Assembly (NCBI GenBank): GCA_019913005.1 | Contig: JAIOHL010000273.1 | Coordinates: 1 to 50,380, forward strand | Direction of reading: 5' to 3' | Length of the DNA stretch: 50,380 nucleotides | From: Anaerolineae bacterium | Lineage (GTDB): Bacteria; Chloroflexota; Anaerolineae; Aggregatilineales; J027 | In this document: positions 1 to 50,380 of the stretch, piece by piece | Layout of the letters: every line of letters begins with the position of its first letter | How positions within the stretch are numbered: position 1 is the first letter of the stretch | Program-made: the position numbers and the translations under genes | Notes under the pieces: model-generated | What the model saw: only the letters and a program-made list of their open reading frames with translations | Databases searched by the model: none | Told to the model about the DNA's origin: nothing

Positions 1-2805
1 ACCCAAGATGTAGAGCAGCAGACTTTCATCGAAGTGATCCCATGTGGCCGATAGGAAGCCGATGTCTGGCTTCCAACCCATTGAGACCATGTTGCCGCCT
101 GCCATCATCCATTCCCAATCCATGTTTTCATAGAGTTGTTGGGCAAGGGCAGCGACTTCGGTATCTATGAAATATGCTCCGGCGGTTAGCGCCCCCGCGA
201 TAAACAGGGCAGAGTCAATCGAAGAAATTTCGCTGCTCCACACGCGCTCCCCGGTTTCCATATCCACAAAATGATAGAAGAAGCCGTGATCACCTTGCAC
301 GCCGCCATTGGCGAAGGTTTGCAGGGTGACAAGGGCACGTTCATACCCTTGATTGTAGTTAATCCAGCCGCGATCAACCGCAATTGGAATGCCAGCCAGC
401 GCAAAACCTACGGAGGCAATGCTGGCGGGTGAATCGGCGGTGTTGCGGTCTTTAACCAGACCATTGGCGGGATTGGCTTGTTCCCAGAAGAAGCTGAAGG
501 TTTCGCTACCGACAGAATCTAGCAGGGCCACATCATCGAAAGAGAGCAGCAAATCCACCTCGGATTGGTAGACGCTTTCTTGGGAATATTCACCCGGCGC
601 GGCTACTTTTTCGGGGGCGGATAGATAAGCCCCGCCTAGATAGATAGGTTCAGTTAGCGGAACTTTGCCGCTGGCATCTTCAAAAAAGAAGGAGAGGTAT
701 AGCTCATAAGTCCCGCCTTCTTTGGGGTTACGCATTGGTTGAAGGGGCACATAGACAATGCGATTCCATCCAGTGGTCAGTTGGAGCGCTCCGCCGAACA
801 TCCCGCCGACCCATGCCCATTCGCCCGTTGTATCACCCATGCCCATGAAGAATTTGTTGGGGTTCATGGCATTACCTTCGGGCAGATAGACATCTAGTTC
901 GACCTGTGTGTAAGTGGCCCAATCCGCCAAATCTGCTGCGGTAATCGGGAAGGCCAGTTTGGTTTCTGCTGATTCGCCGCTGGGCATAATTTGGAGCGAA
1001 GGAGCGCCATCGGGGGTCAATGCATCATTGCTGACCGCAAAGGTCGAGCCGCTGTTATCATCGCCCAATATCGCAATATCCTTGTTCTCCCACGGTGCCC
1101 AAGTCAGGGTTTGGTCGGCTTCACCGGGGACAGGCATGGCGTACATGCTGCCCAGATAGAACGGTTCGGTCAAGACAGTCTTATTGCCATTTTCATCGGC
1201 ATACATGAACGCGAAGTAGATGAAATACGCGCCGTTGGGATTGGGCTTGCGCATGTTGGGGTCAAGATCAAAAATGACTTTGGCCCATTCGGTGTCGCCT
1301 TCAAAGACGCCCCAGACGCCGCCGACCCATGCCCATTCACCCGTGATGTCCGCCATACCCATGAACACCTGATTGGGGTTAAAGGCGTTGGTGGGGGAGA
1401 GGTAGATTTCTAATTCAACGCGGCCCAGCGACCATGTTTGGAGATTGGCACCGCTGACAGGGAAGGCCAGCTTGGTTTCTTCCGTCGTGCCAGAAGGAAT
1501 GACCTGTAGCGAGGAAATACCCGTCGTGGTCAGGATGTCTTTGCCCTCTGCAAACGACGAACCGGTGTTGTCGTGGCCGATCATGCCGGGGTTCTTGGTT
1601 TCCCATGCCGTCCACAGAATTCTTTCGGGAGCAACCGGAGACACGGCGGCACTTGAAACGAGCATCGCGCCACCCAGATTGAAGGGTTCAGTTAGAACGG
1701 TTTTGTTGCCTGCTTCGTCGGCGCTAAAGAACGACATATACAGCATATAGCTGTGATCCGCGACAGGGGCACGCATGGCATTATCGGGTTTATAGACAAT
1801 GTTATTCCAGCCAGTGGTCAGTTCAGCGGCCTCGCCAAAAATGCCACCAACCCAAGTCCATTCACCCCCCACATCGGCCATGCCCATAAAGAAGTTGTTG
1901 GGGTTAAGGGTATTGCCTTCAGGCAGATAGACTTCAATGACGACCTGATCGTAAGCAGCCCAATCCGCCAAATCCGCGCCTGTGAAAGGAATGGCGACTT
2001 TGGTTTCTTCCGAGGTTCCGCTAGGGTTTACTTGTAAACTGGGAGCGCCCGCCGGGGTTTGAACGTCTTCGCTGATAGCGACAGTTGAGCCGGAGTTGTC
2101 GTCGGTAATGGTGGCGACATCTTTGGCGTCCCATGCTGCCCATGCCAGACTGCCTTCAGCCGAGCCAGCAGTTGTGCCTTCGCCTTCACCACCGCCCGCA
2201 GCGGCTTCTGCACCGCTCAAGGTTGCACTCCCGACATAGATGGGTTCAACCATCGGGGTCTTGGTGCCTGCTTCATCGGCACTAAAGAAAGAGAAATACA
2301 ACATGTAGCTGTGGTCGGCTACCGGGGCACGCATGGCGGGGTCAAGTGGATATACAATGGTATTCCAGCCAGTGGTTAGGGCTTCCGCCGTGCCAAAAAT
2401 ACCGCCGACCCATGTCCACTCCCCACCAACATCCGCCATCCCTAAGAAGAATGAATTGGGATTTACGGTGTTACCTTCGGGCAAATAGACTTCGATGGAT
2501 AGCGTGCTGTAGGCCGCAAAATCGGCTAAATCTACACCTGTGAACGGTACTGCAATTTTGGTTTCTTCAGAAGTACCGCTGGGGGTGACTTCCAAACTTG
2601 GGGCACCAGCCGGGGTAGTGACCGCATCTGTCACGGCTACGCTGGAACCAGAATTATCGTCCCCAATGGCAGCAACGTCTTTGGTGTCCCATGCCGCCCA
2701 GACAATGCTGTCATCCTGTGCCACAGAGACGGGGGGATGGATGCTAATTGCAAGTGTGGCAATCATAACCCCGCATAGCACGATCTGTACTAGCTTTTTT
2801 AACAT
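1..2805 (-). CDS. Secreted glycoamylase-family glycan hydrolase with four tandem beta-sandwich modules (3' end beyond window)
   Basis: About 935 residues are visible; the stop lies beyond base 1. ATG at 2805 follows an AAAGGAG site 11 nt upstream. Residues 1-30 are a signal peptide ending near SVAQDD. Four repeats of roughly 165-190 residues follow (about 2715-2190, 2160-1640, 1630-1130, 1120-610), each with AWDxKDxxxIGDDNSGS, a PAGAPSLxVxPSG stretch, ETKxAxPxTG, FFMGMADVxGEWTWVGG and a C-terminal TEPxYxG. They look like jelly-roll carbohydrate-binding modules. From about residue 745 the chain matches the glycoamylase family (PF10091; relatives include GH144, GH162 and GH189): FFWEQANPANGLVKDR, ASVGFALAGIPIA, HGFFYHFVDMETGERVW, SSEISSIDSAL. 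Characterised relatives act on beta-1,2-glucan, so an extracellular endo-beta-glucanase is the best guess; the linkage is inferred. It is divergent from the LacI regulator and has a LacI-type operator on its promoter. Confidence 0.8.
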   Translation of the reverse strand, partial: MLKKLVQIVLCGVMIATLAISIHPPVSVAQDDSIVWAAWDTKDVAAIGDDNSGSSVAVTDAVTTPAGAPSLEVTPSGTSEETKIAVPFTGVDLADFAAYSTLSIEVYLPEGNTVNPNSFFLGMADVGGEWTWVGGIFGTAEALTTGWNTIVYPLDPAMRAPVADHSYMLYFSFFSADEAGTKTPMVEPIYVGSATLSGAEAAAGGGEGEGTTAGSAEGSLAWAAWDAKDVATITDDNSGSTVAISEDVQTPAGAPSLQVNPSGTSEETKVAIPFTGADLADWAAYDQVVIEVYLPEGNTLNPNNFFMGMADVGGEWTWVGGIFGEAAELTTGWNNIVYKPDNAMRAPVADHSYMLYMSFFSADEAGNKTVLTEPFNLGGAMLVSSAAVSPVAPERILWTAWETKNPGMIGHDNTGSSFAEGKDILTTTGISSLQVIPSGTTEETKLAFPVSGANLQTWSLGRVELEIYLSPTNAFNPNQVFMGMADITGEWAWVGGVWGVFEGDTEWAKVIFDLDPNMRKPNPNGAYFIYFAFMYADENGNKTVLTEPFYLGSMYAMPVPGEADQTLTWAPWENKDIAILGDDNSGSTFAVSNDALTPDGAPSLQIMPSGESAETKLAFPITAADLADWATYTQVELDVYLPEGNAMNPNKFFMGMGDTTGEWAWVGGMFGGALQLTTGWNRIVYVPLQPMRNPKEGGTYELYLSFFFEDASGKVPLTEPIYLGGAYLSAPEKVAAPGEYSQESVYQSEVDLLLSFDDVALLDSVGSETFSFFWEQANPANGLVKDRNTADSPASIASVGFALAGIPIAVDRGWINYNQGYERALVTLQTFANGGVQGDHGFFYHFVDMETGERVWSSEISSIDSALFIAGALTAGAYFIDTEVAALAQQLYENMDWEWMMAGGNMVSMGWKPDIGFLSATWDHFDESLLLYILG
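610..2715 (-). repeat. Four tandem in-frame copies of a ~500-bp domain-coding repeat
   Basis: The four beta-sandwich modules of the glycoamylase gene are also visible as a DNA-level repeat, with one copy starting roughly every 510-560 bp (starts near 2715, 2157, 1628 and 1120 on the minus strand). Copies 1 and 2 are the most alike and are followed by a Gly/Glu/Ala linker between them. Copy 3 is the most diverged (ETKNPGMIGHDN, VWGVFEGDTEW). This points to stepwise domain duplication, with the most recent event producing copies 1 and 2. Confidence 0.75.
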
Positions 2806-2869
2806 ATAGCCTCTAGCTCCTTTAAGGACTTGCCGCTGATCTAGCGGGAAAAAATCTATTTTGAGGATG

Positions 2870-2898
2870 AGTATAAATCGGGAGAAAAAATCTGTCAA
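2870..2898 (-). promoter_or_regulatory. Sigma-70-type promoter of the glycoamylase gene
   Basis: On the minus strand a perfect TTGACA (2898-2893) is followed after 17 nt by TATACT (2875-2870). The predicted transcript has a leader of about 60 nt, which includes a small hairpin CCGCT-5 nt-AGCGG (2833-2847). The -35 hexamer is part of the LacI-type palindrome at 2893-2910, so bound repressor would block the promoter. Confidence 0.75.
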
Positions 2899-2910
2899 AG
2901 CGCTTTTACA
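2893..2910. promoter_or_regulatory. LacI-family operator upstream of the glycoamylase gene
   Basis: TGTCAAAGCGCTTTTACA is a palindrome with one mismatch. It is the same site as the perfect palindrome at 4113-4132, differing at one base. The AAGCGCTT core with a central CG is typical of LacI/GalR-family operators. It overlaps the -35 hexamer of the glycoamylase promoter. The cognate regulator is most likely the LacI protein at 3019. Confidence 0.75.
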
Positions 2911-2954
2911 AAAATGGCGAAAATTCTCAAAATTAGGGGGGTCAAAAAAACGAT

Positions 2955-2994
2955 TTGCACATTTTGGAGGCGCTTGCTAGAATAAAAACGTTTT
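2955..2994 (+). promoter_or_regulatory. Promoter of the LacI regulator with a possible autoregulatory site
   Basis: TTGCAC (2955-2960), a 17-nt spacer and TAGAAT (2978-2983), preceded by TGC (extended -10), form a good promoter. AAAACGTTTT (2985-2994) is a CG-centred palindrome at the expected transcription start. It resembles a short LacI-type operator and could mediate autoregulation; that part is inference. Confidence 0.6.
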
Positions 2995-3018
2995 AACAAA
3001 CAGTTGGGCAGGAAGATC

Positions 3019-4032
3019 ATGGCGGCTACGATTTTTGATGTTGCAAAACATGCCGGGGTCTCAATCGGTACGGTTTCCAGAGTCCTCAATAATAAAGACC
3101 GGGTGAGTCCAGCAACACGAGAACGAGTATTGAAGGCCGTTCGAGAACTCGATTATCACGCCAATGCGTTCGCACGCGGGCTTGCCAGTCAAGAAAGCAA
3201 TACATTGGGATTAGTCATCCCTCAAGTGAATGATCCGTTTTTTTTCCAGATCGTTCGGGGTGTAGAGGATGCGGCGACAGACGAAGGGTATAGTTTACTC
3301 ATTGCCAGCCAACCCCGACCCGCCCGCGAACATCGTTATTTGGATTTGTTCCGGCGGGGCAATGTGGACGCGATGGTGTTGGTAGCGATTGATGTCTACA
3401 TCCATGAAATTCAGCAAATCGCTGCGCGTGGAGTACCGATTGTATTGGCCCAACAGGACGTTGGGAAAAATATTCCGGCATTTTTGGCCGACAATTACAG
3501 TGGCAGCCGTGCGATGACCGAGCATTTGTTGGGGCATGGCTATCGGCGTCTAGCTTACATCGCGGGCACGAATTACACCCCTGACAGCCGTGAACGGCTA
3601 CGTGCTATGCAGGATGTTCTAGCCGAACATGGTTTGAGCATGGGGCCAGAATATATTGTGCCGGGTGATTATCTGCAAGATAGTGGTTATCGCGCTATGT
3701 TGGAATTATTGCAGCGGCCCGTTTTGCCAGAAGCCGTATTTGCTGCTAATGACCAGATGGCGATTGATGCGATCCGGGCTATCCAAGAAAGTGGTCTGCG
3801 TGTCCCGGAAGATATTGCGGTGGTGGGATTTGATGATATTCCGATGTCGAGTTATGTTTCACCGGCCCTCACTACGATTCAACAGCCTGTCTATGAAATG
3901 GGCTGGCACGCCGCCAAACGTGCGATTGCCATGATCGGGCCAGAGGAGAACGTTGAAGAACGGACATTGGCCTCGCCGCGTGTCATGCTGCTGCCCGCGT
4001 CGCTGGTGGTTCGTAAATCGTGTGGATGCTGA
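3019..4032 (+). CDS. LacI/GalR-family transcriptional regulator
   Basis: Protein of 337 residues, the usual length for the family. The N-terminal helix-turn-helix reads ATIFDVAKHAGVS then IGTVSRVLNN, followed by the hinge ANAFARGLAS. The rest is a periplasmic-binding-protein-like effector domain ending with the family hallmark VVGFDDIPMSSYVSPALTT. ATG 3019 is preferred over the in-frame TTG at 3004 because family members begin two or three residues before the first HTH helix. The gene lies between the divergent glycoamylase gene and the importer operon, and matching palindromes precede both. It most likely represses them until an imported oligosaccharide binds; the ligand is unknown. Confidence 0.93.
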   Translation: MAATIFDVAKHAGVSIGTVSRVLNNKDRVSPATRERVLKAVRELDYHANAFARGLASQESNTLGLVIPQVNDPFFFQIVRGVEDAATDEGYSLLIASQPRPAREHRYLDLFRRGNVDAMVLVAIDVYIHEIQQIAARGVPIVLAQQDVGKNIPAFLADNYSGSRAMTEHLLGHGYRRLAYIAGTNYTPDSRERLRAMQDVLAEHGLSMGPEYIVPGDYLQDSGYRAMLELLQRPVLPEAVFAANDQMAIDAIRAIQESGLRVPEDIAVVGFDDIPMSSYVSPALTTIQQPVYEMGWHAAKRAIAMIGPEENVEERTLASPRVMLLPASLVVRKSCGC

Positions 4033-4044
4033 TGTTGTAAGTCC

Positions 4045-4072
4045 CTAACAAGGCGATTAAACACCTTGTTAG
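4045..4072 (+). terminator. Inverted repeat after the LacI gene, possible weak terminator
   Basis: CTAACAAGG and CCTTGTTAG form a perfect 9-bp stem with a 10-nt loop, 13 nt after the LacI stop codon. No T-run follows, so this may be a factor-dependent terminator or an mRNA 3' stabiliser rather than an intrinsic terminator. Confidence 0.4.
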
Positions 4073-4112
4073 ATATGAATGGGGAAAGCGCTCCCCAAAA
4101 AATTTTCACCTA

Positions 4113-4132
4113 TTGTAAAAGCGCTTTTACAA
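4113..4132. promoter_or_regulatory. LacI-family operator upstream of the importer operon
   Basis: TTGTAAAAGCGCTTTTACAA is a perfect 20-bp palindrome, about 85 bp before the binding-protein start. Its right half supplies a possible -35 box TTTACA (4126-4131), the same geometry as at the glycoamylase promoter, although the matching -10 (around 4149-4155) is poor. An alternative promoter is TTTAGA (4150-4155) with TATCCT (4173-4178), 17-nt spacing. A partial AGCGCT core also lies at 4087-4092. Confidence 0.75.
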
Positions 4133-4217
4133 GAAGGAGGCAGGTCGAATTTAGAGCAAACACTACCCAGTTTATCCTAACTGAAGACCGCTAAGAGTTG
4201 AGGAGATAAAAAATACC

Positions 4218-5516
4218 ATGTCACGCTTTTTTGTGCGTTCGTTGATTGTCCTTGTCGTTGTCGCCGCTATTGTTGCCCCGAACTTGGGCATGTCTCGCGC
4301 CCAAGATGAACCCCCAATGGCAGATGAACTCCGTGTATCGGTTGTTGCTGGCGCGATGCAAGACACCATGACCCGCCTTGTCGCTAAATATAATGAAGCC
4401 AACCCCGATGTGAACATCACCCTCGAACTGGAACCCGAAGGCGGTCAGTTCCAAGCGCTGATTGCCGCTGGCAACCAACCCGACCTCATCATCACCTCGT
4501 TTGGCCCTCAATTGGGCACATTGGCAGAACAAGATGCCGCTGTGGTATTGGATGAACTACCCGGCGCGGATGAACTGTTTGCCCGCATCGAACCCGCCTC
4601 TCTGCAAAAACTGTATGGTCATCAATATTATGTCCCCGTGGGCGCGGATGTGACTCTGATGATCTACAACAAAGCCCTATTTGAAGAAGCAGGACTCGAC
4701 CCCAACGCGCCACCTGTCACTTGGGACGAATTCCTTGCCGCTGCCGCCGCGATTGATGCCCTGCCCAACCGTGAAAACGGCGACGAGGTCTATGGCACGG
4801 TGCTGTGGAATGAAGCCCTGCAATGGGGCGGTTGGTATTGGAACATGCTCCAACCCATCTATCTCAATGCTAATCAAGGTGAATGCCAATTATTGAACAA
4901 TCTGGCGACGGACATCGTGTTTGACCGCGAAGAATGTGCGCTGGACAAATTCTTTGGCTTCCTCCGAGAAGCGCAGCAATATGCCCCACCCACAATGGAA
5001 AAGAACTTCTTTGGCCGCGCCATCGGCATGTGGATGCAGTATGGTTATTCGTGGAAACCCAACCTCGAAAACGCGGTGGGTGGTGAAATGGTCATAGGTG
5101 AAGATGTCGGCGTTGCTCCCGTGCCTGTTCCAGAAGAGGGCGATACCAGCTTTACAACTTATGGTGGTCGCTCGATGATGATTCTCAAGACCAACCCCGA
5201 ACGCGAAGCCCGCGCATGGGATTTCTTGAAATTCATTATGGAAGACGAGAACAACTATCAATTCATCACAGAATTGGGCTATCTGCCTGTGTTGACGAGC
5301 CTCAAGGCTGACCCCTATTTCCAAGACCCCAGCCGTCTGCCGTTTGTGCAGGTGCTGGAACACGGGTATGTACCCGAACAATTTGCAACGGCTGAACGAG
5401 TTGCGGTGGCTGTACAAGGGGCATATCAGGAAATTGTGGTTGAAGGCTCGGTTTCACTAGATGAAGCCGTCTCGTATGCGGCGGAAAAAGCACGCGAGGC
5501 CATTGCCACTGAATAA
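4218..5516 (+). CDS. Sugar ABC transporter extracellular substrate-binding protein
   Basis: Protein of 432 residues, a typical family 1 solute-binding protein. It has a signal peptide (about residues 1-28, ending at MSRAQD), then AKYNEANPDVNITLE, the GNQPDLII segment, and the YNKALFEEAGLDPNAPP and TWDEFL signatures. There is no lipobox cysteine, so it is either released or held by an uncleaved signal anchor, which is unusual for a Gram-positive-type envelope. GAGGAG lies 12 nt before the ATG. It is first in the operon with two permeases and GH94, so the ligand is probably the oligosaccharide that GH94 cleaves. No ATPase gene is present; a shared MsmK/UgpC-type ATPase is presumed. Confidence 0.92.
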   Translation: MSRFFVRSLIVLVVVAAIVAPNLGMSRAQDEPPMADELRVSVVAGAMQDTMTRLVAKYNEANPDVNITLELEPEGGQFQALIAAGNQPDLIITSFGPQLGTLAEQDAAVVLDELPGADELFARIEPASLQKLYGHQYYVPVGADVTLMIYNKALFEEAGLDPNAPPVTWDEFLAAAAAIDALPNRENGDEVYGTVLWNEALQWGGWYWNMLQPIYLNANQGECQLLNNLATDIVFDREECALDKFFGFLREAQQYAPPTMEKNFFGRAIGMWMQYGYSWKPNLENAVGGEMVIGEDVGVAPVPVPEEGDTSFTTYGGRSMMILKTNPEREARAWDFLKFIMEDENNYQFITELGYLPVLTSLKADPYFQDPSRLPFVQVLEHGYVPEQFATAERVAVAVQGAYQEIVVEGSVSLDEAVSYAAEKAREAIATE

Positions 5517-5528
5517 TCCAAATCTAAA

Positions 5529-5567
5529 AAGGGCGATAGATAAATAATCGCCCTTGCTGTTTTCGTT
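5529..5567 (+). terminator. Intra-operon hairpin after the binding-protein gene
   Basis: AAGGGCGAT (5529-5537) pairs perfectly with ATCGCCCTT (5547-5555) around a 9-nt A/T-rich loop, followed by GCTGTTTTCGTTT. This is a moderately good terminator between the binding-protein and permease genes. Partial termination here would give more binding protein than permease. Confidence 0.65.
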
Positions 5568-5572
5568 TGTAG

Positions 5573-5593
5573 GGATGGGCCTGTAGCCCATCC
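5573..5593. repeat. Second intergenic hairpin, possible small palindromic repeat element
   Basis: GGATGGGC (5573-5580) and GCCCATCC (5586-5593) form a perfect 8-bp stem with the loop CTGTA. It lies directly after the terminator-like hairpin and 37 bp before the permease. Such short GC-rich palindromes are often dispersed genomic repeats; only one copy was noticed in this window. Confidence 0.45.
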
Positions 5594-5629
5594 TTATCAG
5601 GAAAAGAAGTTGAAGGGAAATTAAACGTT

Positions 5630-6583
5630 ATGAGCGCGATTGCTGCCGAGGGCCAGAATAGTATCGCCAGTGCTTCGACCAAACGACATACCACGCTTTT
5701 ACATCGGATGCGCCGCAATTGGTGGGGTTATGTATTTGTCTCGCCTTGGGTGATTTTGTACATCGTTTTTGGGATTTACCCGCTGATTCTCTCATTCTTT
5801 TTGACCTTTTTTAATTATTCTTTTGTGAACCCCGAAAACCGCCAATTTGTCGGCATCGGCAACTGGGTACGCGGCATTGAAGACCCCCTATTTTGGAAAG
5901 CCATTTTTAACATCGTCCTCAACCAGTCGGTGTTTATTTTCCTTAAAAATGGCTTGGGCCTGCTGATTGCCTCGCTGCTGTTTAATATCAAATTTGGTGG
6001 ACGGTTGCTGCGAACGATCTATTTCTTGCCCGTTATTACCTCGACGGTGGTCTTGATGACGATTGGGGACAATCTTGCCAGTCCGGGCGGGCCAATCCAA
6101 AAATACCTCATTGATCTGCACCTGCTCGATGGGCCATTTTTTTGGAAGTCCGAAGAAACATGGCCCATGATTGTGATCGCGCTCATCAATACATGGAAAT
6201 GGTTTGGCATCAGCACGGTCATTTTGCTGGCGGGCATGTATTCGATTGACGCACGCCTGTATGAAGCGGCAGCGGTTGACGGGGCAAACGGGTGGCAGAT
6301 GTTTACCTATATCACCCTGCCTACCCTCAAACCACAATTGTTTTTCCTATTGGTGGTGGATGTCATCAATGGTCTGCAAATGTTCGGTGAGGTCTTTAGC
6401 ATCGGCTTTAATGTCTATGGCGGGATCAATAACCAAGCCTTGACGCCGGTGCTTTATCTGTATGCCCAAGCCTTTGACCGATCTAATGTGGGATTTGCGT
6501 CCACGTTGGGGCTGCTACTGGCCTATATCATCGCCGCGCTAACTTTCCTGCAATTTAAGTTCTTCCGCACCAATGAGAATTAG
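5630..6583 (+). CDS. Sugar ABC transporter permease, MalF/UgpA type
   Basis: Protein of 317 residues with six membrane segments; the first is WVILYIVFGIYPLILSFFL. The cytoplasmic EAA loop, which contacts the ATPase, reads YEAAAVDGANGWQMFTYI then TLPTLKP. GAAGGGA lies 10 nt before the ATG. It pairs with the MalG-type permease that follows almost immediately, and forms the channel for sugar delivered by the 4218 binding protein. The substrate is inferred only from the neighbouring enzymes. Confidence 0.92.
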   Translation: MSAIAAEGQNSIASASTKRHTTLLHRMRRNWWGYVFVSPWVILYIVFGIYPLILSFFLTFFNYSFVNPENRQFVGIGNWVRGIEDPLFWKAIFNIVLNQSVFIFLKNGLGLLIASLLFNIKFGGRLLRTIYFLPVITSTVVLMTIGDNLASPGGPIQKYLIDLHLLDGPFFWKSEETWPMIVIALINTWKWFGISTVILLAGMYSIDARLYEAAAVDGANGWQMFTYITLPTLKPQLFFLLVVDVINGLQMFGEVFSIGFNVYGGINNQALTPVLYLYAQAFDRSNVGFASTLGLLLAYIIAALTFLQFKFFRTNEN

Positions 6584-6593
6584 GGAGAGCATG

Positions 6594-7427
6594 ATGAGAC
6601 GCGCAAAAGCATTTTCCCCCACCATGATTCTGAGTTATGCCGTTTTGCTACTGGGTGCTTTCTTCGTGATCTACCCGTTCTTCTACATGATTAATAACTC
6701 GGTGAAGACCGGACAAGAGATCATGCACTCCCCGACAGCCCTGCCTGAAAAAATTGTCTTTACGGGCTATACGGGGGTGTTTGATGAACTGGATGTGATG
6801 CTGCTGTTTAAGAACTCAGTGTTTTTGGCGGGGTCAATCACCATCCTGAATACCATTTTTAGCGCGTTGGCGGCCTATGCCTTTGCCAAAATTCCCTTTC
6901 CGGGGCGCGACAGGATTTTCGGTTTTATGCTGCTGACCATGATGATCCCCGGCGTGTTATTCCTTATTCCGACCTATGTGTTGATGTATCGCATTGGCTG
7001 GGTGGGCCACTTTGAGGCGCTAATTGTCCCTTCGATTGTATCGGTGTTTAACATTTTCCTGATTCGCCAATTTATGTCGGGCATCCCGGATGAGTTGGTC
7101 GAGGCGGCGCGGATTGATGGGGCAGGTGAAATGGTCATCTTCACCCGCATCATTTTGCCGCTGGCCCGCCCGGCTTTAGCGACGGTTGCCATTCTCACGT
7201 TTATGGGTAGTTGGAACGACTTCTTTGGGCCGTTGCTCTATCTCAATCGGCCTGAACAATGGACGCTGCAATTGGGCCTGCTGCAATTTCGCGGGACTGT
7301 GCCGGGTGAAAATGCCCAGCAGATTTGGGCACTCACCACGATCATCACCGTGCCGATTGTGGTGGTGTACTTTTTCATCCAAGAGCAGTTTGTCAAAGCC
7401 TTTGCCAACGTGTCGTTGAGTAAATAG
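6594..7427 (+). CDS. Sugar ABC transporter permease, MalG/UgpE type
   Basis: Protein of 277 residues from this start. Family features are MILSYAVLLLGAFFVIYPFF (first membrane segment) and the EAA loop LVEAARIDGAGEMVIFTRI then ILPLARP. ATG codons also occur at 6573 and 6591. ATG 6594 has the best spacing (6 nt) to AGGGAG at 6582-6587, which overlaps the stop codon of the upstream permease, so the two are translationally coupled. It is the second half of the channel heterodimer. Confidence 0.9.
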   Translation: MRRAKAFSPTMILSYAVLLLGAFFVIYPFFYMINNSVKTGQEIMHSPTALPEKIVFTGYTGVFDELDVMLLFKNSVFLAGSITILNTIFSALAAYAFAKIPFPGRDRIFGFMLLTMMIPGVLFLIPTYVLMYRIGWVGHFEALIVPSIVSVFNIFLIRQFMSGIPDELVEAARIDGAGEMVIFTRIILPLARPALATVAILTFMGSWNDFFGPLLYLNRPEQWTLQLGLLQFRGTVPGENAQQIWALTTIITVPIVVVYFFIQEQFVKAFANVSLSK

Positions 7428-7439
7428 GGGGATAAATTA

Positions 7440-8072
7440 ATGGCTCAAACAAGCCTTGCTCAACAACCTCTTGCCGAGGCCATCGTTGAAGTCAAGCCCA
7501 CCCAAAGTTGGATAAAGCGGTATCGCTGGGTGCTGCTGTTTGCTGGCCTGATTGCGGTCTTTATCGGCACATATGGACTGGCGTGGTGGAATGCCTATCG
7601 CCTGACCGAAAATTATTTGGATGATGCCGATGCCAGTTTTGAGGCAGGCAACTATCTGGACGCACTGACAGGCTACGAAAAATATGATACCCAAGAGAAA
7701 AAATATGTTGAATATGGTGGCTATATGCAGGTGCAGCGCATTTGGGAAAACGATTATTCCTATCCTGTGCCCCATGGCGTCCAACGTGCCAAAGACCGTA
7801 TCCATGAGATTGTCTATGAACGCTTGACCATCGAAGACGCCGAACAATTTGTTCAAGAAAATATCGGACGTACCAACCCCTATCTCGGCATGATTTATCT
7901 GCGCTTGGGGGAATTGTATGAAGCCGATGGTCAACTGCGCGATGCCGAAGATATTTATGAATCTATCCCTGACCTGTTTCCCAATGATAAAGCGTTGCAA
8001 GCCCGTGCTGCCGATGACTTGGCAAAATATCGGCGTAATATTCTAAAAAACGAAACTTTTGTAGGAGCGTAA
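7440..8072 (+). CDS. Single-pass membrane protein with TPR-like extracytoplasmic region
   Basis: Protein of 210 residues. Residues about 27-50 (YRWVLLFAGLIAVFIGTYGL) form one membrane helix after a short N-terminal tail. The remainder is charged and helical with TPR-like segments: ADASFEAGNYLDALTGYEKY and LGELYEADGQLRDAEDIYES. The topology is probably Nin-Cout. It is 12 bp after the MalG-type permease and 1 bp before GH94, so it is part of the import operon. Its role is unknown; an accessory or scaffold for the importer is plausible from position only. Confidence 0.8.
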   Translation: MAQTSLAQQPLAEAIVEVKPTQSWIKRYRWVLLFAGLIAVFIGTYGLAWWNAYRLTENYLDDADASFEAGNYLDALTGYEKYDTQEKKYVEYGGYMQVQRIWENDYSYPVPHGVQRAKDRIHEIVYERLTIEDAEQFVQENIGRTNPYLGMIYLRLGELYEADGQLRDAEDIYESIPDLFPNDKALQARAADDLAKYRRNILKNETFVGA

Positions 8073-8073
8073 T

Positions 8074-10440
8074 GTGACCCAACTGCCGAACAAATATGGC
8101 TATTTCAGTGATGACGGCCTTGAATATGTCATTACCTGTGCCGAAACACCCATGCCTTGGGTCAATGTGTTGTCGAACGGCGATTACGGCTTCGTCATCT
8201 CACAGGCGGGTAGCGGGTATAGCTGGCGCACCCATGCCAGCCTGAATCGCATTACCCGCTGGGATCAAGATTTAATCCGCGATGAATGGGGCAAATATTT
8301 GTATATCCGTGATGCGGCCTCCGGTGAATATTGGTCGCCAACCTTTCAGCCCTGTGGCGAAAAGTTGCAGGATTATCGTGTGCGGCATGGCATGGGCTAC
8401 AGCGTTATTGAAGGCCAGCAGGCAGGTATCGCCAGCACCGTCACCTATTTTGTGCCGGAAGATGATCCGTGTGAAATTTGGGTGCTGCGACTGAAAAATG
8501 AAGGCAATACGCCCCGCCAATTGCAACTATTCACCTATTTTGAGTGGTTGTTGGGTAACGCTCCGGATTGGCATCGAGAATTTCACCGCACATTTATCGA
8601 AACCAGCTATCACGAACAGGGTGTGTTGCTGGCGACCAAAGTGATGTGGGAACTGCCCGTCCCATCTAAAACGCATTGGAATCTTTCATGGCCGTATATG
8701 GCCTTCCACAGTGCCTCACTGATGCCAAGTGGTTATGATGCCGACAAGCGCGATTTTCTGGGGCGGCATGGCAGTCCCCATAACCCCGCCGCCGTTCGTA
8801 CAGGTCAATCGAGTCAGCATACAGGCCGGTGGGGGGATGCGATTGGCAGCTTGCGGCATGACCTTACCCTTGCCCCCGGTGAGGAGCGCGAAATTGTCTA
8901 TACGCTTGGGGCGGCGGATAATCCCGAACAGGCTCTCGCTCTGAGCCAAAAATATCGGGATGCAGCGGTTGTCGAAAGCGCCCTAGAGACGGTCAAAAAA
9001 TATTGGCGTGGCATCACCCAAGCCCTGAGCATCGAAACGCCCGACCCAGCCCTAAATGTGTTCGCCAACGGTTGGCTGCAATACCAAGCGATTTCGGGCC
9101 GCATCAAAGCGCGTACCGCCTACTATCAAACAGGTGGGGCGTATGGTTTCCGTGACCAATTGCAGGATAGCCTTGTGTGGCTGCTGTTGGGTCAACCGGA
9201 AAAAACATTGACCCAAATTCATCTGCACGCCGCCCACCAATATCAGGATGGCATTGTGCTGCATTGGTGGCATCCCATCGCCGATACGGGTATGCGCTCC
9301 GATTACAGTGACGACTTGCTCTGGATACCTTTTGTCACCCTCTACTATATGCACGAAACGGGTGATTTTGCCTGCTTGGATGCTGAGATTCCTTATTATG
9401 ATGGTGGGGTAGGTACACTCCGCGAACACTGTATGCGCTCATTTGAAATGGCCCTTAGTCGCCGCAGTCCACGCGGTTTGCCCTATATCCTCAAAGCCGA
9501 TTGGAACGATGGCCTCAACGCGGTAGGGGCAGAAGGAAAAGGCGAAAGCGTCTGGATGGGCCATTTCCTCCATTATCTGCTGCGAGAATGGGCCAATCTT
9601 CCCATTGTAGACGCCGCCACCAAGACCCGCTTTGAAAAAGAGGCCGAGACTGTTTGTGCGGCTGTGAATCAACATGCTTGGGATGGGGCATGGTATTGGC
9701 GGGCCACCACCGATGCCGGGAAATTGGTCGGGTCACATCAATCGCCCGAAGGTCAAATTTTCCTGAATGCCCAAACATGGGCGATCTTGGCGGGGACGGC
9801 GGATGCGGATCGGGCACGTTTGGCAATGGCCTCGACCCGTGATCACCTCTATTCTCCCTATGGCCCGCTGCTGCTTGCTCCGGCCTATTCCATCCCCGAC
9901 CCCCACATTGGCTATTTGTCACGATACGCCCCCGGCACACGCGAAAATGGCGGCGTCTATTGTCATGCGGCGTGTTGGGCGGTGCTGGCCGAACGCAAAC
10001 AAAACGGCATGGTGTCGGCCTATCAGGTGTGGCGCAGCTTTTGTCCCACCGTGCGCGGTGAAGACCCCGATGCGTATTCGGCGGAACCGTATGTCATGCC
10101 GGGGAATGTCGCTGGCCCACTGGCCTCACAACCGGGCCAAGGCGGCTGGTCATGGTACACAGGATCGGCGGCATGGTATTTGCGGGCACTGACGGATGGG
10201 GTGCTAGGGGTGGAAGGTCGCTTAGAAGGTCTGCGCGTCAAGGTGGAATTGCCGCCCACATGGAAGCAATATCGCGTGAAACGGCAGTATCGTGGTGCGG
10301 TCTATGATATCACGATACGGCGGGCACACGATTCGGAAAAAGAAGGCTGTCGGGTAAATGGTTCGAATTGGCAGGGCGAATTTTTGCCGATAGCTAAGTC
10401 CGGCACTACTCAATCCGTCGAAATCATCCTACCCGCTTGA
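8074..10440 (+). CDS. GH94 family glycoside phosphorylase
   Basis: Protein of 788 residues, a size like cellobiose phosphorylase. It has the N-terminal beta-sandwich (TPMPWVNVLSNGDYGFVIS, RDEWGKYLYIRDAASGEYWS) and the (alpha/alpha)6 barrel with YGFRDQLQDSL and the catalytic acid motif ADWNDGLN (Asp479 by alignment to the WND of GH94). The phosphate-site residues also appear present: H631 in ENGGVYCHA and T696-G697 in WYTGS. It should therefore cleave with phosphate, releasing glucose 1-phosphate. There is no signal peptide, so it acts on imported sugar. The N-terminal motifs resemble NdvB-type and beta-1,2-oligoglucan phosphorylases as well as cellobiose phosphorylase, so linkage is not settled. 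The start is GTG, 7 nt after TAGGAG. Confidence 0.9.
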   Translation: MTQLPNKYGYFSDDGLEYVITCAETPMPWVNVLSNGDYGFVISQAGSGYSWRTHASLNRITRWDQDLIRDEWGKYLYIRDAASGEYWSPTFQPCGEKLQDYRVRHGMGYSVIEGQQAGIASTVTYFVPEDDPCEIWVLRLKNEGNTPRQLQLFTYFEWLLGNAPDWHREFHRTFIETSYHEQGVLLATKVMWELPVPSKTHWNLSWPYMAFHSASLMPSGYDADKRDFLGRHGSPHNPAAVRTGQSSQHTGRWGDAIGSLRHDLTLAPGEEREIVYTLGAADNPEQALALSQKYRDAAVVESALETVKKYWRGITQALSIETPDPALNVFANGWLQYQAISGRIKARTAYYQTGGAYGFRDQLQDSLVWLLLGQPEKTLTQIHLHAAHQYQDGIVLHWWHPIADTGMRSDYSDDLLWIPFVTLYYMHETGDFACLDAEIPYYDGGVGTLREHCMRSFEMALSRRSPRGLPYILKADWNDGLNAVGAEGKGESVWMGHFLHYLLREWANLPIVDAATKTRFEKEAETVCAAVNQHAWDGAWYWRATTDAGKLVGSHQSPEGQIFLNAQTWAILAGTADADRARLAMASTRDHLYSPYGPLLLAPAYSIPDPHIGYLSRYAPGTRENGGVYCHAACWAVLAERKQNGMVSAYQVWRSFCPTVRGEDPDAYSAEPYVMPGNVAGPLASQPGQGGWSWYTGSAAWYLRALTDGVLGVEGRLEGLRVKVELPPTWKQYRVKRQYRGAVYDITIRRAHDSEKEGCRVNGSNWQGEFLPIAKSGTTQSVEIILPA

Positions 10441-10471
10441 CATTATCCCTCCTTATAAGGCCAAACCCACT

Positions 10472-10508
10472 GCGGCCCTTCCCTCAAGGACAGGCTAGGG
10501 AGGGCTGC
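10472..10508. terminator. Hairpin between convergent GH94 and Bax1 genes
   Basis: GCGGCCCTTCCCT (10472-10484) pairs with AGGGAGGGCTGC (10497-10508) with one bulge and one wobble pair. Only short T-runs follow on either strand. It sits in the 85-bp gap between two converging genes, where a bidirectional terminator is expected. Confidence 0.5.
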
Positions 10509-10525
10509 TTTGGGGTCTAGAAATC

Positions 10526-11743
10526 TCACTTGGCGACACGCTCCACCAACGCCATCACGTCTTTGAGGACAGGCTTGTTTTTAAAATAGAGGACTTCGCC
10601 GGGGACATTGGTAAGCTGTTCGGCGGTCAGATTGACCCCTTCGTAGACCAGCAAAATTAAGTCCGAGCGCCCTGCCGTCCGTACTTTGGCAAGTTTACGC
10701 CGCAGATAATCGGGATGCCAGAACCCCATGATTTCGAGCAGCGCTCGCCGTCCATCCTTTTGATGGGTAAAGGCAAAGTCGGGAATCATGACCGTATCCC
10801 CCAACAGCAGCACCTCATCTTCCCGACTCAACTGCCATTGTCCACGTCCCTCCCCAAATTTCTCAATGAACTCCGCCGCAAAATCGGCCTCCATGCGGCT
10901 GTCAAATTCCCCGCTGCGCTTAAAATGCGACGTGAGTGACGAGGTCGAATTGAGTTCGTAATGCAACCAGTCCTCCCCGAATGGAGATTTGACCGTTGCC
11001 CGCATCTGCCAGCGCTCCCCCAACAAAAGGGCAGGCAAAAACGCTGCAAACTGCCGTCCGTAGCGGGTAGTCGTGCTGACAAACGGGGAAATCGGGCCAT
11101 CCAGCGTTACCCAATAGCCGCCTTGATAGGGTTTGGCCTCAAACATCAGCTTAAACAGCTTTAGATAGCGCCAAAAATCTTGGTAGCCATCATAAATCTC
11201 GACCTCCATCAAGCGTGCCCAATAGAGGACACCCCGCGTGAGTTCGAGGTTATAACGGGTAATGAGGCTTTCGGGGGACCATGATGGGCCAACTTCGGCC
11301 AACACGGACTCGTTGGTAAGGTCGGCAAATAGGCTTCGTTCAAGGGTGGTCATATCTGCCCCAAGCTCATCAGCAATATTTTGCAACAGTGTAGCGCGGC
11401 TCTGGGGATGGAATAAATCAGTCTCATCCAAAACTGGCCCACGCCCAAATATCAATTGGCGCAGGTCAGCGGGTGGCAGCGGCGTTGAACGAGTGACCCA
11501 TGTCGCCCCGTCGGAGAGGACTTTTGCCAATCCACGCAGCACCACATAATCCAGCCGTTCGCCTTCTAATTGTTCGACAGCCGATTCCCATTCCCCGAAT
11601 GTGTGACCGGACAGGTTTTGAAAGAGATCAATGAGGGCGGCGGCGGTGCCTTCCCAATGCCGATTTTCCGGCGGCAATAGTTCCACATGCAGGGTGTCGC
11701 CCCGTACACGCAGGCGTGGTCGAATGAGATCAGCGGTGAGCAT
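10526..11743 (-). CDS. bax1: DUF790 family nuclease, Bax1 homologue
   Basis: Protein of 405 residues. It begins MLTADLIRPRLRVRGD, typical of DUF790 (PF05626). In archaea this family is Bax1, the nuclease partner of XPB helicase. The C-terminal half carries a nuclease-like pattern: MIPDFAF, then LLEIMGFWHPDYLRRKL, as in PD-(D/E)XK folds. The longer upstream reading frame would overlap the helicase by about 200 bp; ATG 11743 overlaps the helicase end by only 14 bp and matches the family start. The overlap implies translational coupling and a stoichiometric complex. Likely job: cleaving 3' or bubble DNA in a repair reaction directed by the helicase. Confidence 0.85.
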   Translation of the reverse strand: MLTADLIRPRLRVRGDTLHVELLPPENRHWEGTAAALIDLFQNLSGHTFGEWESAVEQLEGERLDYVVLRGLAKVLSDGATWVTRSTPLPPADLRQLIFGRGPVLDETDLFHPQSRATLLQNIADELGADMTTLERSLFADLTNESVLAEVGPSWSPESLITRYNLELTRGVLYWARLMEVEIYDGYQDFWRYLKLFKLMFEAKPYQGGYWVTLDGPISPFVSTTTRYGRQFAAFLPALLLGERWQMRATVKSPFGEDWLHYELNSTSSLTSHFKRSGEFDSRMEADFAAEFIEKFGEGRGQWQLSREDEVLLLGDTVMIPDFAFTHQKDGRRALLEIMGFWHPDYLRRKLAKVRTAGRSDLILLVYEGVNLTAEQLTNVPGEVLYFKNKPVLKDVMALVERVAK

Positions 11744-13109
11744 GGGCAGTTTTACGTGGTTTGCGGCGCTGGGCCTTGCCTTCTTCAGTGGTTTGGCGGG
11801 CGATAACTTCAAATAGCACGGCTTGGCGATTACCGACCTTGCGCAGTACCCGGCCCAAACGCTGGATATATTCACGAGCGCTGGCGGTTCCACCCAACAC
11901 AATGGCAACTTTGGCTTCCGGCACATCCACCCCCTCATTCAACACCCGCGAGGTCACAATCGCCCGATACTCGCCGAGTTGATAGGCTTCTAAGATATGT
12001 TTGCGTTCAGCGGCGCTGGTCTCGTGGGTAATGACCGGAATCAGATGGCGGCGAGCAATCGCATAGGCCACCGCGTTATTTTCGGTAAATATCAGGGTTT
12101 GTTCATGCGAATATTCGCGCAGCAAGCTGTCCAAAATGGCAAATTTACCTTCCGCCCCTGCCAGTAAACGCAAAATCCGCTGGCGAGCCAATAAAGCGCG
12201 GCGGGCCTCCGCATCAAAGGCACTTAGTCGCATCAATTCCATCAGCCAATTTTTGCCGTGTGCCCGGCGCAAATTGCGGGTACGGAAAAATCCAGAGTAA
12301 ATCGCGTAGTCAGTGTCATAAGCGGTGCGTTCTTGCTCGGTCAGATCAATACGGATACGTTCAGTCCGATATTCCGCCAACTGCTGTCCGGTCAAATCAT
12401 TAATTGGCACTTCGTAGACAATTGGCCCAATAAGCTCATTAATTTGCCAGCGGCCATCGGTTTGTTCATGGGCTTCGGGATAGGTCGCGGTCAGGCCCAA
12501 TCGCAGCGGCGCTGGGGTCATCAAGGCCGTTTCGCCCCAACTTGGCGCAGGGAGGTGATGCACCTCGTCATAGATCACCAATTTAAAGCTATTCCCCTGA
12601 ATAGCAATCAAGTCCCCGGCTGAATGATAGGTGGTGACGGTTAAGGGATGGACGATTTTTTCCGCCCCATAATAGACCCCGACATCCATTTGGAAGGCAT
12701 TGACCATCCGTGCATACCATTGATGCAGCAAATCTAATGTTGGGGCGACGACCAATGCCGAACGTTTGACATTATGGATAGCATGAATCGCTACAAAGGT
12801 TTTGCCCGCACCGGTGGGCAAAACGATGCTGCCCTGCTGCCCTGCTTGTTCCCATGCGGAGAGGGCGGCAAGCTGATATTCGTGGGGTTCGCGTGTGTCG
12901 TGTAAGCGGAGATCGAGAGTCTGCCAGCGTGGAACAGTGTCCCGAATCTCCAGACCTGAGAGCATGGGCCGCAGCCGTGCATAATGATAGGCTTCGCAGC
13001 GCCAATGGCCCTTCACCCATCGGAACGCTTCCGGCATGGCCTCTGATGCCCCGACACCATTGAGAACCAGTGTACCCCCTTGAAAATACAAGCTGCGTTC
13101 ATGCGACAT
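11730..13109 (-). CDS. XPB-type superfamily 2 DNA helicase
   Basis: Protein of 459 residues. After an N-terminal damage-recognition-like segment come REPHEYQLAALSAWE (Q-motif area), Walker A LPTGAGKT, motif II YDEVHHL, motif III GLTAT and, in the second RecA lobe, TSRVLNEGVDVPEA and QRLGRVLRK. The compact size matches archaeal/bacterial XPB rather than eukaryotic XPB. ATG 13109 follows a G-rich site (AAAGGGGTG); an upstream ATG at 13163 has no such site. Together with the overlapping Bax1 gene it should form a helicase-nuclease unit for DNA repair. Confidence 0.88.
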   Translation of the reverse strand: MSHERSLYFQGGTLVLNGVGASEAMPEAFRWVKGHWRCEAYHYARLRPMLSGLEIRDTVPRWQTLDLRLHDTREPHEYQLAALSAWEQAGQQGSIVLPTGAGKTFVAIHAIHNVKRSALVVAPTLDLLHQWYARMVNAFQMDVGVYYGAEKIVHPLTVTTYHSAGDLIAIQGNSFKLVIYDEVHHLPAPSWGETALMTPAPLRLGLTATYPEAHEQTDGRWQINELIGPIVYEVPINDLTGQQLAEYRTERIRIDLTEQERTAYDTDYAIYSGFFRTRNLRRAHGKNWLMELMRLSAFDAEARRALLARQRILRLLAGAEGKFAILDSLLREYSHEQTLIFTENNAVAYAIARRHLIPVITHETSAAERKHILEAYQLGEYRAIVTSRVLNEGVDVPEAKVAIVLGGTASAREYIQRLGRVLRKVGNRQAVLFEVIARQTTEEGKAQRRKPRKTAHAHR

Positions 13110-13214
13110 AGCCCCACCCCTTTCATGGATGGGCCGATTATAGCCGCCCCACCGCCAGATCAAAAATTTAGTCCGAAGCGGAGGCTTAGACTCTCGATGG
13201 TGTGGGTTTATGGG

Positions 13215-13275
13215 GAACGTTCTTCCGTAAATAGGGGGTGCTTCAAGATATAAATGACATCAAAAATTAATGTCA
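13215..13275. promoter_or_regulatory. Candidate operator sites upstream of the second sugar importer
   Basis: The 255-bp gap between the divergent helicase and importer genes contains GAACGTTC (13215-13222) and the inverted repeat TGACAT-9 nt-ATGTCA (13255-13275). Both are plausible regulator-binding sites. A clear promoter was not found; TAATCT (13306-13311) is a possible -10 without a well-spaced -35. The sites differ from the AAGCGCTT operators of the first locus. Confidence 0.35.
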
Positions 13276-13364
13276 ATTGTCCGTGCAGAATTGCCGAGGG
13301 TGTGGTAATCTCTTAGTGTATCTCGTAGGCCAGTTGTCTACAACCATGTAAAAGGACATCTCAA

Positions 13365-14663
13365 ATGAATAAATCTTTTAAGTATTTAGGCATCGCAACA
13401 TTAGTTGTGATCATTCTTGTTACGGCCATTGCCCCCTCAATGGCTGCCGATTCAGTCCCTTCCACTAATTCTAATCATGCTCAACTTCCCGCGGTTGACC
13501 TGTTGATGTGGTCAAAAGAATCTGAGACCTATCACACGGATACCGCAATGATAGAGGCATTTGATGCTTGGGCGGCTGAAAATGCTCCCGGTTCAACCCT
13601 GACCATTGAAGCACTGGATGTGGAAGAACTGCGTCAAAATATGCAATCCGCAGCACTAGCGGGCGAAGGTTTGCCAGATTTCCTATGGACAGTTGCTGAC
13701 CATGCTGGACCCTTCACCGAGGCTGGTTTGGTCCAACCTCTTGACGAATTGTTTGATATGGAAGCCTATCTGAACACCGTCGTGCTCGATGGTCAGACAT
13801 GGGGTATCCCCTTCAGCGCAGGCAATCACCTGATGCTGATCTACAACAAGCAATATGTTGAAACTCCACCCGCGACTGTTGAAGAACTGATCGAAATGAG
13901 CGCTCAACTGGTCGCCGACAATGCCGACGTTGAAGGCTTTACCCCCTTCCTGTTCAATCACGGTGAGAGCTTCTGGGTTCTCCCATGGATGCAGGCGATT
14001 AACCCCGATGGCGTTCCCTTTGTTGGTTTCGCAGCCGATGGTGTGACCCCTGACCTCAATAACGATTCCCTTATCAAGACCCTCGAACTCTTGGCGAGTT
14101 TCAAGGAATTGGGTGTGACTTCCAGCGAATGCGATTACAACTGCCTTGATGGTCTGTTCAAAGAAGGCAAAGCTGCCATGACCATCAATGGTGACTGGAG
14201 CCTTGGTGGTGAGACCGGTATGATTGCAACCCTCGGTGAAGAAAATGTTGGTCTGGCCCCATGGCCGATGTTCGAAGGTGGTCAACCCGCCCCACTAGTG
14301 GCTGGTACCTATGCGATGATCCCTGCTGCAACTGAAGGCGACAAGCTGGATGTGGTGGTTGAATTCCTAAAGTGGTACACCACCGACGTTCCCACCGTGC
14401 TTGGCTATACTGTTACCCAAGGCCGTCTGCCCGGTGTATTGGCTGCGTTTGATGACCCCTCGATTGCGGAAGACCGTTTGGTTGGTGAAAGTGCCGCCGC
14501 CCTTTCAACAGGCGTGCCTCAACCCGTCAATGTTGAAATGCGCTGCATTTTCGACGCCATTACACAGGAATATCAGGCCGTGATGAGTGGTAGTGAAACG
14601 CCAACGGATGCTGGTGCCAACGCACAGGCTTTCGCTGAAACCTGCATTGCTGACTTGCAGTAA
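13365..14663 (+). CDS. MalE-like sugar-binding protein of an ABC importer
   Basis: Protein of 432 residues, family 1 solute-binding protein. The signal peptide occupies about residues 1-27 (ending SMAADS) and has no lipobox cysteine. Maltodextrin-binding-protein-like segments are LPDFLWTVADHAGPF, WGIPFSAGNHLMLIYNK, GKAAMTINGDWSL and YAMIPAATEGDKLD. AAAGGA lies 8 nt before the ATG. It is followed by a terminator and then by MalF- and MalG-like permeases, with a convergent alpha-glucosidase beyond. An alpha-glucoside such as maltose or maltodextrin is a reasonable but unproven ligand. Confidence 0.9.
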   Translation: MNKSFKYLGIATLVVIILVTAIAPSMAADSVPSTNSNHAQLPAVDLLMWSKESETYHTDTAMIEAFDAWAAENAPGSTLTIEALDVEELRQNMQSAALAGEGLPDFLWTVADHAGPFTEAGLVQPLDELFDMEAYLNTVVLDGQTWGIPFSAGNHLMLIYNKQYVETPPATVEELIEMSAQLVADNADVEGFTPFLFNHGESFWVLPWMQAINPDGVPFVGFAADGVTPDLNNDSLIKTLELLASFKELGVTSSECDYNCLDGLFKEGKAAMTINGDWSLGGETGMIATLGEENVGLAPWPMFEGGQPAPLVAGTYAMIPAATEGDKLDVVVEFLKWYTTDVPTVLGYTVTQGRLPGVLAAFDDPSIAEDRLVGESAAALSTGVPQPVNVEMRCIFDAITQEYQAVMSGSETPTDAGANAQAFAETCIADLQ

Positions 14664-14698
14664 GTTCATCAGCAACTGCAATTGAATAGTTTGAAAAA

Positions 14699-14741
14699 GC
14701 AACGAGCGGGACAGCCTTTTTTGTCCTACTCGTTGTTTTTT
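14699..14741 (+). terminator. Rho-independent terminator between binding-protein and permease genes
   Basis: CAACGAG (14700-14706) pairs with CTCGTTG (14729-14735), and GGACA (14709-14713) with TGTCC (14722-14726) inside, separated by a small internal loop. TTTTTTC follows. It is a strong intrinsic terminator inside the operon. It should reduce permease expression relative to the binding protein, as in the first importer. Confidence 0.8.
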
Positions 14742-14782
14742 CGAGTTTAGAGTTAAGGGAACTATAGAATAGGGAATTTGTG

Positions 14783-17542
14783 ATGCAAGGCTTAACATTT
14801 GACATCGCCGTAGAGCGCTTGCTTGATCTGCTGCCGCTGATAGGTATAACCGTCCTCGGAATTATTATTCTTGAGCCTGCACTCTACTTCTTACTCACTA
14901 AAGTTTTCAAAACGAAGTACGCACTGCCCTTTACATTGGTGGCTCCAGCAGTCATTGCATTGGCGATCTTTACGGTCTATCCTTTCATTTTCAACATTCA
15001 GTTAGCTTTTTCGGATTTGCGCCTCAAGACCATTTCCTGTTATATACCCGACGAGAATATTACCAATGCACCCTGTTCACTGGGGCAGGCGGCGCTCAAC
15101 GCAGATGTCAATATCAATCTGGATGAAATTCCGGTACGGGTCGAACCATCCGAAACAGCGGAGGTCGCTTTTACATTACAGAACGGCGAAGAAGTGCGTG
15201 TGACGGGGCGTTCCAAAGCAGTAGGGTATACGACCATAACGGGTTTTGCGACCACTGAAACGGGTACAGTCTGTAATCCATTGGACGCTGCTTGTGTTCA
15301 ACGTCAACGCGAGACCGAAGCTGCTCTCAAAGTCCAAGATGAGCGTGACTGGTGGGAAATCAAAACGTCCGATGGTGAGGTGGGTTGGATTCCAGACAGC
15401 ACCTTTTTTATGTCGGCAGGTGGAGACCTGTACGAAGAATCAGCGGCGGTTGGTGAGGTCATCGGAAGCGTGGCTTCAGGTGAACAAGTCCGCTTGGTCA
15501 AACGCGAAAGTGAGATGTGGTATCAAATCGAAACCGCTGATAGCACGGTTGGCTGGGTGACAGCGGAACCCCGTCAGGTCAATCTCTATATCCCGGCTGA
15601 GACTTTGACGCTCTATGATGACCAGAGCACTGAAAGTGAGCTTGTTGGCGAAATCAACCCCGCCCAAGAAGTCAATATGCTGCGCAATCAACCCCTCACT
15701 TGGTACGAAGTTGAGACACCCGAAGGCACAGCTTGGGTAAATGCGGAGCTAACTGTTACTGAGCTATATCATCCGTCGGAAGATATTCCACTTTTTAGCG
15801 AAGCCAACTATTTGTCGGAACAGGCCGTCACTCTCCCTGCCGATCAAAATGCGCGTATCGCTAGCCGCCAAACCGAAACGTGGTATGAGGTCAGTGATCT
15901 CGTCGGCCAACGTGGTTGGGTTAATATACAACCGGAGACTGTCGAGGCCTTCGAAATTTTAGAATCGCAGGACATCTTGAGCGCGGCTGAAGGTGAGGAT
16001 GTGGAGGTACTGGGCAGTGTTGAATCTGGTGAATTGGTGGTCAACCTCAGTAGCACAACGGTTGAGGACACCATCTGGTACTACATTCAGACCGATCAGA
16101 ATGTCAAAGGATGGATACAAGCGACCCCCGAAGCATTTACGGATATTGTGATCGTCCCAGACACCACCACCCTGATTGCCGATTTGGAGAGCAATCTGGT
16201 CGTTGCCACGCTACCCGGCGGTACACAGGTTGAAGAATTCGACACGGGTGAATTGACTTGGTATGAACTGCGCCTAGAAGATGGCACCTCTGGTTTCACC
16301 AATATCGAGCCAGAGAGTGTTATCGAACGTTATGCGGCCCCTACCGAAATCAACGCCTATGCCGCCTTTAACGATACTAGTGAAATCGTAACGGTCTTTG
16401 CCGAAGATACTGACCTGAATGTACTCGGTACCCAAGACGCCCCTTGGTATCAAGTCCAAACCCGTGACGAGGCTCGCTTGCTTGGATGGGTCAACGCTGA
16501 ACCCGCCGATGTGCGTTCAATTTTTACGAATTCTGAAGATGGCCCACTGCACACCGAACCCTCCCGTCTCTCTGAAACATTGGGTGAAGTCGGCAATGGT
16601 GTTACCGTTACCCCACAAGATGAAGAACAGCGCTATTGGCATCAAATCCGTACTGAAGCTGGCCTTGTAGGTTGGGTCGAAGCAGTGCCGGAACAGCGTG
16701 TGACCACTGACCGTGAAATTGTCCTCTACAGCTTGGAATATGGCTGGAACAATCTTAAACGGGTGTTTGTAGATGAAGACCCCGAAACAGGCGAAATTTT
16801 GGGCTGGGGGCGGTTGCTGCAAACCGAAAATTCAACCTTCCCACGCTTGATGCGAACCACGCTAATTTGGACATCCTTTAATGTCCTGTTCCATTTGTTT
16901 TTCGGCATGATTTTGGCGCTGATCCTCAATCAAAAAGACCTGAAATTTACAGGTATCTATCGTGCCATTATCATTCTGCCTTGGGCTATCCCACAGGTAA
17001 TTATCGCGCTGGCGTGGCGTGGGGAGTTCAACTTCCAGTTCGGTTTTGTCAACGCCCTTGTACAAGAACTCGGTTTTGAACCTGTCCAGTGGCTCTTTAG
17101 ACCTACCCCGGCACTGGTCGCGGTAACTTTTGTCAATATCTGGTTGGGCGTCCCCTTCTATTTGGTGACGCTGTTGGGTGGGCTGCAATCCATTGCGCCA
17201 GATTATTATGAAGCGGCCTCAATGGATGGGGCGAATGCTTTTGAACGTTTTAAGCATATCACGGTTCCACTCATCCGTCCGGTAGCGGTGCCCATCGTTA
17301 CGTTGGACGTGATATGGACTTTCAATAACTTCAATGTCATCTTTTTGATTACAGGGGGTGAACCAAACGAAAGCACCAATATTTTGGTGACGGCACTCTA
17401 CAACGCAGCGTTCGGCGCAAATGGGCAATTCCAACTCGGTTTTGCGGCGGCCTTCTCACTGGTGATTTTTGTCGTCCTCATATTGTTTGCTTCGGTCTGG
17501 ATCACTCAAAGCGGCGCATTGAAAGGAATCTATGAAAAATGA
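14783..17542 (+). CDS. MalF-type sugar permease with an eight-unit SH3b-like array in an extracellular loop
   Basis: Protein of 919 residues, about three times a normal permease. Two N-terminal membrane segments (about residues 13-38 and 52-78) are followed by roughly 570 extracytoplasmic residues, then the normal remainder of MalF with LPWAIPQVIIALAWRGEFN and the EAA loop YYEAASMDGANAFERFKHI. The insert sits where E. coli MalF has its P2 loop, which touches the maltose-binding protein. It contains eight SH3b-like units of about 62 residues, each with an aromatic W(W/Y/H) anchor (codons near 15350, 15518, 15701, 15881, 16076, 16259, 16445 and 16637) and most ending GWVxAEP. ATG 14783 is 6 nt after AGGGAA; a GTG at 14780 is the alternative. 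Confidence 0.9.
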   Translation: MQGLTFDIAVERLLDLLPLIGITVLGIIILEPALYFLLTKVFKTKYALPFTLVAPAVIALAIFTVYPFIFNIQLAFSDLRLKTISCYIPDENITNAPCSLGQAALNADVNINLDEIPVRVEPSETAEVAFTLQNGEEVRVTGRSKAVGYTTITGFATTETGTVCNPLDAACVQRQRETEAALKVQDERDWWEIKTSDGEVGWIPDSTFFMSAGGDLYEESAAVGEVIGSVASGEQVRLVKRESEMWYQIETADSTVGWVTAEPRQVNLYIPAETLTLYDDQSTESELVGEINPAQEVNMLRNQPLTWYEVETPEGTAWVNAELTVTELYHPSEDIPLFSEANYLSEQAVTLPADQNARIASRQTETWYEVSDLVGQRGWVNIQPETVEAFEILESQDILSAAEGEDVEVLGSVESGELVVNLSSTTVEDTIWYYIQTDQNVKGWIQATPEAFTDIVIVPDTTTLIADLESNLVVATLPGGTQVEEFDTGELTWYELRLEDGTSGFTNIEPESVIERYAAPTEINAYAAFNDTSEIVTVFAEDTDLNVLGTQDAPWYQVQTRDEARLLGWVNAEPADVRSIFTNSEDGPLHTEPSRLSETLGEVGNGVTVTPQDEEQRYWHQIRTEAGLVGWVEAVPEQRVTTDREIVLYSLEYGWNNLKRVFVDEDPETGEILGWGRLLQTENSTFPRLMRTTLIWTSFNVLFHLFFGMILALILNQKDLKFTGIYRAIIILPWAIPQVIIALAWRGEFNFQFGFVNALVQELGFEPVQWLFRPTPALVAVTFVNIWLGVPFYLVTLLGGLQSIAPDYYEAASMDGANAFERFKHITVPLIRPVAVPIVTLDVIWTFNNFNVIFLITGGEPNESTNILVTALYNAAFGANGQFQLGFAAAFSLVIFVVLILFASVWITQSGALKGIYEK
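15300..16700 (+). repeat. Eight tandem SH3b-coding repeats inside the permease gene
   Basis: Aromatic anchor codons recur every 168-195 bp, eight times. The protein-level unit runs: hydrophobic strand, a GE/GT turn, W(W/Y/H)xx and G(W/F)(V/I/T)xxxP. DNA identity between copies is low, so this is an old array and not a recent expansion or assembly artefact. Confidence 0.8.
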
Positions 17543-18540
17543 CCACCATATCGCAAGATTGGAAAAAACGCTTTTGGGAAACCCGCGAATTCGAAACACC
17601 CTCGATCCTGTGGTATCGGCGCGGGCGTGGAATTGGCAGCATCGTTGTCCTTATCTTGGGACTCGTGTTGGCGCTCATCAACAGTAATCTGTTTATAGCG
17701 GGTGGCGCTGTTTGGTTAGCGATTGCAGTGGCCTACCCAACGCATGGTTTCCTGATTTTCTACTGCATTCTCACGCTGTACCCCCTTTCACGTGTGGTGA
17801 CGATTTCACTGCGCCCTGCCCAAAATCTCCTTTCGACCTCGCTGGCGATCATTCCTGATGGCGCAAATTTAAATTCCTACCAAAACCTATTCGAAGATCA
17901 AGATTTTGGCTTGTGGGTGTGGAACAGCCTTATCATTACGGTTTCGGTGGCGCTGCTCGGTGTGGTAGTTGCTGCGACTAGTGCCTATGCCTTCTCGCGC
18001 TGGAAGTTCCCCGGACGTAATTTGGGCCTGTTCCTGCTGCTTTCCACGCAGATGATTCCCGCCGGGATGCTGTTGATTCCGATTTACATCATTGTCGCCC
18101 GCTTGAATCTGACGAACAATGTGTTGGGTTTGGCACTGGCCTATACCACCACCGCCATTCCATTATCCATCTGGATTTTGCGTGGCTACTATGACACGAT
18201 CCCTTTTGACCTCGAGGAAGCCGCGATGGTGGATGGTGCAACCCGTATGATGGCTTTCTGGCGGGTGATTCTGCCACTGTCTACCCCTGCGCTCGCCATT
18301 ATCTTTTTGTTCAACTTCCTCAGCGCATGGAATGAATACATGGTCGCCAATGTCATCCTCAAAGCGGAGGTTATGCAGACATGGCCGCTTGGGTTGAACT
18401 CGCTTATCCTTCAGTTTCAAACACAATGGGGGACGTTTGCGGCGGGTTCTGTACTCATCACCATTCCAGTGTTGATCTTGTTCCTCTATAGCTCCCGCTG
18501 GCTGGTTGGTGGCCTGACACTCGGCTCAGTAAAGGGCTAA
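17539..18540 (+). CDS. MalG-type sugar ABC transporter permease
   Basis: Protein of 333 residues, about 50 longer than usual because of an N-terminal extension with two additional hydrophobic stretches (SIVVLILGLVLALINSNLF and AVWLAIAVAYPTHGF) before the standard six-helix core. The EAA loop is LEEAAMVDGATRMMAFWRV then ILPLSTP. ATG overlaps the upstream stop codon (ATGA), so it is coupled to the SH3b permease. Extra helices in both permeases suggest they evolved as a pair. No ATPase gene is nearby. Confidence 0.9.
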   Translation: MTTISQDWKKRFWETREFETPSILWYRRGRGIGSIVVLILGLVLALINSNLFIAGGAVWLAIAVAYPTHGFLIFYCILTLYPLSRVVTISLRPAQNLLSTSLAIIPDGANLNSYQNLFEDQDFGLWVWNSLIITVSVALLGVVVAATSAYAFSRWKFPGRNLGLFLLLSTQMIPAGMLLIPIYIIVARLNLTNNVLGLALAYTTTAIPLSIWILRGYYDTIPFDLEEAAMVDGATRMMAFWRVILPLSTPALAIIFLFNFLSAWNEYMVANVILKAEVMQTWPLGLNSLILQFQTQWGTFAAGSVLITIPVLILFLYSSRWLVGGLTLGSVKG

Positions 18541-18566
18541 TTACTGCGCCTCTAGATCAAATATCC

Positions 18567-18599
18567 AAAGGGTAGTGACCTCAAAACCACTACCCTTTT
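18567..18599. terminator. Bidirectional terminator between the importer and GH13 genes
   Basis: AAAGGGTAGTG (18567-18577) pairs perfectly with CACTACCCTTT (18588-18598), an 11-bp stem with a 10-nt loop and T- or A-rich flanks. It serves the converging permease and alpha-glucosidase genes. Confidence 0.8.
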
Positions 18600-18606
18600 A
18601 TATTGC

Positions 18607-20286
18607 CTATTCTTGGATGCCGATATAGACCTCATAGGGATGAAGTTTGAACGCAGCCAAATGATCGGATTCACTGCTGCGTGCGTGAGTCGAGAAAATT
18701 GGGCGCACGGCCTGATTTTCAAGTTGCAGCGTGGTTGGTTGATTGGACATATTGAGGGCAACAAAGCAACTTTGCTGTGGGGTTTTGCGCCAGAACGATA
18801 ATACATCCTCGGTATCCAGCATCACGAGTTCCCCTTGACGCAGCGCTTCATAGGCTTGTCGCACTTGAATGAGACGGCGTAGATAATTCAGCGCCGAATC
18901 AGGATTTTCGCGCTGTTCTTCCACATTGATACCCTTTGTATAATTGGGATTGACGGGTAGCCATGTGGTGATATCGGCAGGCGAAAAACCAGCGTTAGGT
19001 GCGTTTCGCCACTGCATGGGAGTACGGCATTTGTCGCGCCCCATAATATTTGCAAAGGCCAGTGCTTTTTCGGACGAAAGCTGGCGTTTGAGCTGCAACA
19101 CTCCATAAATCCATACACCAAGATTGTCCTTAAACCATTCGATCTCCTGCATCAGATAATCGGCCATACCGATTTCTTCGCCATAATAAAATACGGGTGT
19201 CCCGCGTAGCAGTGTCACCATTGCCAGCGCAACCTGATGCCGACTGCGATCATCTCCATAAAAGGTGAATGAGCGCGTTATGTCATGATTGCCCACCGTG
19301 TTGCATTCCCATGCTCCATTCGGCAACAACTTGGCTCGGTCTGCCAATTTTTGCCGAATCTGGCTGGCCTGTAAATTTTCGTGCTTTTGGAAGCGCAGGA
19401 TGTCAAAATTAAACACCGAATGGAGTTCATTTGTGCCATTTCCATAGTAGCGTGGATCGTCGGTTTCACCCAGCAAAATGCGGTCATCATAGGTGTCAAT
19501 CAATTCACGCAGGGCTTTCATCAAGCCATGATTTTCCGGTAGATCATCTTGATAGCGAATTTTGGCGCGGAATTGCTTGGTTGTGTCTTCCGATACTCCC
19601 ATCGTCCAATTGAGGAACAATTCTTCGAGGCCTACATCTACATTGGCATCGGGTAGGTCGGGGTCTTCATAAATCGCGCCAATTGCGTCCAAGCGGAAGC
19701 CATCCACACCGCGATCCAGCCAGAAACGCACCTCATCAAACATGCTCTGTTTGACAGAGGGATTGCGCCAATTGAGATCGGGTTGCTCTTTGAAAAAATA
19801 GTGATAGTAGTATTGATCTAGCGTTTCATCATATTCCCACGCCGAACCGCCAAAAATAGACTCCCAGTCGTTGGGTGGCCCGCCATTTTTACCGTTCCGC
19901 CATACGTACCAGTCATGATAGGGGTTGTCTTTACTCAAACGCGACTGTTGAAACCATTCATGCTGATCGGAGGTGTGATTGAGAACCAAGTCGAGCAGCA
20001 CACGAATGCCTCTTTTATGTGCTTCTACGATCAGGCGATCAAAATCGGCCAGTGTGCCATAATCCGGGTCTATGTCATGATAATTCGAGATGTCATAACC
20101 AACATCGAATTGAGGGGAGGGGTAGAAGGGGGAGATCCAAATTACCGTGACTCCCAGCCATTGAAGATAGTCCAGTTTTTCAATAATACCAAGCAAATCG
20201 CCGATGCCATCACCATTCCCGTCTGCAAAAGAACGGGGGTAAACCTGATAGCACACAGCGTTTGTCCACCATTTGGGGGTTGTCAT
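18607..20286 (-). CDS. GH13 alpha-glucosidase (oligo-1,6-glucosidase/alpha-glucosidase group)
   Basis: Protein of 559 residues without a signal peptide, so cytoplasmic. The N-terminus WWTNAVCYQVYPRSFADGNG is characteristic of the alpha-glucosidase subfamilies of GH13. The four conserved regions are DLVLNHTS, GFRLDAIG (nucleophile Asp200), LLGETDD (acid/base Glu274) and VGNHDITRS (Asp335). Region II has Ala after the nucleophile, so alpha-1,4 versus alpha-1,6 preference cannot be read off. It probably hydrolyses the sugar brought in by the neighbouring convergent importer. AAAGG precedes the ATG by about 6 nt. Confidence 0.93.
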   Translation of the reverse strand: MTTPKWWTNAVCYQVYPRSFADGNGDGIGDLLGIIEKLDYLQWLGVTVIWISPFYPSPQFDVGYDISNYHDIDPDYGTLADFDRLIVEAHKRGIRVLLDLVLNHTSDQHEWFQQSRLSKDNPYHDWYVWRNGKNGGPPNDWESIFGGSAWEYDETLDQYYYHYFFKEQPDLNWRNPSVKQSMFDEVRFWLDRGVDGFRLDAIGAIYEDPDLPDANVDVGLEELFLNWTMGVSEDTTKQFRAKIRYQDDLPENHGLMKALRELIDTYDDRILLGETDDPRYYGNGTNELHSVFNFDILRFQKHENLQASQIRQKLADRAKLLPNGAWECNTVGNHDITRSFTFYGDDRSRHQVALAMVTLLRGTPVFYYGEEIGMADYLMQEIEWFKDNLGVWIYGVLQLKRQLSSEKALAFANIMGRDKCRTPMQWRNAPNAGFSPADITTWLPVNPNYTKGINVEEQRENPDSALNYLRRLIQVRQAYEALRQGELVMLDTEDVLSFWRKTPQQSCFVALNMSNQPTTLQLENQAVRPIFSTHARSSESDHLAAFKLHPYEVYIGIQE

Positions 20287-20425
20287 AATGGCCTTTCATT
20301 GGATTGAGTAGTTATTTCAATTGAGATGGAGTTGTCAGTTATTAGAAGGAACACTCTATTGTCTATACCGCAGGGTAAAGCTGGTCCTGAATCTTGTAGA
20401 TACTGTATCCTGTTTGGCGCTGGCC

Positions 20426-21526
20426 TTAAGTCCCCCTAGGCAACCACATGCGCAGGGTCGTGAGGCCGCTGGATTGGTCGGTGCTAATTTCAATCGTGCC
20501 GTTCATGCGTTGGAGGGCAAGATAACAAAATGGCATTCCCATTGCAACCGAACTGCGACTGCTTTGCATTCGGGCCTCATTCTGATATTCCAACTGAAAA
20601 AAGCGGTCTTGGTCATAAGGCGGCAGAACAGGCCGACCCGGATCAATAATCCGAATCGCTACCCCGTCATTTTCTGCTGCCGCTTCCAACACAATCATTT
20701 TCCCCGGCATACAAAATTTGAGCGATGTATCTAATGCGGCATTTAACACCCGACCTAGCAGTGCGCTGTCAGCCAAGACAGGGAGAATTTGATCGGCTGG
20801 GCGTACCTCTATGGTGATATTGTTATATTTACCCGCCTCACGAATATACTCGCCTGCATTTTCTAACAGCGGCAGAAGGCTGATAGACTCAATCGCCAAC
20901 GGTAGTTCATTCATATCCAGTCGAAAGACATCCAGCAAATCTTCGGTCAAAAAAGCCTGTCGCTGGGCCGCGAACAGTGAATGACGCATTAAGACGAGCA
21001 CTTCCGGCGGATAAGCGTCGGGGGTATCTTGAAGAATTTCCAATACCAGTTGGAGGCTACTGATTGTAATCCCCGAAGGATTGCGGAAATCATGGGTCAG
21101 CAAATCAACAATCCCGCTCATACGGCGTGCGGTGATGTGTAGAATTTCAATAGTATCCATTTTGGTGGAGTGGCCGCTTTGAATTACGGAACGAAGGCGT
21201 GTTTCGATTTCACGACTTTCGAGAGGGGGGCAAACAAAATCATCGGCCCCTGCCGCCAGAATCGTATCCATCGCCGCTTTATCTTTAGGGACAAGTGCGA
21301 CAATGGGTAGATAAGTGGTTAAAGGGTCATCGCGCAGGGCACGAATCGCTTCAAGCCCATTTTCAAGCGAAGTGGCGTCTACCAGAACCGCGTGCGGGCA
21401 ACGACGATGCGCCAGATCAATCAGGGTATTAGGCAGATGGGCCATCTCGAAATCAAAAAGCTCAGGATTAAGGGTATATTCTATGCTGGATGGCGAAGTG
21501 AAACCTAAAATTTTTATAGTATTCAT
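20426..21526 (-). CDS. Degenerate receiver-histidine kinase-like signalling protein
   Basis: Protein of 366 residues from the internal ATG at 21526, which leaves a 28-bp gap to the upstream cyclase; a longer frame from 21598 would overlap it. Residues about 1-120 resemble a receiver with the aspartate in AVLVDATS, but the N-terminal acidic pair is missing and the usual Lys-Pro is CPP. A DHp-like helix with THDFRNP keeps the phospho-accepting His. The ATPase part is eroded: the N-box is LNAALDTSLKF (second Asn replaced by Thr) and the G1 box is DPGRP. It may be a pseudokinase, phosphotransfer protein or phosphatase for the receiver-cyclase encoded just upstream. Confidence 0.75.
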   Translation of the reverse strand: MNTIKILGFTSPSSIEYTLNPELFDFEMAHLPNTLIDLAHRRCPHAVLVDATSLENGLEAIRALRDDPLTTYLPIVALVPKDKAAMDTILAAGADDFVCPPLESREIETRLRSVIQSGHSTKMDTIEILHITARRMSGIVDLLTHDFRNPSGITISSLQLVLEILQDTPDAYPPEVLVLMRHSLFAAQRQAFLTEDLLDVFRLDMNELPLAIESISLLPLLENAGEYIREAGKYNNITIEVRPADQILPVLADSALLGRVLNAALDTSLKFCMPGKMIVLEAAAENDGVAIRIIDPGRPVLPPYDQDRFFQLEYQNEARMQSSRSSVAMGMPFCYLALQRMNGTIEISTDQSSGLTTLRMWLPRGT

Positions 21527-21554
21527 TCCAGATAAGTGCCTTTTGAATAATTTG

Positions 21555-22592
21555 TTACCACAGACTTTGTACGAGATAAACGCGCACAGGTTCTTCACGT
21601 CCTCGGATATGGCGCAGACCAGCCTCCTCAGCCGCTATATAGGGCGCAACCAGTTGATAGGTCGCCTCGCTGATCATGATCTCGCCGCCCCGACTCATAC
21701 TTTGCAGGCGTTGAGCCAGATTGACATTATCGCCAACCGCCGTATAGTCCATTAAATCTCGACTCCCGATGTTGCCAACCACTGCTTGCCCACTGTTGAT
21801 CCCAAAATTAATGTTCATCCGCAGGTCGCCCGGAAAATACTGCTGAAATTCGACGAGGGCGTCGCGGATTTCAATGGCCGTCGTTACGGCTTTCAAGGCA
21901 TGGTTAGGGAGGTCAAGTGGGGCATTATAGAGCGCAAGGATGCCATCGCCTAAAAATTTATTGACCAAACCCCCATTACGCCGCACGATTTCCACCATCA
22001 GGCCATGATATTCATTGAGGATGTGCAGCAGTTCCACCGGGTCAAGCCGTTCGGATAGAGCGGTGAATCCCTCAAGGTCGGCAAACAAAATGGTGAGGTC
22101 ACGGATCGCCCCCCCTAATTGGGTGGATTCGGGATTTTGAATCAGCGTTTCTACGACATCAGGCGAGAGGAAACGTTCAAACGTTTTGCGGATGTGTTGG
22201 CGCTGCTGACGGATGCTATCGGTTTCAGCTTTGGTACGAAGGCGCGTATTAATGCGAGCCAGCAGTTCTCGCGGGCTAAAGGGCTTACTGAGATAATCGT
22301 CTGCCCCCAAACCCAACCCCTTAATGCGGCTGTCAAGATCGGATTGGGCGGTTAAGATAATGATAGGAATTTGGGCGGTATCCGGGTTTTTCCGCAGTTC
22401 AGCACACACCTCCCATCCGTCCATCACGGGCATATTAATATCCAATAACACAATATCCGGTAGATAATGGCGGGTTTTGGATAAGGCATCCGCACCATCT
22501 ACTGAAGCAATTGTGTCATACCCAGCCGCTGCCAAAACATCCAATATCATGTGGCGACTGTCTACGTTGTCTTCTGCGACCAGAACCTTCAT
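21555..22592 (-). CDS. Response regulator with class III adenylate cyclase output domain
   Basis: Protein of 345 residues. Residues 1-120 are a complete receiver (AEDN acidic pair, phospho-Asp in VLLDINMP, Lys in LSKPFSP). A helical linker leads to a class III cyclase from about residue 160: metal-binding Asp in LFADLEGFT and FLGDGILAL, the adenine-selecting Lys in NKFLGD and Asp in MDYTAVGD, and transition-state Asn and Arg in NVNLAQRL. All residues for ATP-specific catalysis are present, so it should make cAMP under phosphorelay control. It lies 13 bp after a stand-alone receiver gene. Confidence 0.9.
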   Translation of the reverse strand: MKVLVAEDNVDSRHMILDVLAAAGYDTIASVDGADALSKTRHYLPDIVLLDINMPVMDGWEVCAELRKNPDTAQIPIIILTAQSDLDSRIKGLGLGADDYLSKPFSPRELLARINTRLRTKAETDSIRQQRQHIRKTFERFLSPDVVETLIQNPESTQLGGAIRDLTILFADLEGFTALSERLDPVELLHILNEYHGLMVEIVRRNGGLVNKFLGDGILALYNAPLDLPNHALKAVTTAIEIRDALVEFQQYFPGDLRMNINFGINSGQAVVGNIGSRDLMDYTAVGDNVNLAQRLQSMSRGGEIMISEATYQLVAPYIAAEEAGLRHIRGREEPVRVYLVQSLW

Positions 22593-22605
22593 TCATGCCG
22601 CCCTG

Positions 22606-22971
22606 TTAGCCTAAAAATTTCTCCAATTTATCAGCCAGTTCACGGAAATCAATCGGTTTGCTGATGTAATCGTTGCAGCCTGCTTGAAGGGCTTTTTCGC
22701 GGTCACCGACCATCGCGTGAGCTGTCAGGGCAATGACAGGAATATGATTGAGGTTCGGATTAGCCTTGATCTGACCCGTCGCTGTCCAACCATCCATTTT
22801 GGGCAAAGATAAGTCCATCAAAATGAGATCGGGTATATCTGAGATTGCCGCTTGAACACCTGCTTCGCCATCTACGGCCACAATAACTTCATAATCGAGT
22901 GCCGTCAGCACATCGGTAATCAAAATGCGATTGTCAGGGTTATCCTCAACCACTAAAATCCGTTTTGCCAT
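22606..22971 (-). CDS. CheY-like single-domain response regulator
   Basis: Protein of 121 residues that is only a receiver: VVEDNPDN, phospho-Asp in LILMDLSLPKMDGW, the conserved Thr in ALTAHAM, and the Lys in YISKPID. ATG 22971 follows AGGAG at 8 nt; the longer frame to 23034 has no site. The sequence is of the DivK/multistep phosphorelay type. It probably shuttles phosphate between the hybrid kinases upstream and the receiver-cyclase immediately downstream. Confidence 0.9.
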   Translation of the reverse strand: MAKRILVVEDNPDNRILITDVLTALDYEVIVAVDGEAGVQAAISDIPDLILMDLSLPKMDGWTATGQIKANPNLNHIPVIALTAHAMVGDREKALQAGCNDYISKPIDFRELADKLEKFLG

Positions 22972-23050
22972 ACCTTGTCTCCTAAATTTGGGGAGGGTGT
23001 TTGGGCAATATGCTCTATTTCGAAATTCCCCCAAAGTTGTGTGAGAGATG

Positions 23051-23077
23051 ATTATACTATAAGAGAATTAACGCCAA
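23051..23077 (-). promoter_or_regulatory. Candidate promoter of the receiver-cyclase operon
   Basis: The minus strand has a perfect TATAAT (23056-23051) with TTGGCG (23077-23072) upstream at a short 15-nt spacing. It lies 80 bp before the CheY-like start and 37 bp after the end of the hybrid kinase gene. The kinase pair and the receiver-cyclase genes may therefore be separate transcripts. Confidence 0.45.
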
Positions 23078-23113
23078 CACAGGGAATTAACGGTACGTTT
23101 GTGCAAGTTTTCG

Positions 23114-24973
23114 TTAGGCTGGCGTTAGGATTTGTTCCAAAACCTCTTGTAATTTGGCCCGATCAATCGGCTTATTCAGTACCGCATTCGCCCCCATTTC
23201 TTTGGCAAGGAAATAGTTGTCAATTGCGCTCACAATCACAACGGGTATAGTGGCGAGGGTGTTATCTTCCTTGAGGTTTTTTAGAACCTGCCATCCATCC
23301 ATACTCGGCATCATAACGTCCAGCAAAATCACGTGGGGGTGAATTTGTTGGGCAAAGCGTAGGCCCTCGCGTCCAGAACTGGCAGCGTACACCTGCCATA
23401 CGCGGTTATCTGCCAGTAGCGCATCCTTGAGGAATAATTGGGAATCATGGCTGTCGTCAATAATCAGGGCACGGAGTTGTTGCCCGCTCCCAGAGGCCGA
23501 ACGTGAGACCGGATAGGGACTTGGGATAGACAGAGGAGTGGCGAGGGAAACGTTTTCGGCAATCGGCAGGGTGAAAAAAAAGGTGGTGCCCACTCCCGGC
23601 TGACTTTGCAACCAAATTTTGCCCTTGGACATCTCAACCAGCCGTTTGGTAATGCTCATGCCGAGTCCCGTACCCCCATATTGGCGGGTGGATGTGCTGT
23701 CCACTTGACGAAATTCCTCAAAGACGAGGCCCTGTTTCTCTTGGGGAATACCAATACCTGTATCCTCGATTTCAAACTGAACCATCTCACCTTGGGGGGT
23801 AGCTTTAACCCGAATATGCCCAACTGCCGTAAATTTAACGGCATTGGTTAGAATATTCAGCAGGATTTGTCGCGCCCGCATCGGGTCGGCAAGTATAGGG
23901 GGCACATCCGCTGCGTATTCACGTAGAACGGTTAAATTTTTTCCGTTGATTTGCGGGTCAAGGATGGTCAGGACGCTATCGAGCATTTCGCGGGTGTGAA
24001 TCGGTTGAGGGTTTAGGGTAATGCTGCCTGCCTCAATCCGGCTGAGGTCGAGAATATCATTAATCAAGGTAAGCAGGCTACGCGCATTGCGTGTCACTTT
24101 TTCAAGGCGATCAATTTGCTGCGGGGTGACTTCGCCATAGACTCCCTCGGCTACAAGGTCGGTATAACCAATGATGCTGTTGAGTGGGGTGCGTAGCTCA
24201 TGACTCATATTGGCTAAAAACTGACTTTTCAGTCGGTCAGCCTCGCGCAGTTGGCTATTTTTGATGGCAAGCTCGGCACTGAGTTGGGCCAATGGATTAA
24301 ACAGTTGATCCATCAGGACGGCCCGCCCCAAGATGAAGGTAGCGACTGCTAAGGTGATGCCATTGAGGGGAATCAACAAAATCGGCCAGATGACAATCGT
24401 CCAGATAATGCCAAACAAAATGAGCACCGGCGCGACCCAAAGATGCCGAACCCGGCCATTGTGTTCACGGGTTTTCCACAACAGCACAGCACTGATTACC
24501 GGGAAGATTAGGAAGATGCCTGAAGATACCAAGCCGATGGGCGTCAGCAGAATGACATAACTCCCCCCTTGTTCGGCGGAAGGCTTCATACTGGCATGGG
24601 CTTGGCCCGACCATGAGAGATAGTTGGTGACGGCGAACACCGCGAGAGCCGTAATAAGCAGTGCATGGATACCGCGTTTCCAGCTATTGGTGAAGGCCAG
24701 TGTAAAAGCCAGCAGCAGAATCAGAAAAATCCCATATAGGCTGGTATTGATGTAAAAGGTAATTTCGGGGTCAATGTTAAAGATGTCTATGTAGCGAGCC
24801 ATAATCAGCGATAGGCTGTAAATCAACAAAGAGAAGACCATCGCCGAAAAAATCTGATTGAGCCGATTGTATGGGTTTTGCCAATACACCAAGAGCAGCA
24901 TGATGGCACTCACCAGCGCGGTGATGCTGTTGACGCCTGTAACAATCAACGAAACGGTTGAGACCTGCTCCAT
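23114..24973 (-). CDS. 7TM hybrid histidine kinase with C-terminal receiver
   Basis: Protein of 619 residues. About residues 1-225 hold seven hydrophobic segments of the kind seen in N-terminal 7TM sensor regions. A short coiled linker leads to the dimerisation helix with MSHELRTPLNSIIGYTDLV (phospho-His258), then an intact ATPase domain (DTGIGIP, GGTGLGMSI). The C-terminus is a receiver: LIIDDSHDS, LLDVMMPSMDGW, LNKPID. The start codon shares a base with the stop codon of the upstream paralogue (TAATG), so translation is coupled. The stimulus is unknown; membrane-soluble or membrane-state signals are common for such sensors. Confidence 0.9.
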   Translation of the reverse strand: MEQVSTVSLIVTGVNSITALVSAIMLLLVYWQNPYNRLNQIFSAMVFSLLIYSLSLIMARYIDIFNIDPEITFYINTSLYGIFLILLLAFTLAFTNSWKRGIHALLITALAVFAVTNYLSWSGQAHASMKPSAEQGGSYVILLTPIGLVSSGIFLIFPVISAVLLWKTREHNGRVRHLWVAPVLILFGIIWTIVIWPILLIPLNGITLAVATFILGRAVLMDQLFNPLAQLSAELAIKNSQLREADRLKSQFLANMSHELRTPLNSIIGYTDLVAEGVYGEVTPQQIDRLEKVTRNARSLLTLINDILDLSRIEAGSITLNPQPIHTREMLDSVLTILDPQINGKNLTVLREYAADVPPILADPMRARQILLNILTNAVKFTAVGHIRVKATPQGEMVQFEIEDTGIGIPQEKQGLVFEEFRQVDSTSTRQYGGTGLGMSITKRLVEMSKGKIWLQSQPGVGTTFFFTLPIAENVSLATPLSIPSPYPVSRSASGSGQQLRALIIDDSHDSQLFLKDALLADNRVWQVYAASSGREGLRFAQQIHPHVILLDVMMPSMDGWQVLKNLKEDNTLATIPVVIVSAIDNYFLAKEMGANAVLNKPIDRAKLQEVLEQILTPA

Positions 24974-26829
24974 TAAGCCTCCTGCAACAGAGGGGAAGAG
25001 GCTTGTGCCCCTTGTAAATAGGCCAACTGCACGACACCCACTAAAGTTCGACGGCTGACGGGTTTGCTCAACGACGCAAACGCCCCCATATCTTTGGCGA
25101 TGCCGCCGTGTTCGGCCATGCTGAGAATAATCACCGGGATATTTTTGAGGTCAGGGTCGGATTTTAGCGTCTCCAAAACACCCCAACCGTCCATTCCCGG
25201 CATAAAAATATCGAGCACGATGACCGAAGGATTTAGTTCACGTGCCCGCAGCAGGCCCTCTCGACCCGAAAAAGCCGCATAGACTTGAAATCCGTCTCGA
25301 CTCAAATAACCTTGAATGACCTCAATAGATTCGGGGTCATCATCAATTGCCAGCACCAAAGGCCGCCGCCCATCTACCAAGATGGTATTTTGCGCGATGA
25401 TTTGCTGGATTTTGTTTTGTTCATCGCGTTCAACCGCCGCTGGAAAGGCAATAAAAAAGGTGCTGCCACGTTGGGGGGTGCTTTCAAACCACAAACGACC
25501 TCCATGCAGTTCAACCAAACGTCGTGCTACGGCCAAGCCAAGCCCTGTGCCTTCATTTTCTTGGGGAGATTTCCAATACTCAAAAGCCTTAAAGATTTTT
25601 TCGGCATCGGTGGATTGAATCCCGATCCCGGTATCCCGCACACTAATGACCACCTGATTGCGGGTCGCATCCAGATACCCCCCGATGGTGACTCCCCCGG
25701 CTGGTGTAAATTTGATGGCATTGGCGATGACATTTAAGACGATTTGGCGGGCACGGATTTCGTCTACAAAAATCGCTGGCAGGCCATAATAGCCCCGTGA
25801 TATATGCAGCCCTTTCTGATCGGCAAGAGGTTGCAGGGTATTCATAATTTCATCAATCAATAAGGTAGGTGAGACCCGTGTTGGGAAAATATCCAACCTG
25901 CCCGCATCTATTTTGCTCAAATCCAGCACATTGTTAATCAAAGCCAACAGCCGTTTGCCGTTCTGGTTGATCTTATCAATGCGATCCGTTTGGACTTTGT
26001 TAAGTGGGCCATAAGTTCCGCCTGTCACCAACTCCGTATAGCCAATAATGCTGTTGAGTGGGGTGCGGAGTTCATGACTCATATTGGCAAGAAACTCGCT
26101 TTTGCGGCGGGTCGCTTCTTCCAGTTGTGCGTTTTTGCTGGCAAGCTGGTTATACAACTGGACGAGTGGGTTAAATAGCTGGTCATTCAAAATCAACCGG
26201 GCAATCCAGATCATACTGATTTGAACCAAAGTGATTTCGATAAGCTCACCCAATGGAAGATTTAATACTGAAAACCCGCTGCCAATCACAATGGGCACCA
26301 TAGCCCGACGGATCGGCGAAAAGGCATCTTTGGGTTGTGGGTCGCGCACAAAGGCTACAAACGCTAATGAGGGGGTCGCCAACACCCATATGACGATACC
26401 CCAAGTGGTTGGCTGAAAACTATATTCCCCATGATTTCCGGCTATGGCGTCTCGCCAAAACTCATTGCCCCATGTCGTTCCTAAAATGACCACGAGCCAG
26501 AAGATTGCCAGTATCCGCCCCTCGAATAAACGCCGCCGATTTTCGCTTTCAAATTCCGTGATGAAAAAAAACAACCCCGCAATGGCGAGCATATAAAAAC
26601 TGGTGGTGATGTGAACGAGGTCTTGCCCCTCCAGTTCCAAAAATTGCCCTACATACGTTAAGGATGTAAAAAATGCCCAGCCTGCTAACATGCCCATGCT
26701 GATCGCCAGATATTGGTTGAGGCGAGCACGGGCGTTTTGCCACAGGGCGATAAACATCACCGACAACCCCAATATGGCCGCAAGCGCATTACTCAGCAGA
26801 CCATAGAGCGTTACAACGTTTGGAGACAT
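24973..26829 (-). CDS. 7TM hybrid histidine kinase with C-terminal receiver, paralogue of its neighbour
   Basis: Protein of 618 residues with the same layout as the downstream kinase: about seven membrane segments to residue 220, a dimerisation helix MSHELRTPLNSIIGYTELV (phospho-His252), ATPase motifs DTGIGIQ and GTGLGLAVARR, and a receiver with AIDDDPES, VLDIFMPGMDGW and LSKPVS. The pair clearly arose by tandem duplication, but the sensor regions have diverged strongly, which suggests different inputs feeding the same phosphorelay. Fusion of the receiver implies transfer to a separate phosphotransfer protein before an output. Confidence 0.9.
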   Translation of the reverse strand: MSPNVVTLYGLLSNALAAILGLSVMFIALWQNARARLNQYLAISMGMLAGWAFFTSLTYVGQFLELEGQDLVHITTSFYMLAIAGLFFFITEFESENRRRLFEGRILAIFWLVVILGTTWGNEFWRDAIAGNHGEYSFQPTTWGIVIWVLATPSLAFVAFVRDPQPKDAFSPIRRAMVPIVIGSGFSVLNLPLGELIEITLVQISMIWIARLILNDQLFNPLVQLYNQLASKNAQLEEATRRKSEFLANMSHELRTPLNSIIGYTELVTGGTYGPLNKVQTDRIDKINQNGKRLLALINNVLDLSKIDAGRLDIFPTRVSPTLLIDEIMNTLQPLADQKGLHISRGYYGLPAIFVDEIRARQIVLNVIANAIKFTPAGGVTIGGYLDATRNQVVISVRDTGIGIQSTDAEKIFKAFEYWKSPQENEGTGLGLAVARRLVELHGGRLWFESTPQRGSTFFIAFPAAVERDEQNKIQQIIAQNTILVDGRRPLVLAIDDDPESIEVIQGYLSRDGFQVYAAFSGREGLLRARELNPSVIVLDIFMPGMDGWGVLETLKSDPDLKNIPVIILSMAEHGGIAKDMGAFASLSKPVSRRTLVGVVQLAYLQGAQASSPLLQEA

Positions 26830-27006
26830 AGGTTAATCTAAGTCTGGCCTCTCGGAGATAAAATGTTTTTTCGTGATGGGATGAACGATGACAAGCACGA
26901 TATTCAAATTGTACTTGCTTTGATTTTTGCCGTCTACTTTTATTGCTTCTATTGGTTAACCTCGCTACAATTCGCGCCGTTTTCTTTTCCATTGGATGAG
27001 GTTGAG

Positions 27007-28623
27007 ATGTCCCGTACATTTTCAGATTTGTTAAGCGCCCTACCATTTGAATTTTCTGCCCCCGCTGGCAATCCTATTATTACGGCCCCCGTCACCGAAA
27101 ACGCCCGCGAAGTTAAACCCGGTGGGGTGTTTGTTGCACGCAAAGGCCGCAGTACCGACGGCCATCGCTATATTGCACAGGCGGTTGCCAATGGTGCGGC
27201 AGCGATAGTCGGCGAACTGCCTATAGATCAAGTACAGGCCGATTTACAGGGCATACCCTATGCACAGGTCGCGGACGGCTATCAAGCCTTTGGTTATCTA
27301 GCGGCGGCCTATGAGGACTTCCCATCGCGGCGTTTAGTAGTTATTGCGATTACTGGGACGGATGGCAAAACCACAACCTCAACCATTGCCTATCACATTC
27401 TCAAAGCGGCTGGTGTCAAAGTCGGCCTCATCTCGACGGTCAGCGCGGTCATCGGCGCCACCGAAATCCCAACCGGCTTGCACGTGACGACTCCCCCCGC
27501 TCATGAAGTCCAGCATTACCTTCGTCAAATGGTCGAAGCGGGTATGACTCACTGTGTATTGGAAACAACCTCGTTTGGCATAGATCAGGGGCGCGTCAAC
27601 GGGGTGGATATAGATGTGGCGGTGATGACCAATGTGACGCATGAGCATCTCGATTGGCATGGCAGTTGGGAAAATTATCGGGACTCCAAGCGCCAATTGT
27701 TTACCTTGATGAAAAATTCCTATCGCAAAGGCCAACAGCCGAAAATCGCCGTGATTAATGCCGACGACCCCTCCGCGCCGGATTTTGCCGAGTCCAGCAT
27801 CGGGGCGGATTATATGATGCTCTACAGTCTAACTCAGACGGATGCTGATTTTTATGCTGACCGGATTCACTATACCCCCACCCACACCTCATTTATGCTG
27901 CGGGGCAATGCGGGCGATATTGCCGTGCGTCTGCCACTCTTAGGAGCTTACAATATCTCCAACGCACTGGCTGGAATTATCGCCGCGATTTCTGCCATGC
28001 CCCAACTTACCCATCAGCAGCGTATGATTAATGCCATTCCGCAGGGAATTGCCGATTTACCGTTGATTCCGGGTCGCATGGAGCGCATTGATGAGGGGCA
28101 GGCTTTTAATGCCTTCGTGGATTTTGCTCACACGCCGAACGCCCTCTTGAAAACCCTTGAGACCGCCCGTTTGATTTTGCCCGAAGGGGGGAGGGTGATT
28201 GCGGTCTTTGGCAGTGCTGGCCTGCGTGACCGCGAAAAGCGCCGCCTGATGGCCGAAATCGGGGCGGAACATGCTGACATTTCTATCCTAACCGCCGAAG
28301 ACCCCCGTACCGAATCCCTTTTGGGCATTTTAGCAGAAATGGCCGAAGGCGCACGCGGCAAAGGGGCAGTGGATGGGGAATCGTTGTTCATTGTGCCGGA
28401 TCGTGGACGGGCGATTTTGCTGGCTTGTCAGATGGCACAAGCGAGCGACGTAGTCTTGGCATGTGGCAAGGGACATGAACAAAGCATGTGTTTTGGCAAA
28501 ATTGAACATGCGTGGGATGACCGCGAGGCTTTGCGTGCCGCGCTGCGTGGTCAGGCTCTTTTGACCTTACCGAGCGCGTCCGACCCTTATGATTCCCGTG
28601 AGTTGTGGCTGCGTGATGAATAG
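27007..28623 (+). CDS. murE: MurE-type UDP-MurNAc-tripeptide ligase
   Basis: Protein of 538 residues, all three Mur-ligase domains present: N-terminal UDP-MurNAc domain (ENAREVKPGGVFVARKG), central ATP site ITGTDGKTTT (Lys121), VMTNVTHEHLDWHGSWENY, and the C-terminal domain with FVDFAHTPNAL. The amino-acid-selecting motif is E431-D-P-R434 where meso-diaminopimelate enzymes have DNPR; GKGHE (487-491) is retained. The diamino acid is thus uncertain; ornithine or lysine are possible in this phylum. A longer frame from 26863 would add a hydrophobic N-terminus not seen in the family; ATG 27007 follows GAGGTTGAG. Confidence 0.88.
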   Translation: MSRTFSDLLSALPFEFSAPAGNPIITAPVTENAREVKPGGVFVARKGRSTDGHRYIAQAVANGAAAIVGELPIDQVQADLQGIPYAQVADGYQAFGYLAAAYEDFPSRRLVVIAITGTDGKTTTSTIAYHILKAAGVKVGLISTVSAVIGATEIPTGLHVTTPPAHEVQHYLRQMVEAGMTHCVLETTSFGIDQGRVNGVDIDVAVMTNVTHEHLDWHGSWENYRDSKRQLFTLMKNSYRKGQQPKIAVINADDPSAPDFAESSIGADYMMLYSLTQTDADFYADRIHYTPTHTSFMLRGNAGDIAVRLPLLGAYNISNALAGIIAAISAMPQLTHQQRMINAIPQGIADLPLIPGRMERIDEGQAFNAFVDFAHTPNALLKTLETARLILPEGGRVIAVFGSAGLRDREKRRLMAEIGAEHADISILTAEDPRTESLLGILAEMAEGARGKGAVDGESLFIVPDRGRAILLACQMAQASDVVLACGKGHEQSMCFGKIEHAWDDREALRAALRGQALLTLPSASDPYDSRELWLRDE

Positions 28624-28644
28624 GTTTTGATGCGGTTTGTGCTT

Positions 28645-28674
28645 TTGACTATGCCCTGATAACTGCGGTAAGAT
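28645..28674 (+). promoter_or_regulatory. Promoter for the small winged-helix/TrmI gene pair
   Basis: TTGACT (28645-28650), an 18-nt spacer and TAAGAT (28669-28674) lie 45 bp before the small gene at 28719. They sit between it and the murE stop codon, so these genes need not depend on murE transcription. Confidence 0.55.
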
Positions 28675-28718
28675 AAAAACATCTTTATCGTGAGCTTTAT
28701 CAAGGATTGCGGCGTTCT

Positions 28719-29090
28719 ATGAAACCAACAGATTATAATCGTACCGAACGCGCTTTTGACCGTATCATTCGTAGTTTTCAAAACAAACCGAATTCGGCAG
28801 ATTTCCGCAACGCCCAAACTGCTAAGGAGATGCTGCAAAGTCATGCCGATCAATTTGCCGCGAATTTTGTACCCAATTTGGATATGGTGGTGGTGTTTTC
28901 CAATACCGAAGCAGACCGTTTTAATGCGGAAGACACTCTTTCGCCAGAGCAGTGGGCTTTTATCTGGCAGGTGGATGCACAGAGTACCATCCGTCAAATT
29001 GGCGAAAAACTTGCTTGGAATGATTCGTTTTTACGGCGTGTTGTCTATAGTCTGCTTGGCACCGAGACCATTTATTTAGTGAATCCCTAA
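28719..29090 (+). CDS. Small conserved-looking protein with winged-helix-like C-terminus
   Basis: Protein of 123 residues, no signal peptide or membrane segment. I do not recognise a named family. The last 55 residues (LSPEQWAFIWQVDAQSTIRQI, then LAWNDSFLRRVVYSLLG) resemble the small winged-helix domain that often follows DUF4388/PATAN-like domains. ATG 28719 is preferred to TTG 28707, which lies only 2 nt from the AAGGA site. It is 11 bp before the tRNA methyltransferase gene and probably co-transcribed with it. Confidence 0.7.
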   Translation: MKPTDYNRTERAFDRIIRSFQNKPNSADFRNAQTAKEMLQSHADQFAANFVPNLDMVVVFSNTEADRFNAEDTLSPEQWAFIWQVDAQSTIRQIGEKLAWNDSFLRRVVYSLLGTETIYLVNP

Positions 29091-29101
29091 CTGGAATTTA
29101 T

Positions 29102-29950
29102 GTGAGCCTTCCCAATACTCCTTACGTTCAATACGGCGACACGGTGATGTTTGTAGGTAAAGATCGCCGTGTTTTTTTGCGTACCATTCGCACGGGTGAA
29201 AAATTGCAGACCCATCTCGGCCAGATTCTACTGGATGATATTATTGGCCTGCCCTATGGTACACAGGCGCGTACCAACACAGGCATGGGCATGTATATTT
29301 TGCCGCCGAGTTTGGATGATGTGATTAACGAACTCAAGCGTGAAACGCAGATTATCTATCCCAAAGACCTCGGCTATATCGCTCTGAAATTGGGCCTGCG
29401 CGAAGGAATGCACGTGATTGAGGCCGGGGCTGGCAGCGGCGCACTCACCAGTGTCTTGGCTTTGATGGTCGGTGAATCGGGGCATGTCTACAGCTATGAG
29501 CGCAAATCCAAACACCTTGACCGGGCCATCAAAAATCTACGCATGTTGGGCCTCGACCATCGGGTGACATTTATCGAAAAAGACATCGCCGAAGGGTTTG
29601 AGCAAACCGATGTCCACGCCGTATTCCTTGACCTGCATAACCCCGAAGCATTTTTTGGGCAGGCGCGGGAAGTCTTGCGGGGCGGCGGATTTTTGGGTGT
29701 GTTTGTGCCGACGGTCAATCAAATGGTGACGGTGCTGCGTGAACTTTATCATGGCGCGTGGTATCTGTTGCAAGCCGAAGAATTAATCATGCGTCCTTGG
29801 ATCACTATTCCTGATCGGGTACGCCCGAATGATGAGATGATCGGCCATTCCGGTTTTCTGATTTTTGCGCGGGCGGTGGCACGGGAAGTGCGGATTTTGC
29901 CGGAAGAATTAGCCGCCTTACATGATGAAGACAGGCCGCTGGATGGGTAG
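29102..29950 (+). CDS. trmI: tRNA (adenine-58-N1)-methyltransferase, TrmI type
   Basis: Protein of 282 residues. The N-terminal beta domain is followed by YPKDLGYIALKLGL, the TrmI hallmark before the Rossmann methyltransferase fold. SAM motif I is IEAGAGSGALT, the acidic loop is YSYERKSKHLDRA, and the substrate-site segment is FLDLHNPE (usually DLPxP). It methylates N1 of A58 in the T-loop of tRNA using S-adenosylmethionine. The start is GTG, because the overlapping ATG runs straight into a stop. The ribosome site is weak, consistent with coupling to the gene 11 bp upstream. Confidence 0.9.
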   Translation: MSLPNTPYVQYGDTVMFVGKDRRVFLRTIRTGEKLQTHLGQILLDDIIGLPYGTQARTNTGMGMYILPPSLDDVINELKRETQIIYPKDLGYIALKLGLREGMHVIEAGAGSGALTSVLALMVGESGHVYSYERKSKHLDRAIKNLRMLGLDHRVTFIEKDIAEGFEQTDVHAVFLDLHNPEAFFGQAREVLRGGGFLGVFVPTVNQMVTVLRELYHGAWYLLQAEELIMRPWITIPDRVRPNDEMIGHSGFLIFARAVAREVRILPEELAALHDEDRPLDG

Positions 29951-29994
29951 GTAAGGTATAATGGCAATGTTGGTGGCGGTTATTGGAGGTTCAA

Positions 29995-30210
29995 TTGGAC
30001 GAGAAGCAGCTACTTGAGAGAATTACGGTAGACCCGAAAATCTATGGCGGAAAACCCATTATTCGTGACCACTGATTGGCCGTTGAACACGTACTTGGGA
30101 TGTTAGCCGCTGGAGACACCTTCGAAAGCATTATGCAGGCCTATGATTGGCTTGAATTGGAAGATTTGCAGGCCTGCCTTGTGTACCCCTCTAATCCAAC
30201 AGAAGAATGA
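29995..30210 (+). pseudogene. DUF433 family gene interrupted by a nonsense codon
   Basis: A TTG start 5 nt after GGAGG (29985-29989) opens a frame encoding LLERITVDPKIYGGKPIIRDH, then TGA at 30073-30075, then LAVEHVLGMLAAGDTFESIM and LEDLQACLVYP to a second stop at 30208. This is a complete DUF433 protein (about 71 residues) in which the family's Arg position (RDHR/RGTR) is a stop, as a single CGA-to-TGA change would give. DUF433 proteins are usually antitoxin-like partners of PIN-type DUF5615 proteins; no partner is present here. The stretch 29951-30302 contains nothing else coding. Confidence 0.75.
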
Positions 30211-30229
30211 TATTTATCTTGAGTAGCCC

Positions 30230-30258
30230 TTGCCACCTGCTCCACATTTGTGTAATCT
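30230..30258 (+). promoter_or_regulatory. Promoter of the sugar-nucleotide epimerase gene
   Basis: TTGCCA (30230-30235), a 17-nt spacer and TAATCT (30253-30258) preceded by TG-rich sequence give a credible sigma-70 promoter 45 bp before the epimerase start. Confidence 0.6.
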
Positions 30259-30302
30259 AGCGCGGCGTTAATTCAACATTTTGATTCTTAGCGAGGATGT
30301 CT

Positions 30303-31304
30303 ATGTCAGACACCGTAATTGTAACGGGTGCTGCCGGGTTTATCGGCTCGCATCTCGTAGATGAACTGCTCAAGATGGGTTATCACGTCTTGGCGATGGA
30401 CGACCTAAGCGGCGGCTATCAAGATAATGTCAATTCCAAAGCCACTTTCATTCAAGGCAGCATCGTAGACCACGACCTGATTAACAAGATTTTTGCCGAA
30501 CACCGCCCCAAATATGTCTACCATCTGGCGGCATATGCGGCGGAGGGCCTCAGCCATTTTATTCGGCGCTTCAACTACACCAATAATCTGATCGGCAGCG
30601 TGAATTTGCTAAATGCCGCCGTCAATTATGGTGCGGAACATTTTGTGTTTACCTCGTCTATCGCGGTGAATGGCAGTGCGCCACCCCCCATGACGGAAGA
30701 TATGAAGCCCTCCCCCGAAGACCCCTATGGCGTGGCGAAGGCCGCAGTCGAACAAGATTTACGTTTGTCCTATGAGATGTTTGGCCTACCCTACACCATT
30801 TTCCGCCCCCATAACGTCTATGGCGAACGGCAAAATATCGCGGATCGCTATCGTAACGTAATCGGCATTTTTATGAACCAGATTATGCAGGAGAAGCCTG
30901 TCACCGTGTTTGGGGATGGGGAGCAGAGTCGCGGCTTTACCTATATTGGCGATGTTGCCCCGGTCTTGGCTCATGCGCCTGTGAACCCCGATGCCCGTAA
31001 CGAGATTTTTAATCTGGGTGCGGATACTCCCGTCACGGTCAATCAACTGGTCAAAGAAGTGGGTCGTGTGATGGGTGTACAACCCGAAGTGCGTTACCTG
31101 CCTGCCCGACATGAAGTGGTTCATGCGTATGCTATCCATCGTAAGGTGCGTGAGGCGTTCGATTTGCCGCTGGATTATGAAACCCCATTGGCGGCGGGGC
31201 TAGACCGCATGTGGCCGTGGGTGCAATCACATGGCGCACGCAAGACACCAACTTTCAAAGCCATTGAAGTCCCCAAGAATATGCCGGGGGTCTGGCTAGA
31301 ATAA
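30303..31304 (+). CDS. NAD-dependent epimerase/dehydratase, GalE-like extended SDR
   Basis: Protein of 333 residues. The Rossmann motif is TGAAGFIGSHL; the catalytic set is FTSSIAVNG with the YGVAK pair (Tyr and Lys of YxxxK). IFRPHNVYGERQN and FTYIGDV are typical of UDP-sugar epimerases. It probably interconverts or dehydrates a nucleotide-activated sugar for glycan or envelope synthesis; the exact sugar is unclear. ATG 30303 is 6 nt after GCGAGG and is preferred to ATG 30297, which is too close. It forms its own transcription unit, with a promoter and terminator. Confidence 0.88.
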   Translation: MSDTVIVTGAAGFIGSHLVDELLKMGYHVLAMDDLSGGYQDNVNSKATFIQGSIVDHDLINKIFAEHRPKYVYHLAAYAAEGLSHFIRRFNYTNNLIGSVNLLNAAVNYGAEHFVFTSSIAVNGSAPPPMTEDMKPSPEDPYGVAKAAVEQDLRLSYEMFGLPYTIFRPHNVYGERQNIADRYRNVIGIFMNQIMQEKPVTVFGDGEQSRGFTYIGDVAPVLAHAPVNPDARNEIFNLGADTPVTVNQLVKEVGRVMGVQPEVRYLPARHEVVHAYAIHRKVREAFDLPLDYETPLAAGLDRMWPWVQSHGARKTPTFKAIEVPKNMPGVWLE

Positions 31305-31318
31305 GCAAAATAATAAGG

Positions 31319-31348
31319 GGCGGCTCAAATACATGGGTCGCCTTTTTT
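31319..31348 (+). terminator. Rho-independent terminator after the epimerase gene
   Basis: GGCGGCTC (31319-31326) pairs with GGGTCGCC (31335-31342) using two wobble pairs, followed by six T residues. It lies 15 bp after the stop codon and borders the convergent small membrane-protein gene. Confidence 0.7.
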
Positions 31349-31350
31349 GA

Positions 31351-31662
31351 TTAATTTCTCCCCGTGTTGTTTTTCCGCGTCTTTTTCCATTGCCGAAGAT
31401 TCTTTTTGTAGTTCTTGGCATAATCTTTTTTGATCAGTTCCCATTGAATCAATATGGCAATCCCAGCCAAAATACATACAAGCCCAAGAGCCATCAACAT
31501 ATGACCATCATCTCCTTCAATGCCCGCATATAATAAAAATCCCCCACAAACTATTAGAGTTCCGCAAGATACGCGAACTTGGCGTAATTTGCCTTTGATG
31601 GCATAGGGTTTGGCAATTTTGTGCCAATCTACTTTTTTAGGATCACGACCACCAACCGCCAT
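31351..31662 (-). CDS. Small two-helix membrane protein of unknown function
   Basis: Protein of 103 residues. Two hydrophobic segments, about residues 33-48 (CGTLIVCGGFLLYAGI) and 54-73 (MLMALGLVCILAGIAILIQW), are separated by a short acidic turn (EGDDGH), giving a hairpin with both ends cytoplasmic. Both tails are Lys/Arg-rich (KKDYAKNYKKNLRQWKKTRK), matching the positive-inside rule. GGAG lies about 11 nt before the ATG. No family is recognised, and it is not in an obvious operon. Confidence 0.65.
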   Translation of the reverse strand: MAVGGRDPKKVDWHKIAKPYAIKGKLRQVRVSCGTLIVCGGFLLYAGIEGDDGHMLMALGLVCILAGIAILIQWELIKKDYAKNYKKNLRQWKKTRKNNTGRN

Positions 31663-31737
31663 AATGAATTGTCTCCAAATATTTCAATTCCCATCTTTCA
31701 GCATACTCCCAAACATCGGTGAATCTCTCACTGTCTG

Positions 31738-31766
31738 TTGGCGATTTTTGACCAAAACCCTATAAT
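31738..31766 (+). promoter_or_regulatory. Promoter of the Ig/SH3b protein gene
   Basis: TTGGCG (31738-31743), a 17-nt spacer and a perfect TATAAT (31761-31766) lie 45 bp before the ATG at 31811. This is one of the best promoter matches in the window. Confidence 0.65.
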
Positions 31767-31810
31767 CCCCACTAGACCTTATTGATATTTGGAATTTTAG
31801 GAGAAGTGGG

Positions 31811-32593
31811 ATGCTTGCCCCCCGCCAGAAGAATAATTTATGGGTGATGCCGACACTAGTCTTGATTGGCCTGATGTTAGCGAGTCTGGGATGTTTGTCC
31901 CTGCAACGCAAAGGGGAGGGTGAGGAAAAACCTACCGCTGCCGCTGAATCGGCCCAACAAACGTTGAACGCGGTGGCGAATGACCCCTCTAGTAATACGC
32001 CGCCGACGATCCAAGTTATCCAGCCACTCAATGGTCAGCAGGTGACGGTGGGGCAAGCGGTAGATGTTATTGTTCATTCCGAACACCCCGTCACGGTGAG
32101 CCGCATTCAAATGTCGGTGAATGGCCGGATTAGCAGCAGTAAATCGCTCCCCGCCAATTCAACCGTCGCCGATGTGGTGTTGGGGTGGCTGCCAGACCGC
32201 ACCGGCACCTATACCCTAGAAGTGGTCGCCTACTATCGTAATGTCGCCAGCCCAATTGCCACCGTCAGCCTAGAGGTGTTGGAAGAGGGCGCGATTGCCA
32301 ATAATCCCGCCAGTGGTCAGGCCGAACAACCTACTCCGCAGGTGGGCACATGCAATGCCCGTGTGATGATTGGGAATCTGAATGTTCGCAGTGGCCCCGG
32401 CGAAAATTTTGACAAATTGGGAAGTTTCAACTTAAATGAACCGCTGAGTGCCAGTGGCCGCAATGTGGACAGCCAAAATCGAACTTGGCTCAAAATACAG
32501 CGTGCCAATGGTCAAGAGGGTTGGGTGGTCAGCAATCCGCAGTGGTTAGAAACGCAAGGCGATTGTAACAGTCTGCCCATAGTTCCGACTTAA
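31811..32593 (+). CDS. Probable lipoprotein with Ig-like and SH3b domains
   Basis: Protein of 260 residues. A hydrophobic segment (VMPTLVLIGLMLASLGC) ends in Cys28; the preceding SLG is an imperfect lipobox, so lipidation is likely but not certain. An Ala/Glu-rich linker is followed by an Ig-like domain (about 65-155: PPTIQVIQPLNGQQVTVGQ, TGTYTLEVVAY) and a C-terminal SH3b domain (GNLNVRSGPGENFDKLGSF, WLKIQRANGQEGWVV). SH3b domains of this NVRSGPG type usually bind cell-wall peptides. AGGAG precedes the ATG. It is 53 bp upstream of another secreted protein gene. Confidence 0.85.
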   Translation: MLAPRQKNNLWVMPTLVLIGLMLASLGCLSLQRKGEGEEKPTAAAESAQQTLNAVANDPSSNTPPTIQVIQPLNGQQVTVGQAVDVIVHSEHPVTVSRIQMSVNGRISSSKSLPANSTVADVVLGWLPDRTGTYTLEVVAYYRNVASPIATVSLEVLEEGAIANNPASGQAEQPTPQVGTCNARVMIGNLNVRSGPGENFDKLGSFNLNEPLSASGRNVDSQNRTWLKIQRANGQEGWVVSNPQWLETQGDCNSLPIVPT

Positions 32594-32646
32594 GTTCTGG
32601 AGAAGGTATTCATATTCAGTCGCTCTATTGGAGGAGCAAATCCATC

Positions 32647-33417
32647 ATGCGTAAGTTGTCTTTACTGTTGATGATAGTGGTTGTAGCGGTAAGTGGAATT
32701 GCAGTTATGCGGACACCAGTGGCTCATGCACAGGGTGGGGCACTGCCGTTAAATGAGTGGGTTGAGGGTACGTTGACCGCCGATTCATATGAACAACCCT
32801 ATACGGTTACTTTGACCGCAGGTGATATTGTTCTGATTGAAATGTATCCGGCGTTGGGCACATTTGATGCTGACCCGGCTCTCAAATTGAGTGATAGCTC
32901 AGGAGCACTGCTGGTTGAAGATGATGATACTGTTGGGTTGGGGGCGGTCATTGTTTTTGAAGCACCTGCCGATGGAGATTATACGGTATTGGCAACTCGC
33001 GCTTTGGGGGCAGATGGCTCAAGTGTGGGCGACTATATCCTCCGCGCCAGTCAAATCACCCCGATGACTGTTGGCTCGACGACCCAGATGACCATCTATT
33101 CCGACGATACCCTGAATTATCCCAGTGTATCTGTTTTGAAGCCCGATACGGATGTCACATGGGCCATCACCCTGACACAAGTCCCCGGCCCGGATTTGTA
33201 TGCCAATTTCATTTTGCAGGGCGGGGAGGACGAATTTGGTTTCCAAACCACCTTATTTGACCTTGATAGCACCGCTGGTCTGACCAGTGCCACGCTGAAT
33301 GTCAACCTCACGGGTGGACAAATTTATCTCTTGTTGGTGCAAAAGGCTTTCTTCTCCTTCGGTTTAGAGACGACAGAAGTCCCCGTAACCGTCACGATTG
33401 GCGAAGCGGCCCAATAG
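32647..33417 (+). CDS. Secreted protein with PPC-like beta-sandwich domains
   Basis: Protein of 256 residues. A signal peptide (about 1-28, ending VAHAQG) is followed by two beta-rich halves. The first resembles the bacterial pre-peptidase C-terminal domain: YTVTLTAGDIVLIEM, DPALKLSDSSGALLVEDDD, ADGDYTVLAT. The second half (about 140-250) repeats the theme less clearly. There is no catalytic domain, so it is probably a binding or structural exoprotein. GGAGGAG lies 11 nt upstream of the ATG. It ends at a strong terminator, and with the preceding Ig/SH3b gene forms an envelope-protein pair. Confidence 0.8.
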   Translation: MRKLSLLLMIVVVAVSGIAVMRTPVAHAQGGALPLNEWVEGTLTADSYEQPYTVTLTAGDIVLIEMYPALGTFDADPALKLSDSSGALLVEDDDTVGLGAVIVFEAPADGDYTVLATRALGADGSSVGDYILRASQITPMTVGSTTQMTIYSDDTLNYPSVSVLKPDTDVTWAITLTQVPGPDLYANFILQGGEDEFGFQTTLFDLDSTAGLTSATLNVNLTGGQIYLLLVQKAFFSFGLETTEVPVTVTIGEAAQ

Positions 33418-33436
33418 CCTAAACTTGACTATAATC

Positions 33437-33473
33437 AACGCGGGTTGGTGATGATCACCTTCCCGCGTTTTTT
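33437..33473 (+). terminator. Rho-independent terminator after the PPC-like gene
   Basis: AACGCGGG (33437-33444) pairs with CCCGCGTT (33462-33469), with GGTGAT and ATCACC pairing inside, then TTTTTTG. A textbook intrinsic terminator. Confidence 0.85.
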
Positions 33474-33499
33474 GTTTATGGATTCACCGAGGAAACCTC

Positions 33500-34165
33500 A
33501 TGCCCATCAAAATTCATCTGCTGCCCCTCGGCGCACTGCAAACCAACTGCTATATCGTGGCGGATACCGATACGCACGAGGCGGTGATCATTGACCCCTC
33601 CGACGAAGCGTCCAAAATTCTAGAGGTCGTTCAGCGCGAGGGCTATCAGGTGCGCGAGATTTTGGCGACCCATGCCCATTTTGACCACGTATTGGCCTCC
33701 AAACCTATCAAAGATGCGACCCAAGCGCCGTTTCGCCTCCATGCCGCCGACGTACCCCAATTGCGACACGCTCAACAGATCGCTGCGATGTATGGCATTA
33801 CCGCCCCCGAACCCGCCACCCATGATGGGACAGTGGATGAAGGCACGGTCATTGAAGTGGGGTCAATCAACTTGGAGACCTATTTCACGCCGGGGCATTC
33901 CCCGGGGCATGTCAGCTATGTGCTGCGTTCGGAACAGATCGTTTTCAGTGGGGATTGCTTATTTGCGGGCGGCATTGGGCGTACCGATTTACCCGGTGGT
34001 GATTATCCGACCCTAATGCACAGCATTTTTGATAAATTGGTCGTGTTGGGTGATGAATATACCGTTTGTTCAGGACACGGCCCGACCACGACGATTGGTG
34101 AGGAACGCCAGAATAATCCATTTTTGCTACAATGGTTGAATAGTAGTTGGCGGGACGAGTCCTGA
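33500..34165 (+). CDS. Metallo-beta-lactamase-fold hydrolase, glyoxalase II-like
   Basis: Protein of 221 residues. The di-metal motif ATHAHFDHV (HxHxDH) is present, followed by TPGHSPGHVSYVL, SGDCLFAGGIGRTDLPGGD and SGHGPTTTIGEERQNNPF, the standard ligand order of the hydroxyacylglutathione hydrolase group. Its length matches YcbL/type II glyoxalases lacking the C-terminal glutathione domain, so it probably hydrolyses a thioester or similar small metabolite. GAGGAAA lies 5 nt before the ATG. It is 24 bp upstream of the ferredoxin-cyclase gene and probably co-transcribed with it. Confidence 0.88.
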   Translation: MPIKIHLLPLGALQTNCYIVADTDTHEAVIIDPSDEASKILEVVQREGYQVREILATHAHFDHVLASKPIKDATQAPFRLHAADVPQLRHAQQIAAMYGITAPEPATHDGTVDEGTVIEVGSINLETYFTPGHSPGHVSYVLRSEQIVFSGDCLFAGGIGRTDLPGGDYPTLMHSIFDKLVVLGDEYTVCSGHGPTTTIGEERQNNPFLLQWLNSSWRDES

Positions 34166-34189
34166 TCTCCAATTTGAAGGTATAAGACC

Positions 34190-35098
34190 ATGCCCCATAT
34201 CTATTATTTTCCGGATCGCCGCGAAGTTGAGGTTGAAAATCGTACTCGGATTCTGAATGCCTCGCAGATGCACAACATCCCGCATATTCATGTCTGTGGT
34301 GGTAATGCCCGCTGCTCGACTTGTCGTGTGATGGTGGTGGAGGGCTTAGAAAACTGCCTGCCGCGAAATGACCGTGAAATTGCCCTTGCCGAACGCCTAT
34401 GTTTTGGCACGGATATTCGTCTGGCCTGTCAAACCGGGGTGACCGGGGATGTGGTCGTGCGGCGTTTGGTACTCGATCAAGAAGACATCGAAGTGGATGA
34501 ACAGCCTAAAGAGGGTTTGAATTATGGGCAGGTGGGGGATGAGCGCAAAATCGCTATCCTGTTTGCCGATATTCGCAATTTCACCACTTTTGCCGAAACC
34601 CTGCTGCCCTATGATGTCATCCACATCCTGAACCGCTATTTCCACACGATGGATCACATCATCGAGCGCAACGACGGCTATGTGGATAATCACATGGGCG
34701 ATGGTATCATGGCACTGTTTGGTACTGAAAATTCCCATCGTGCTGCCCTGAAAGCCGTCAAAGCAGGCTTGGAAATGTTGGAGGCAGTTAATCAACTACG
34801 GCCCTATATCGAAACCCTCTATACATGGGATTTTCAAATCGGGGTGGGTATTCATTTTGGGGAAGCCATTGTGGGCGCGTTGGGGTCAATCAACAAAAAA
34901 TACACCGCGATTGGCGATGCGGTCAATTTTGCCGCACGGGTCGAATCGGCGAACAAAGAGTCTGCCACGCACCTGCTGATTTCTGAAGACACCTATGCCG
35001 AAGTGCAAAATTTTGTCATCTGCAATAGCCGTTTTGAGCTTGTCCTCAAAGGCAAACAGGGCGTCCACACCCTATATGAAGTGATTGGATTGAAATAA
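34190..35098 (+). CDS. [2Fe-2S] ferredoxin domain fused to class III nucleotide cyclase
   Basis: Protein of 302 residues. Residues 1-95 are a ferredoxin with cluster ligands C36, C42, C45 and C80 (C-x5-C-x2-C-x34-C, the adrenodoxin-type spacing). From about residue 115 a class III cyclase follows with metal aspartates in LFADIRNFT and NHMGDGIMALFG and the transition-state pair in AVNFAARVE. The two residues that normally select adenine are changed: the usual Lys of DKxxGD is Asn (VDNHMGD) and the Asp before YTAIGD is Lys (NKKYTAIGD). The nucleotide product is therefore uncertain. The fusion implies redox or iron-sulfur control of second-messenger synthesis. Confidence 0.88.
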   Translation: MPHIYYFPDRREVEVENRTRILNASQMHNIPHIHVCGGNARCSTCRVMVVEGLENCLPRNDREIALAERLCFGTDIRLACQTGVTGDVVVRRLVLDQEDIEVDEQPKEGLNYGQVGDERKIAILFADIRNFTTFAETLLPYDVIHILNRYFHTMDHIIERNDGYVDNHMGDGIMALFGTENSHRAALKAVKAGLEMLEAVNQLRPYIETLYTWDFQIGVGIHFGEAIVGALGSINKKYTAIGDAVNFAARVESANKESATHLLISEDTYAEVQNFVICNSRFELVLKGKQGVHTLYEVIGLK

Positions 35099-35124
35099 GG
35101 GCGGATATACCATCCCCTATCGTG

Positions 35125-37338
35125 TTATTTCACGGCAAATTTCAACCCATCGCGCTTGGCATCAATGATAATGGTGGCGTTGGGAGCGAGGGCATCACCG
35201 AGCAGGAAATCCGCCAGTGTCTCCCGTACATACCGTTGAATAATGCGCTTTAGCGGACGCGCCCCCAATTCGGGATTATCGTTCTGATTGAGCATCCACG
35301 CCACCGCTTTATCCGTAAATTGCAGTTTTAGACCGCGTTCACGGGCAATCTGTATCTCCCGCGCTAGCAGCAGTTCCATAATCTCGCGCAGGTGTTCATC
35401 ATCCAGTGCGTGGAAAATGATAATGTCGTCAAGGCGGTTCAAAAATTCGGGCCGGAAGTGATCGCGCACATCATCCATGACCAACTCACGCACCGGTTCG
35501 TCAATCACCGACGTCTGCAAATTTCGGGCACCGAGGTTGCTGGTGAGGATGACGACACTCTCGCTGAAGTTCGCTGTTTTGCCCTGTGCGTCGGTTAGGC
35601 GACCTTCTTCCAAGACCTGTAGCAAAATATCCAGAATACGGGTGTGGGCTTTTTCGACCTCATCAAACAACACCACAATATACGGCTGTTCACGCACCCT
35701 ATCTGTCAATTGACCGCCGCCTTCATAGCCAACATAGCCGGGGGGCGCACCGACCAATCGGCTGACCGTGTTTTCTTCCATATATTCAGACATATCAATT
35801 TGCAGCATAGCGTCTTCGCTGCCAAATAGGAATTCCGCCAATGCCCGTGCCAATTCGGTTTTGCCGACCCCACTTGGCCCTAAAAACAGAAATGACCCAA
35901 TGGGGCGTTTGGGGTCACGCAGACCCACCCGTGCTGTTTTCACTGCCCGACTGACCGCCAGCACCGCATCATTTTGGCCCACAATGCGTTCATGCAGGTG
36001 TTCCACCATACGGGCATATTTGGTGCGCTCATCGGCGTCCAATTTGCTGACTGGGATACCCGTCATTTGCGCGGCGGCGAGGGTGACATCTTCGGCGTCC
36101 AACACATTGTCCTGTAATTGGGGTCGAAACGCCAAATGCTGCTGACTATTCATGCTAACCAGCGCGGCAGCCCGATGCAGCAAATGTTCGGCGCTGCGGG
36201 GCAGGGGCATATTGCCGATATAGCGCTTGGCTAAATCCACTGCTGTGTTCAAGGCGCTTTCGTCTACATCAATCAGATAATCGCCTGCCAAATGGGGGCG
36301 CATGACCTCCAATATTTCCAATGTTTCTTCGCGGGTCGGCTCTGGCACACGCAAGACTTGGGCATGTTCCCCAATCGCGCTGACTTTGTTGACGCGGCCT
36401 TCCCATTCGGCCTGAGTGGTGGTGCAAATGATGATAGGGTCATAGCCCAAAAAGGCTTTTTGCAGATTTTGACCTGCTTTGGGGAATTCAGCTTTGGCAG
36501 GGCCACCAAAAAACCGATGGATATGCGGTACAAACAAAATCCCGCCTTGTGCCCGCATAATGCCGCTTTGCATAGCCTCCACCGAATTATCGAGATAGGC
36601 TTTCTCATCAATCTGGACGAATTTTTCCAGTCCCACGGGCCCTTTGCCCTCGGTAATCAACAGCGCCAATGAATAGGCCAATGTGCGTTTACCCACACCA
36701 TCTGGCCCGACCAATACGATATGTTTGTGAACGGATTGTGACAGAATGTTAATCATGTCGCGCAGCAGGTCTTCGCGGAAATGCACGGCGCGTAAATTGC
36801 CAACTCTGGCCTCCGCCACAACGTCTATAGATGTGCCGGATGCTTCGCGGCGGCGTTTGCTGGCGGGCTGCCCTCCCAATAAATCCAAGACAGTCCCTTC
36901 GGTGATGCCATTTTGCTGCAACAGTGCCCCCGTCCCCAAGCGCCGATCCGTCAGGCTGGCAAGCAAGTGGTCGCTGTCAATATATACCTCACCGATGGAC
37001 TGCGCGATGCTGAGGGCCTCATCGAGGGCGACCAGCATTTGTTTGCTGAGGGGGAATTTTTGCCCGGTAGTCATCAAAAAATCGAGGTCGCCATTGGCAT
37101 CGTTGCGCGATTCCATTGCGTTGCGGGTTTGGCGCTCCAATTTTTCAAGATCAGTCCCGCGTTTTTCGATGAATACGTCCATTAACCGACGAGCAGCAAT
37201 TTCGGGATGTTGAATCATCACAAACAGCACCAGTTCGGGATAGATATTGCGTTTCATATAGCGGCGGGCCAATTCCACCGCCTCATTTATGATAACCGTC
37301 AAATCGGCAGAAATCAGATTTGGATTGAGTGACCCCAT
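35125..37338 (-). CDS. Clp/Hsp100-family AAA+ protein with degenerate first ATPase domain
   Basis: Protein of 737 residues from ATG 37338; longer frames have no better ribosome site, so the start is uncertain. Order: an N-terminal helical Clp-N-like region (to about 165), AAA domain 1, no M-domain coiled coil, AAA domain 2, and the C-terminal D2-small domain. Domain 2 is intact: GPSGVGKTELA, VVLFDEVEKAH, LTSNLGA, FRPEFLNRLD, and the pore loop GAPPGYVGYEGG. Domain 1 is not: Walker A is GPDGVGKRT, Walker B reads ILFVPHIH instead of LFIDExH, and the arginine-finger site is GEHA instead of ERRF. There is no VGF/LGF-type ClpP-binding loop. It is probably a disaggregase-like unfoldase rather than a protease partner. 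Confidence 0.85.
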   Translation of the reverse strand: MGSLNPNLISADLTVIINEAVELARRYMKRNIYPELVLFVMIQHPEIAARRLMDVFIEKRGTDLEKLERQTRNAMESRNDANGDLDFLMTTGQKFPLSKQMLVALDEALSIAQSIGEVYIDSDHLLASLTDRRLGTGALLQQNGITEGTVLDLLGGQPASKRRREASGTSIDVVAEARVGNLRAVHFREDLLRDMINILSQSVHKHIVLVGPDGVGKRTLAYSLALLITEGKGPVGLEKFVQIDEKAYLDNSVEAMQSGIMRAQGGILFVPHIHRFFGGPAKAEFPKAGQNLQKAFLGYDPIIICTTTQAEWEGRVNKVSAIGEHAQVLRVPEPTREETLEILEVMRPHLAGDYLIDVDESALNTAVDLAKRYIGNMPLPRSAEHLLHRAAALVSMNSQQHLAFRPQLQDNVLDAEDVTLAAAQMTGIPVSKLDADERTKYARMVEHLHERIVGQNDAVLAVSRAVKTARVGLRDPKRPIGSFLFLGPSGVGKTELARALAEFLFGSEDAMLQIDMSEYMEENTVSRLVGAPPGYVGYEGGGQLTDRVREQPYIVVLFDEVEKAHTRILDILLQVLEEGRLTDAQGKTANFSESVVILTSNLGARNLQTSVIDEPVRELVMDDVRDHFRPEFLNRLDDIIIFHALDDEHLREIMELLLAREIQIARERGLKLQFTDKAVAWMLNQNDNPELGARPLKRIIQRYVRETLADFLLGDALAPNATIIIDAKRDGLKFAVK

Positions 37339-37512
37339 GCGGCATCCCATCATATACACGTGAATCGGAGTACACTGGTAATGATAATGGGCCTGAGGGG
37401 AAACTGCTACATGGAAAAATCTCGTGAGGGATTTCAAAAAAAGGAATTGATAGAACAAATATTCTACTGTATACTATCTACACCGATGCTCAATTGGAAA
37501 GGATAGTCCTCC

Positions 37513-38088
37513 ATGACCTCCGCGATTGCCGAAATCCCCGGCCTAACCTATAGCCCCGATTATATGAATCCCGACGAACAAGTTCGATTATTAGCTCATA
37601 TTGATCAGCAAACGTGGCTGACCGATCTCAAACGCCGTGTGCAGCATTACGGCTATCGTTATGATTACAAAACGCGCAAAGTGGAAGAGAATTCTTATCT
37701 AGGGCCGCTGCCGGAATGGTTAAACCCTCTAGCCAAGCGCCTCCATTCAGAAGGCTATATCGCCGATGTGCCTGACCAAGCCATCATCAACGAATACGAG
37801 GCGGGGCAGGGCATTGCGCGGCACGTAGACTGCATCCCCTGTTTTACCGACACCATTATTTCAATCAGCTTAGGGTCGGCCTGCGTGATGGTCTACACCG
37901 AAATTGCCACCCAGCGCGAAATCCCGATTTTGTTGACGCCGGGAACGCTAATCGTGATGCAAGGCGAATCGCGCTACGAATGGATGCACGGGATTCCGGC
38001 ACGAAAAAGTGATGTATTGCATGGGCAAGTCATTAAACGGGGTCGGCGGGTATCCGTGACATTCCGTAAGGTCATTCTTCAGGGCTAG
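37513..38088 (+). CDS. AlkB-like 2-oxoglutarate/Fe(II) dioxygenase
   Basis: Protein of 191 residues. The iron ligands are H104 and D106 (GIARHVD) and H159 (YEWMHGIPAR); the 2-oxoglutarate-binding arginines lie in GRRVSVTFRK near the C-terminus. INEYEAGQGIARHVD is the usual AlkB active-site strand. The N-terminal lid is short, closer to ALKBH8-type and bacterial AlkB2-like proteins than to E. coli AlkB, so a nucleic acid is the probable substrate but tRNA or DNA cannot be chosen between. GGAAAGGAT precedes the ATG. The gene overlaps the convergent GNAT gene by 17 bp. Confidence 0.88.
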   Translation: MTSAIAEIPGLTYSPDYMNPDEQVRLLAHIDQQTWLTDLKRRVQHYGYRYDYKTRKVEENSYLGPLPEWLNPLAKRLHSEGYIADVPDQAIINEYEAGQGIARHVDCIPCFTDTIISISLGSACVMVYTEIATQREIPILLTPGTLIVMQGESRYEWMHGIPARKSDVLHGQVIKRGRRVSVTFRKVILQG

Positions 38089-38956
38089 GCCGTTTGCGAT
38101 AGGCCGTCAGCGTCCACAAATGCTCATACCCAATCTTGAGATATAGCTCGATGGCGGCGCGGTTAGTGCTGCTGACGGTTAGATTGACCTGCGGAACATT
38201 TTCATATGACAATAACCAACGGGTGGCGGCTACTACCAAGCGCCTACCGATGCCTTGCCGTCGGGCGTGTTCTGCCACTCCAACAAAATCAAGATAGCCC
38301 TCCCCGCCCGTATCAATTTTGGCGTAGACATAACCAAGCAGAATGTTATTTTGGGTCACAATGAAGACCCAATTTTGCTCCACCAGTTTTTCAAGGATTT
38401 GCTGTCCGGTGTAATAAGTTTGTGGGAAGGTCTTTTCATGCAGGGCGATGAAGGCCGCGTGATAGCGGGGTTCTATCAAATCGGCATCTAAAGGGGGTAG
38501 GGTCGGCAATTGGTCGCGCCTAAAGCGGAAAACAGCCTGATGTCCCATCATTTTCCGAAAATGATGACGGTGGGCAAATGCCCCTAATTTGACATTGACC
38601 ACATCGCCAAAAAGTTCTTCTTCTAAGCCCACTGGCAGCACGCCCAAGGTTTGTGTGCCTGTATAAAGGCGATCTGCTATGATATGCCACGCCACATGGT
38701 CAATACACGGCCCATGCAGCCACGCCCGTCCGATTTCTGTGTCCCACTCCACTGCCAAACAGCCTACCAACTGCTCCCGGTGTAGGGCAACCACAATTGA
38801 GTTTTCCCATCCATGTGTAAATTCCAGCAAATATTGGCGGATGTCGTCAGCTTCCATTCCAAGATAGCCGATATGGTGCTCTTCATCAGCTTGCAGGTGG
38901 GTAATTAAATCAACCACCGTCTCTAACTCATTCAACGCAATTTTGCGGATGTGCAT
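38072..38956 (-). CDS. Protein with two tandem GNAT acetyltransferase domains
   Basis: Protein of 294 residues. The C-terminal GNAT domain (about 150-290) is complete: FVGVAEHARRQGIGRRLV carries the acetyl-CoA pyrophosphate-binding R/Q-xx-G-x-G loop, followed by VNLTVSSTNRAAIELYLKIGY. The N-terminal half has a GNAT-like outline (VALHREQLVGCLAVEW) but no clear loop. This double arrangement resembles mycothiol synthase and other tandem GNAT enzymes; the substrate is unknown. Its 3' end overlaps the AlkB gene tail to tail by 17 bp, and it starts 2 bp after the end of the upstream hydrolase gene, so it is probably co-transcribed with that gene. Confidence 0.85.
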   Translation of the reverse strand: MHIRKIALNELETVVDLITHLQADEEHHIGYLGMEADDIRQYLLEFTHGWENSIVVALHREQLVGCLAVEWDTEIGRAWLHGPCIDHVAWHIIADRLYTGTQTLGVLPVGLEEELFGDVVNVKLGAFAHRHHFRKMMGHQAVFRFRRDQLPTLPPLDADLIEPRYHAAFIALHEKTFPQTYYTGQQILEKLVEQNWVFIVTQNNILLGYVYAKIDTGGEGYLDFVGVAEHARRQGIGRRLVVAATRWLLSYENVPQVNLTVSSTNRAAIELYLKIGYEHLWTLTAYRKRPSPEE

Positions 38957-38958
38957 GG

Positions 38959-40308
38959 TTATTCGATTGGGGATAAACCCTCAACTATCGGATAGGTCGC
39001 CAAGATTTTGCCATCTCCGTCCAATTCCAGCCAATTGGTATGTCCCCATTCGGCGGGGTTGCCATCAAATGCAAAAGCCGTCACGCCAATCACACGCGGG
39101 TCATCTTGCCATGCCGTCCACCCCGTTTCGGGATATTCGGGATAGCGCCCATTGTTGCCATTGAGTGCCAGATCGAAATAGAGGGCCACAGTAGCAGCAT
39201 CGGGCAAATTTGGGCCAGTATCGCTGGCGTTGGGGTCGCTAGTTTCGGAGTGACGCCAACCTGTTTCGGTAATCATCACAGGCAGCGGCGGCACACCATA
39301 GGTACTCAATTTCCATAATTCCCACTCGTAGCCATTCACCCCGCGATTAAAAATGCCGTCGGGTGGGTCTTGATGATCGGGGTTGATGGGTTCTGTTACC
39401 CAATCTGCTTTGATGACATCAATCTGGAAAGTTTGCTCCCATGGGGGCTGTGAAAATGGGCCGAGGGGGTAGCTGTGGCTGGCCCAAACATCAATCCGCA
39501 AGAATACATCGGGATAGGCCGCTACCATCTGATCGAGAAATGTCTCTTCGTCCATGAGTTCCTGATAGGCGACAGGTGGGTAGCGTTGAGTGGTTGGCGC
39601 GTAGGGGTCAAATCCGGCGTTCATGACCACCGCATGTTCATCGCGTGCGTGCAGGGCGTCGGCGACATCAATCAAAAATCGCGCATAACCAGCCGGGTCG
39701 GGCAGACCACCGCCCCATTCCGCGCCGTGATTGGGTTCGTTGCCCACAATGACAAAATGTTGGTTGGTGGGCCATTCCAATTTCGTCACGAAATCGGCAT
39801 AACGGTTCGCTGTGCTGCGATAGGTACCATCTCCATCGCGGCGTGGAGCAGCCCATCCTAGAAACTGAGTTCGCTCGGAGGAGGTAAAATTTCCCCGCGT
39901 GGCAAGGCGCAAAATCGGCGTAAGGTGTAGTTCCGCGCAGATGTCCATGAATTTTTGCCAGCGCCCCACATTCAAATCATCTAACCGCACCAGTTGTGTG
40001 ACATAGCCCCATTCGCCAACTACCTGACGCGCCGCTTCGAGATGTTCCCGCCATATACTTTCGGGCCATTGATTGCGCCCATCATCCAATAACAAATGTA
40101 CCCCCATTTTGTTTGGGCTAGTTGGTGAAAAAGGCGGGCGCGGGGTCGCCGGACTGACCTCTAATGAAACTTCGGAAGTAGGGGTAGGTGGGAGGGCACA
40201 GCAAACGGGATCATATACGACGAATGTGTAAAAGGTACCAATTCCCAAAATTATGAAAATGAGGACGAAAAAAATGATGATTGTTTTTCGGGACAGACGA
40301 CGTAGCAT
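38959..40308 (-). CDS. Membrane-anchored clan GH-A-like TIM-barrel protein
   Basis: Protein of 449 residues. One N-terminal membrane helix (RKTIIIFFVLIFIILGIGTF), a Pro/Thr/Ser-rich linker (about 38-65), then a beta/alpha barrel. VGNEPNHG at the end of strand 4 and ITETGW at the end of strand 7 supply the acid/base and nucleophile glutamates of a retaining clan GH-A hydrolase. I cannot assign a GH family or substrate. ATG 40308 lies 8 nt after TGAGGAAC; ATG 40323 is the alternative. The Cys-Cys pair after the helix (DPVCCALPP) is notable. Confidence 0.8.
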   Translation of the reverse strand: MLRRLSRKTIIIFFVLIFIILGIGTFYTFVVYDPVCCALPPTPTSEVSLEVSPATPRPPFSPTSPNKMGVHLLLDDGRNQWPESIWREHLEAARQVVGEWGYVTQLVRLDDLNVGRWQKFMDICAELHLTPILRLATRGNFTSSERTQFLGWAAPRRDGDGTYRSTANRYADFVTKLEWPTNQHFVIVGNEPNHGAEWGGGLPDPAGYARFLIDVADALHARDEHAVVMNAGFDPYAPTTQRYPPVAYQELMDEETFLDQMVAAYPDVFLRIDVWASHSYPLGPFSQPPWEQTFQIDVIKADWVTEPINPDHQDPPDGIFNRGVNGYEWELWKLSTYGVPPLPVMITETGWRHSETSDPNASDTGPNLPDAATVALYFDLALNGNNGRYPEYPETGWTAWQDDPRVIGVTAFAFDGNPAEWGHTNWLELDGDGKILATYPIVEGLSPIE

Positions 40309-40337
40309 AGCGAAGTTCCTCATATCAAACGATGGAA

Positions 40338-40367
40338 AGAATCAGATGGCGTTGACCATCTAATTCT
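40338..40367 (-). terminator. Hairpin after the first FtsX-type permease gene
   Basis: AGAATCAGATGG (40338-40349) pairs with CCATCTAATTCT (40356-40367) with one mismatch and a 6-nt loop. On the minus strand it is followed only by TTTCC, so it is a weak terminator or an mRNA 3' end structure between the permease and barrel-protein genes. Confidence 0.45.
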
Positions 40368-40399
40368 CTCAAAGGACGGCAGGACGCCGCGAAATGTTC

Positions 40400-42853
40400 C
40401 TATTGGTAGCGCAGGATATCCGATACCGTCTTTCGGGCCGCACCGATGGAGGGCCACAGGCTGGCGATGGTCGCAATGCCCATTGTGCCAACAAAGCCGA
40501 TGACCAGTGTCGAAAGCGGATATGATTTGACAAACGCATCACCGAAATTGAAGGCATTCGCCAATACGCCGTTCAGCCAATAGCTGATCGGGATGCCAAT
40601 CAACCATGCAATCAGGCCGACAATCAACCCTTCCACCAAAAATTGCACCGCGACGGTGAAGGAGGTCGCACCAACTGAACGCATTACGCCGATTTCCTTT
40701 TGGCGCTCAAACACACTCATCGAAAGGGTAGACAGCAAGCCAATCGCCCCGACGGCGGCAATCAACGCGGCGGCGGTGTTCAAGATGCCCCCGGCGGTGT
40801 TGACAACCTGACCCGTGTATTCCGCGCTCTGCACCCAATTGTTGTAGGTGGCAGTGATGCCCTGTTTCAGCAGCAGTTCGTTGATTTCATCAATTTCGTC
40901 GTCCACCTGCTTGACGGTGGGATCATCAGCGGTCATGATGACATGGTAGGAATTGGGGCGAGCATTCCCCTGCAAGTCCAGCATTCCCCCATATTTGGCG
41001 AGTGTATCCCAGCGAAACCACACCGTATCAAAAGGATAAATGGCGACCCCGATCACTTCCATCTGGGTGTCGGTATTGCCAACCCGGATGTTGATAATGT
41101 CGCCTGCATCTTTGCCCGTCGCATCAGCAATCCCTGTGTTGATGACCACCCCCTCACGATTAGGATCATCTTCCCAACCCGTGCCTGATCGGAAATTGAA
41201 ATTGAGGATTTCACGGTTGTTGGGGTTGTTGCCCAGTGCATAGAGGATGGGGGGTGCGCCAGCAAGCTGCTTGGGTTTGTAGCCTTCAATTTCAATTGCC
41301 ATGACCGATCCCGGCTCAATCATTTTGACGCCATGCACATTGTCCTGTATCAGCGCCTCAATTTTCTCACGGTCTTGTATCGGGGTGGGGTAAAAGGTGA
41401 TTTGATTGCCGAATGTGCCATAAATCGTATCTATCGTTTCGGTCAACTGCGACAGCATGGCGTACACCCCCATAAACGCTCCCGATGCCAAACTGAGGGT
41501 AATTATGGTTAGGGCCAAGCGTGCCTTTTTCTGCGCTACATTGCGCAAGGCTTGGCGAATGCTAATCGGCAGGGGTAGGCGATCAATCACTTTCGCCAGC
41601 CGTCCCTCGCCATAATTGACCTGAATGCCGAGGTCGGTCATGGCTTGTAGGATGGTTACACGGATACCGATTGCGACGGGCAGTAGCGAGGCCAAGACAG
41701 GCACAACTAGACCCAAAACGATGCCCAAAATAATGCCCGTTGGGGATATTTGGAAATCTTCAATAAAAACATTAAATTGCAAGCCAACAGTTTTGGCGGC
41801 TTGGAATCCGGCTGGAATCCCTAACAGTACCCCCGGAATCACTCCAATGATGCCATAGATGAAGGATAGGCCACTGTAGATGGCAAAATTATCTTGCGGC
41901 ATCGCCCCCAGTGATTTCATGACCCCGATTTGGCGGCGCTGTTCTACGACAATCGAATTAATCACATTAAACACCAAAAAGCCCGACACAATCAGCGCCA
42001 CCACCGCCAAAATCGCCATCACATTTGCCAGACTGCGGGTTTGTTGCAAAAAGGTGTTGTCTTGGGGGTCTTCGATCAAGACAGTGGTTGAACGATACCT
42101 AGTGTTGGTGGTGAGGGCGGTTTTTAGATCGGTTTCCCCATCCAGCGCGGCCTGATAACTGGTGTAGCGCACCTGAAACATATTGAAGCCTTTGAAGCCG
42201 CCGATGTATTGGGCATCTTCATAGGCTGGAAACAGCATCACCTCGCCACGTACCATTTCGGGCGCACCGGGGGCGACTGGATATTGATAAGGCTGGAAAA
42301 CCGTGCCGACAATTGTCCATGTTTCCTCTTGAATGTCACTCCTGCCACCCGCACCGCTGAGAATACGAATCACCAGCGTGTCGCCAATATCTACATTATT
42401 TTCGGCGGCGAAACGACGCTCGACGGCGATCTCATTTTTGCCCGCCACCGGATAACGCCCTTTGACCAAAGATGGCGGTTCGAGAGTGAGTTCATCAAAC
42501 GGGGAGGTGTAGCTGTACATGCGGGCGTCTTTGAAACGTTCATCTCCATCCATTTTCCAATAAATCGGATAGAGCGCGAACCCCTGCACAGCGGTGACAT
42601 TGGGCAAATTGCGGACGACGGCTAAATCGGCGGCATTGTCGGGGTCATCACTTGAAGCGCGGATGACATAAGCATGGGTCATCGAAAGTTTTTCGGCTTG
42701 GATGGTTTTTTCAAGGCGATCCACCATGATGTCCCCCATCGAGAACAGGGCGACAACCCCCAACACGCCGATAAAGATGCTGGCCGAAACAAGGGCGGTG
42801 CGGGCTTTGCGTGTCCAAAGATCGCGGAGTATTTTGCGCCGATGCGTTTGCAT
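40400..42853 (-). CDS. ABC transporter permease, FtsX/MacB type with duplicated FtsX domains (copy 1)
   Basis: Protein of 817 residues. Order: N-terminal membrane helix (ALVSASIFIGVLGVVALF), MacB-like extracytoplasmic domain, a three-helix FtsX core (about 275-400: VIVEQRRQIGVMKSLGAM), another helix near 440, a second extracytoplasmic domain, and a second FtsX core (SVFERQKEIGVMRSVGAT) ending SDILRYQ. ATG 42853 lies 4 nt after GGGAGG. It should move lipids, peptides or drugs, or power an envelope machine, with an ATPase encoded elsewhere. It is a close paralogue of the 44174 permease. Confidence 0.9.
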   Translation of the reverse strand: MQTHRRKILRDLWTRKARTALVSASIFIGVLGVVALFSMGDIMVDRLEKTIQAEKLSMTHAYVIRASSDDPDNAADLAVVRNLPNVTAVQGFALYPIYWKMDGDERFKDARMYSYTSPFDELTLEPPSLVKGRYPVAGKNEIAVERRFAAENNVDIGDTLVIRILSGAGGRSDIQEETWTIVGTVFQPYQYPVAPGAPEMVRGEVMLFPAYEDAQYIGGFKGFNMFQVRYTSYQAALDGETDLKTALTTNTRYRSTTVLIEDPQDNTFLQQTRSLANVMAILAVVALIVSGFLVFNVINSIVVEQRRQIGVMKSLGAMPQDNFAIYSGLSFIYGIIGVIPGVLLGIPAGFQAAKTVGLQFNVFIEDFQISPTGIILGIVLGLVVPVLASLLPVAIGIRVTILQAMTDLGIQVNYGEGRLAKVIDRLPLPISIRQALRNVAQKKARLALTIITLSLASGAFMGVYAMLSQLTETIDTIYGTFGNQITFYPTPIQDREKIEALIQDNVHGVKMIEPGSVMAIEIEGYKPKQLAGAPPILYALGNNPNNREILNFNFRSGTGWEDDPNREGVVINTGIADATGKDAGDIINIRVGNTDTQMEVIGVAIYPFDTVWFRWDTLAKYGGMLDLQGNARPNSYHVIMTADDPTVKQVDDEIDEINELLLKQGITATYNNWVQSAEYTGQVVNTAGGILNTAAALIAAVGAIGLLSTLSMSVFERQKEIGVMRSVGATSFTVAVQFLVEGLIVGLIAWLIGIPISYWLNGVLANAFNFGDAFVKSYPLSTLVIGFVGTMGIATIASLWPSIGAARKTVSDILRYQ

Positions 42854-43022
42854 GTGTCCTCCCGTAAGAGGTATTGGATTGGTGGAAAAATTCACAACCT
42901 TGCTGATTGTAGCATGATTTTGAGGGACGCTAGAAGTGACATGGGTAAGTTATTTCGCTCTAAAAGGAGGGTACAATTGGGGACTACTCATATTGAATAG
43001 TTTCGGGGTGAAGGGATAAGTT

Positions 43023-44084
43023 ATGTGGAGAGGAATTCGTCAAACTCGTTATCTGGTTTTAATTTTACTGGTCTTTCCACTCGTAGCCTTTCAACAGCCA
43101 CTTTCAACGTTAAGCCAGCAACAAAACGGCGGGTTCAAAGTTTTGAGCTATCCATCATGGTCGCCCGATGGTAGTCAAATAATCTTTGAATACGCTACTG
43201 GCCCAGATCAAGCGAGTATTTGGGTAATTAATGTTGATGGCTCAAGTCCGCAAAATTTGACTCCCGATCTTTCGCTTGCCCGCGTTCCAAAATGGTCGCC
43301 CAATGGTCAGTTTATCGCATTTTCGGATGGAAAAGATTTATGGGTCATGAATGCGGATGGATCAAGCCAGCATCAATTGACAAGTGGATTTCAATATGTA
43401 GATACGCTTTTTCAATGGTCGCCTGATAGTCAGTTCATTGTATTCGCTGGTTATTTACAGTATGGTGACGAGACCAAAATTGGCACTATCTCAATAGTCC
43501 GACCTGATGGTTCTGATTTGACAAGGTTAACTCCCAAAGAACTTGTTGCTTTCGATTACACGCCTACATGGTCACCTGATAGCCAGCAAATCGCCTACAT
43601 AGATGTTGATACTGAAAATAGGGTATTTGAGATTAAGATTCAATCCATTGATTCTACGGACTCGGAACTTCTGACATCGGGTCTTTCCTTTGGGGCTGTG
43701 TGGTCGCCTAATTCCGATTTGATTGCCGCCTTATCATTGGATGGCTGCACTGATGGGTACGATCTTATCACCATTTCAGTATCGTCACTAACGAAAACGA
43801 ATTTGACCGATGGAGAATGTTCTGGAACATTATCTTTGCCTAAATGGTCGCCTGATGGTCAGTTTATCGTTTATAGATATTACGATGAGAATGATAAGTC
43901 AATGTTTGGAGTGCTTGATCCAAATACAGGTGAACGTACTTACGAGGCGGAAGGGCTTGACCCAACATGGTCGCCTGATAGTCAGCAAATCGCTTTCATA
44001 GATTTTTACGAGCGCGGATCAGACATCTGGATTGTTGATTTAGGCAGTTCGGAATTAAGAAACTTGACCCAAGATTTGCAGTAA
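43023..44084 (+). CDS. Secreted seven-bladed PD40/TolB-like beta-propeller protein
   Basis: Protein of 353 residues. An N-terminal signal or anchor (YLVLILLVFPLVAFQ) is followed by seven PD40 repeats, each with W-S-P-(D/N)-(G/S), for example PSWSPDGSQIIF, PKWSPNGQFIAF and PTWSPDSQQIAY, and in most a Ser-Asp/Asn-Leu-Thr turn (QNLTPDL). This is the TolB-like propeller fold, probably a protein- or ligand-binding scaffold outside the cell. The DNA looks more A/T-rich than the flanking permeases, and the gene lies on the opposite strand between two paralogous permeases, which suggests a later insertion. GAAGGGAT precedes the ATG. Confidence 0.88.
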   Translation: MWRGIRQTRYLVLILLVFPLVAFQQPLSTLSQQQNGGFKVLSYPSWSPDGSQIIFEYATGPDQASIWVINVDGSSPQNLTPDLSLARVPKWSPNGQFIAFSDGKDLWVMNADGSSQHQLTSGFQYVDTLFQWSPDSQFIVFAGYLQYGDETKIGTISIVRPDGSDLTRLTPKELVAFDYTPTWSPDSQQIAYIDVDTENRVFEIKIQSIDSTDSELLTSGLSFGAVWSPNSDLIAALSLDGCTDGYDLITISVSSLTKTNLTDGECSGTLSLPKWSPDGQFIVYRYYDENDKSMFGVLDPNTGERTYEAEGLDPTWSPDSQQIAFIDFYERGSDIWIVDLGSSELRNLTQDLQ

Positions 44085-44112
44085 ATTCGATATTGCGCCC
44101 GAATTTGAAATC

Positions 44113-44147
44113 AAAAACACCCCTATTGGCTAAAATAAGGGTGTTTT
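44113..44147. terminator. Bidirectional terminator between the propeller gene and permease copy 2
   Basis: AAAACACCC (44114-44122) pairs with GGGTGTTTT (44139-44147), with TATT and AATA pairing inside. T-rich ends exist on both strands. It lies between converging genes. Confidence 0.75.
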
Positions 44148-44173
44148 CGAGGATGAGAGAAAAATCTGGGAAA

Positions 44174-46624
44174 TTATTGATAGCGCAGGATGTCGGAGAC
44201 GGTCTTACGTGCCGCACCCGCTGAGGGCCACAGACTGGCAAATGTAGCGACCATTAGTGTTCCGGTCAGACCGATAATCGTGACCAGCACCGGATAATCG
44301 GGGGCAAAGGCGTCCCCAAAATTCAGGCTCTCCGCCAGCGATTGATTGAGCATATAACCAATCGGCACCCCGATCACCCACGCCACCACGCCGACAATCA
44401 AGCCTTCGATCAGGAATTGCAGCGCCACCGCCACCGAGGTCGCCCCGATGGAACGCATCACGCCGATTTCCTTTTGGCGCTCAAACACACTCATCGCCAA
44501 GGTGGACAGCAGGCCAATTGCCCCGACGGCGGCAATCAAGGCGGCGGCGGTGTTCATAATCACCCCGAAGGTCGCAATGAATTTGCCGGTTTCTTCGGCG
44601 TTTTCCGTCCAGTTGATAAAGCTGGCGTTGATACCCCGCGCCAACAGCACTTCATTGATGTCGGCAATCACATCGGCGACTTCCTGCGTGGTCGGGTCGG
44701 GATTGTTCAGCATAATCGAGAAGCCATTGGGTTGCAGTTGACCCTCGGCATTTTTCAAACCGCCCAATTCCGCCAGCGTCTCCCATTTGGCCCACACGGT
44801 ATCAAAGGGGTAGGTGGTGATGCCGATAATTTCGAGGTCGGCGGTGTTGGCTCCAATGTGAATTGTTATGGTATCCCCAACTTCTTTGCCAAGTTTGTCC
44901 GCGATGCCTGCCGTCACAACAATGCCGTCGGATTCGGGGTTATCATCCCAATCCTGCCCATCGCGCAGTTGGAAATTGAGCAGGTCACGGTTGGTGGCCT
45001 CCGTACCAATGGCATACAACACAGGTGGGGCGTTGCCAACCGGGGTGGGGGTGAAGCCATCAATCTCGATGGACACCTGTGTGGCGGGTTCGACAGCCTT
45101 GACTCCTTGCACATTGGTCATGATGATTTCGCGGATGGCTTCTTCATCTTGGGTCGAGGTCGGCAGCAGGGTGATTTCATTACCGAATGTGCCGTAAATT
45201 TCGTCAATCGTCTGGTTGAGTGAGGTCAGCATGGCGTAAATCCCCATGAACGCCCCGGCAGCCAGCGCCAATGTGAAGATGGTCAGCCCCAGACGGCCCT
45301 TCTTCTGAATGACGTTGCGGGTAGATTGACGCATTCCCAATGGCAGCGGGAATTTATCCATCCATTTGGCAAAGCGGCCCGCCCCATATTTACCCTGAAT
45401 ACCGAGGTCGGTCATGGCTTGCAGAATGGTCACGCGGATACCCATCAGAACGGGGATAATCGCCGCCATGACTGGGATGAGCAGGCCCAAGAGGATGCCG
45501 ATGACAATGGCCGGGGGTGATATGGTGAATTCGTCAAGGAAGATGTTGTACTGCTTGCCAATGCCGACTGCCGCCGAATAGCCCAATGGAATACCGAGCA
45601 GCACACCCGGAATCACGCCGATGATGCCATACACGAGGGCCATGCCTGCGTAGATGCCAAAACTATCACCCCCCGTCGCGCCTAGTGATTTCATGACCCC
45701 GATTTGACGGCGCTGTTCCAACACAATCGAGTTAATGACGTTAAACACGAGGAAGCCGGATACCAATAGGGCCACGACTGCCAATAGACCTAACACGCTG
45801 GTGAAAGAACGGGTCTGTTCAATGAATGAATTCTTGGCGGGGTCTTCCGCGACGGTGCTGGAGGCGCTGTAGGGGGTTTGGCTGGCGAGGGTAGCATCCC
45901 ACGCGCCTTTGCCTTCGTCCGCCGCCTTAAAGCTGGTATACCGCCCCATCAACACACTAAAGCCTCGGAAACCACCGATGTATTGGGCGTCTTCATGCGC
46001 GGCAAAGACCATCGCTTCGCCACGCACGACAGCAGGCGCACCCAACGCGATGGGGTATTGATAGGCTTGGTAAACCGTGCCAACAATCGTCCATGCTTCT
46101 TCGCTGGTCTGGTTGCCTGATGATTCGGTCAGGATGCGCAACACAATCGTGTCGCCGATGCCGACGCCGTGTTCTTCGGCAAAGCGGCGTTCAACCGCAA
46201 TTTCATGCTGTCCCGCAATCGGATAACGCCCATCTACCAAACTGGTCGGTTCAAGCGCCAGTTGGTCAAACGGGGCGGAGTAGCTGAAGATACGACCCTC
46301 TTCAAATTCGGTATCGCCTTCCATCTTCCAATAGAATGGATAGAGGGCCATGCCTTGCACTTCCGTGACATTGGGCAGTTGACGGAGGGCATCAAGGTTA
46401 GCCTGTGTATCCGGGGCTTGGCTGCCCGTCAGGGTGACATATGAACGGGTCATGGCGAGCTTATCCTCTTGCACAGTTTCTTCCATGCGATTGACGAGGA
46501 TATTGCCCATTGAAAATAGTGTTACGACGCCAAGCACGCCGATAAAAATGCTAATTGAGACAAGGGCGCTGCGTACTTTACGCGCCAAAATATCGCCGAA
46601 AATTTTACGCCGATGGGTTTGCAT
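44174..46624 (-). CDS. ABC transporter permease, FtsX/MacB type with duplicated FtsX domains (copy 2)
   Basis: Protein of 816 residues with the same domain order as the 40400 permease and near-identical ends (MQTHRRKIFGDILARKVRSA at the start, SDILRYQ at the end). Signature stretches are VLEQRRQIGVMKSLGAT in FtsX core 1 and SVFERQKEIGVMRSIGAT in core 2. The extracytoplasmic domains are the most diverged parts. ATG 46624 lies 5 nt after AAGGGGAT. Two such permeases side by side suggest a heterodimer or duplicated specificity. No ABC ATPase or membrane-fusion protein is encoded in the window. Confidence 0.9.
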   Translation of the reverse strand: MQTHRRKIFGDILARKVRSALVSISIFIGVLGVVTLFSMGNILVNRMEETVQEDKLAMTRSYVTLTGSQAPDTQANLDALRQLPNVTEVQGMALYPFYWKMEGDTEFEEGRIFSYSAPFDQLALEPTSLVDGRYPIAGQHEIAVERRFAEEHGVGIGDTIVLRILTESSGNQTSEEAWTIVGTVYQAYQYPIALGAPAVVRGEAMVFAAHEDAQYIGGFRGFSVLMGRYTSFKAADEGKGAWDATLASQTPYSASSTVAEDPAKNSFIEQTRSFTSVLGLLAVVALLVSGFLVFNVINSIVLEQRRQIGVMKSLGATGGDSFGIYAGMALVYGIIGVIPGVLLGIPLGYSAAVGIGKQYNIFLDEFTISPPAIVIGILLGLLIPVMAAIIPVLMGIRVTILQAMTDLGIQGKYGAGRFAKWMDKFPLPLGMRQSTRNVIQKKGRLGLTIFTLALAAGAFMGIYAMLTSLNQTIDEIYGTFGNEITLLPTSTQDEEAIREIIMTNVQGVKAVEPATQVSIEIDGFTPTPVGNAPPVLYAIGTEATNRDLLNFQLRDGQDWDDNPESDGIVVTAGIADKLGKEVGDTITIHIGANTADLEIIGITTYPFDTVWAKWETLAELGGLKNAEGQLQPNGFSIMLNNPDPTTQEVADVIADINEVLLARGINASFINWTENAEETGKFIATFGVIMNTAAALIAAVGAIGLLSTLAMSVFERQKEIGVMRSIGATSVAVALQFLIEGLIVGVVAWVIGVPIGYMLNQSLAESLNFGDAFAPDYPVLVTIIGLTGTLMVATFASLWPSAGAARKTVSDILRYQ

Positions 46625-46700
46625 AGTATCCCCTTAAGTGCGGTCTAATGCGATGAAGTTTGCAAGTATGGGTTTGCAGAAATCATCATAACGGAAATTA

Positions 46701-46738
46701 AAAGCGCCCGTATCCGTCGTTAGTTGGATATAGGCGCT
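46701..46738 (-). terminator. Terminator of the thioredoxin gene
   Basis: Read on the minus strand, AGCGCC and GGCGCT form the outer stem and TATCC with GGATA the inner stem, ending in TTTTAATTT. It lies about 40 bp after the thioredoxin stop codon and before the permease copy 2 start. Confidence 0.65.
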
Positions 46739-46779
46739 ATCTTTCGTTATAGACGACTCAGAGGTCGGTTTTGTGACAA

Positions 46780-47520
46780 CTAGGCGGGAATTTGCAAATT
46801 CACCAATTGATTGAGCGCGTCACGTAGGGCGGCTTCGGGAGCAGCACCAGCGGCCTGCCCCACAATCTTGCCCTGTTTCACAAACATCAGGGTGGGGATG
46901 CTCATAATCTGGAACGCACCAGATACACCGGGGTTGGCATCTACATCCACTTTGGCAATCTTAACCTTGCCAGCAAATTCGCCAGCCAGCTTGTCCAAAA
47001 TCGGCGCGACCATGCGGCATGGCCCACACCACGCTGCCCAGAAGTCTACCAAGACGGGTAGTTCACTTTGCAGCACTTCTTGTTCAAAGGTCGCGTCGGT
47101 TACATGTACGGGTTTGTTGATCACTTTCAATTCCTTTTTGCTTTCTTCAGTCTTGCTGACATTACCATTCGGATTCGCAGGTGCGGGGGCAAGTGTCTTC
47201 AATACATCGGCAAAACCCACCACATCACTCGCCCAAGGGCGTGCGCGACGTTTGATAGATTCGCCATTATGCCAGCCGACCAAGACCGGATGTTTTTCTA
47301 CGTCGAAGCGCGTCTTTGCCATAGGACAGGCATTGGTATCCACCATCACCACCGCCAGTTCGCGTTGAAAATCCGCAGCAGCTTTTTCGAGCGCCTTGCG
47401 TAAATCAATCCCGGCGGTTTGCCCAGCCGAAAACCAGATGAGCACAGGTTTGTCACCCTGTAATGCTTTTTCTAATTGTTCGTCATTGGCCTGAATGACC
47501 AAAGATGCTGGATTACTCAT
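46780..47520 (-). CDS. Two-domain thioredoxin: degenerate N-terminal and active C-terminal domain
   Basis: Protein of 246 residues, no signal peptide, so cytoplasmic. The C-terminal domain (about 140-245) is a standard thioredoxin with DFWAAWCGPCRMVAPIL and the cis-proline loop SIPTLMF. The N-terminal domain (about 1-112) has a thioredoxin outline (KPVLIWFSAGQTAG, then KHPVLVGWHNGE), but the CGPC site reads GQTAG, so it cannot do dithiol exchange. A Lys/Glu-rich linker joins them. The dead domain probably binds a client or positions the active one. It may be co-transcribed with the SH3b and amidase genes upstream. Confidence 0.88.
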   Translation of the reverse strand: MSNPASLVIQANDEQLEKALQGDKPVLIWFSAGQTAGIDLRKALEKAAADFQRELAVVMVDTNACPMAKTRFDVEKHPVLVGWHNGESIKRRARPWASDVVGFADVLKTLAPAPANPNGNVSKTEESKKELKVINKPVHVTDATFEQEVLQSELPVLVDFWAAWCGPCRMVAPILDKLAGEFAGKVKIAKVDVDANPGVSGAFQIMSIPTLMFVKQGKIVGQAAGAAPEAALRDALNQLVNLQIPA

Positions 47521-47589
47521 AAGTAGTTATTGGTTACTCCCCCAAACTGGTAATCTTCATAAAACTGGACGATGGTGATGTACAAATCC

Positions 47590-48882
47590 TTACGGCACGA
47601 CAGGTAAATCAGCAACTCGAAGACTGTTCGGCAAAGTGACAATGCGAACCGCGACCCATCCATCCGTTGCTCCGGTGGTTGGATCAGGGGCATCCAAGCG
47701 GATTTGAATCCAATCTGCTGCCGCATTCCGCCCCAAAATATTAAATTCGGTGAGCGGGAGTAGCTTCGCCAGAATTTCGGCGTCGGTACTCGGTGCGGCC
47801 CGCATATTGATTTCGTTCCCCGGCGCAGCCCCACGACCCAAGACTAAGCCATAGGGACGGGTGGGGGGCTGTGGTGTGGCGCTGTATTGGGGTGCGGTTG
47901 CCGGGAAGATACCGCCAATCGCCGTCGCCGGAACCCAGCCGCTTTGCCCGTCTTCTTGCACCACGTTCCACCATTGGGCGGTAGGGTCTTCACCAAGCAA
48001 ATTCAAGACCGTCCCCGGCAGCACTTGGGCCAATTGGGGTGCGCCCAAATCTGGTGAGGCATATAGCGACGTGGAGGCCATTGCCGATACGTTCCCCGGC
48101 AGCGGCACAGTCACGATGCTCGGCAGCAGTTGGGTCGGTAGACCTGTCAGCGGTGTTGGGTCATAGGGCATCGGCGCGGGCAGGGTATCGGCGTCGGCAG
48201 GCAGGGTAATGCTGAAACCTGCAAATACGACCTGCACATTATTCCCGATTTGGGCGATGGCATTGCCGCGCAGCACATCCATGACCGTTTCGCCTGCCTC
48301 GGTGACAAGCACAAAGGCCGTATTGTTCATGGTCACGGTTACGCCATTGACGGTCAACACCAGTAATTGTCCGGCTGGTGCTTGCATCAACATGCCTGAT
48401 GTGCCTGCCACCTCGCATTCGCTGAGTTCGGTTTCCGTGCGGCTCAGCGTGAGGGCTGACCACAGAGGGGTTTGTTCTGTATCAGCACTCGCCGAAACTG
48501 GGCCAATCAAAAAGGCCGATGCAAACCCGCCATCGGTAAAAGCGTCCTCAAAATTGAGGCGGGTAATGGAGGGCTGGTCAGCCGAAGAATTGTTGATCAC
48601 CGTGCTGATGCCTGCCAGCGGCACAATGCCCCCCGGCGCATTAATTTGGACTTCTTTGGGGCTATAATCAAACGCCCCCGACCCCCAACAGAGTTGACCG
48701 CGTGAGGTCGCGCCGCAAAGTTCAAGCGTTTGGCTGACAGCGGCTTCTAATTGTGTTGAGCAGGCGGCATCTTGGGCATTGACGGGAGCAGTCGTGAAAT
48801 GCGAATTTTGGGCGGGCAGGACGGATAAGGATAGGCTCATCAATCCCATGAAAACGACTAAAACGATCACAACTTTACGCAT
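47590..48882 (-). CDS. Secreted protein with two C-terminal SH3b-like domains
   Basis: Protein of 430 residues from ATG 48882, which follows GGAG at 7 nt. A signal peptide (about 1-35) precedes a large N-terminal region of unknown fold with several cysteines (AACSTQLEAA, LELCGATSRGQLCWG). An SH3b-like domain follows (about 265-320: SLYASPDLGAPQLAQVLPG, WWNVVQEDGQSGWVPA), then a Pro-rich linker and a second SH3b (NMRAAPSTDAEILAKLLPL, WIQIRLDA). It probably binds the cell wall. It starts 16 bp after the amidase gene and ends 69 bp before the thioredoxin gene. Confidence 0.85.
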   Translation of the reverse strand: MRKVVIVLVVFMGLMSLSLSVLPAQNSHFTTAPVNAQDAACSTQLEAAVSQTLELCGATSRGQLCWGSGAFDYSPKEVQINAPGGIVPLAGISTVINNSSADQPSITRLNFEDAFTDGGFASAFLIGPVSASADTEQTPLWSALTLSRTETELSECEVAGTSGMLMQAPAGQLLVLTVNGVTVTMNNTAFVLVTEAGETVMDVLRGNAIAQIGNNVQVVFAGFSITLPADADTLPAPMPYDPTPLTGLPTQLLPSIVTVPLPGNVSAMASTSLYASPDLGAPQLAQVLPGTVLNLLGEDPTAQWWNVVQEDGQSGWVPATAIGGIFPATAPQYSATPQPPTRPYGLVLGRGAAPGNEINMRAAPSTDAEILAKLLPLTEFNILGRNAAADWIQIRLDAPDPTTGATDGWVAVRIVTLPNSLRVADLPVVP

Positions 48883-48898
48883 ATGGACTCCAACTACT

Positions 48899-49852
48899 TT
48901 AACGTTCGGTAATGACACGATACATTTCAGGGCGGCGATCTGCCATAAACGTCCATTTTTGGCGGACGCGATCCGTTAAGGTCAGGTCAACCGTCGCCAA
49001 TGAAAAGCCTTCTTCGGCGGAATTGGTTTCATAAGTAATCTGGCCCTCCGCATCCGCAACGTAACGCGCGGGGTAGCAGGGCGGCTCGATTCGATTAATC
49101 CGTACCCACGGGATGCCGTTAATCATGGCGTTGTGTTGATAGACAATCTTCCACTTGTAGGCCGCATCTAGTTCGGTGGCGGCGGAAGGTGCAATCACAA
49201 TATCGGCGTGGTCGAGTGCTAATGCTCGCGCACCTTCAGGGAAGAAATTATCCCAGCAGATATAAACCCCGATGCGCCCTTTGCGGGTGGGGAAAGCCGA
49301 AAAGGGGCTACTGTCGGGCATCCAATGGTGACGTTCATTGTCGGGTGGTAGGTGATGTTTGCGATATTTACCCACAATCGTGCCATCGGTATCTATCACA
49401 AGGGCGCTGTTATAAAAACGGCCTTCCATGCCCCGTTCAAAAAATGAGCAGACCAAGACCACTTTTTTATCATGGGCCAGCGTTTTGAACGGCTCCCACA
49501 TGCCGCTGTCTGTTGATTCTGCTAGATGTTGATAGTGCGCTTCTGGTTCACCAAACACCCACGGCAGCATAAACATTTCTGGAAAAGCAATAATTTCAGC
49601 TCCGGCGTCGGCGGCCTGCCATGCTAAACCGAGTGCCCGTTGGATATTGGCCGGTTTGTCGTCCCCGGCTGGAAACTGCACCATCCCCACCGTGACGGTA
49701 TCAGGACGGGGAAAACTTAAAGGGCGGCGTTCATGACTAATTTCCCAATCCACTTTGGGTAATGTTTCCTGTGGATCACGCAAGGGCCCCGTTTTGCCTA
49801 CCGGACGGCTGGGGCGTGTCTCCTGATTGGAATCATCATAGTGTGAAGACAT
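48899..49852 (-). CDS. Nitrilase-superfamily carbon-nitrogen hydrolase (amidase)
   Basis: Protein of 317 residues. The Glu-Lys-Cys triad is in AFPEMFML, GKYRKHHLPP and VYICWDNFFPE, in the normal order and spacing. About 50 N-terminal residues (Pro/Arg/Asp-rich) precede the first strand VTVGMVQFPAG and are extra relative to the family. PGEGAR-like PEGARALALDHADIV and APSAAT are typical of the N-carbamoylputrescine amidase/beta-ureidopropionase group, so hydrolysis of an N-carbamoyl or small amide is likely, but the substrate is not determined. It heads the amidase-SH3b-thioredoxin run. Confidence 0.88.
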   Translation of the reverse strand: MSSHYDDSNQETRPSRPVGKTGPLRDPQETLPKVDWEISHERRPLSFPRPDTVTVGMVQFPAGDDKPANIQRALGLAWQAADAGAEIIAFPEMFMLPWVFGEPEAHYQHLAESTDSGMWEPFKTLAHDKKVVLVCSFFERGMEGRFYNSALVIDTDGTIVGKYRKHHLPPDNERHHWMPDSSPFSAFPTRKGRIGVYICWDNFFPEGARALALDHADIVIAPSAATELDAAYKWKIVYQHNAMINGIPWVRINRIEPPCYPARYVADAEGQITYETNSAEEGFSLATVDLTLTDRVRQKWTFMADRRPEMYRVITER

Positions 49853-50100
49853 AACAATTCTCTCCGGGATAATGGCGAGGTGCGACCAAGCATTATAGCC
49901 GATTTGGGTAGGATGTCATGGGTAGGCTACTCGATGGCGACTCAACGATGTCTCAACGCTAGTCTTATCGGATTTCAAACGCTACCGTCAGCAGCACGTG
50001 GTAGTCGCATCGTGCAAAGTTGCCCCAAAATCCACTATCGTATTATCATCAAGGAACTATATGTTTAAATTCGGTTGGTAAGTTTAAAGGAGTTATATCA

Positions 50101-50380
50101 ATGCCCCTCAATAAGCGGCATCTGCGTGGAATTTTGTTGCTGGCGCTTGTCTTGATGCTGGTGGCCGTTTCTGGGCCGCTGGATCGTGCCAGTGCCCAAG
50201 GCGGCAATACCATTACTCACGTAGTACAACCCGGCGAAAATTTATACCGTATTTCCCTGCGTTATGGCGTTTCTGTCCAAGATATTGTCACCGCCAATAA
50301 TATTGCCAATCCCAATATCATTTACGTGGGCCAAGTGTTGATTATTCCAGTGCGCGGGACAACTCCACCCACCCAGCCCC
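50101..50380 (+). CDS. Secreted LysM-domain protein (3' end beyond window)
   Basis: The first 93 codons are visible. A signal peptide (GILLLALVLMLVAVSG, cleavage near SAQGG at about residue 34) is followed by a complete LysM domain: HVVQPGENLYRISLRYGVSV, then NNIANPNIIYVGQVLIIP, then a Pro/Thr linker. LysM binds GlcNAc-containing glycans, mainly peptidoglycan. AAAGGAG lies 8 nt before the ATG. Further LysM repeats or a catalytic domain may follow outside the window. The 248 bp upstream hold no convincing gene. Confidence 0.88.
   Translation, partial: MPLNKRHLRGILLLALVLMLVAVSGPLDRASAQGGNTITHVVQPGENLYRISLRYGVSVQDIVTANNIANPNIIYVGQVLIIPVRGTTPPTQP

Follow-up and report, generated by a model that had tools for sequence, protein, structure and literature searches.

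Of the extra domains known on importer permeases, the P2 loop of enteric MalF has been studied best. The locus described here, in a 50,380-nucleotide stretch of DNA from an Anaerolineae bacterium (the window, meaning the whole stretch that was analyzed), raises the question of what a long run of SH3b domains is doing at that same place in a permease of the Chloroflexota. An earlier note on this DNA had read here a MalF-type permease carrying an SH3b array, an architecture that was confirmed, with both Pfam domains found in one chain. The features of the locus are listed below, with the source of each in parentheses.

13365..14663, + strand: substrate-binding protein (SBP_bac_8/SBP_bac_1) with an N-terminal signal-like stretch without lipobox, net charge -47 (open frame, Pfam)
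14783..17542, + strand: MalF-type (CUT1) permease with SH3b array, 919 aa (open frame, Pfam, homologues, alignment)
14783..15031, + strand: permease N-terminus, in which two membrane helices are predicted (residues 6-41 and 47-75) (alignment, structure model)
15038..15076, + strand: Cys86-Cys98 hairpin directly ahead of the array (alignment)
15095..16720, + strand: SH3b array, 542 aa, eight repeats, net charge -74 (Pfam, repeat parsing)
15098..15412, + strand: SH3b repeat 1, 105 aa, longer than the rest (repeat parsing)
15413..15580, + strand: SH3b repeat 2 (Pfam, repeat parsing)
15581..15757, + strand: SH3b repeat 3 (repeat parsing)
15758..15946, + strand: SH3b repeat 4 (repeat parsing)
15947..16138, + strand: SH3b repeat 5 (repeat parsing)
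16139..16321, + strand: SH3b repeat 6 (repeat parsing)
16322..16510, + strand: SH3b repeat 7 (repeat parsing)
16511..16702, + strand: SH3b repeat 8 (repeat parsing)
16853..17539, + strand: permease core (BPD_transp_1) with the EAA-type loop YYEAASMDGA (Pfam, alignment)
17539..18540, + strand: MalG-type permease partner, its start overlapping the permease stop (ATGA) (open frame, Pfam)
18607..20286, - strand: GH13 (alpha-amylase family) enzyme, convergent, adjoining the transporter (Pfam, NCBIfam)

The permease with its array is encoded by a single intact open frame on the forward strand (14783-17542). A GTG at 14780 would give 920 aa and the ATG at 14783 gives 919 aa, the latter being the start common to the same-genus copies. 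Pfam SH3_3 (PF08239) matched with an E value of 2.1e-38 (130.7 bits against a cut-off of 27, with six stretches passing individually), and BPD_transp_1 (PF00528) matched residues 707-906 with 6e-15 (55.9 bits against a cut-off of 26.4). Within the EAA-type loop for the ATPase, a motif described in the available parts of PMC3150292 and PMC3654945, D815, G816, and A817 were invariant among 30 aligned sequences. The closest solved structures by sequence were enteric MalF chains (phmmer, 8.1e-33 to 9.7e-33, query residues 655-904), and MalF structures were also among the best Foldseek matches of the full-length permease model, which is weak (mean pLDDT 61.0, pTM 0.42). The E. coli-type MalF equivalog NF008232 scored 146.2 bits, below its curated cut-off of 392, and aligned only from permease residue 650 (profile positions 261-510). 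Judged by sequence, the permease is a CUT1/MalF-type ABC importer subunit of the maltodextrin type, and maltodextrin would be the substrate of the importer, given the family and the adjoining GH13 genes.

The operon consists of the binding protein, the array permease, and the MalG-type partner. No ABC ATPase gene of its own was found by a Pfam scan of the 18 neighboring window proteins; since CUT1 systems with a shared ATPase are known (PMC7658222, in the part of the text available), this does not exclude CUT1 membership. The promoter scan gave 3 sites, fewer than the 5.1 in shuffles, while terminator-like sites numbered 9, slightly more than the 5.8 in shuffles, one of them lying at 14708-14727, in the stretch that separates the binding-protein gene from the permease gene.

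The array permease is real and conserved in uncultured Chloroflexota. In a search of 101 genomes, the full-length protein was present in four of the five genomes of the genus, the window's own included, at 96-97% identity; the other carriers were G001, G003, and G004, and G002 had only a distant paralogue at the search threshold used. Orthologous frames with six repeats (821-826 aa) were found in three genomes of family f4 of the order (G044, G052, and G069). A survey of 154 genomes of the order returned 26 with a match at E <= 1e-70, seven of them with the array, 18 too short for it (372-425 aa, with 533 in G051), and one a fragment cut by a contig end (G030). When the N-terminus plus array was used as the query against 396 genomes of the class, there were four matches, all in the genus, in a draw that did not contain G044 (the query source) and that says little on f4 carriers. 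The earlier note would have given up its reading had the frame been an assembly fusion of two genes; this was rejected by the occurrence in four of the five genomes of the genus, the six-repeat version in another family, and the purifying selection described below, with the frame conserved in seven genomes. The idea that this permease is one of a kind did not hold either, as six-repeat orthologues were found and one or two SH3b domains also occur in a second family of permeases.

To place the array, we compared the carriers with array-less orthologues of the order, whose core identity was 58-64% (53% in G051). In the f2/f8 orthologues, a Cys-Cys hairpin is followed directly by LDHLYGxDY...NF...VFF, and in the carriers the array stands between these two elements. 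Cys86 and Cys98 were invariant in the alignment across all seven array proteins, two cysteines are also found at the hairpin position in the aligned array-less f2/f8 relatives, and the aligned array-less relatives have a short loop at the position of the array. Enteric MalF-P2 comprises residues 91-271 and contacts MalE (PMC3150292, in the portion available), and the post-array sequence aligns to MalF (2r6g_F) from residue 260. Since the sequence on either side of it is common with these array-less orthologues, the array was an insertion into what had been a short loop outside the membrane, at the P2 position of enteric MalF. The P2-equivalent position proposed earlier is thus borne out, but not the idea that the array replaced the P2 loop, given that the array-less relatives have a short loop and that the change was an insertion. 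P2 sequence was sought in the TM3-TM4 loop of the permease and was absent; SH3_3 matches there, and the MalF model does not align.

In each of three maximum-likelihood trees, one branch set the six array rows apart (99/97 for MalF, 100/99 for MalG, and 100/100 for the binding protein), next to eight array-less f2/f8 rows. These trees, rooted by midpoint only, suggest that the array was probably inserted once. They are not identical, since the single f3 row lies outside both the array and the array-less clades in the MalF tree and joins the array-less clade in the binding-protein tree (85/73, weak).

The array follows the second predicted membrane helix and precedes the permease core. Residues 105-646 hold eight W[YWH]x[VIL] cores, which agrees with the eight units counted before; the insert is indeed a large SH3b one, with 542 residues measured instead of the about 570 given. 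Six-repeat arrays have 436-442 residues and a net charge of -55 to -60. Repeat 1 was the sole clear one-to-one orthologue between the eight- and six-repeat arrays (47-50% identity). For repeats 2-8, identities to the six-repeat version were about 16-41% for any pairing and a one-to-one pairing was not obtained; in L117, the automatic repeat cut missed one boundary, giving five pieces of which one equals two repeats. The divergence of the distal repeats between families was about equal to that within the array. Among the four same-genus copies, dN/dS was 0.028 for the first 105 residues, 0.086 for repeat 1, 0.090 for repeats 2-8, and 0.009 for linker plus core, and the two array values indicate that the array is under purifying selection.

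One other permease match in the window's genome shares its frame with an SH3_3 match (C21:94890-96017, 376 aa; here type B). It has 27% identity to the window permease core and a single SH3b in the same loop, scoring 24.8 bits, just below the 27-bit cut-off. Further enlarged permeases were seen in this genome, one of them with a PDZ-like domain. Type-B relatives occurred in 65 of the 396 class genomes. For an alignment (A3), we used 27 of 30 type-B loci, leaving out L212, L217, and L220, with an unusable or over-long N-terminus, and taking L190 instead of its copy L199. Pfam found SH3_3 in 26 members, which belong to ten families (f1, f2, f4, f5, f22, f27, f42, f45, f52, and f55), and the remaining member has a short loop. 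Among the permeases of 40 fetched operons and of the type-B operon of the window's genome, 20 were without SH3b, six had one, and 15 had two. These numbers were set by loop length (at most 16, 102-103, or 183-192), together with A3 and Pfam for the aligned members, as the regex for SH3b cores under-counts in type B, giving 0-2 where cores can be seen.

In a tree of 46 type-B cores, which includes five rows from outside the class, a 100/100 branch separated the 21 SH3b-bearing from the 25 SH3b-less rows, with subgroups for one SH3b (98/96) and two SH3b (83/88). The SH3b labels require two changes on this tree, the least possible number, which fits a single entry of SH3b into type B, provided that the tree is rooted within its SH3b-less part. 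The phylum was searched with the C-terminal 272 residues as the query (core only); eight of the out-of-class relatives matched were read, and none of them has SH3b in the loop. For the presence of SH3b in the same loop of two permease families, separate origins would be the simplest reading. The type-B model is of moderate quality (mean pLDDT 67.5, pTM 0.54), with the first helix ending at residue 35, strands from residue 36, and its highest confidence at residues 41-120 (pLDDT block means of 83-89); against MalF 4ki0_F it gave a Z score of 18.5 and an rmsd of 5.1 over 301 residues. This model favors a membrane-proximal SH3b on the permease rim, near the place where the binding protein would dock. 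SH3b regions of type B carry -2 to -13 per 100 residues and are less acidic than the array.

Our preferred reading, which we put forward tentatively and short of an even chance, is that the array serves as an accessory platform where P2 is found in MalF, made up of a conserved membrane-proximal SH3b next to the place of binding-protein docking and of an outer stalk that is acidic and changes fast. In its favor are the position of the insertion, the recurrence of SH3b in the same loop of type B, the type-B model, and repeat 1, the only repeat clearly conserved one-to-one and with the arginine motif (see below) at its expected place. The P2-position loop of a CUT1 importer subunit would have been built out with SH3b domains, of which the membrane-proximal one (repeat 1, or the single SH3b in type B) would sit at the edge of the transmembrane domain, in the place taken by P2 in E. 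coli MalF, and may steer or stabilize binding-protein docking and gating. Repeats 2-8 would form an acidic, fast-evolving stalk that folds out and back, because both ends of the array are fixed at the membrane, and that would space or crowd the docking site instead of gripping peptidoglycan.

Several other roles have to be weighed against this one. SH3b domains often bind the cell wall, and the array could bind peptidoglycan or another wall polymer and so fix the importer to the wall. The genome of the window has 99 SH3_3 matches, three of them in the array permease. TagGH, an ABC exporter of B. subtilis, is described as having a domain somewhat homologous to SH3b domains that bind wall polymers (PMC11466899), and a peptidoglycan-like layer is reported for a member of the Chloroflexota, Litorilinea aerophila (PMC13319060), both in the parts of these papers available. 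Against such a tether, an arginine motif near the domain start, [VLIFA]R..[PAGSNT], whose role in ligand binding is putative, was matched by regex in 62 of the 67 further SH3b domains compared from this genome and in one of the eight array repeats, repeat 1 being the only one with it at the expected place. The 67 domains are a non-random sample, comprising 27 of the 30 top-scoring loci (the other three were left out because a contig end had shifted the match) and 40 lower-scoring ones hand-picked down the list of 99; top-scoring loci are favored by the motif-holding profile, and the motif was found in 35 of the 40 lower-scoring ones. We looked for the motif within residues 1-14 of each comparison domain and residues 1-26 of each array repeat, with repeat borders of our own setting; so loose an expression also matches elsewhere in the array by chance, and it missed L288 and L305, where the arginine is visible by eye. 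The array repeats are also acidic, with a net charge of -9 to -20 per 100 residues compared to a mean of -1.5 in the 67 domains, though 10 of these were equally at -9 or below, and the single SH3b of type B, joined straight to a membrane helix, would be poorly placed to reach the wall. Wall binding is weakened by these sequence comparisons, leaving no reason to assume it, and we consider the tether rather unlikely. A role on the glycan side, in which the array captures polysaccharide or docks a secreted amylase and channels maltodextrins to the importer, seems more doubtful still: a GH13 gene adjoins the operon, and a large ORF with GH13 and CBM20 lies directly downstream of malG in two of the three six-repeat genomes (the contig ends there in the third), but no carbohydrate-binding family was matched in the array by Pfam and repeats 2-8 are poorly conserved. 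It is unlikely too, if less so than either of these, that SH3b units abundant in the genome have simply accumulated in a permissive loop, with little role beyond folding. The variable repeat number (eight or six, and one or two in type B), the divergence of the distal repeats, about equal whether measured across families or inside one array, and the enlargement of other permeases of the genome, including the one with the PDZ-like domain, would all agree with it; the dN/dS of 0.09 over the array, the retention of SH3b in all 21 sampled type-B descendants after the branch, and the use of the same loop twice argue against it.

The least probable of the roles considered is that of a holding device for a binding protein without a lipid anchor, which is largely refuted as a necessary link. 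The binding protein of the window has no lipobox, which the earlier note had taken as a possible reason for the array, and none was found in the six array operons with a readable N-terminus (that of G044 is cut) or in the six type-B operons with one SH3b. However, all nine binding proteins read in array-less f2/f8 operons of the order are also without lipobox, and two-SH3b type-B operons have one in 10 of 12 readable cases (of 15), the other two belonging to the window's order, so that outside the order it is present in 10 of 10. In type B without SH3b, the cysteine was present in all 18 readable binding proteins (of 20), 17 by regex and L265 by eye, and the array-less operon of G051 (f3) has a lipobox-bearing binding protein. 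Over all type-B operons, the lipobox was missing in the eight readable ones inside the order and in none of the 28 outside it, where the cysteine was present throughout (one by eye). Lipobox absence follows the order, not the SH3b domains. We also rejected SH3b as a stand-in for a missing lipoprotein pathway, since Lgt is encoded in 386 of the 396 class genomes and in that of the window.

Returning to the platform at the P2 position, the support for docking of the binding protein by the array is mixed. Stem lengths of the array clade were 0.80 for the binding protein, 0.45 for MalF, and 0.20 for MalG, and those of the array-less sister clade were 0.67, 0.33, and 0.35. Between array and array-less groups, identity was 38% for the binding protein, 60% for the MalF core, and 58% for MalG, with within-group identities of the three that were alike (71 and 69, 77 and 78, and 66 and 70%). 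The long binding-protein stem of the array clade would fit co-adaptation; as proof of docking, the acceleration was discarded because the stem of the array-less sister clade shows it as well, while type B does not: there, the SH3b clade had stems of 0.30 (binding protein), 0.34 (permease with SH3b), and 0.55 (partner permease). A recent replacement of the binding protein from the sampled outgroups was not supported, as the array binding proteins form one clade inside a larger group that also holds those of f2, f8, and f3 (100/99). The net charge of -47 in the window's binding protein compares with -29 to -43 in array-less relatives of the order, and, both it and the array (-74) being acidic, simple charge attraction would not be expected.

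Among known systems, MalF of E. coli and Salmonella (2r6g, 4ki0, and 3fh6) likewise carries an additional domain outside the cytoplasm, located in the same loop and preceding the same core helix, but there it is the P2 domain of about 180 aa instead of 542 aa of SH3b repeats, and three helices precede the loop instead of the two predicted here. The CUT1 importers SugABC/LpqY (7cad and 8ja7) have the same permease fold and ranked first among the VIA matches to the type-B model (Z score of 21.2 and rmsd of 3.3 with 270 aligned residues), yet their chains of 277-285 residues have no room for such an SH3b insert. The teichoic acid transporter TagGH shares an SH3b-like domain outside the membrane, but it is an exporter and carries this domain C-terminally on the ATPase subunit, joined by a flexible linker some 30 residues long, instead of within a loop of an importer permease (PMC11466899, in the passages available). 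Large hydrophilic insertions are also known in other non-enteric Mal permeases, namely MalF1/MalF2 and MalG1/MalG2 of the Thermotogales, whose MalF differs in having the enteric-type layout of eight helices and a large loop; SH3b is not mentioned in the available part of that paper (PMC2246101). In the open-access literature searched, as far as its text was available, we found no description of SH3b combined with MalF or another importer permease, in line with the earlier note, which knew of no importer of this design. Within that literature, TagGH is the nearest precedent; the transporter family is known, and the SH3b-in-loop architecture would be a new form of it.

More generally, it is possible, though we hold it with less than even confidence and below our reading of the array itself, that importers of the Chloroflexota have repeatedly recruited SH3b domains as a substitute for P2, making of them a modular extracytoplasmic platform for gating and docking on type I ABC importers. 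There would have been one such gain in a MalF lineage (six to eight units) and another in a separate lineage of permeases (one or two units, in at least 10 families of the class). SH3b domains in the P2-position loop of two families, each with SH3b-less relatives, amount to a natural experiment on how a domain at this position affects binding-protein docking and ATPase coupling, and the type-B series with zero, one, and two SH3b domains is small enough for reconstitution.

Except in the array-less genome G051, the importer binding proteins examined in the order, namely those at window 13365 and 4218 and those of the operons of type A (the family of the window's eight-repeat permease) and type B (a second family with zero to two SH3b repeats in the same loop), have no lipobox, even though Lgt is encoded. 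A lipobox was present in the type-B binding proteins examined from outside the window's order. In five type-B operons with two SH3b repeats, lipobox-bearing tandem binding proteins are fused in one frame, with two binding-protein start motifs per frame at loci L239, L247, L248, and L249 and three at L241.

Genome-wide, the window's own genome (G000) has 99 SH3_3 matches (E ≤ 0.001), including those in the window proteins at 31811-32593 and 47590-48918. The same genome encodes another importer permease with a PDZ-like domain (Pfam PDZ_6, E = 3.2e-8, residues 109 to 149), and two further permease frames have large extra regions, for neither of which Pfam gave a convincing name:

G000, contig C340, locus L003: PDZ-bearing permease, 664-aa frame, domain within the N-terminal part
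L191, 2060-3544, minus strand: MalG-like permease frame, 495 aa
L195, 1939-4308, plus strand: permease frame, 790 aa

Elsewhere in the window lie the following genes:

3004-10440: second sugar ABC operon, preceded by a LacI-type regulator and followed by a GH94-family gene (PF17167, E = 2.2e-105)
10526-11938 and 11730-13163, minus strand: two overlapping genes, one encoding a DUF790 protein (E = 4e-97), the other a helicase (C-terminal XPB/RAD25-like match, E = 1.1e-11)

Finally, malG is followed in two of the genomes with six-repeat permeases by a frame of 1,241 to 1,266 aa with GH13 and CBM20 domains:

L145, 2509-6231, minus strand: GH13 and CBM20 frame after malG
L146, 4311-8108, plus strand: GH13 and CBM20 frame after malG

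This gene neighborhood points to starch-derived substrates.
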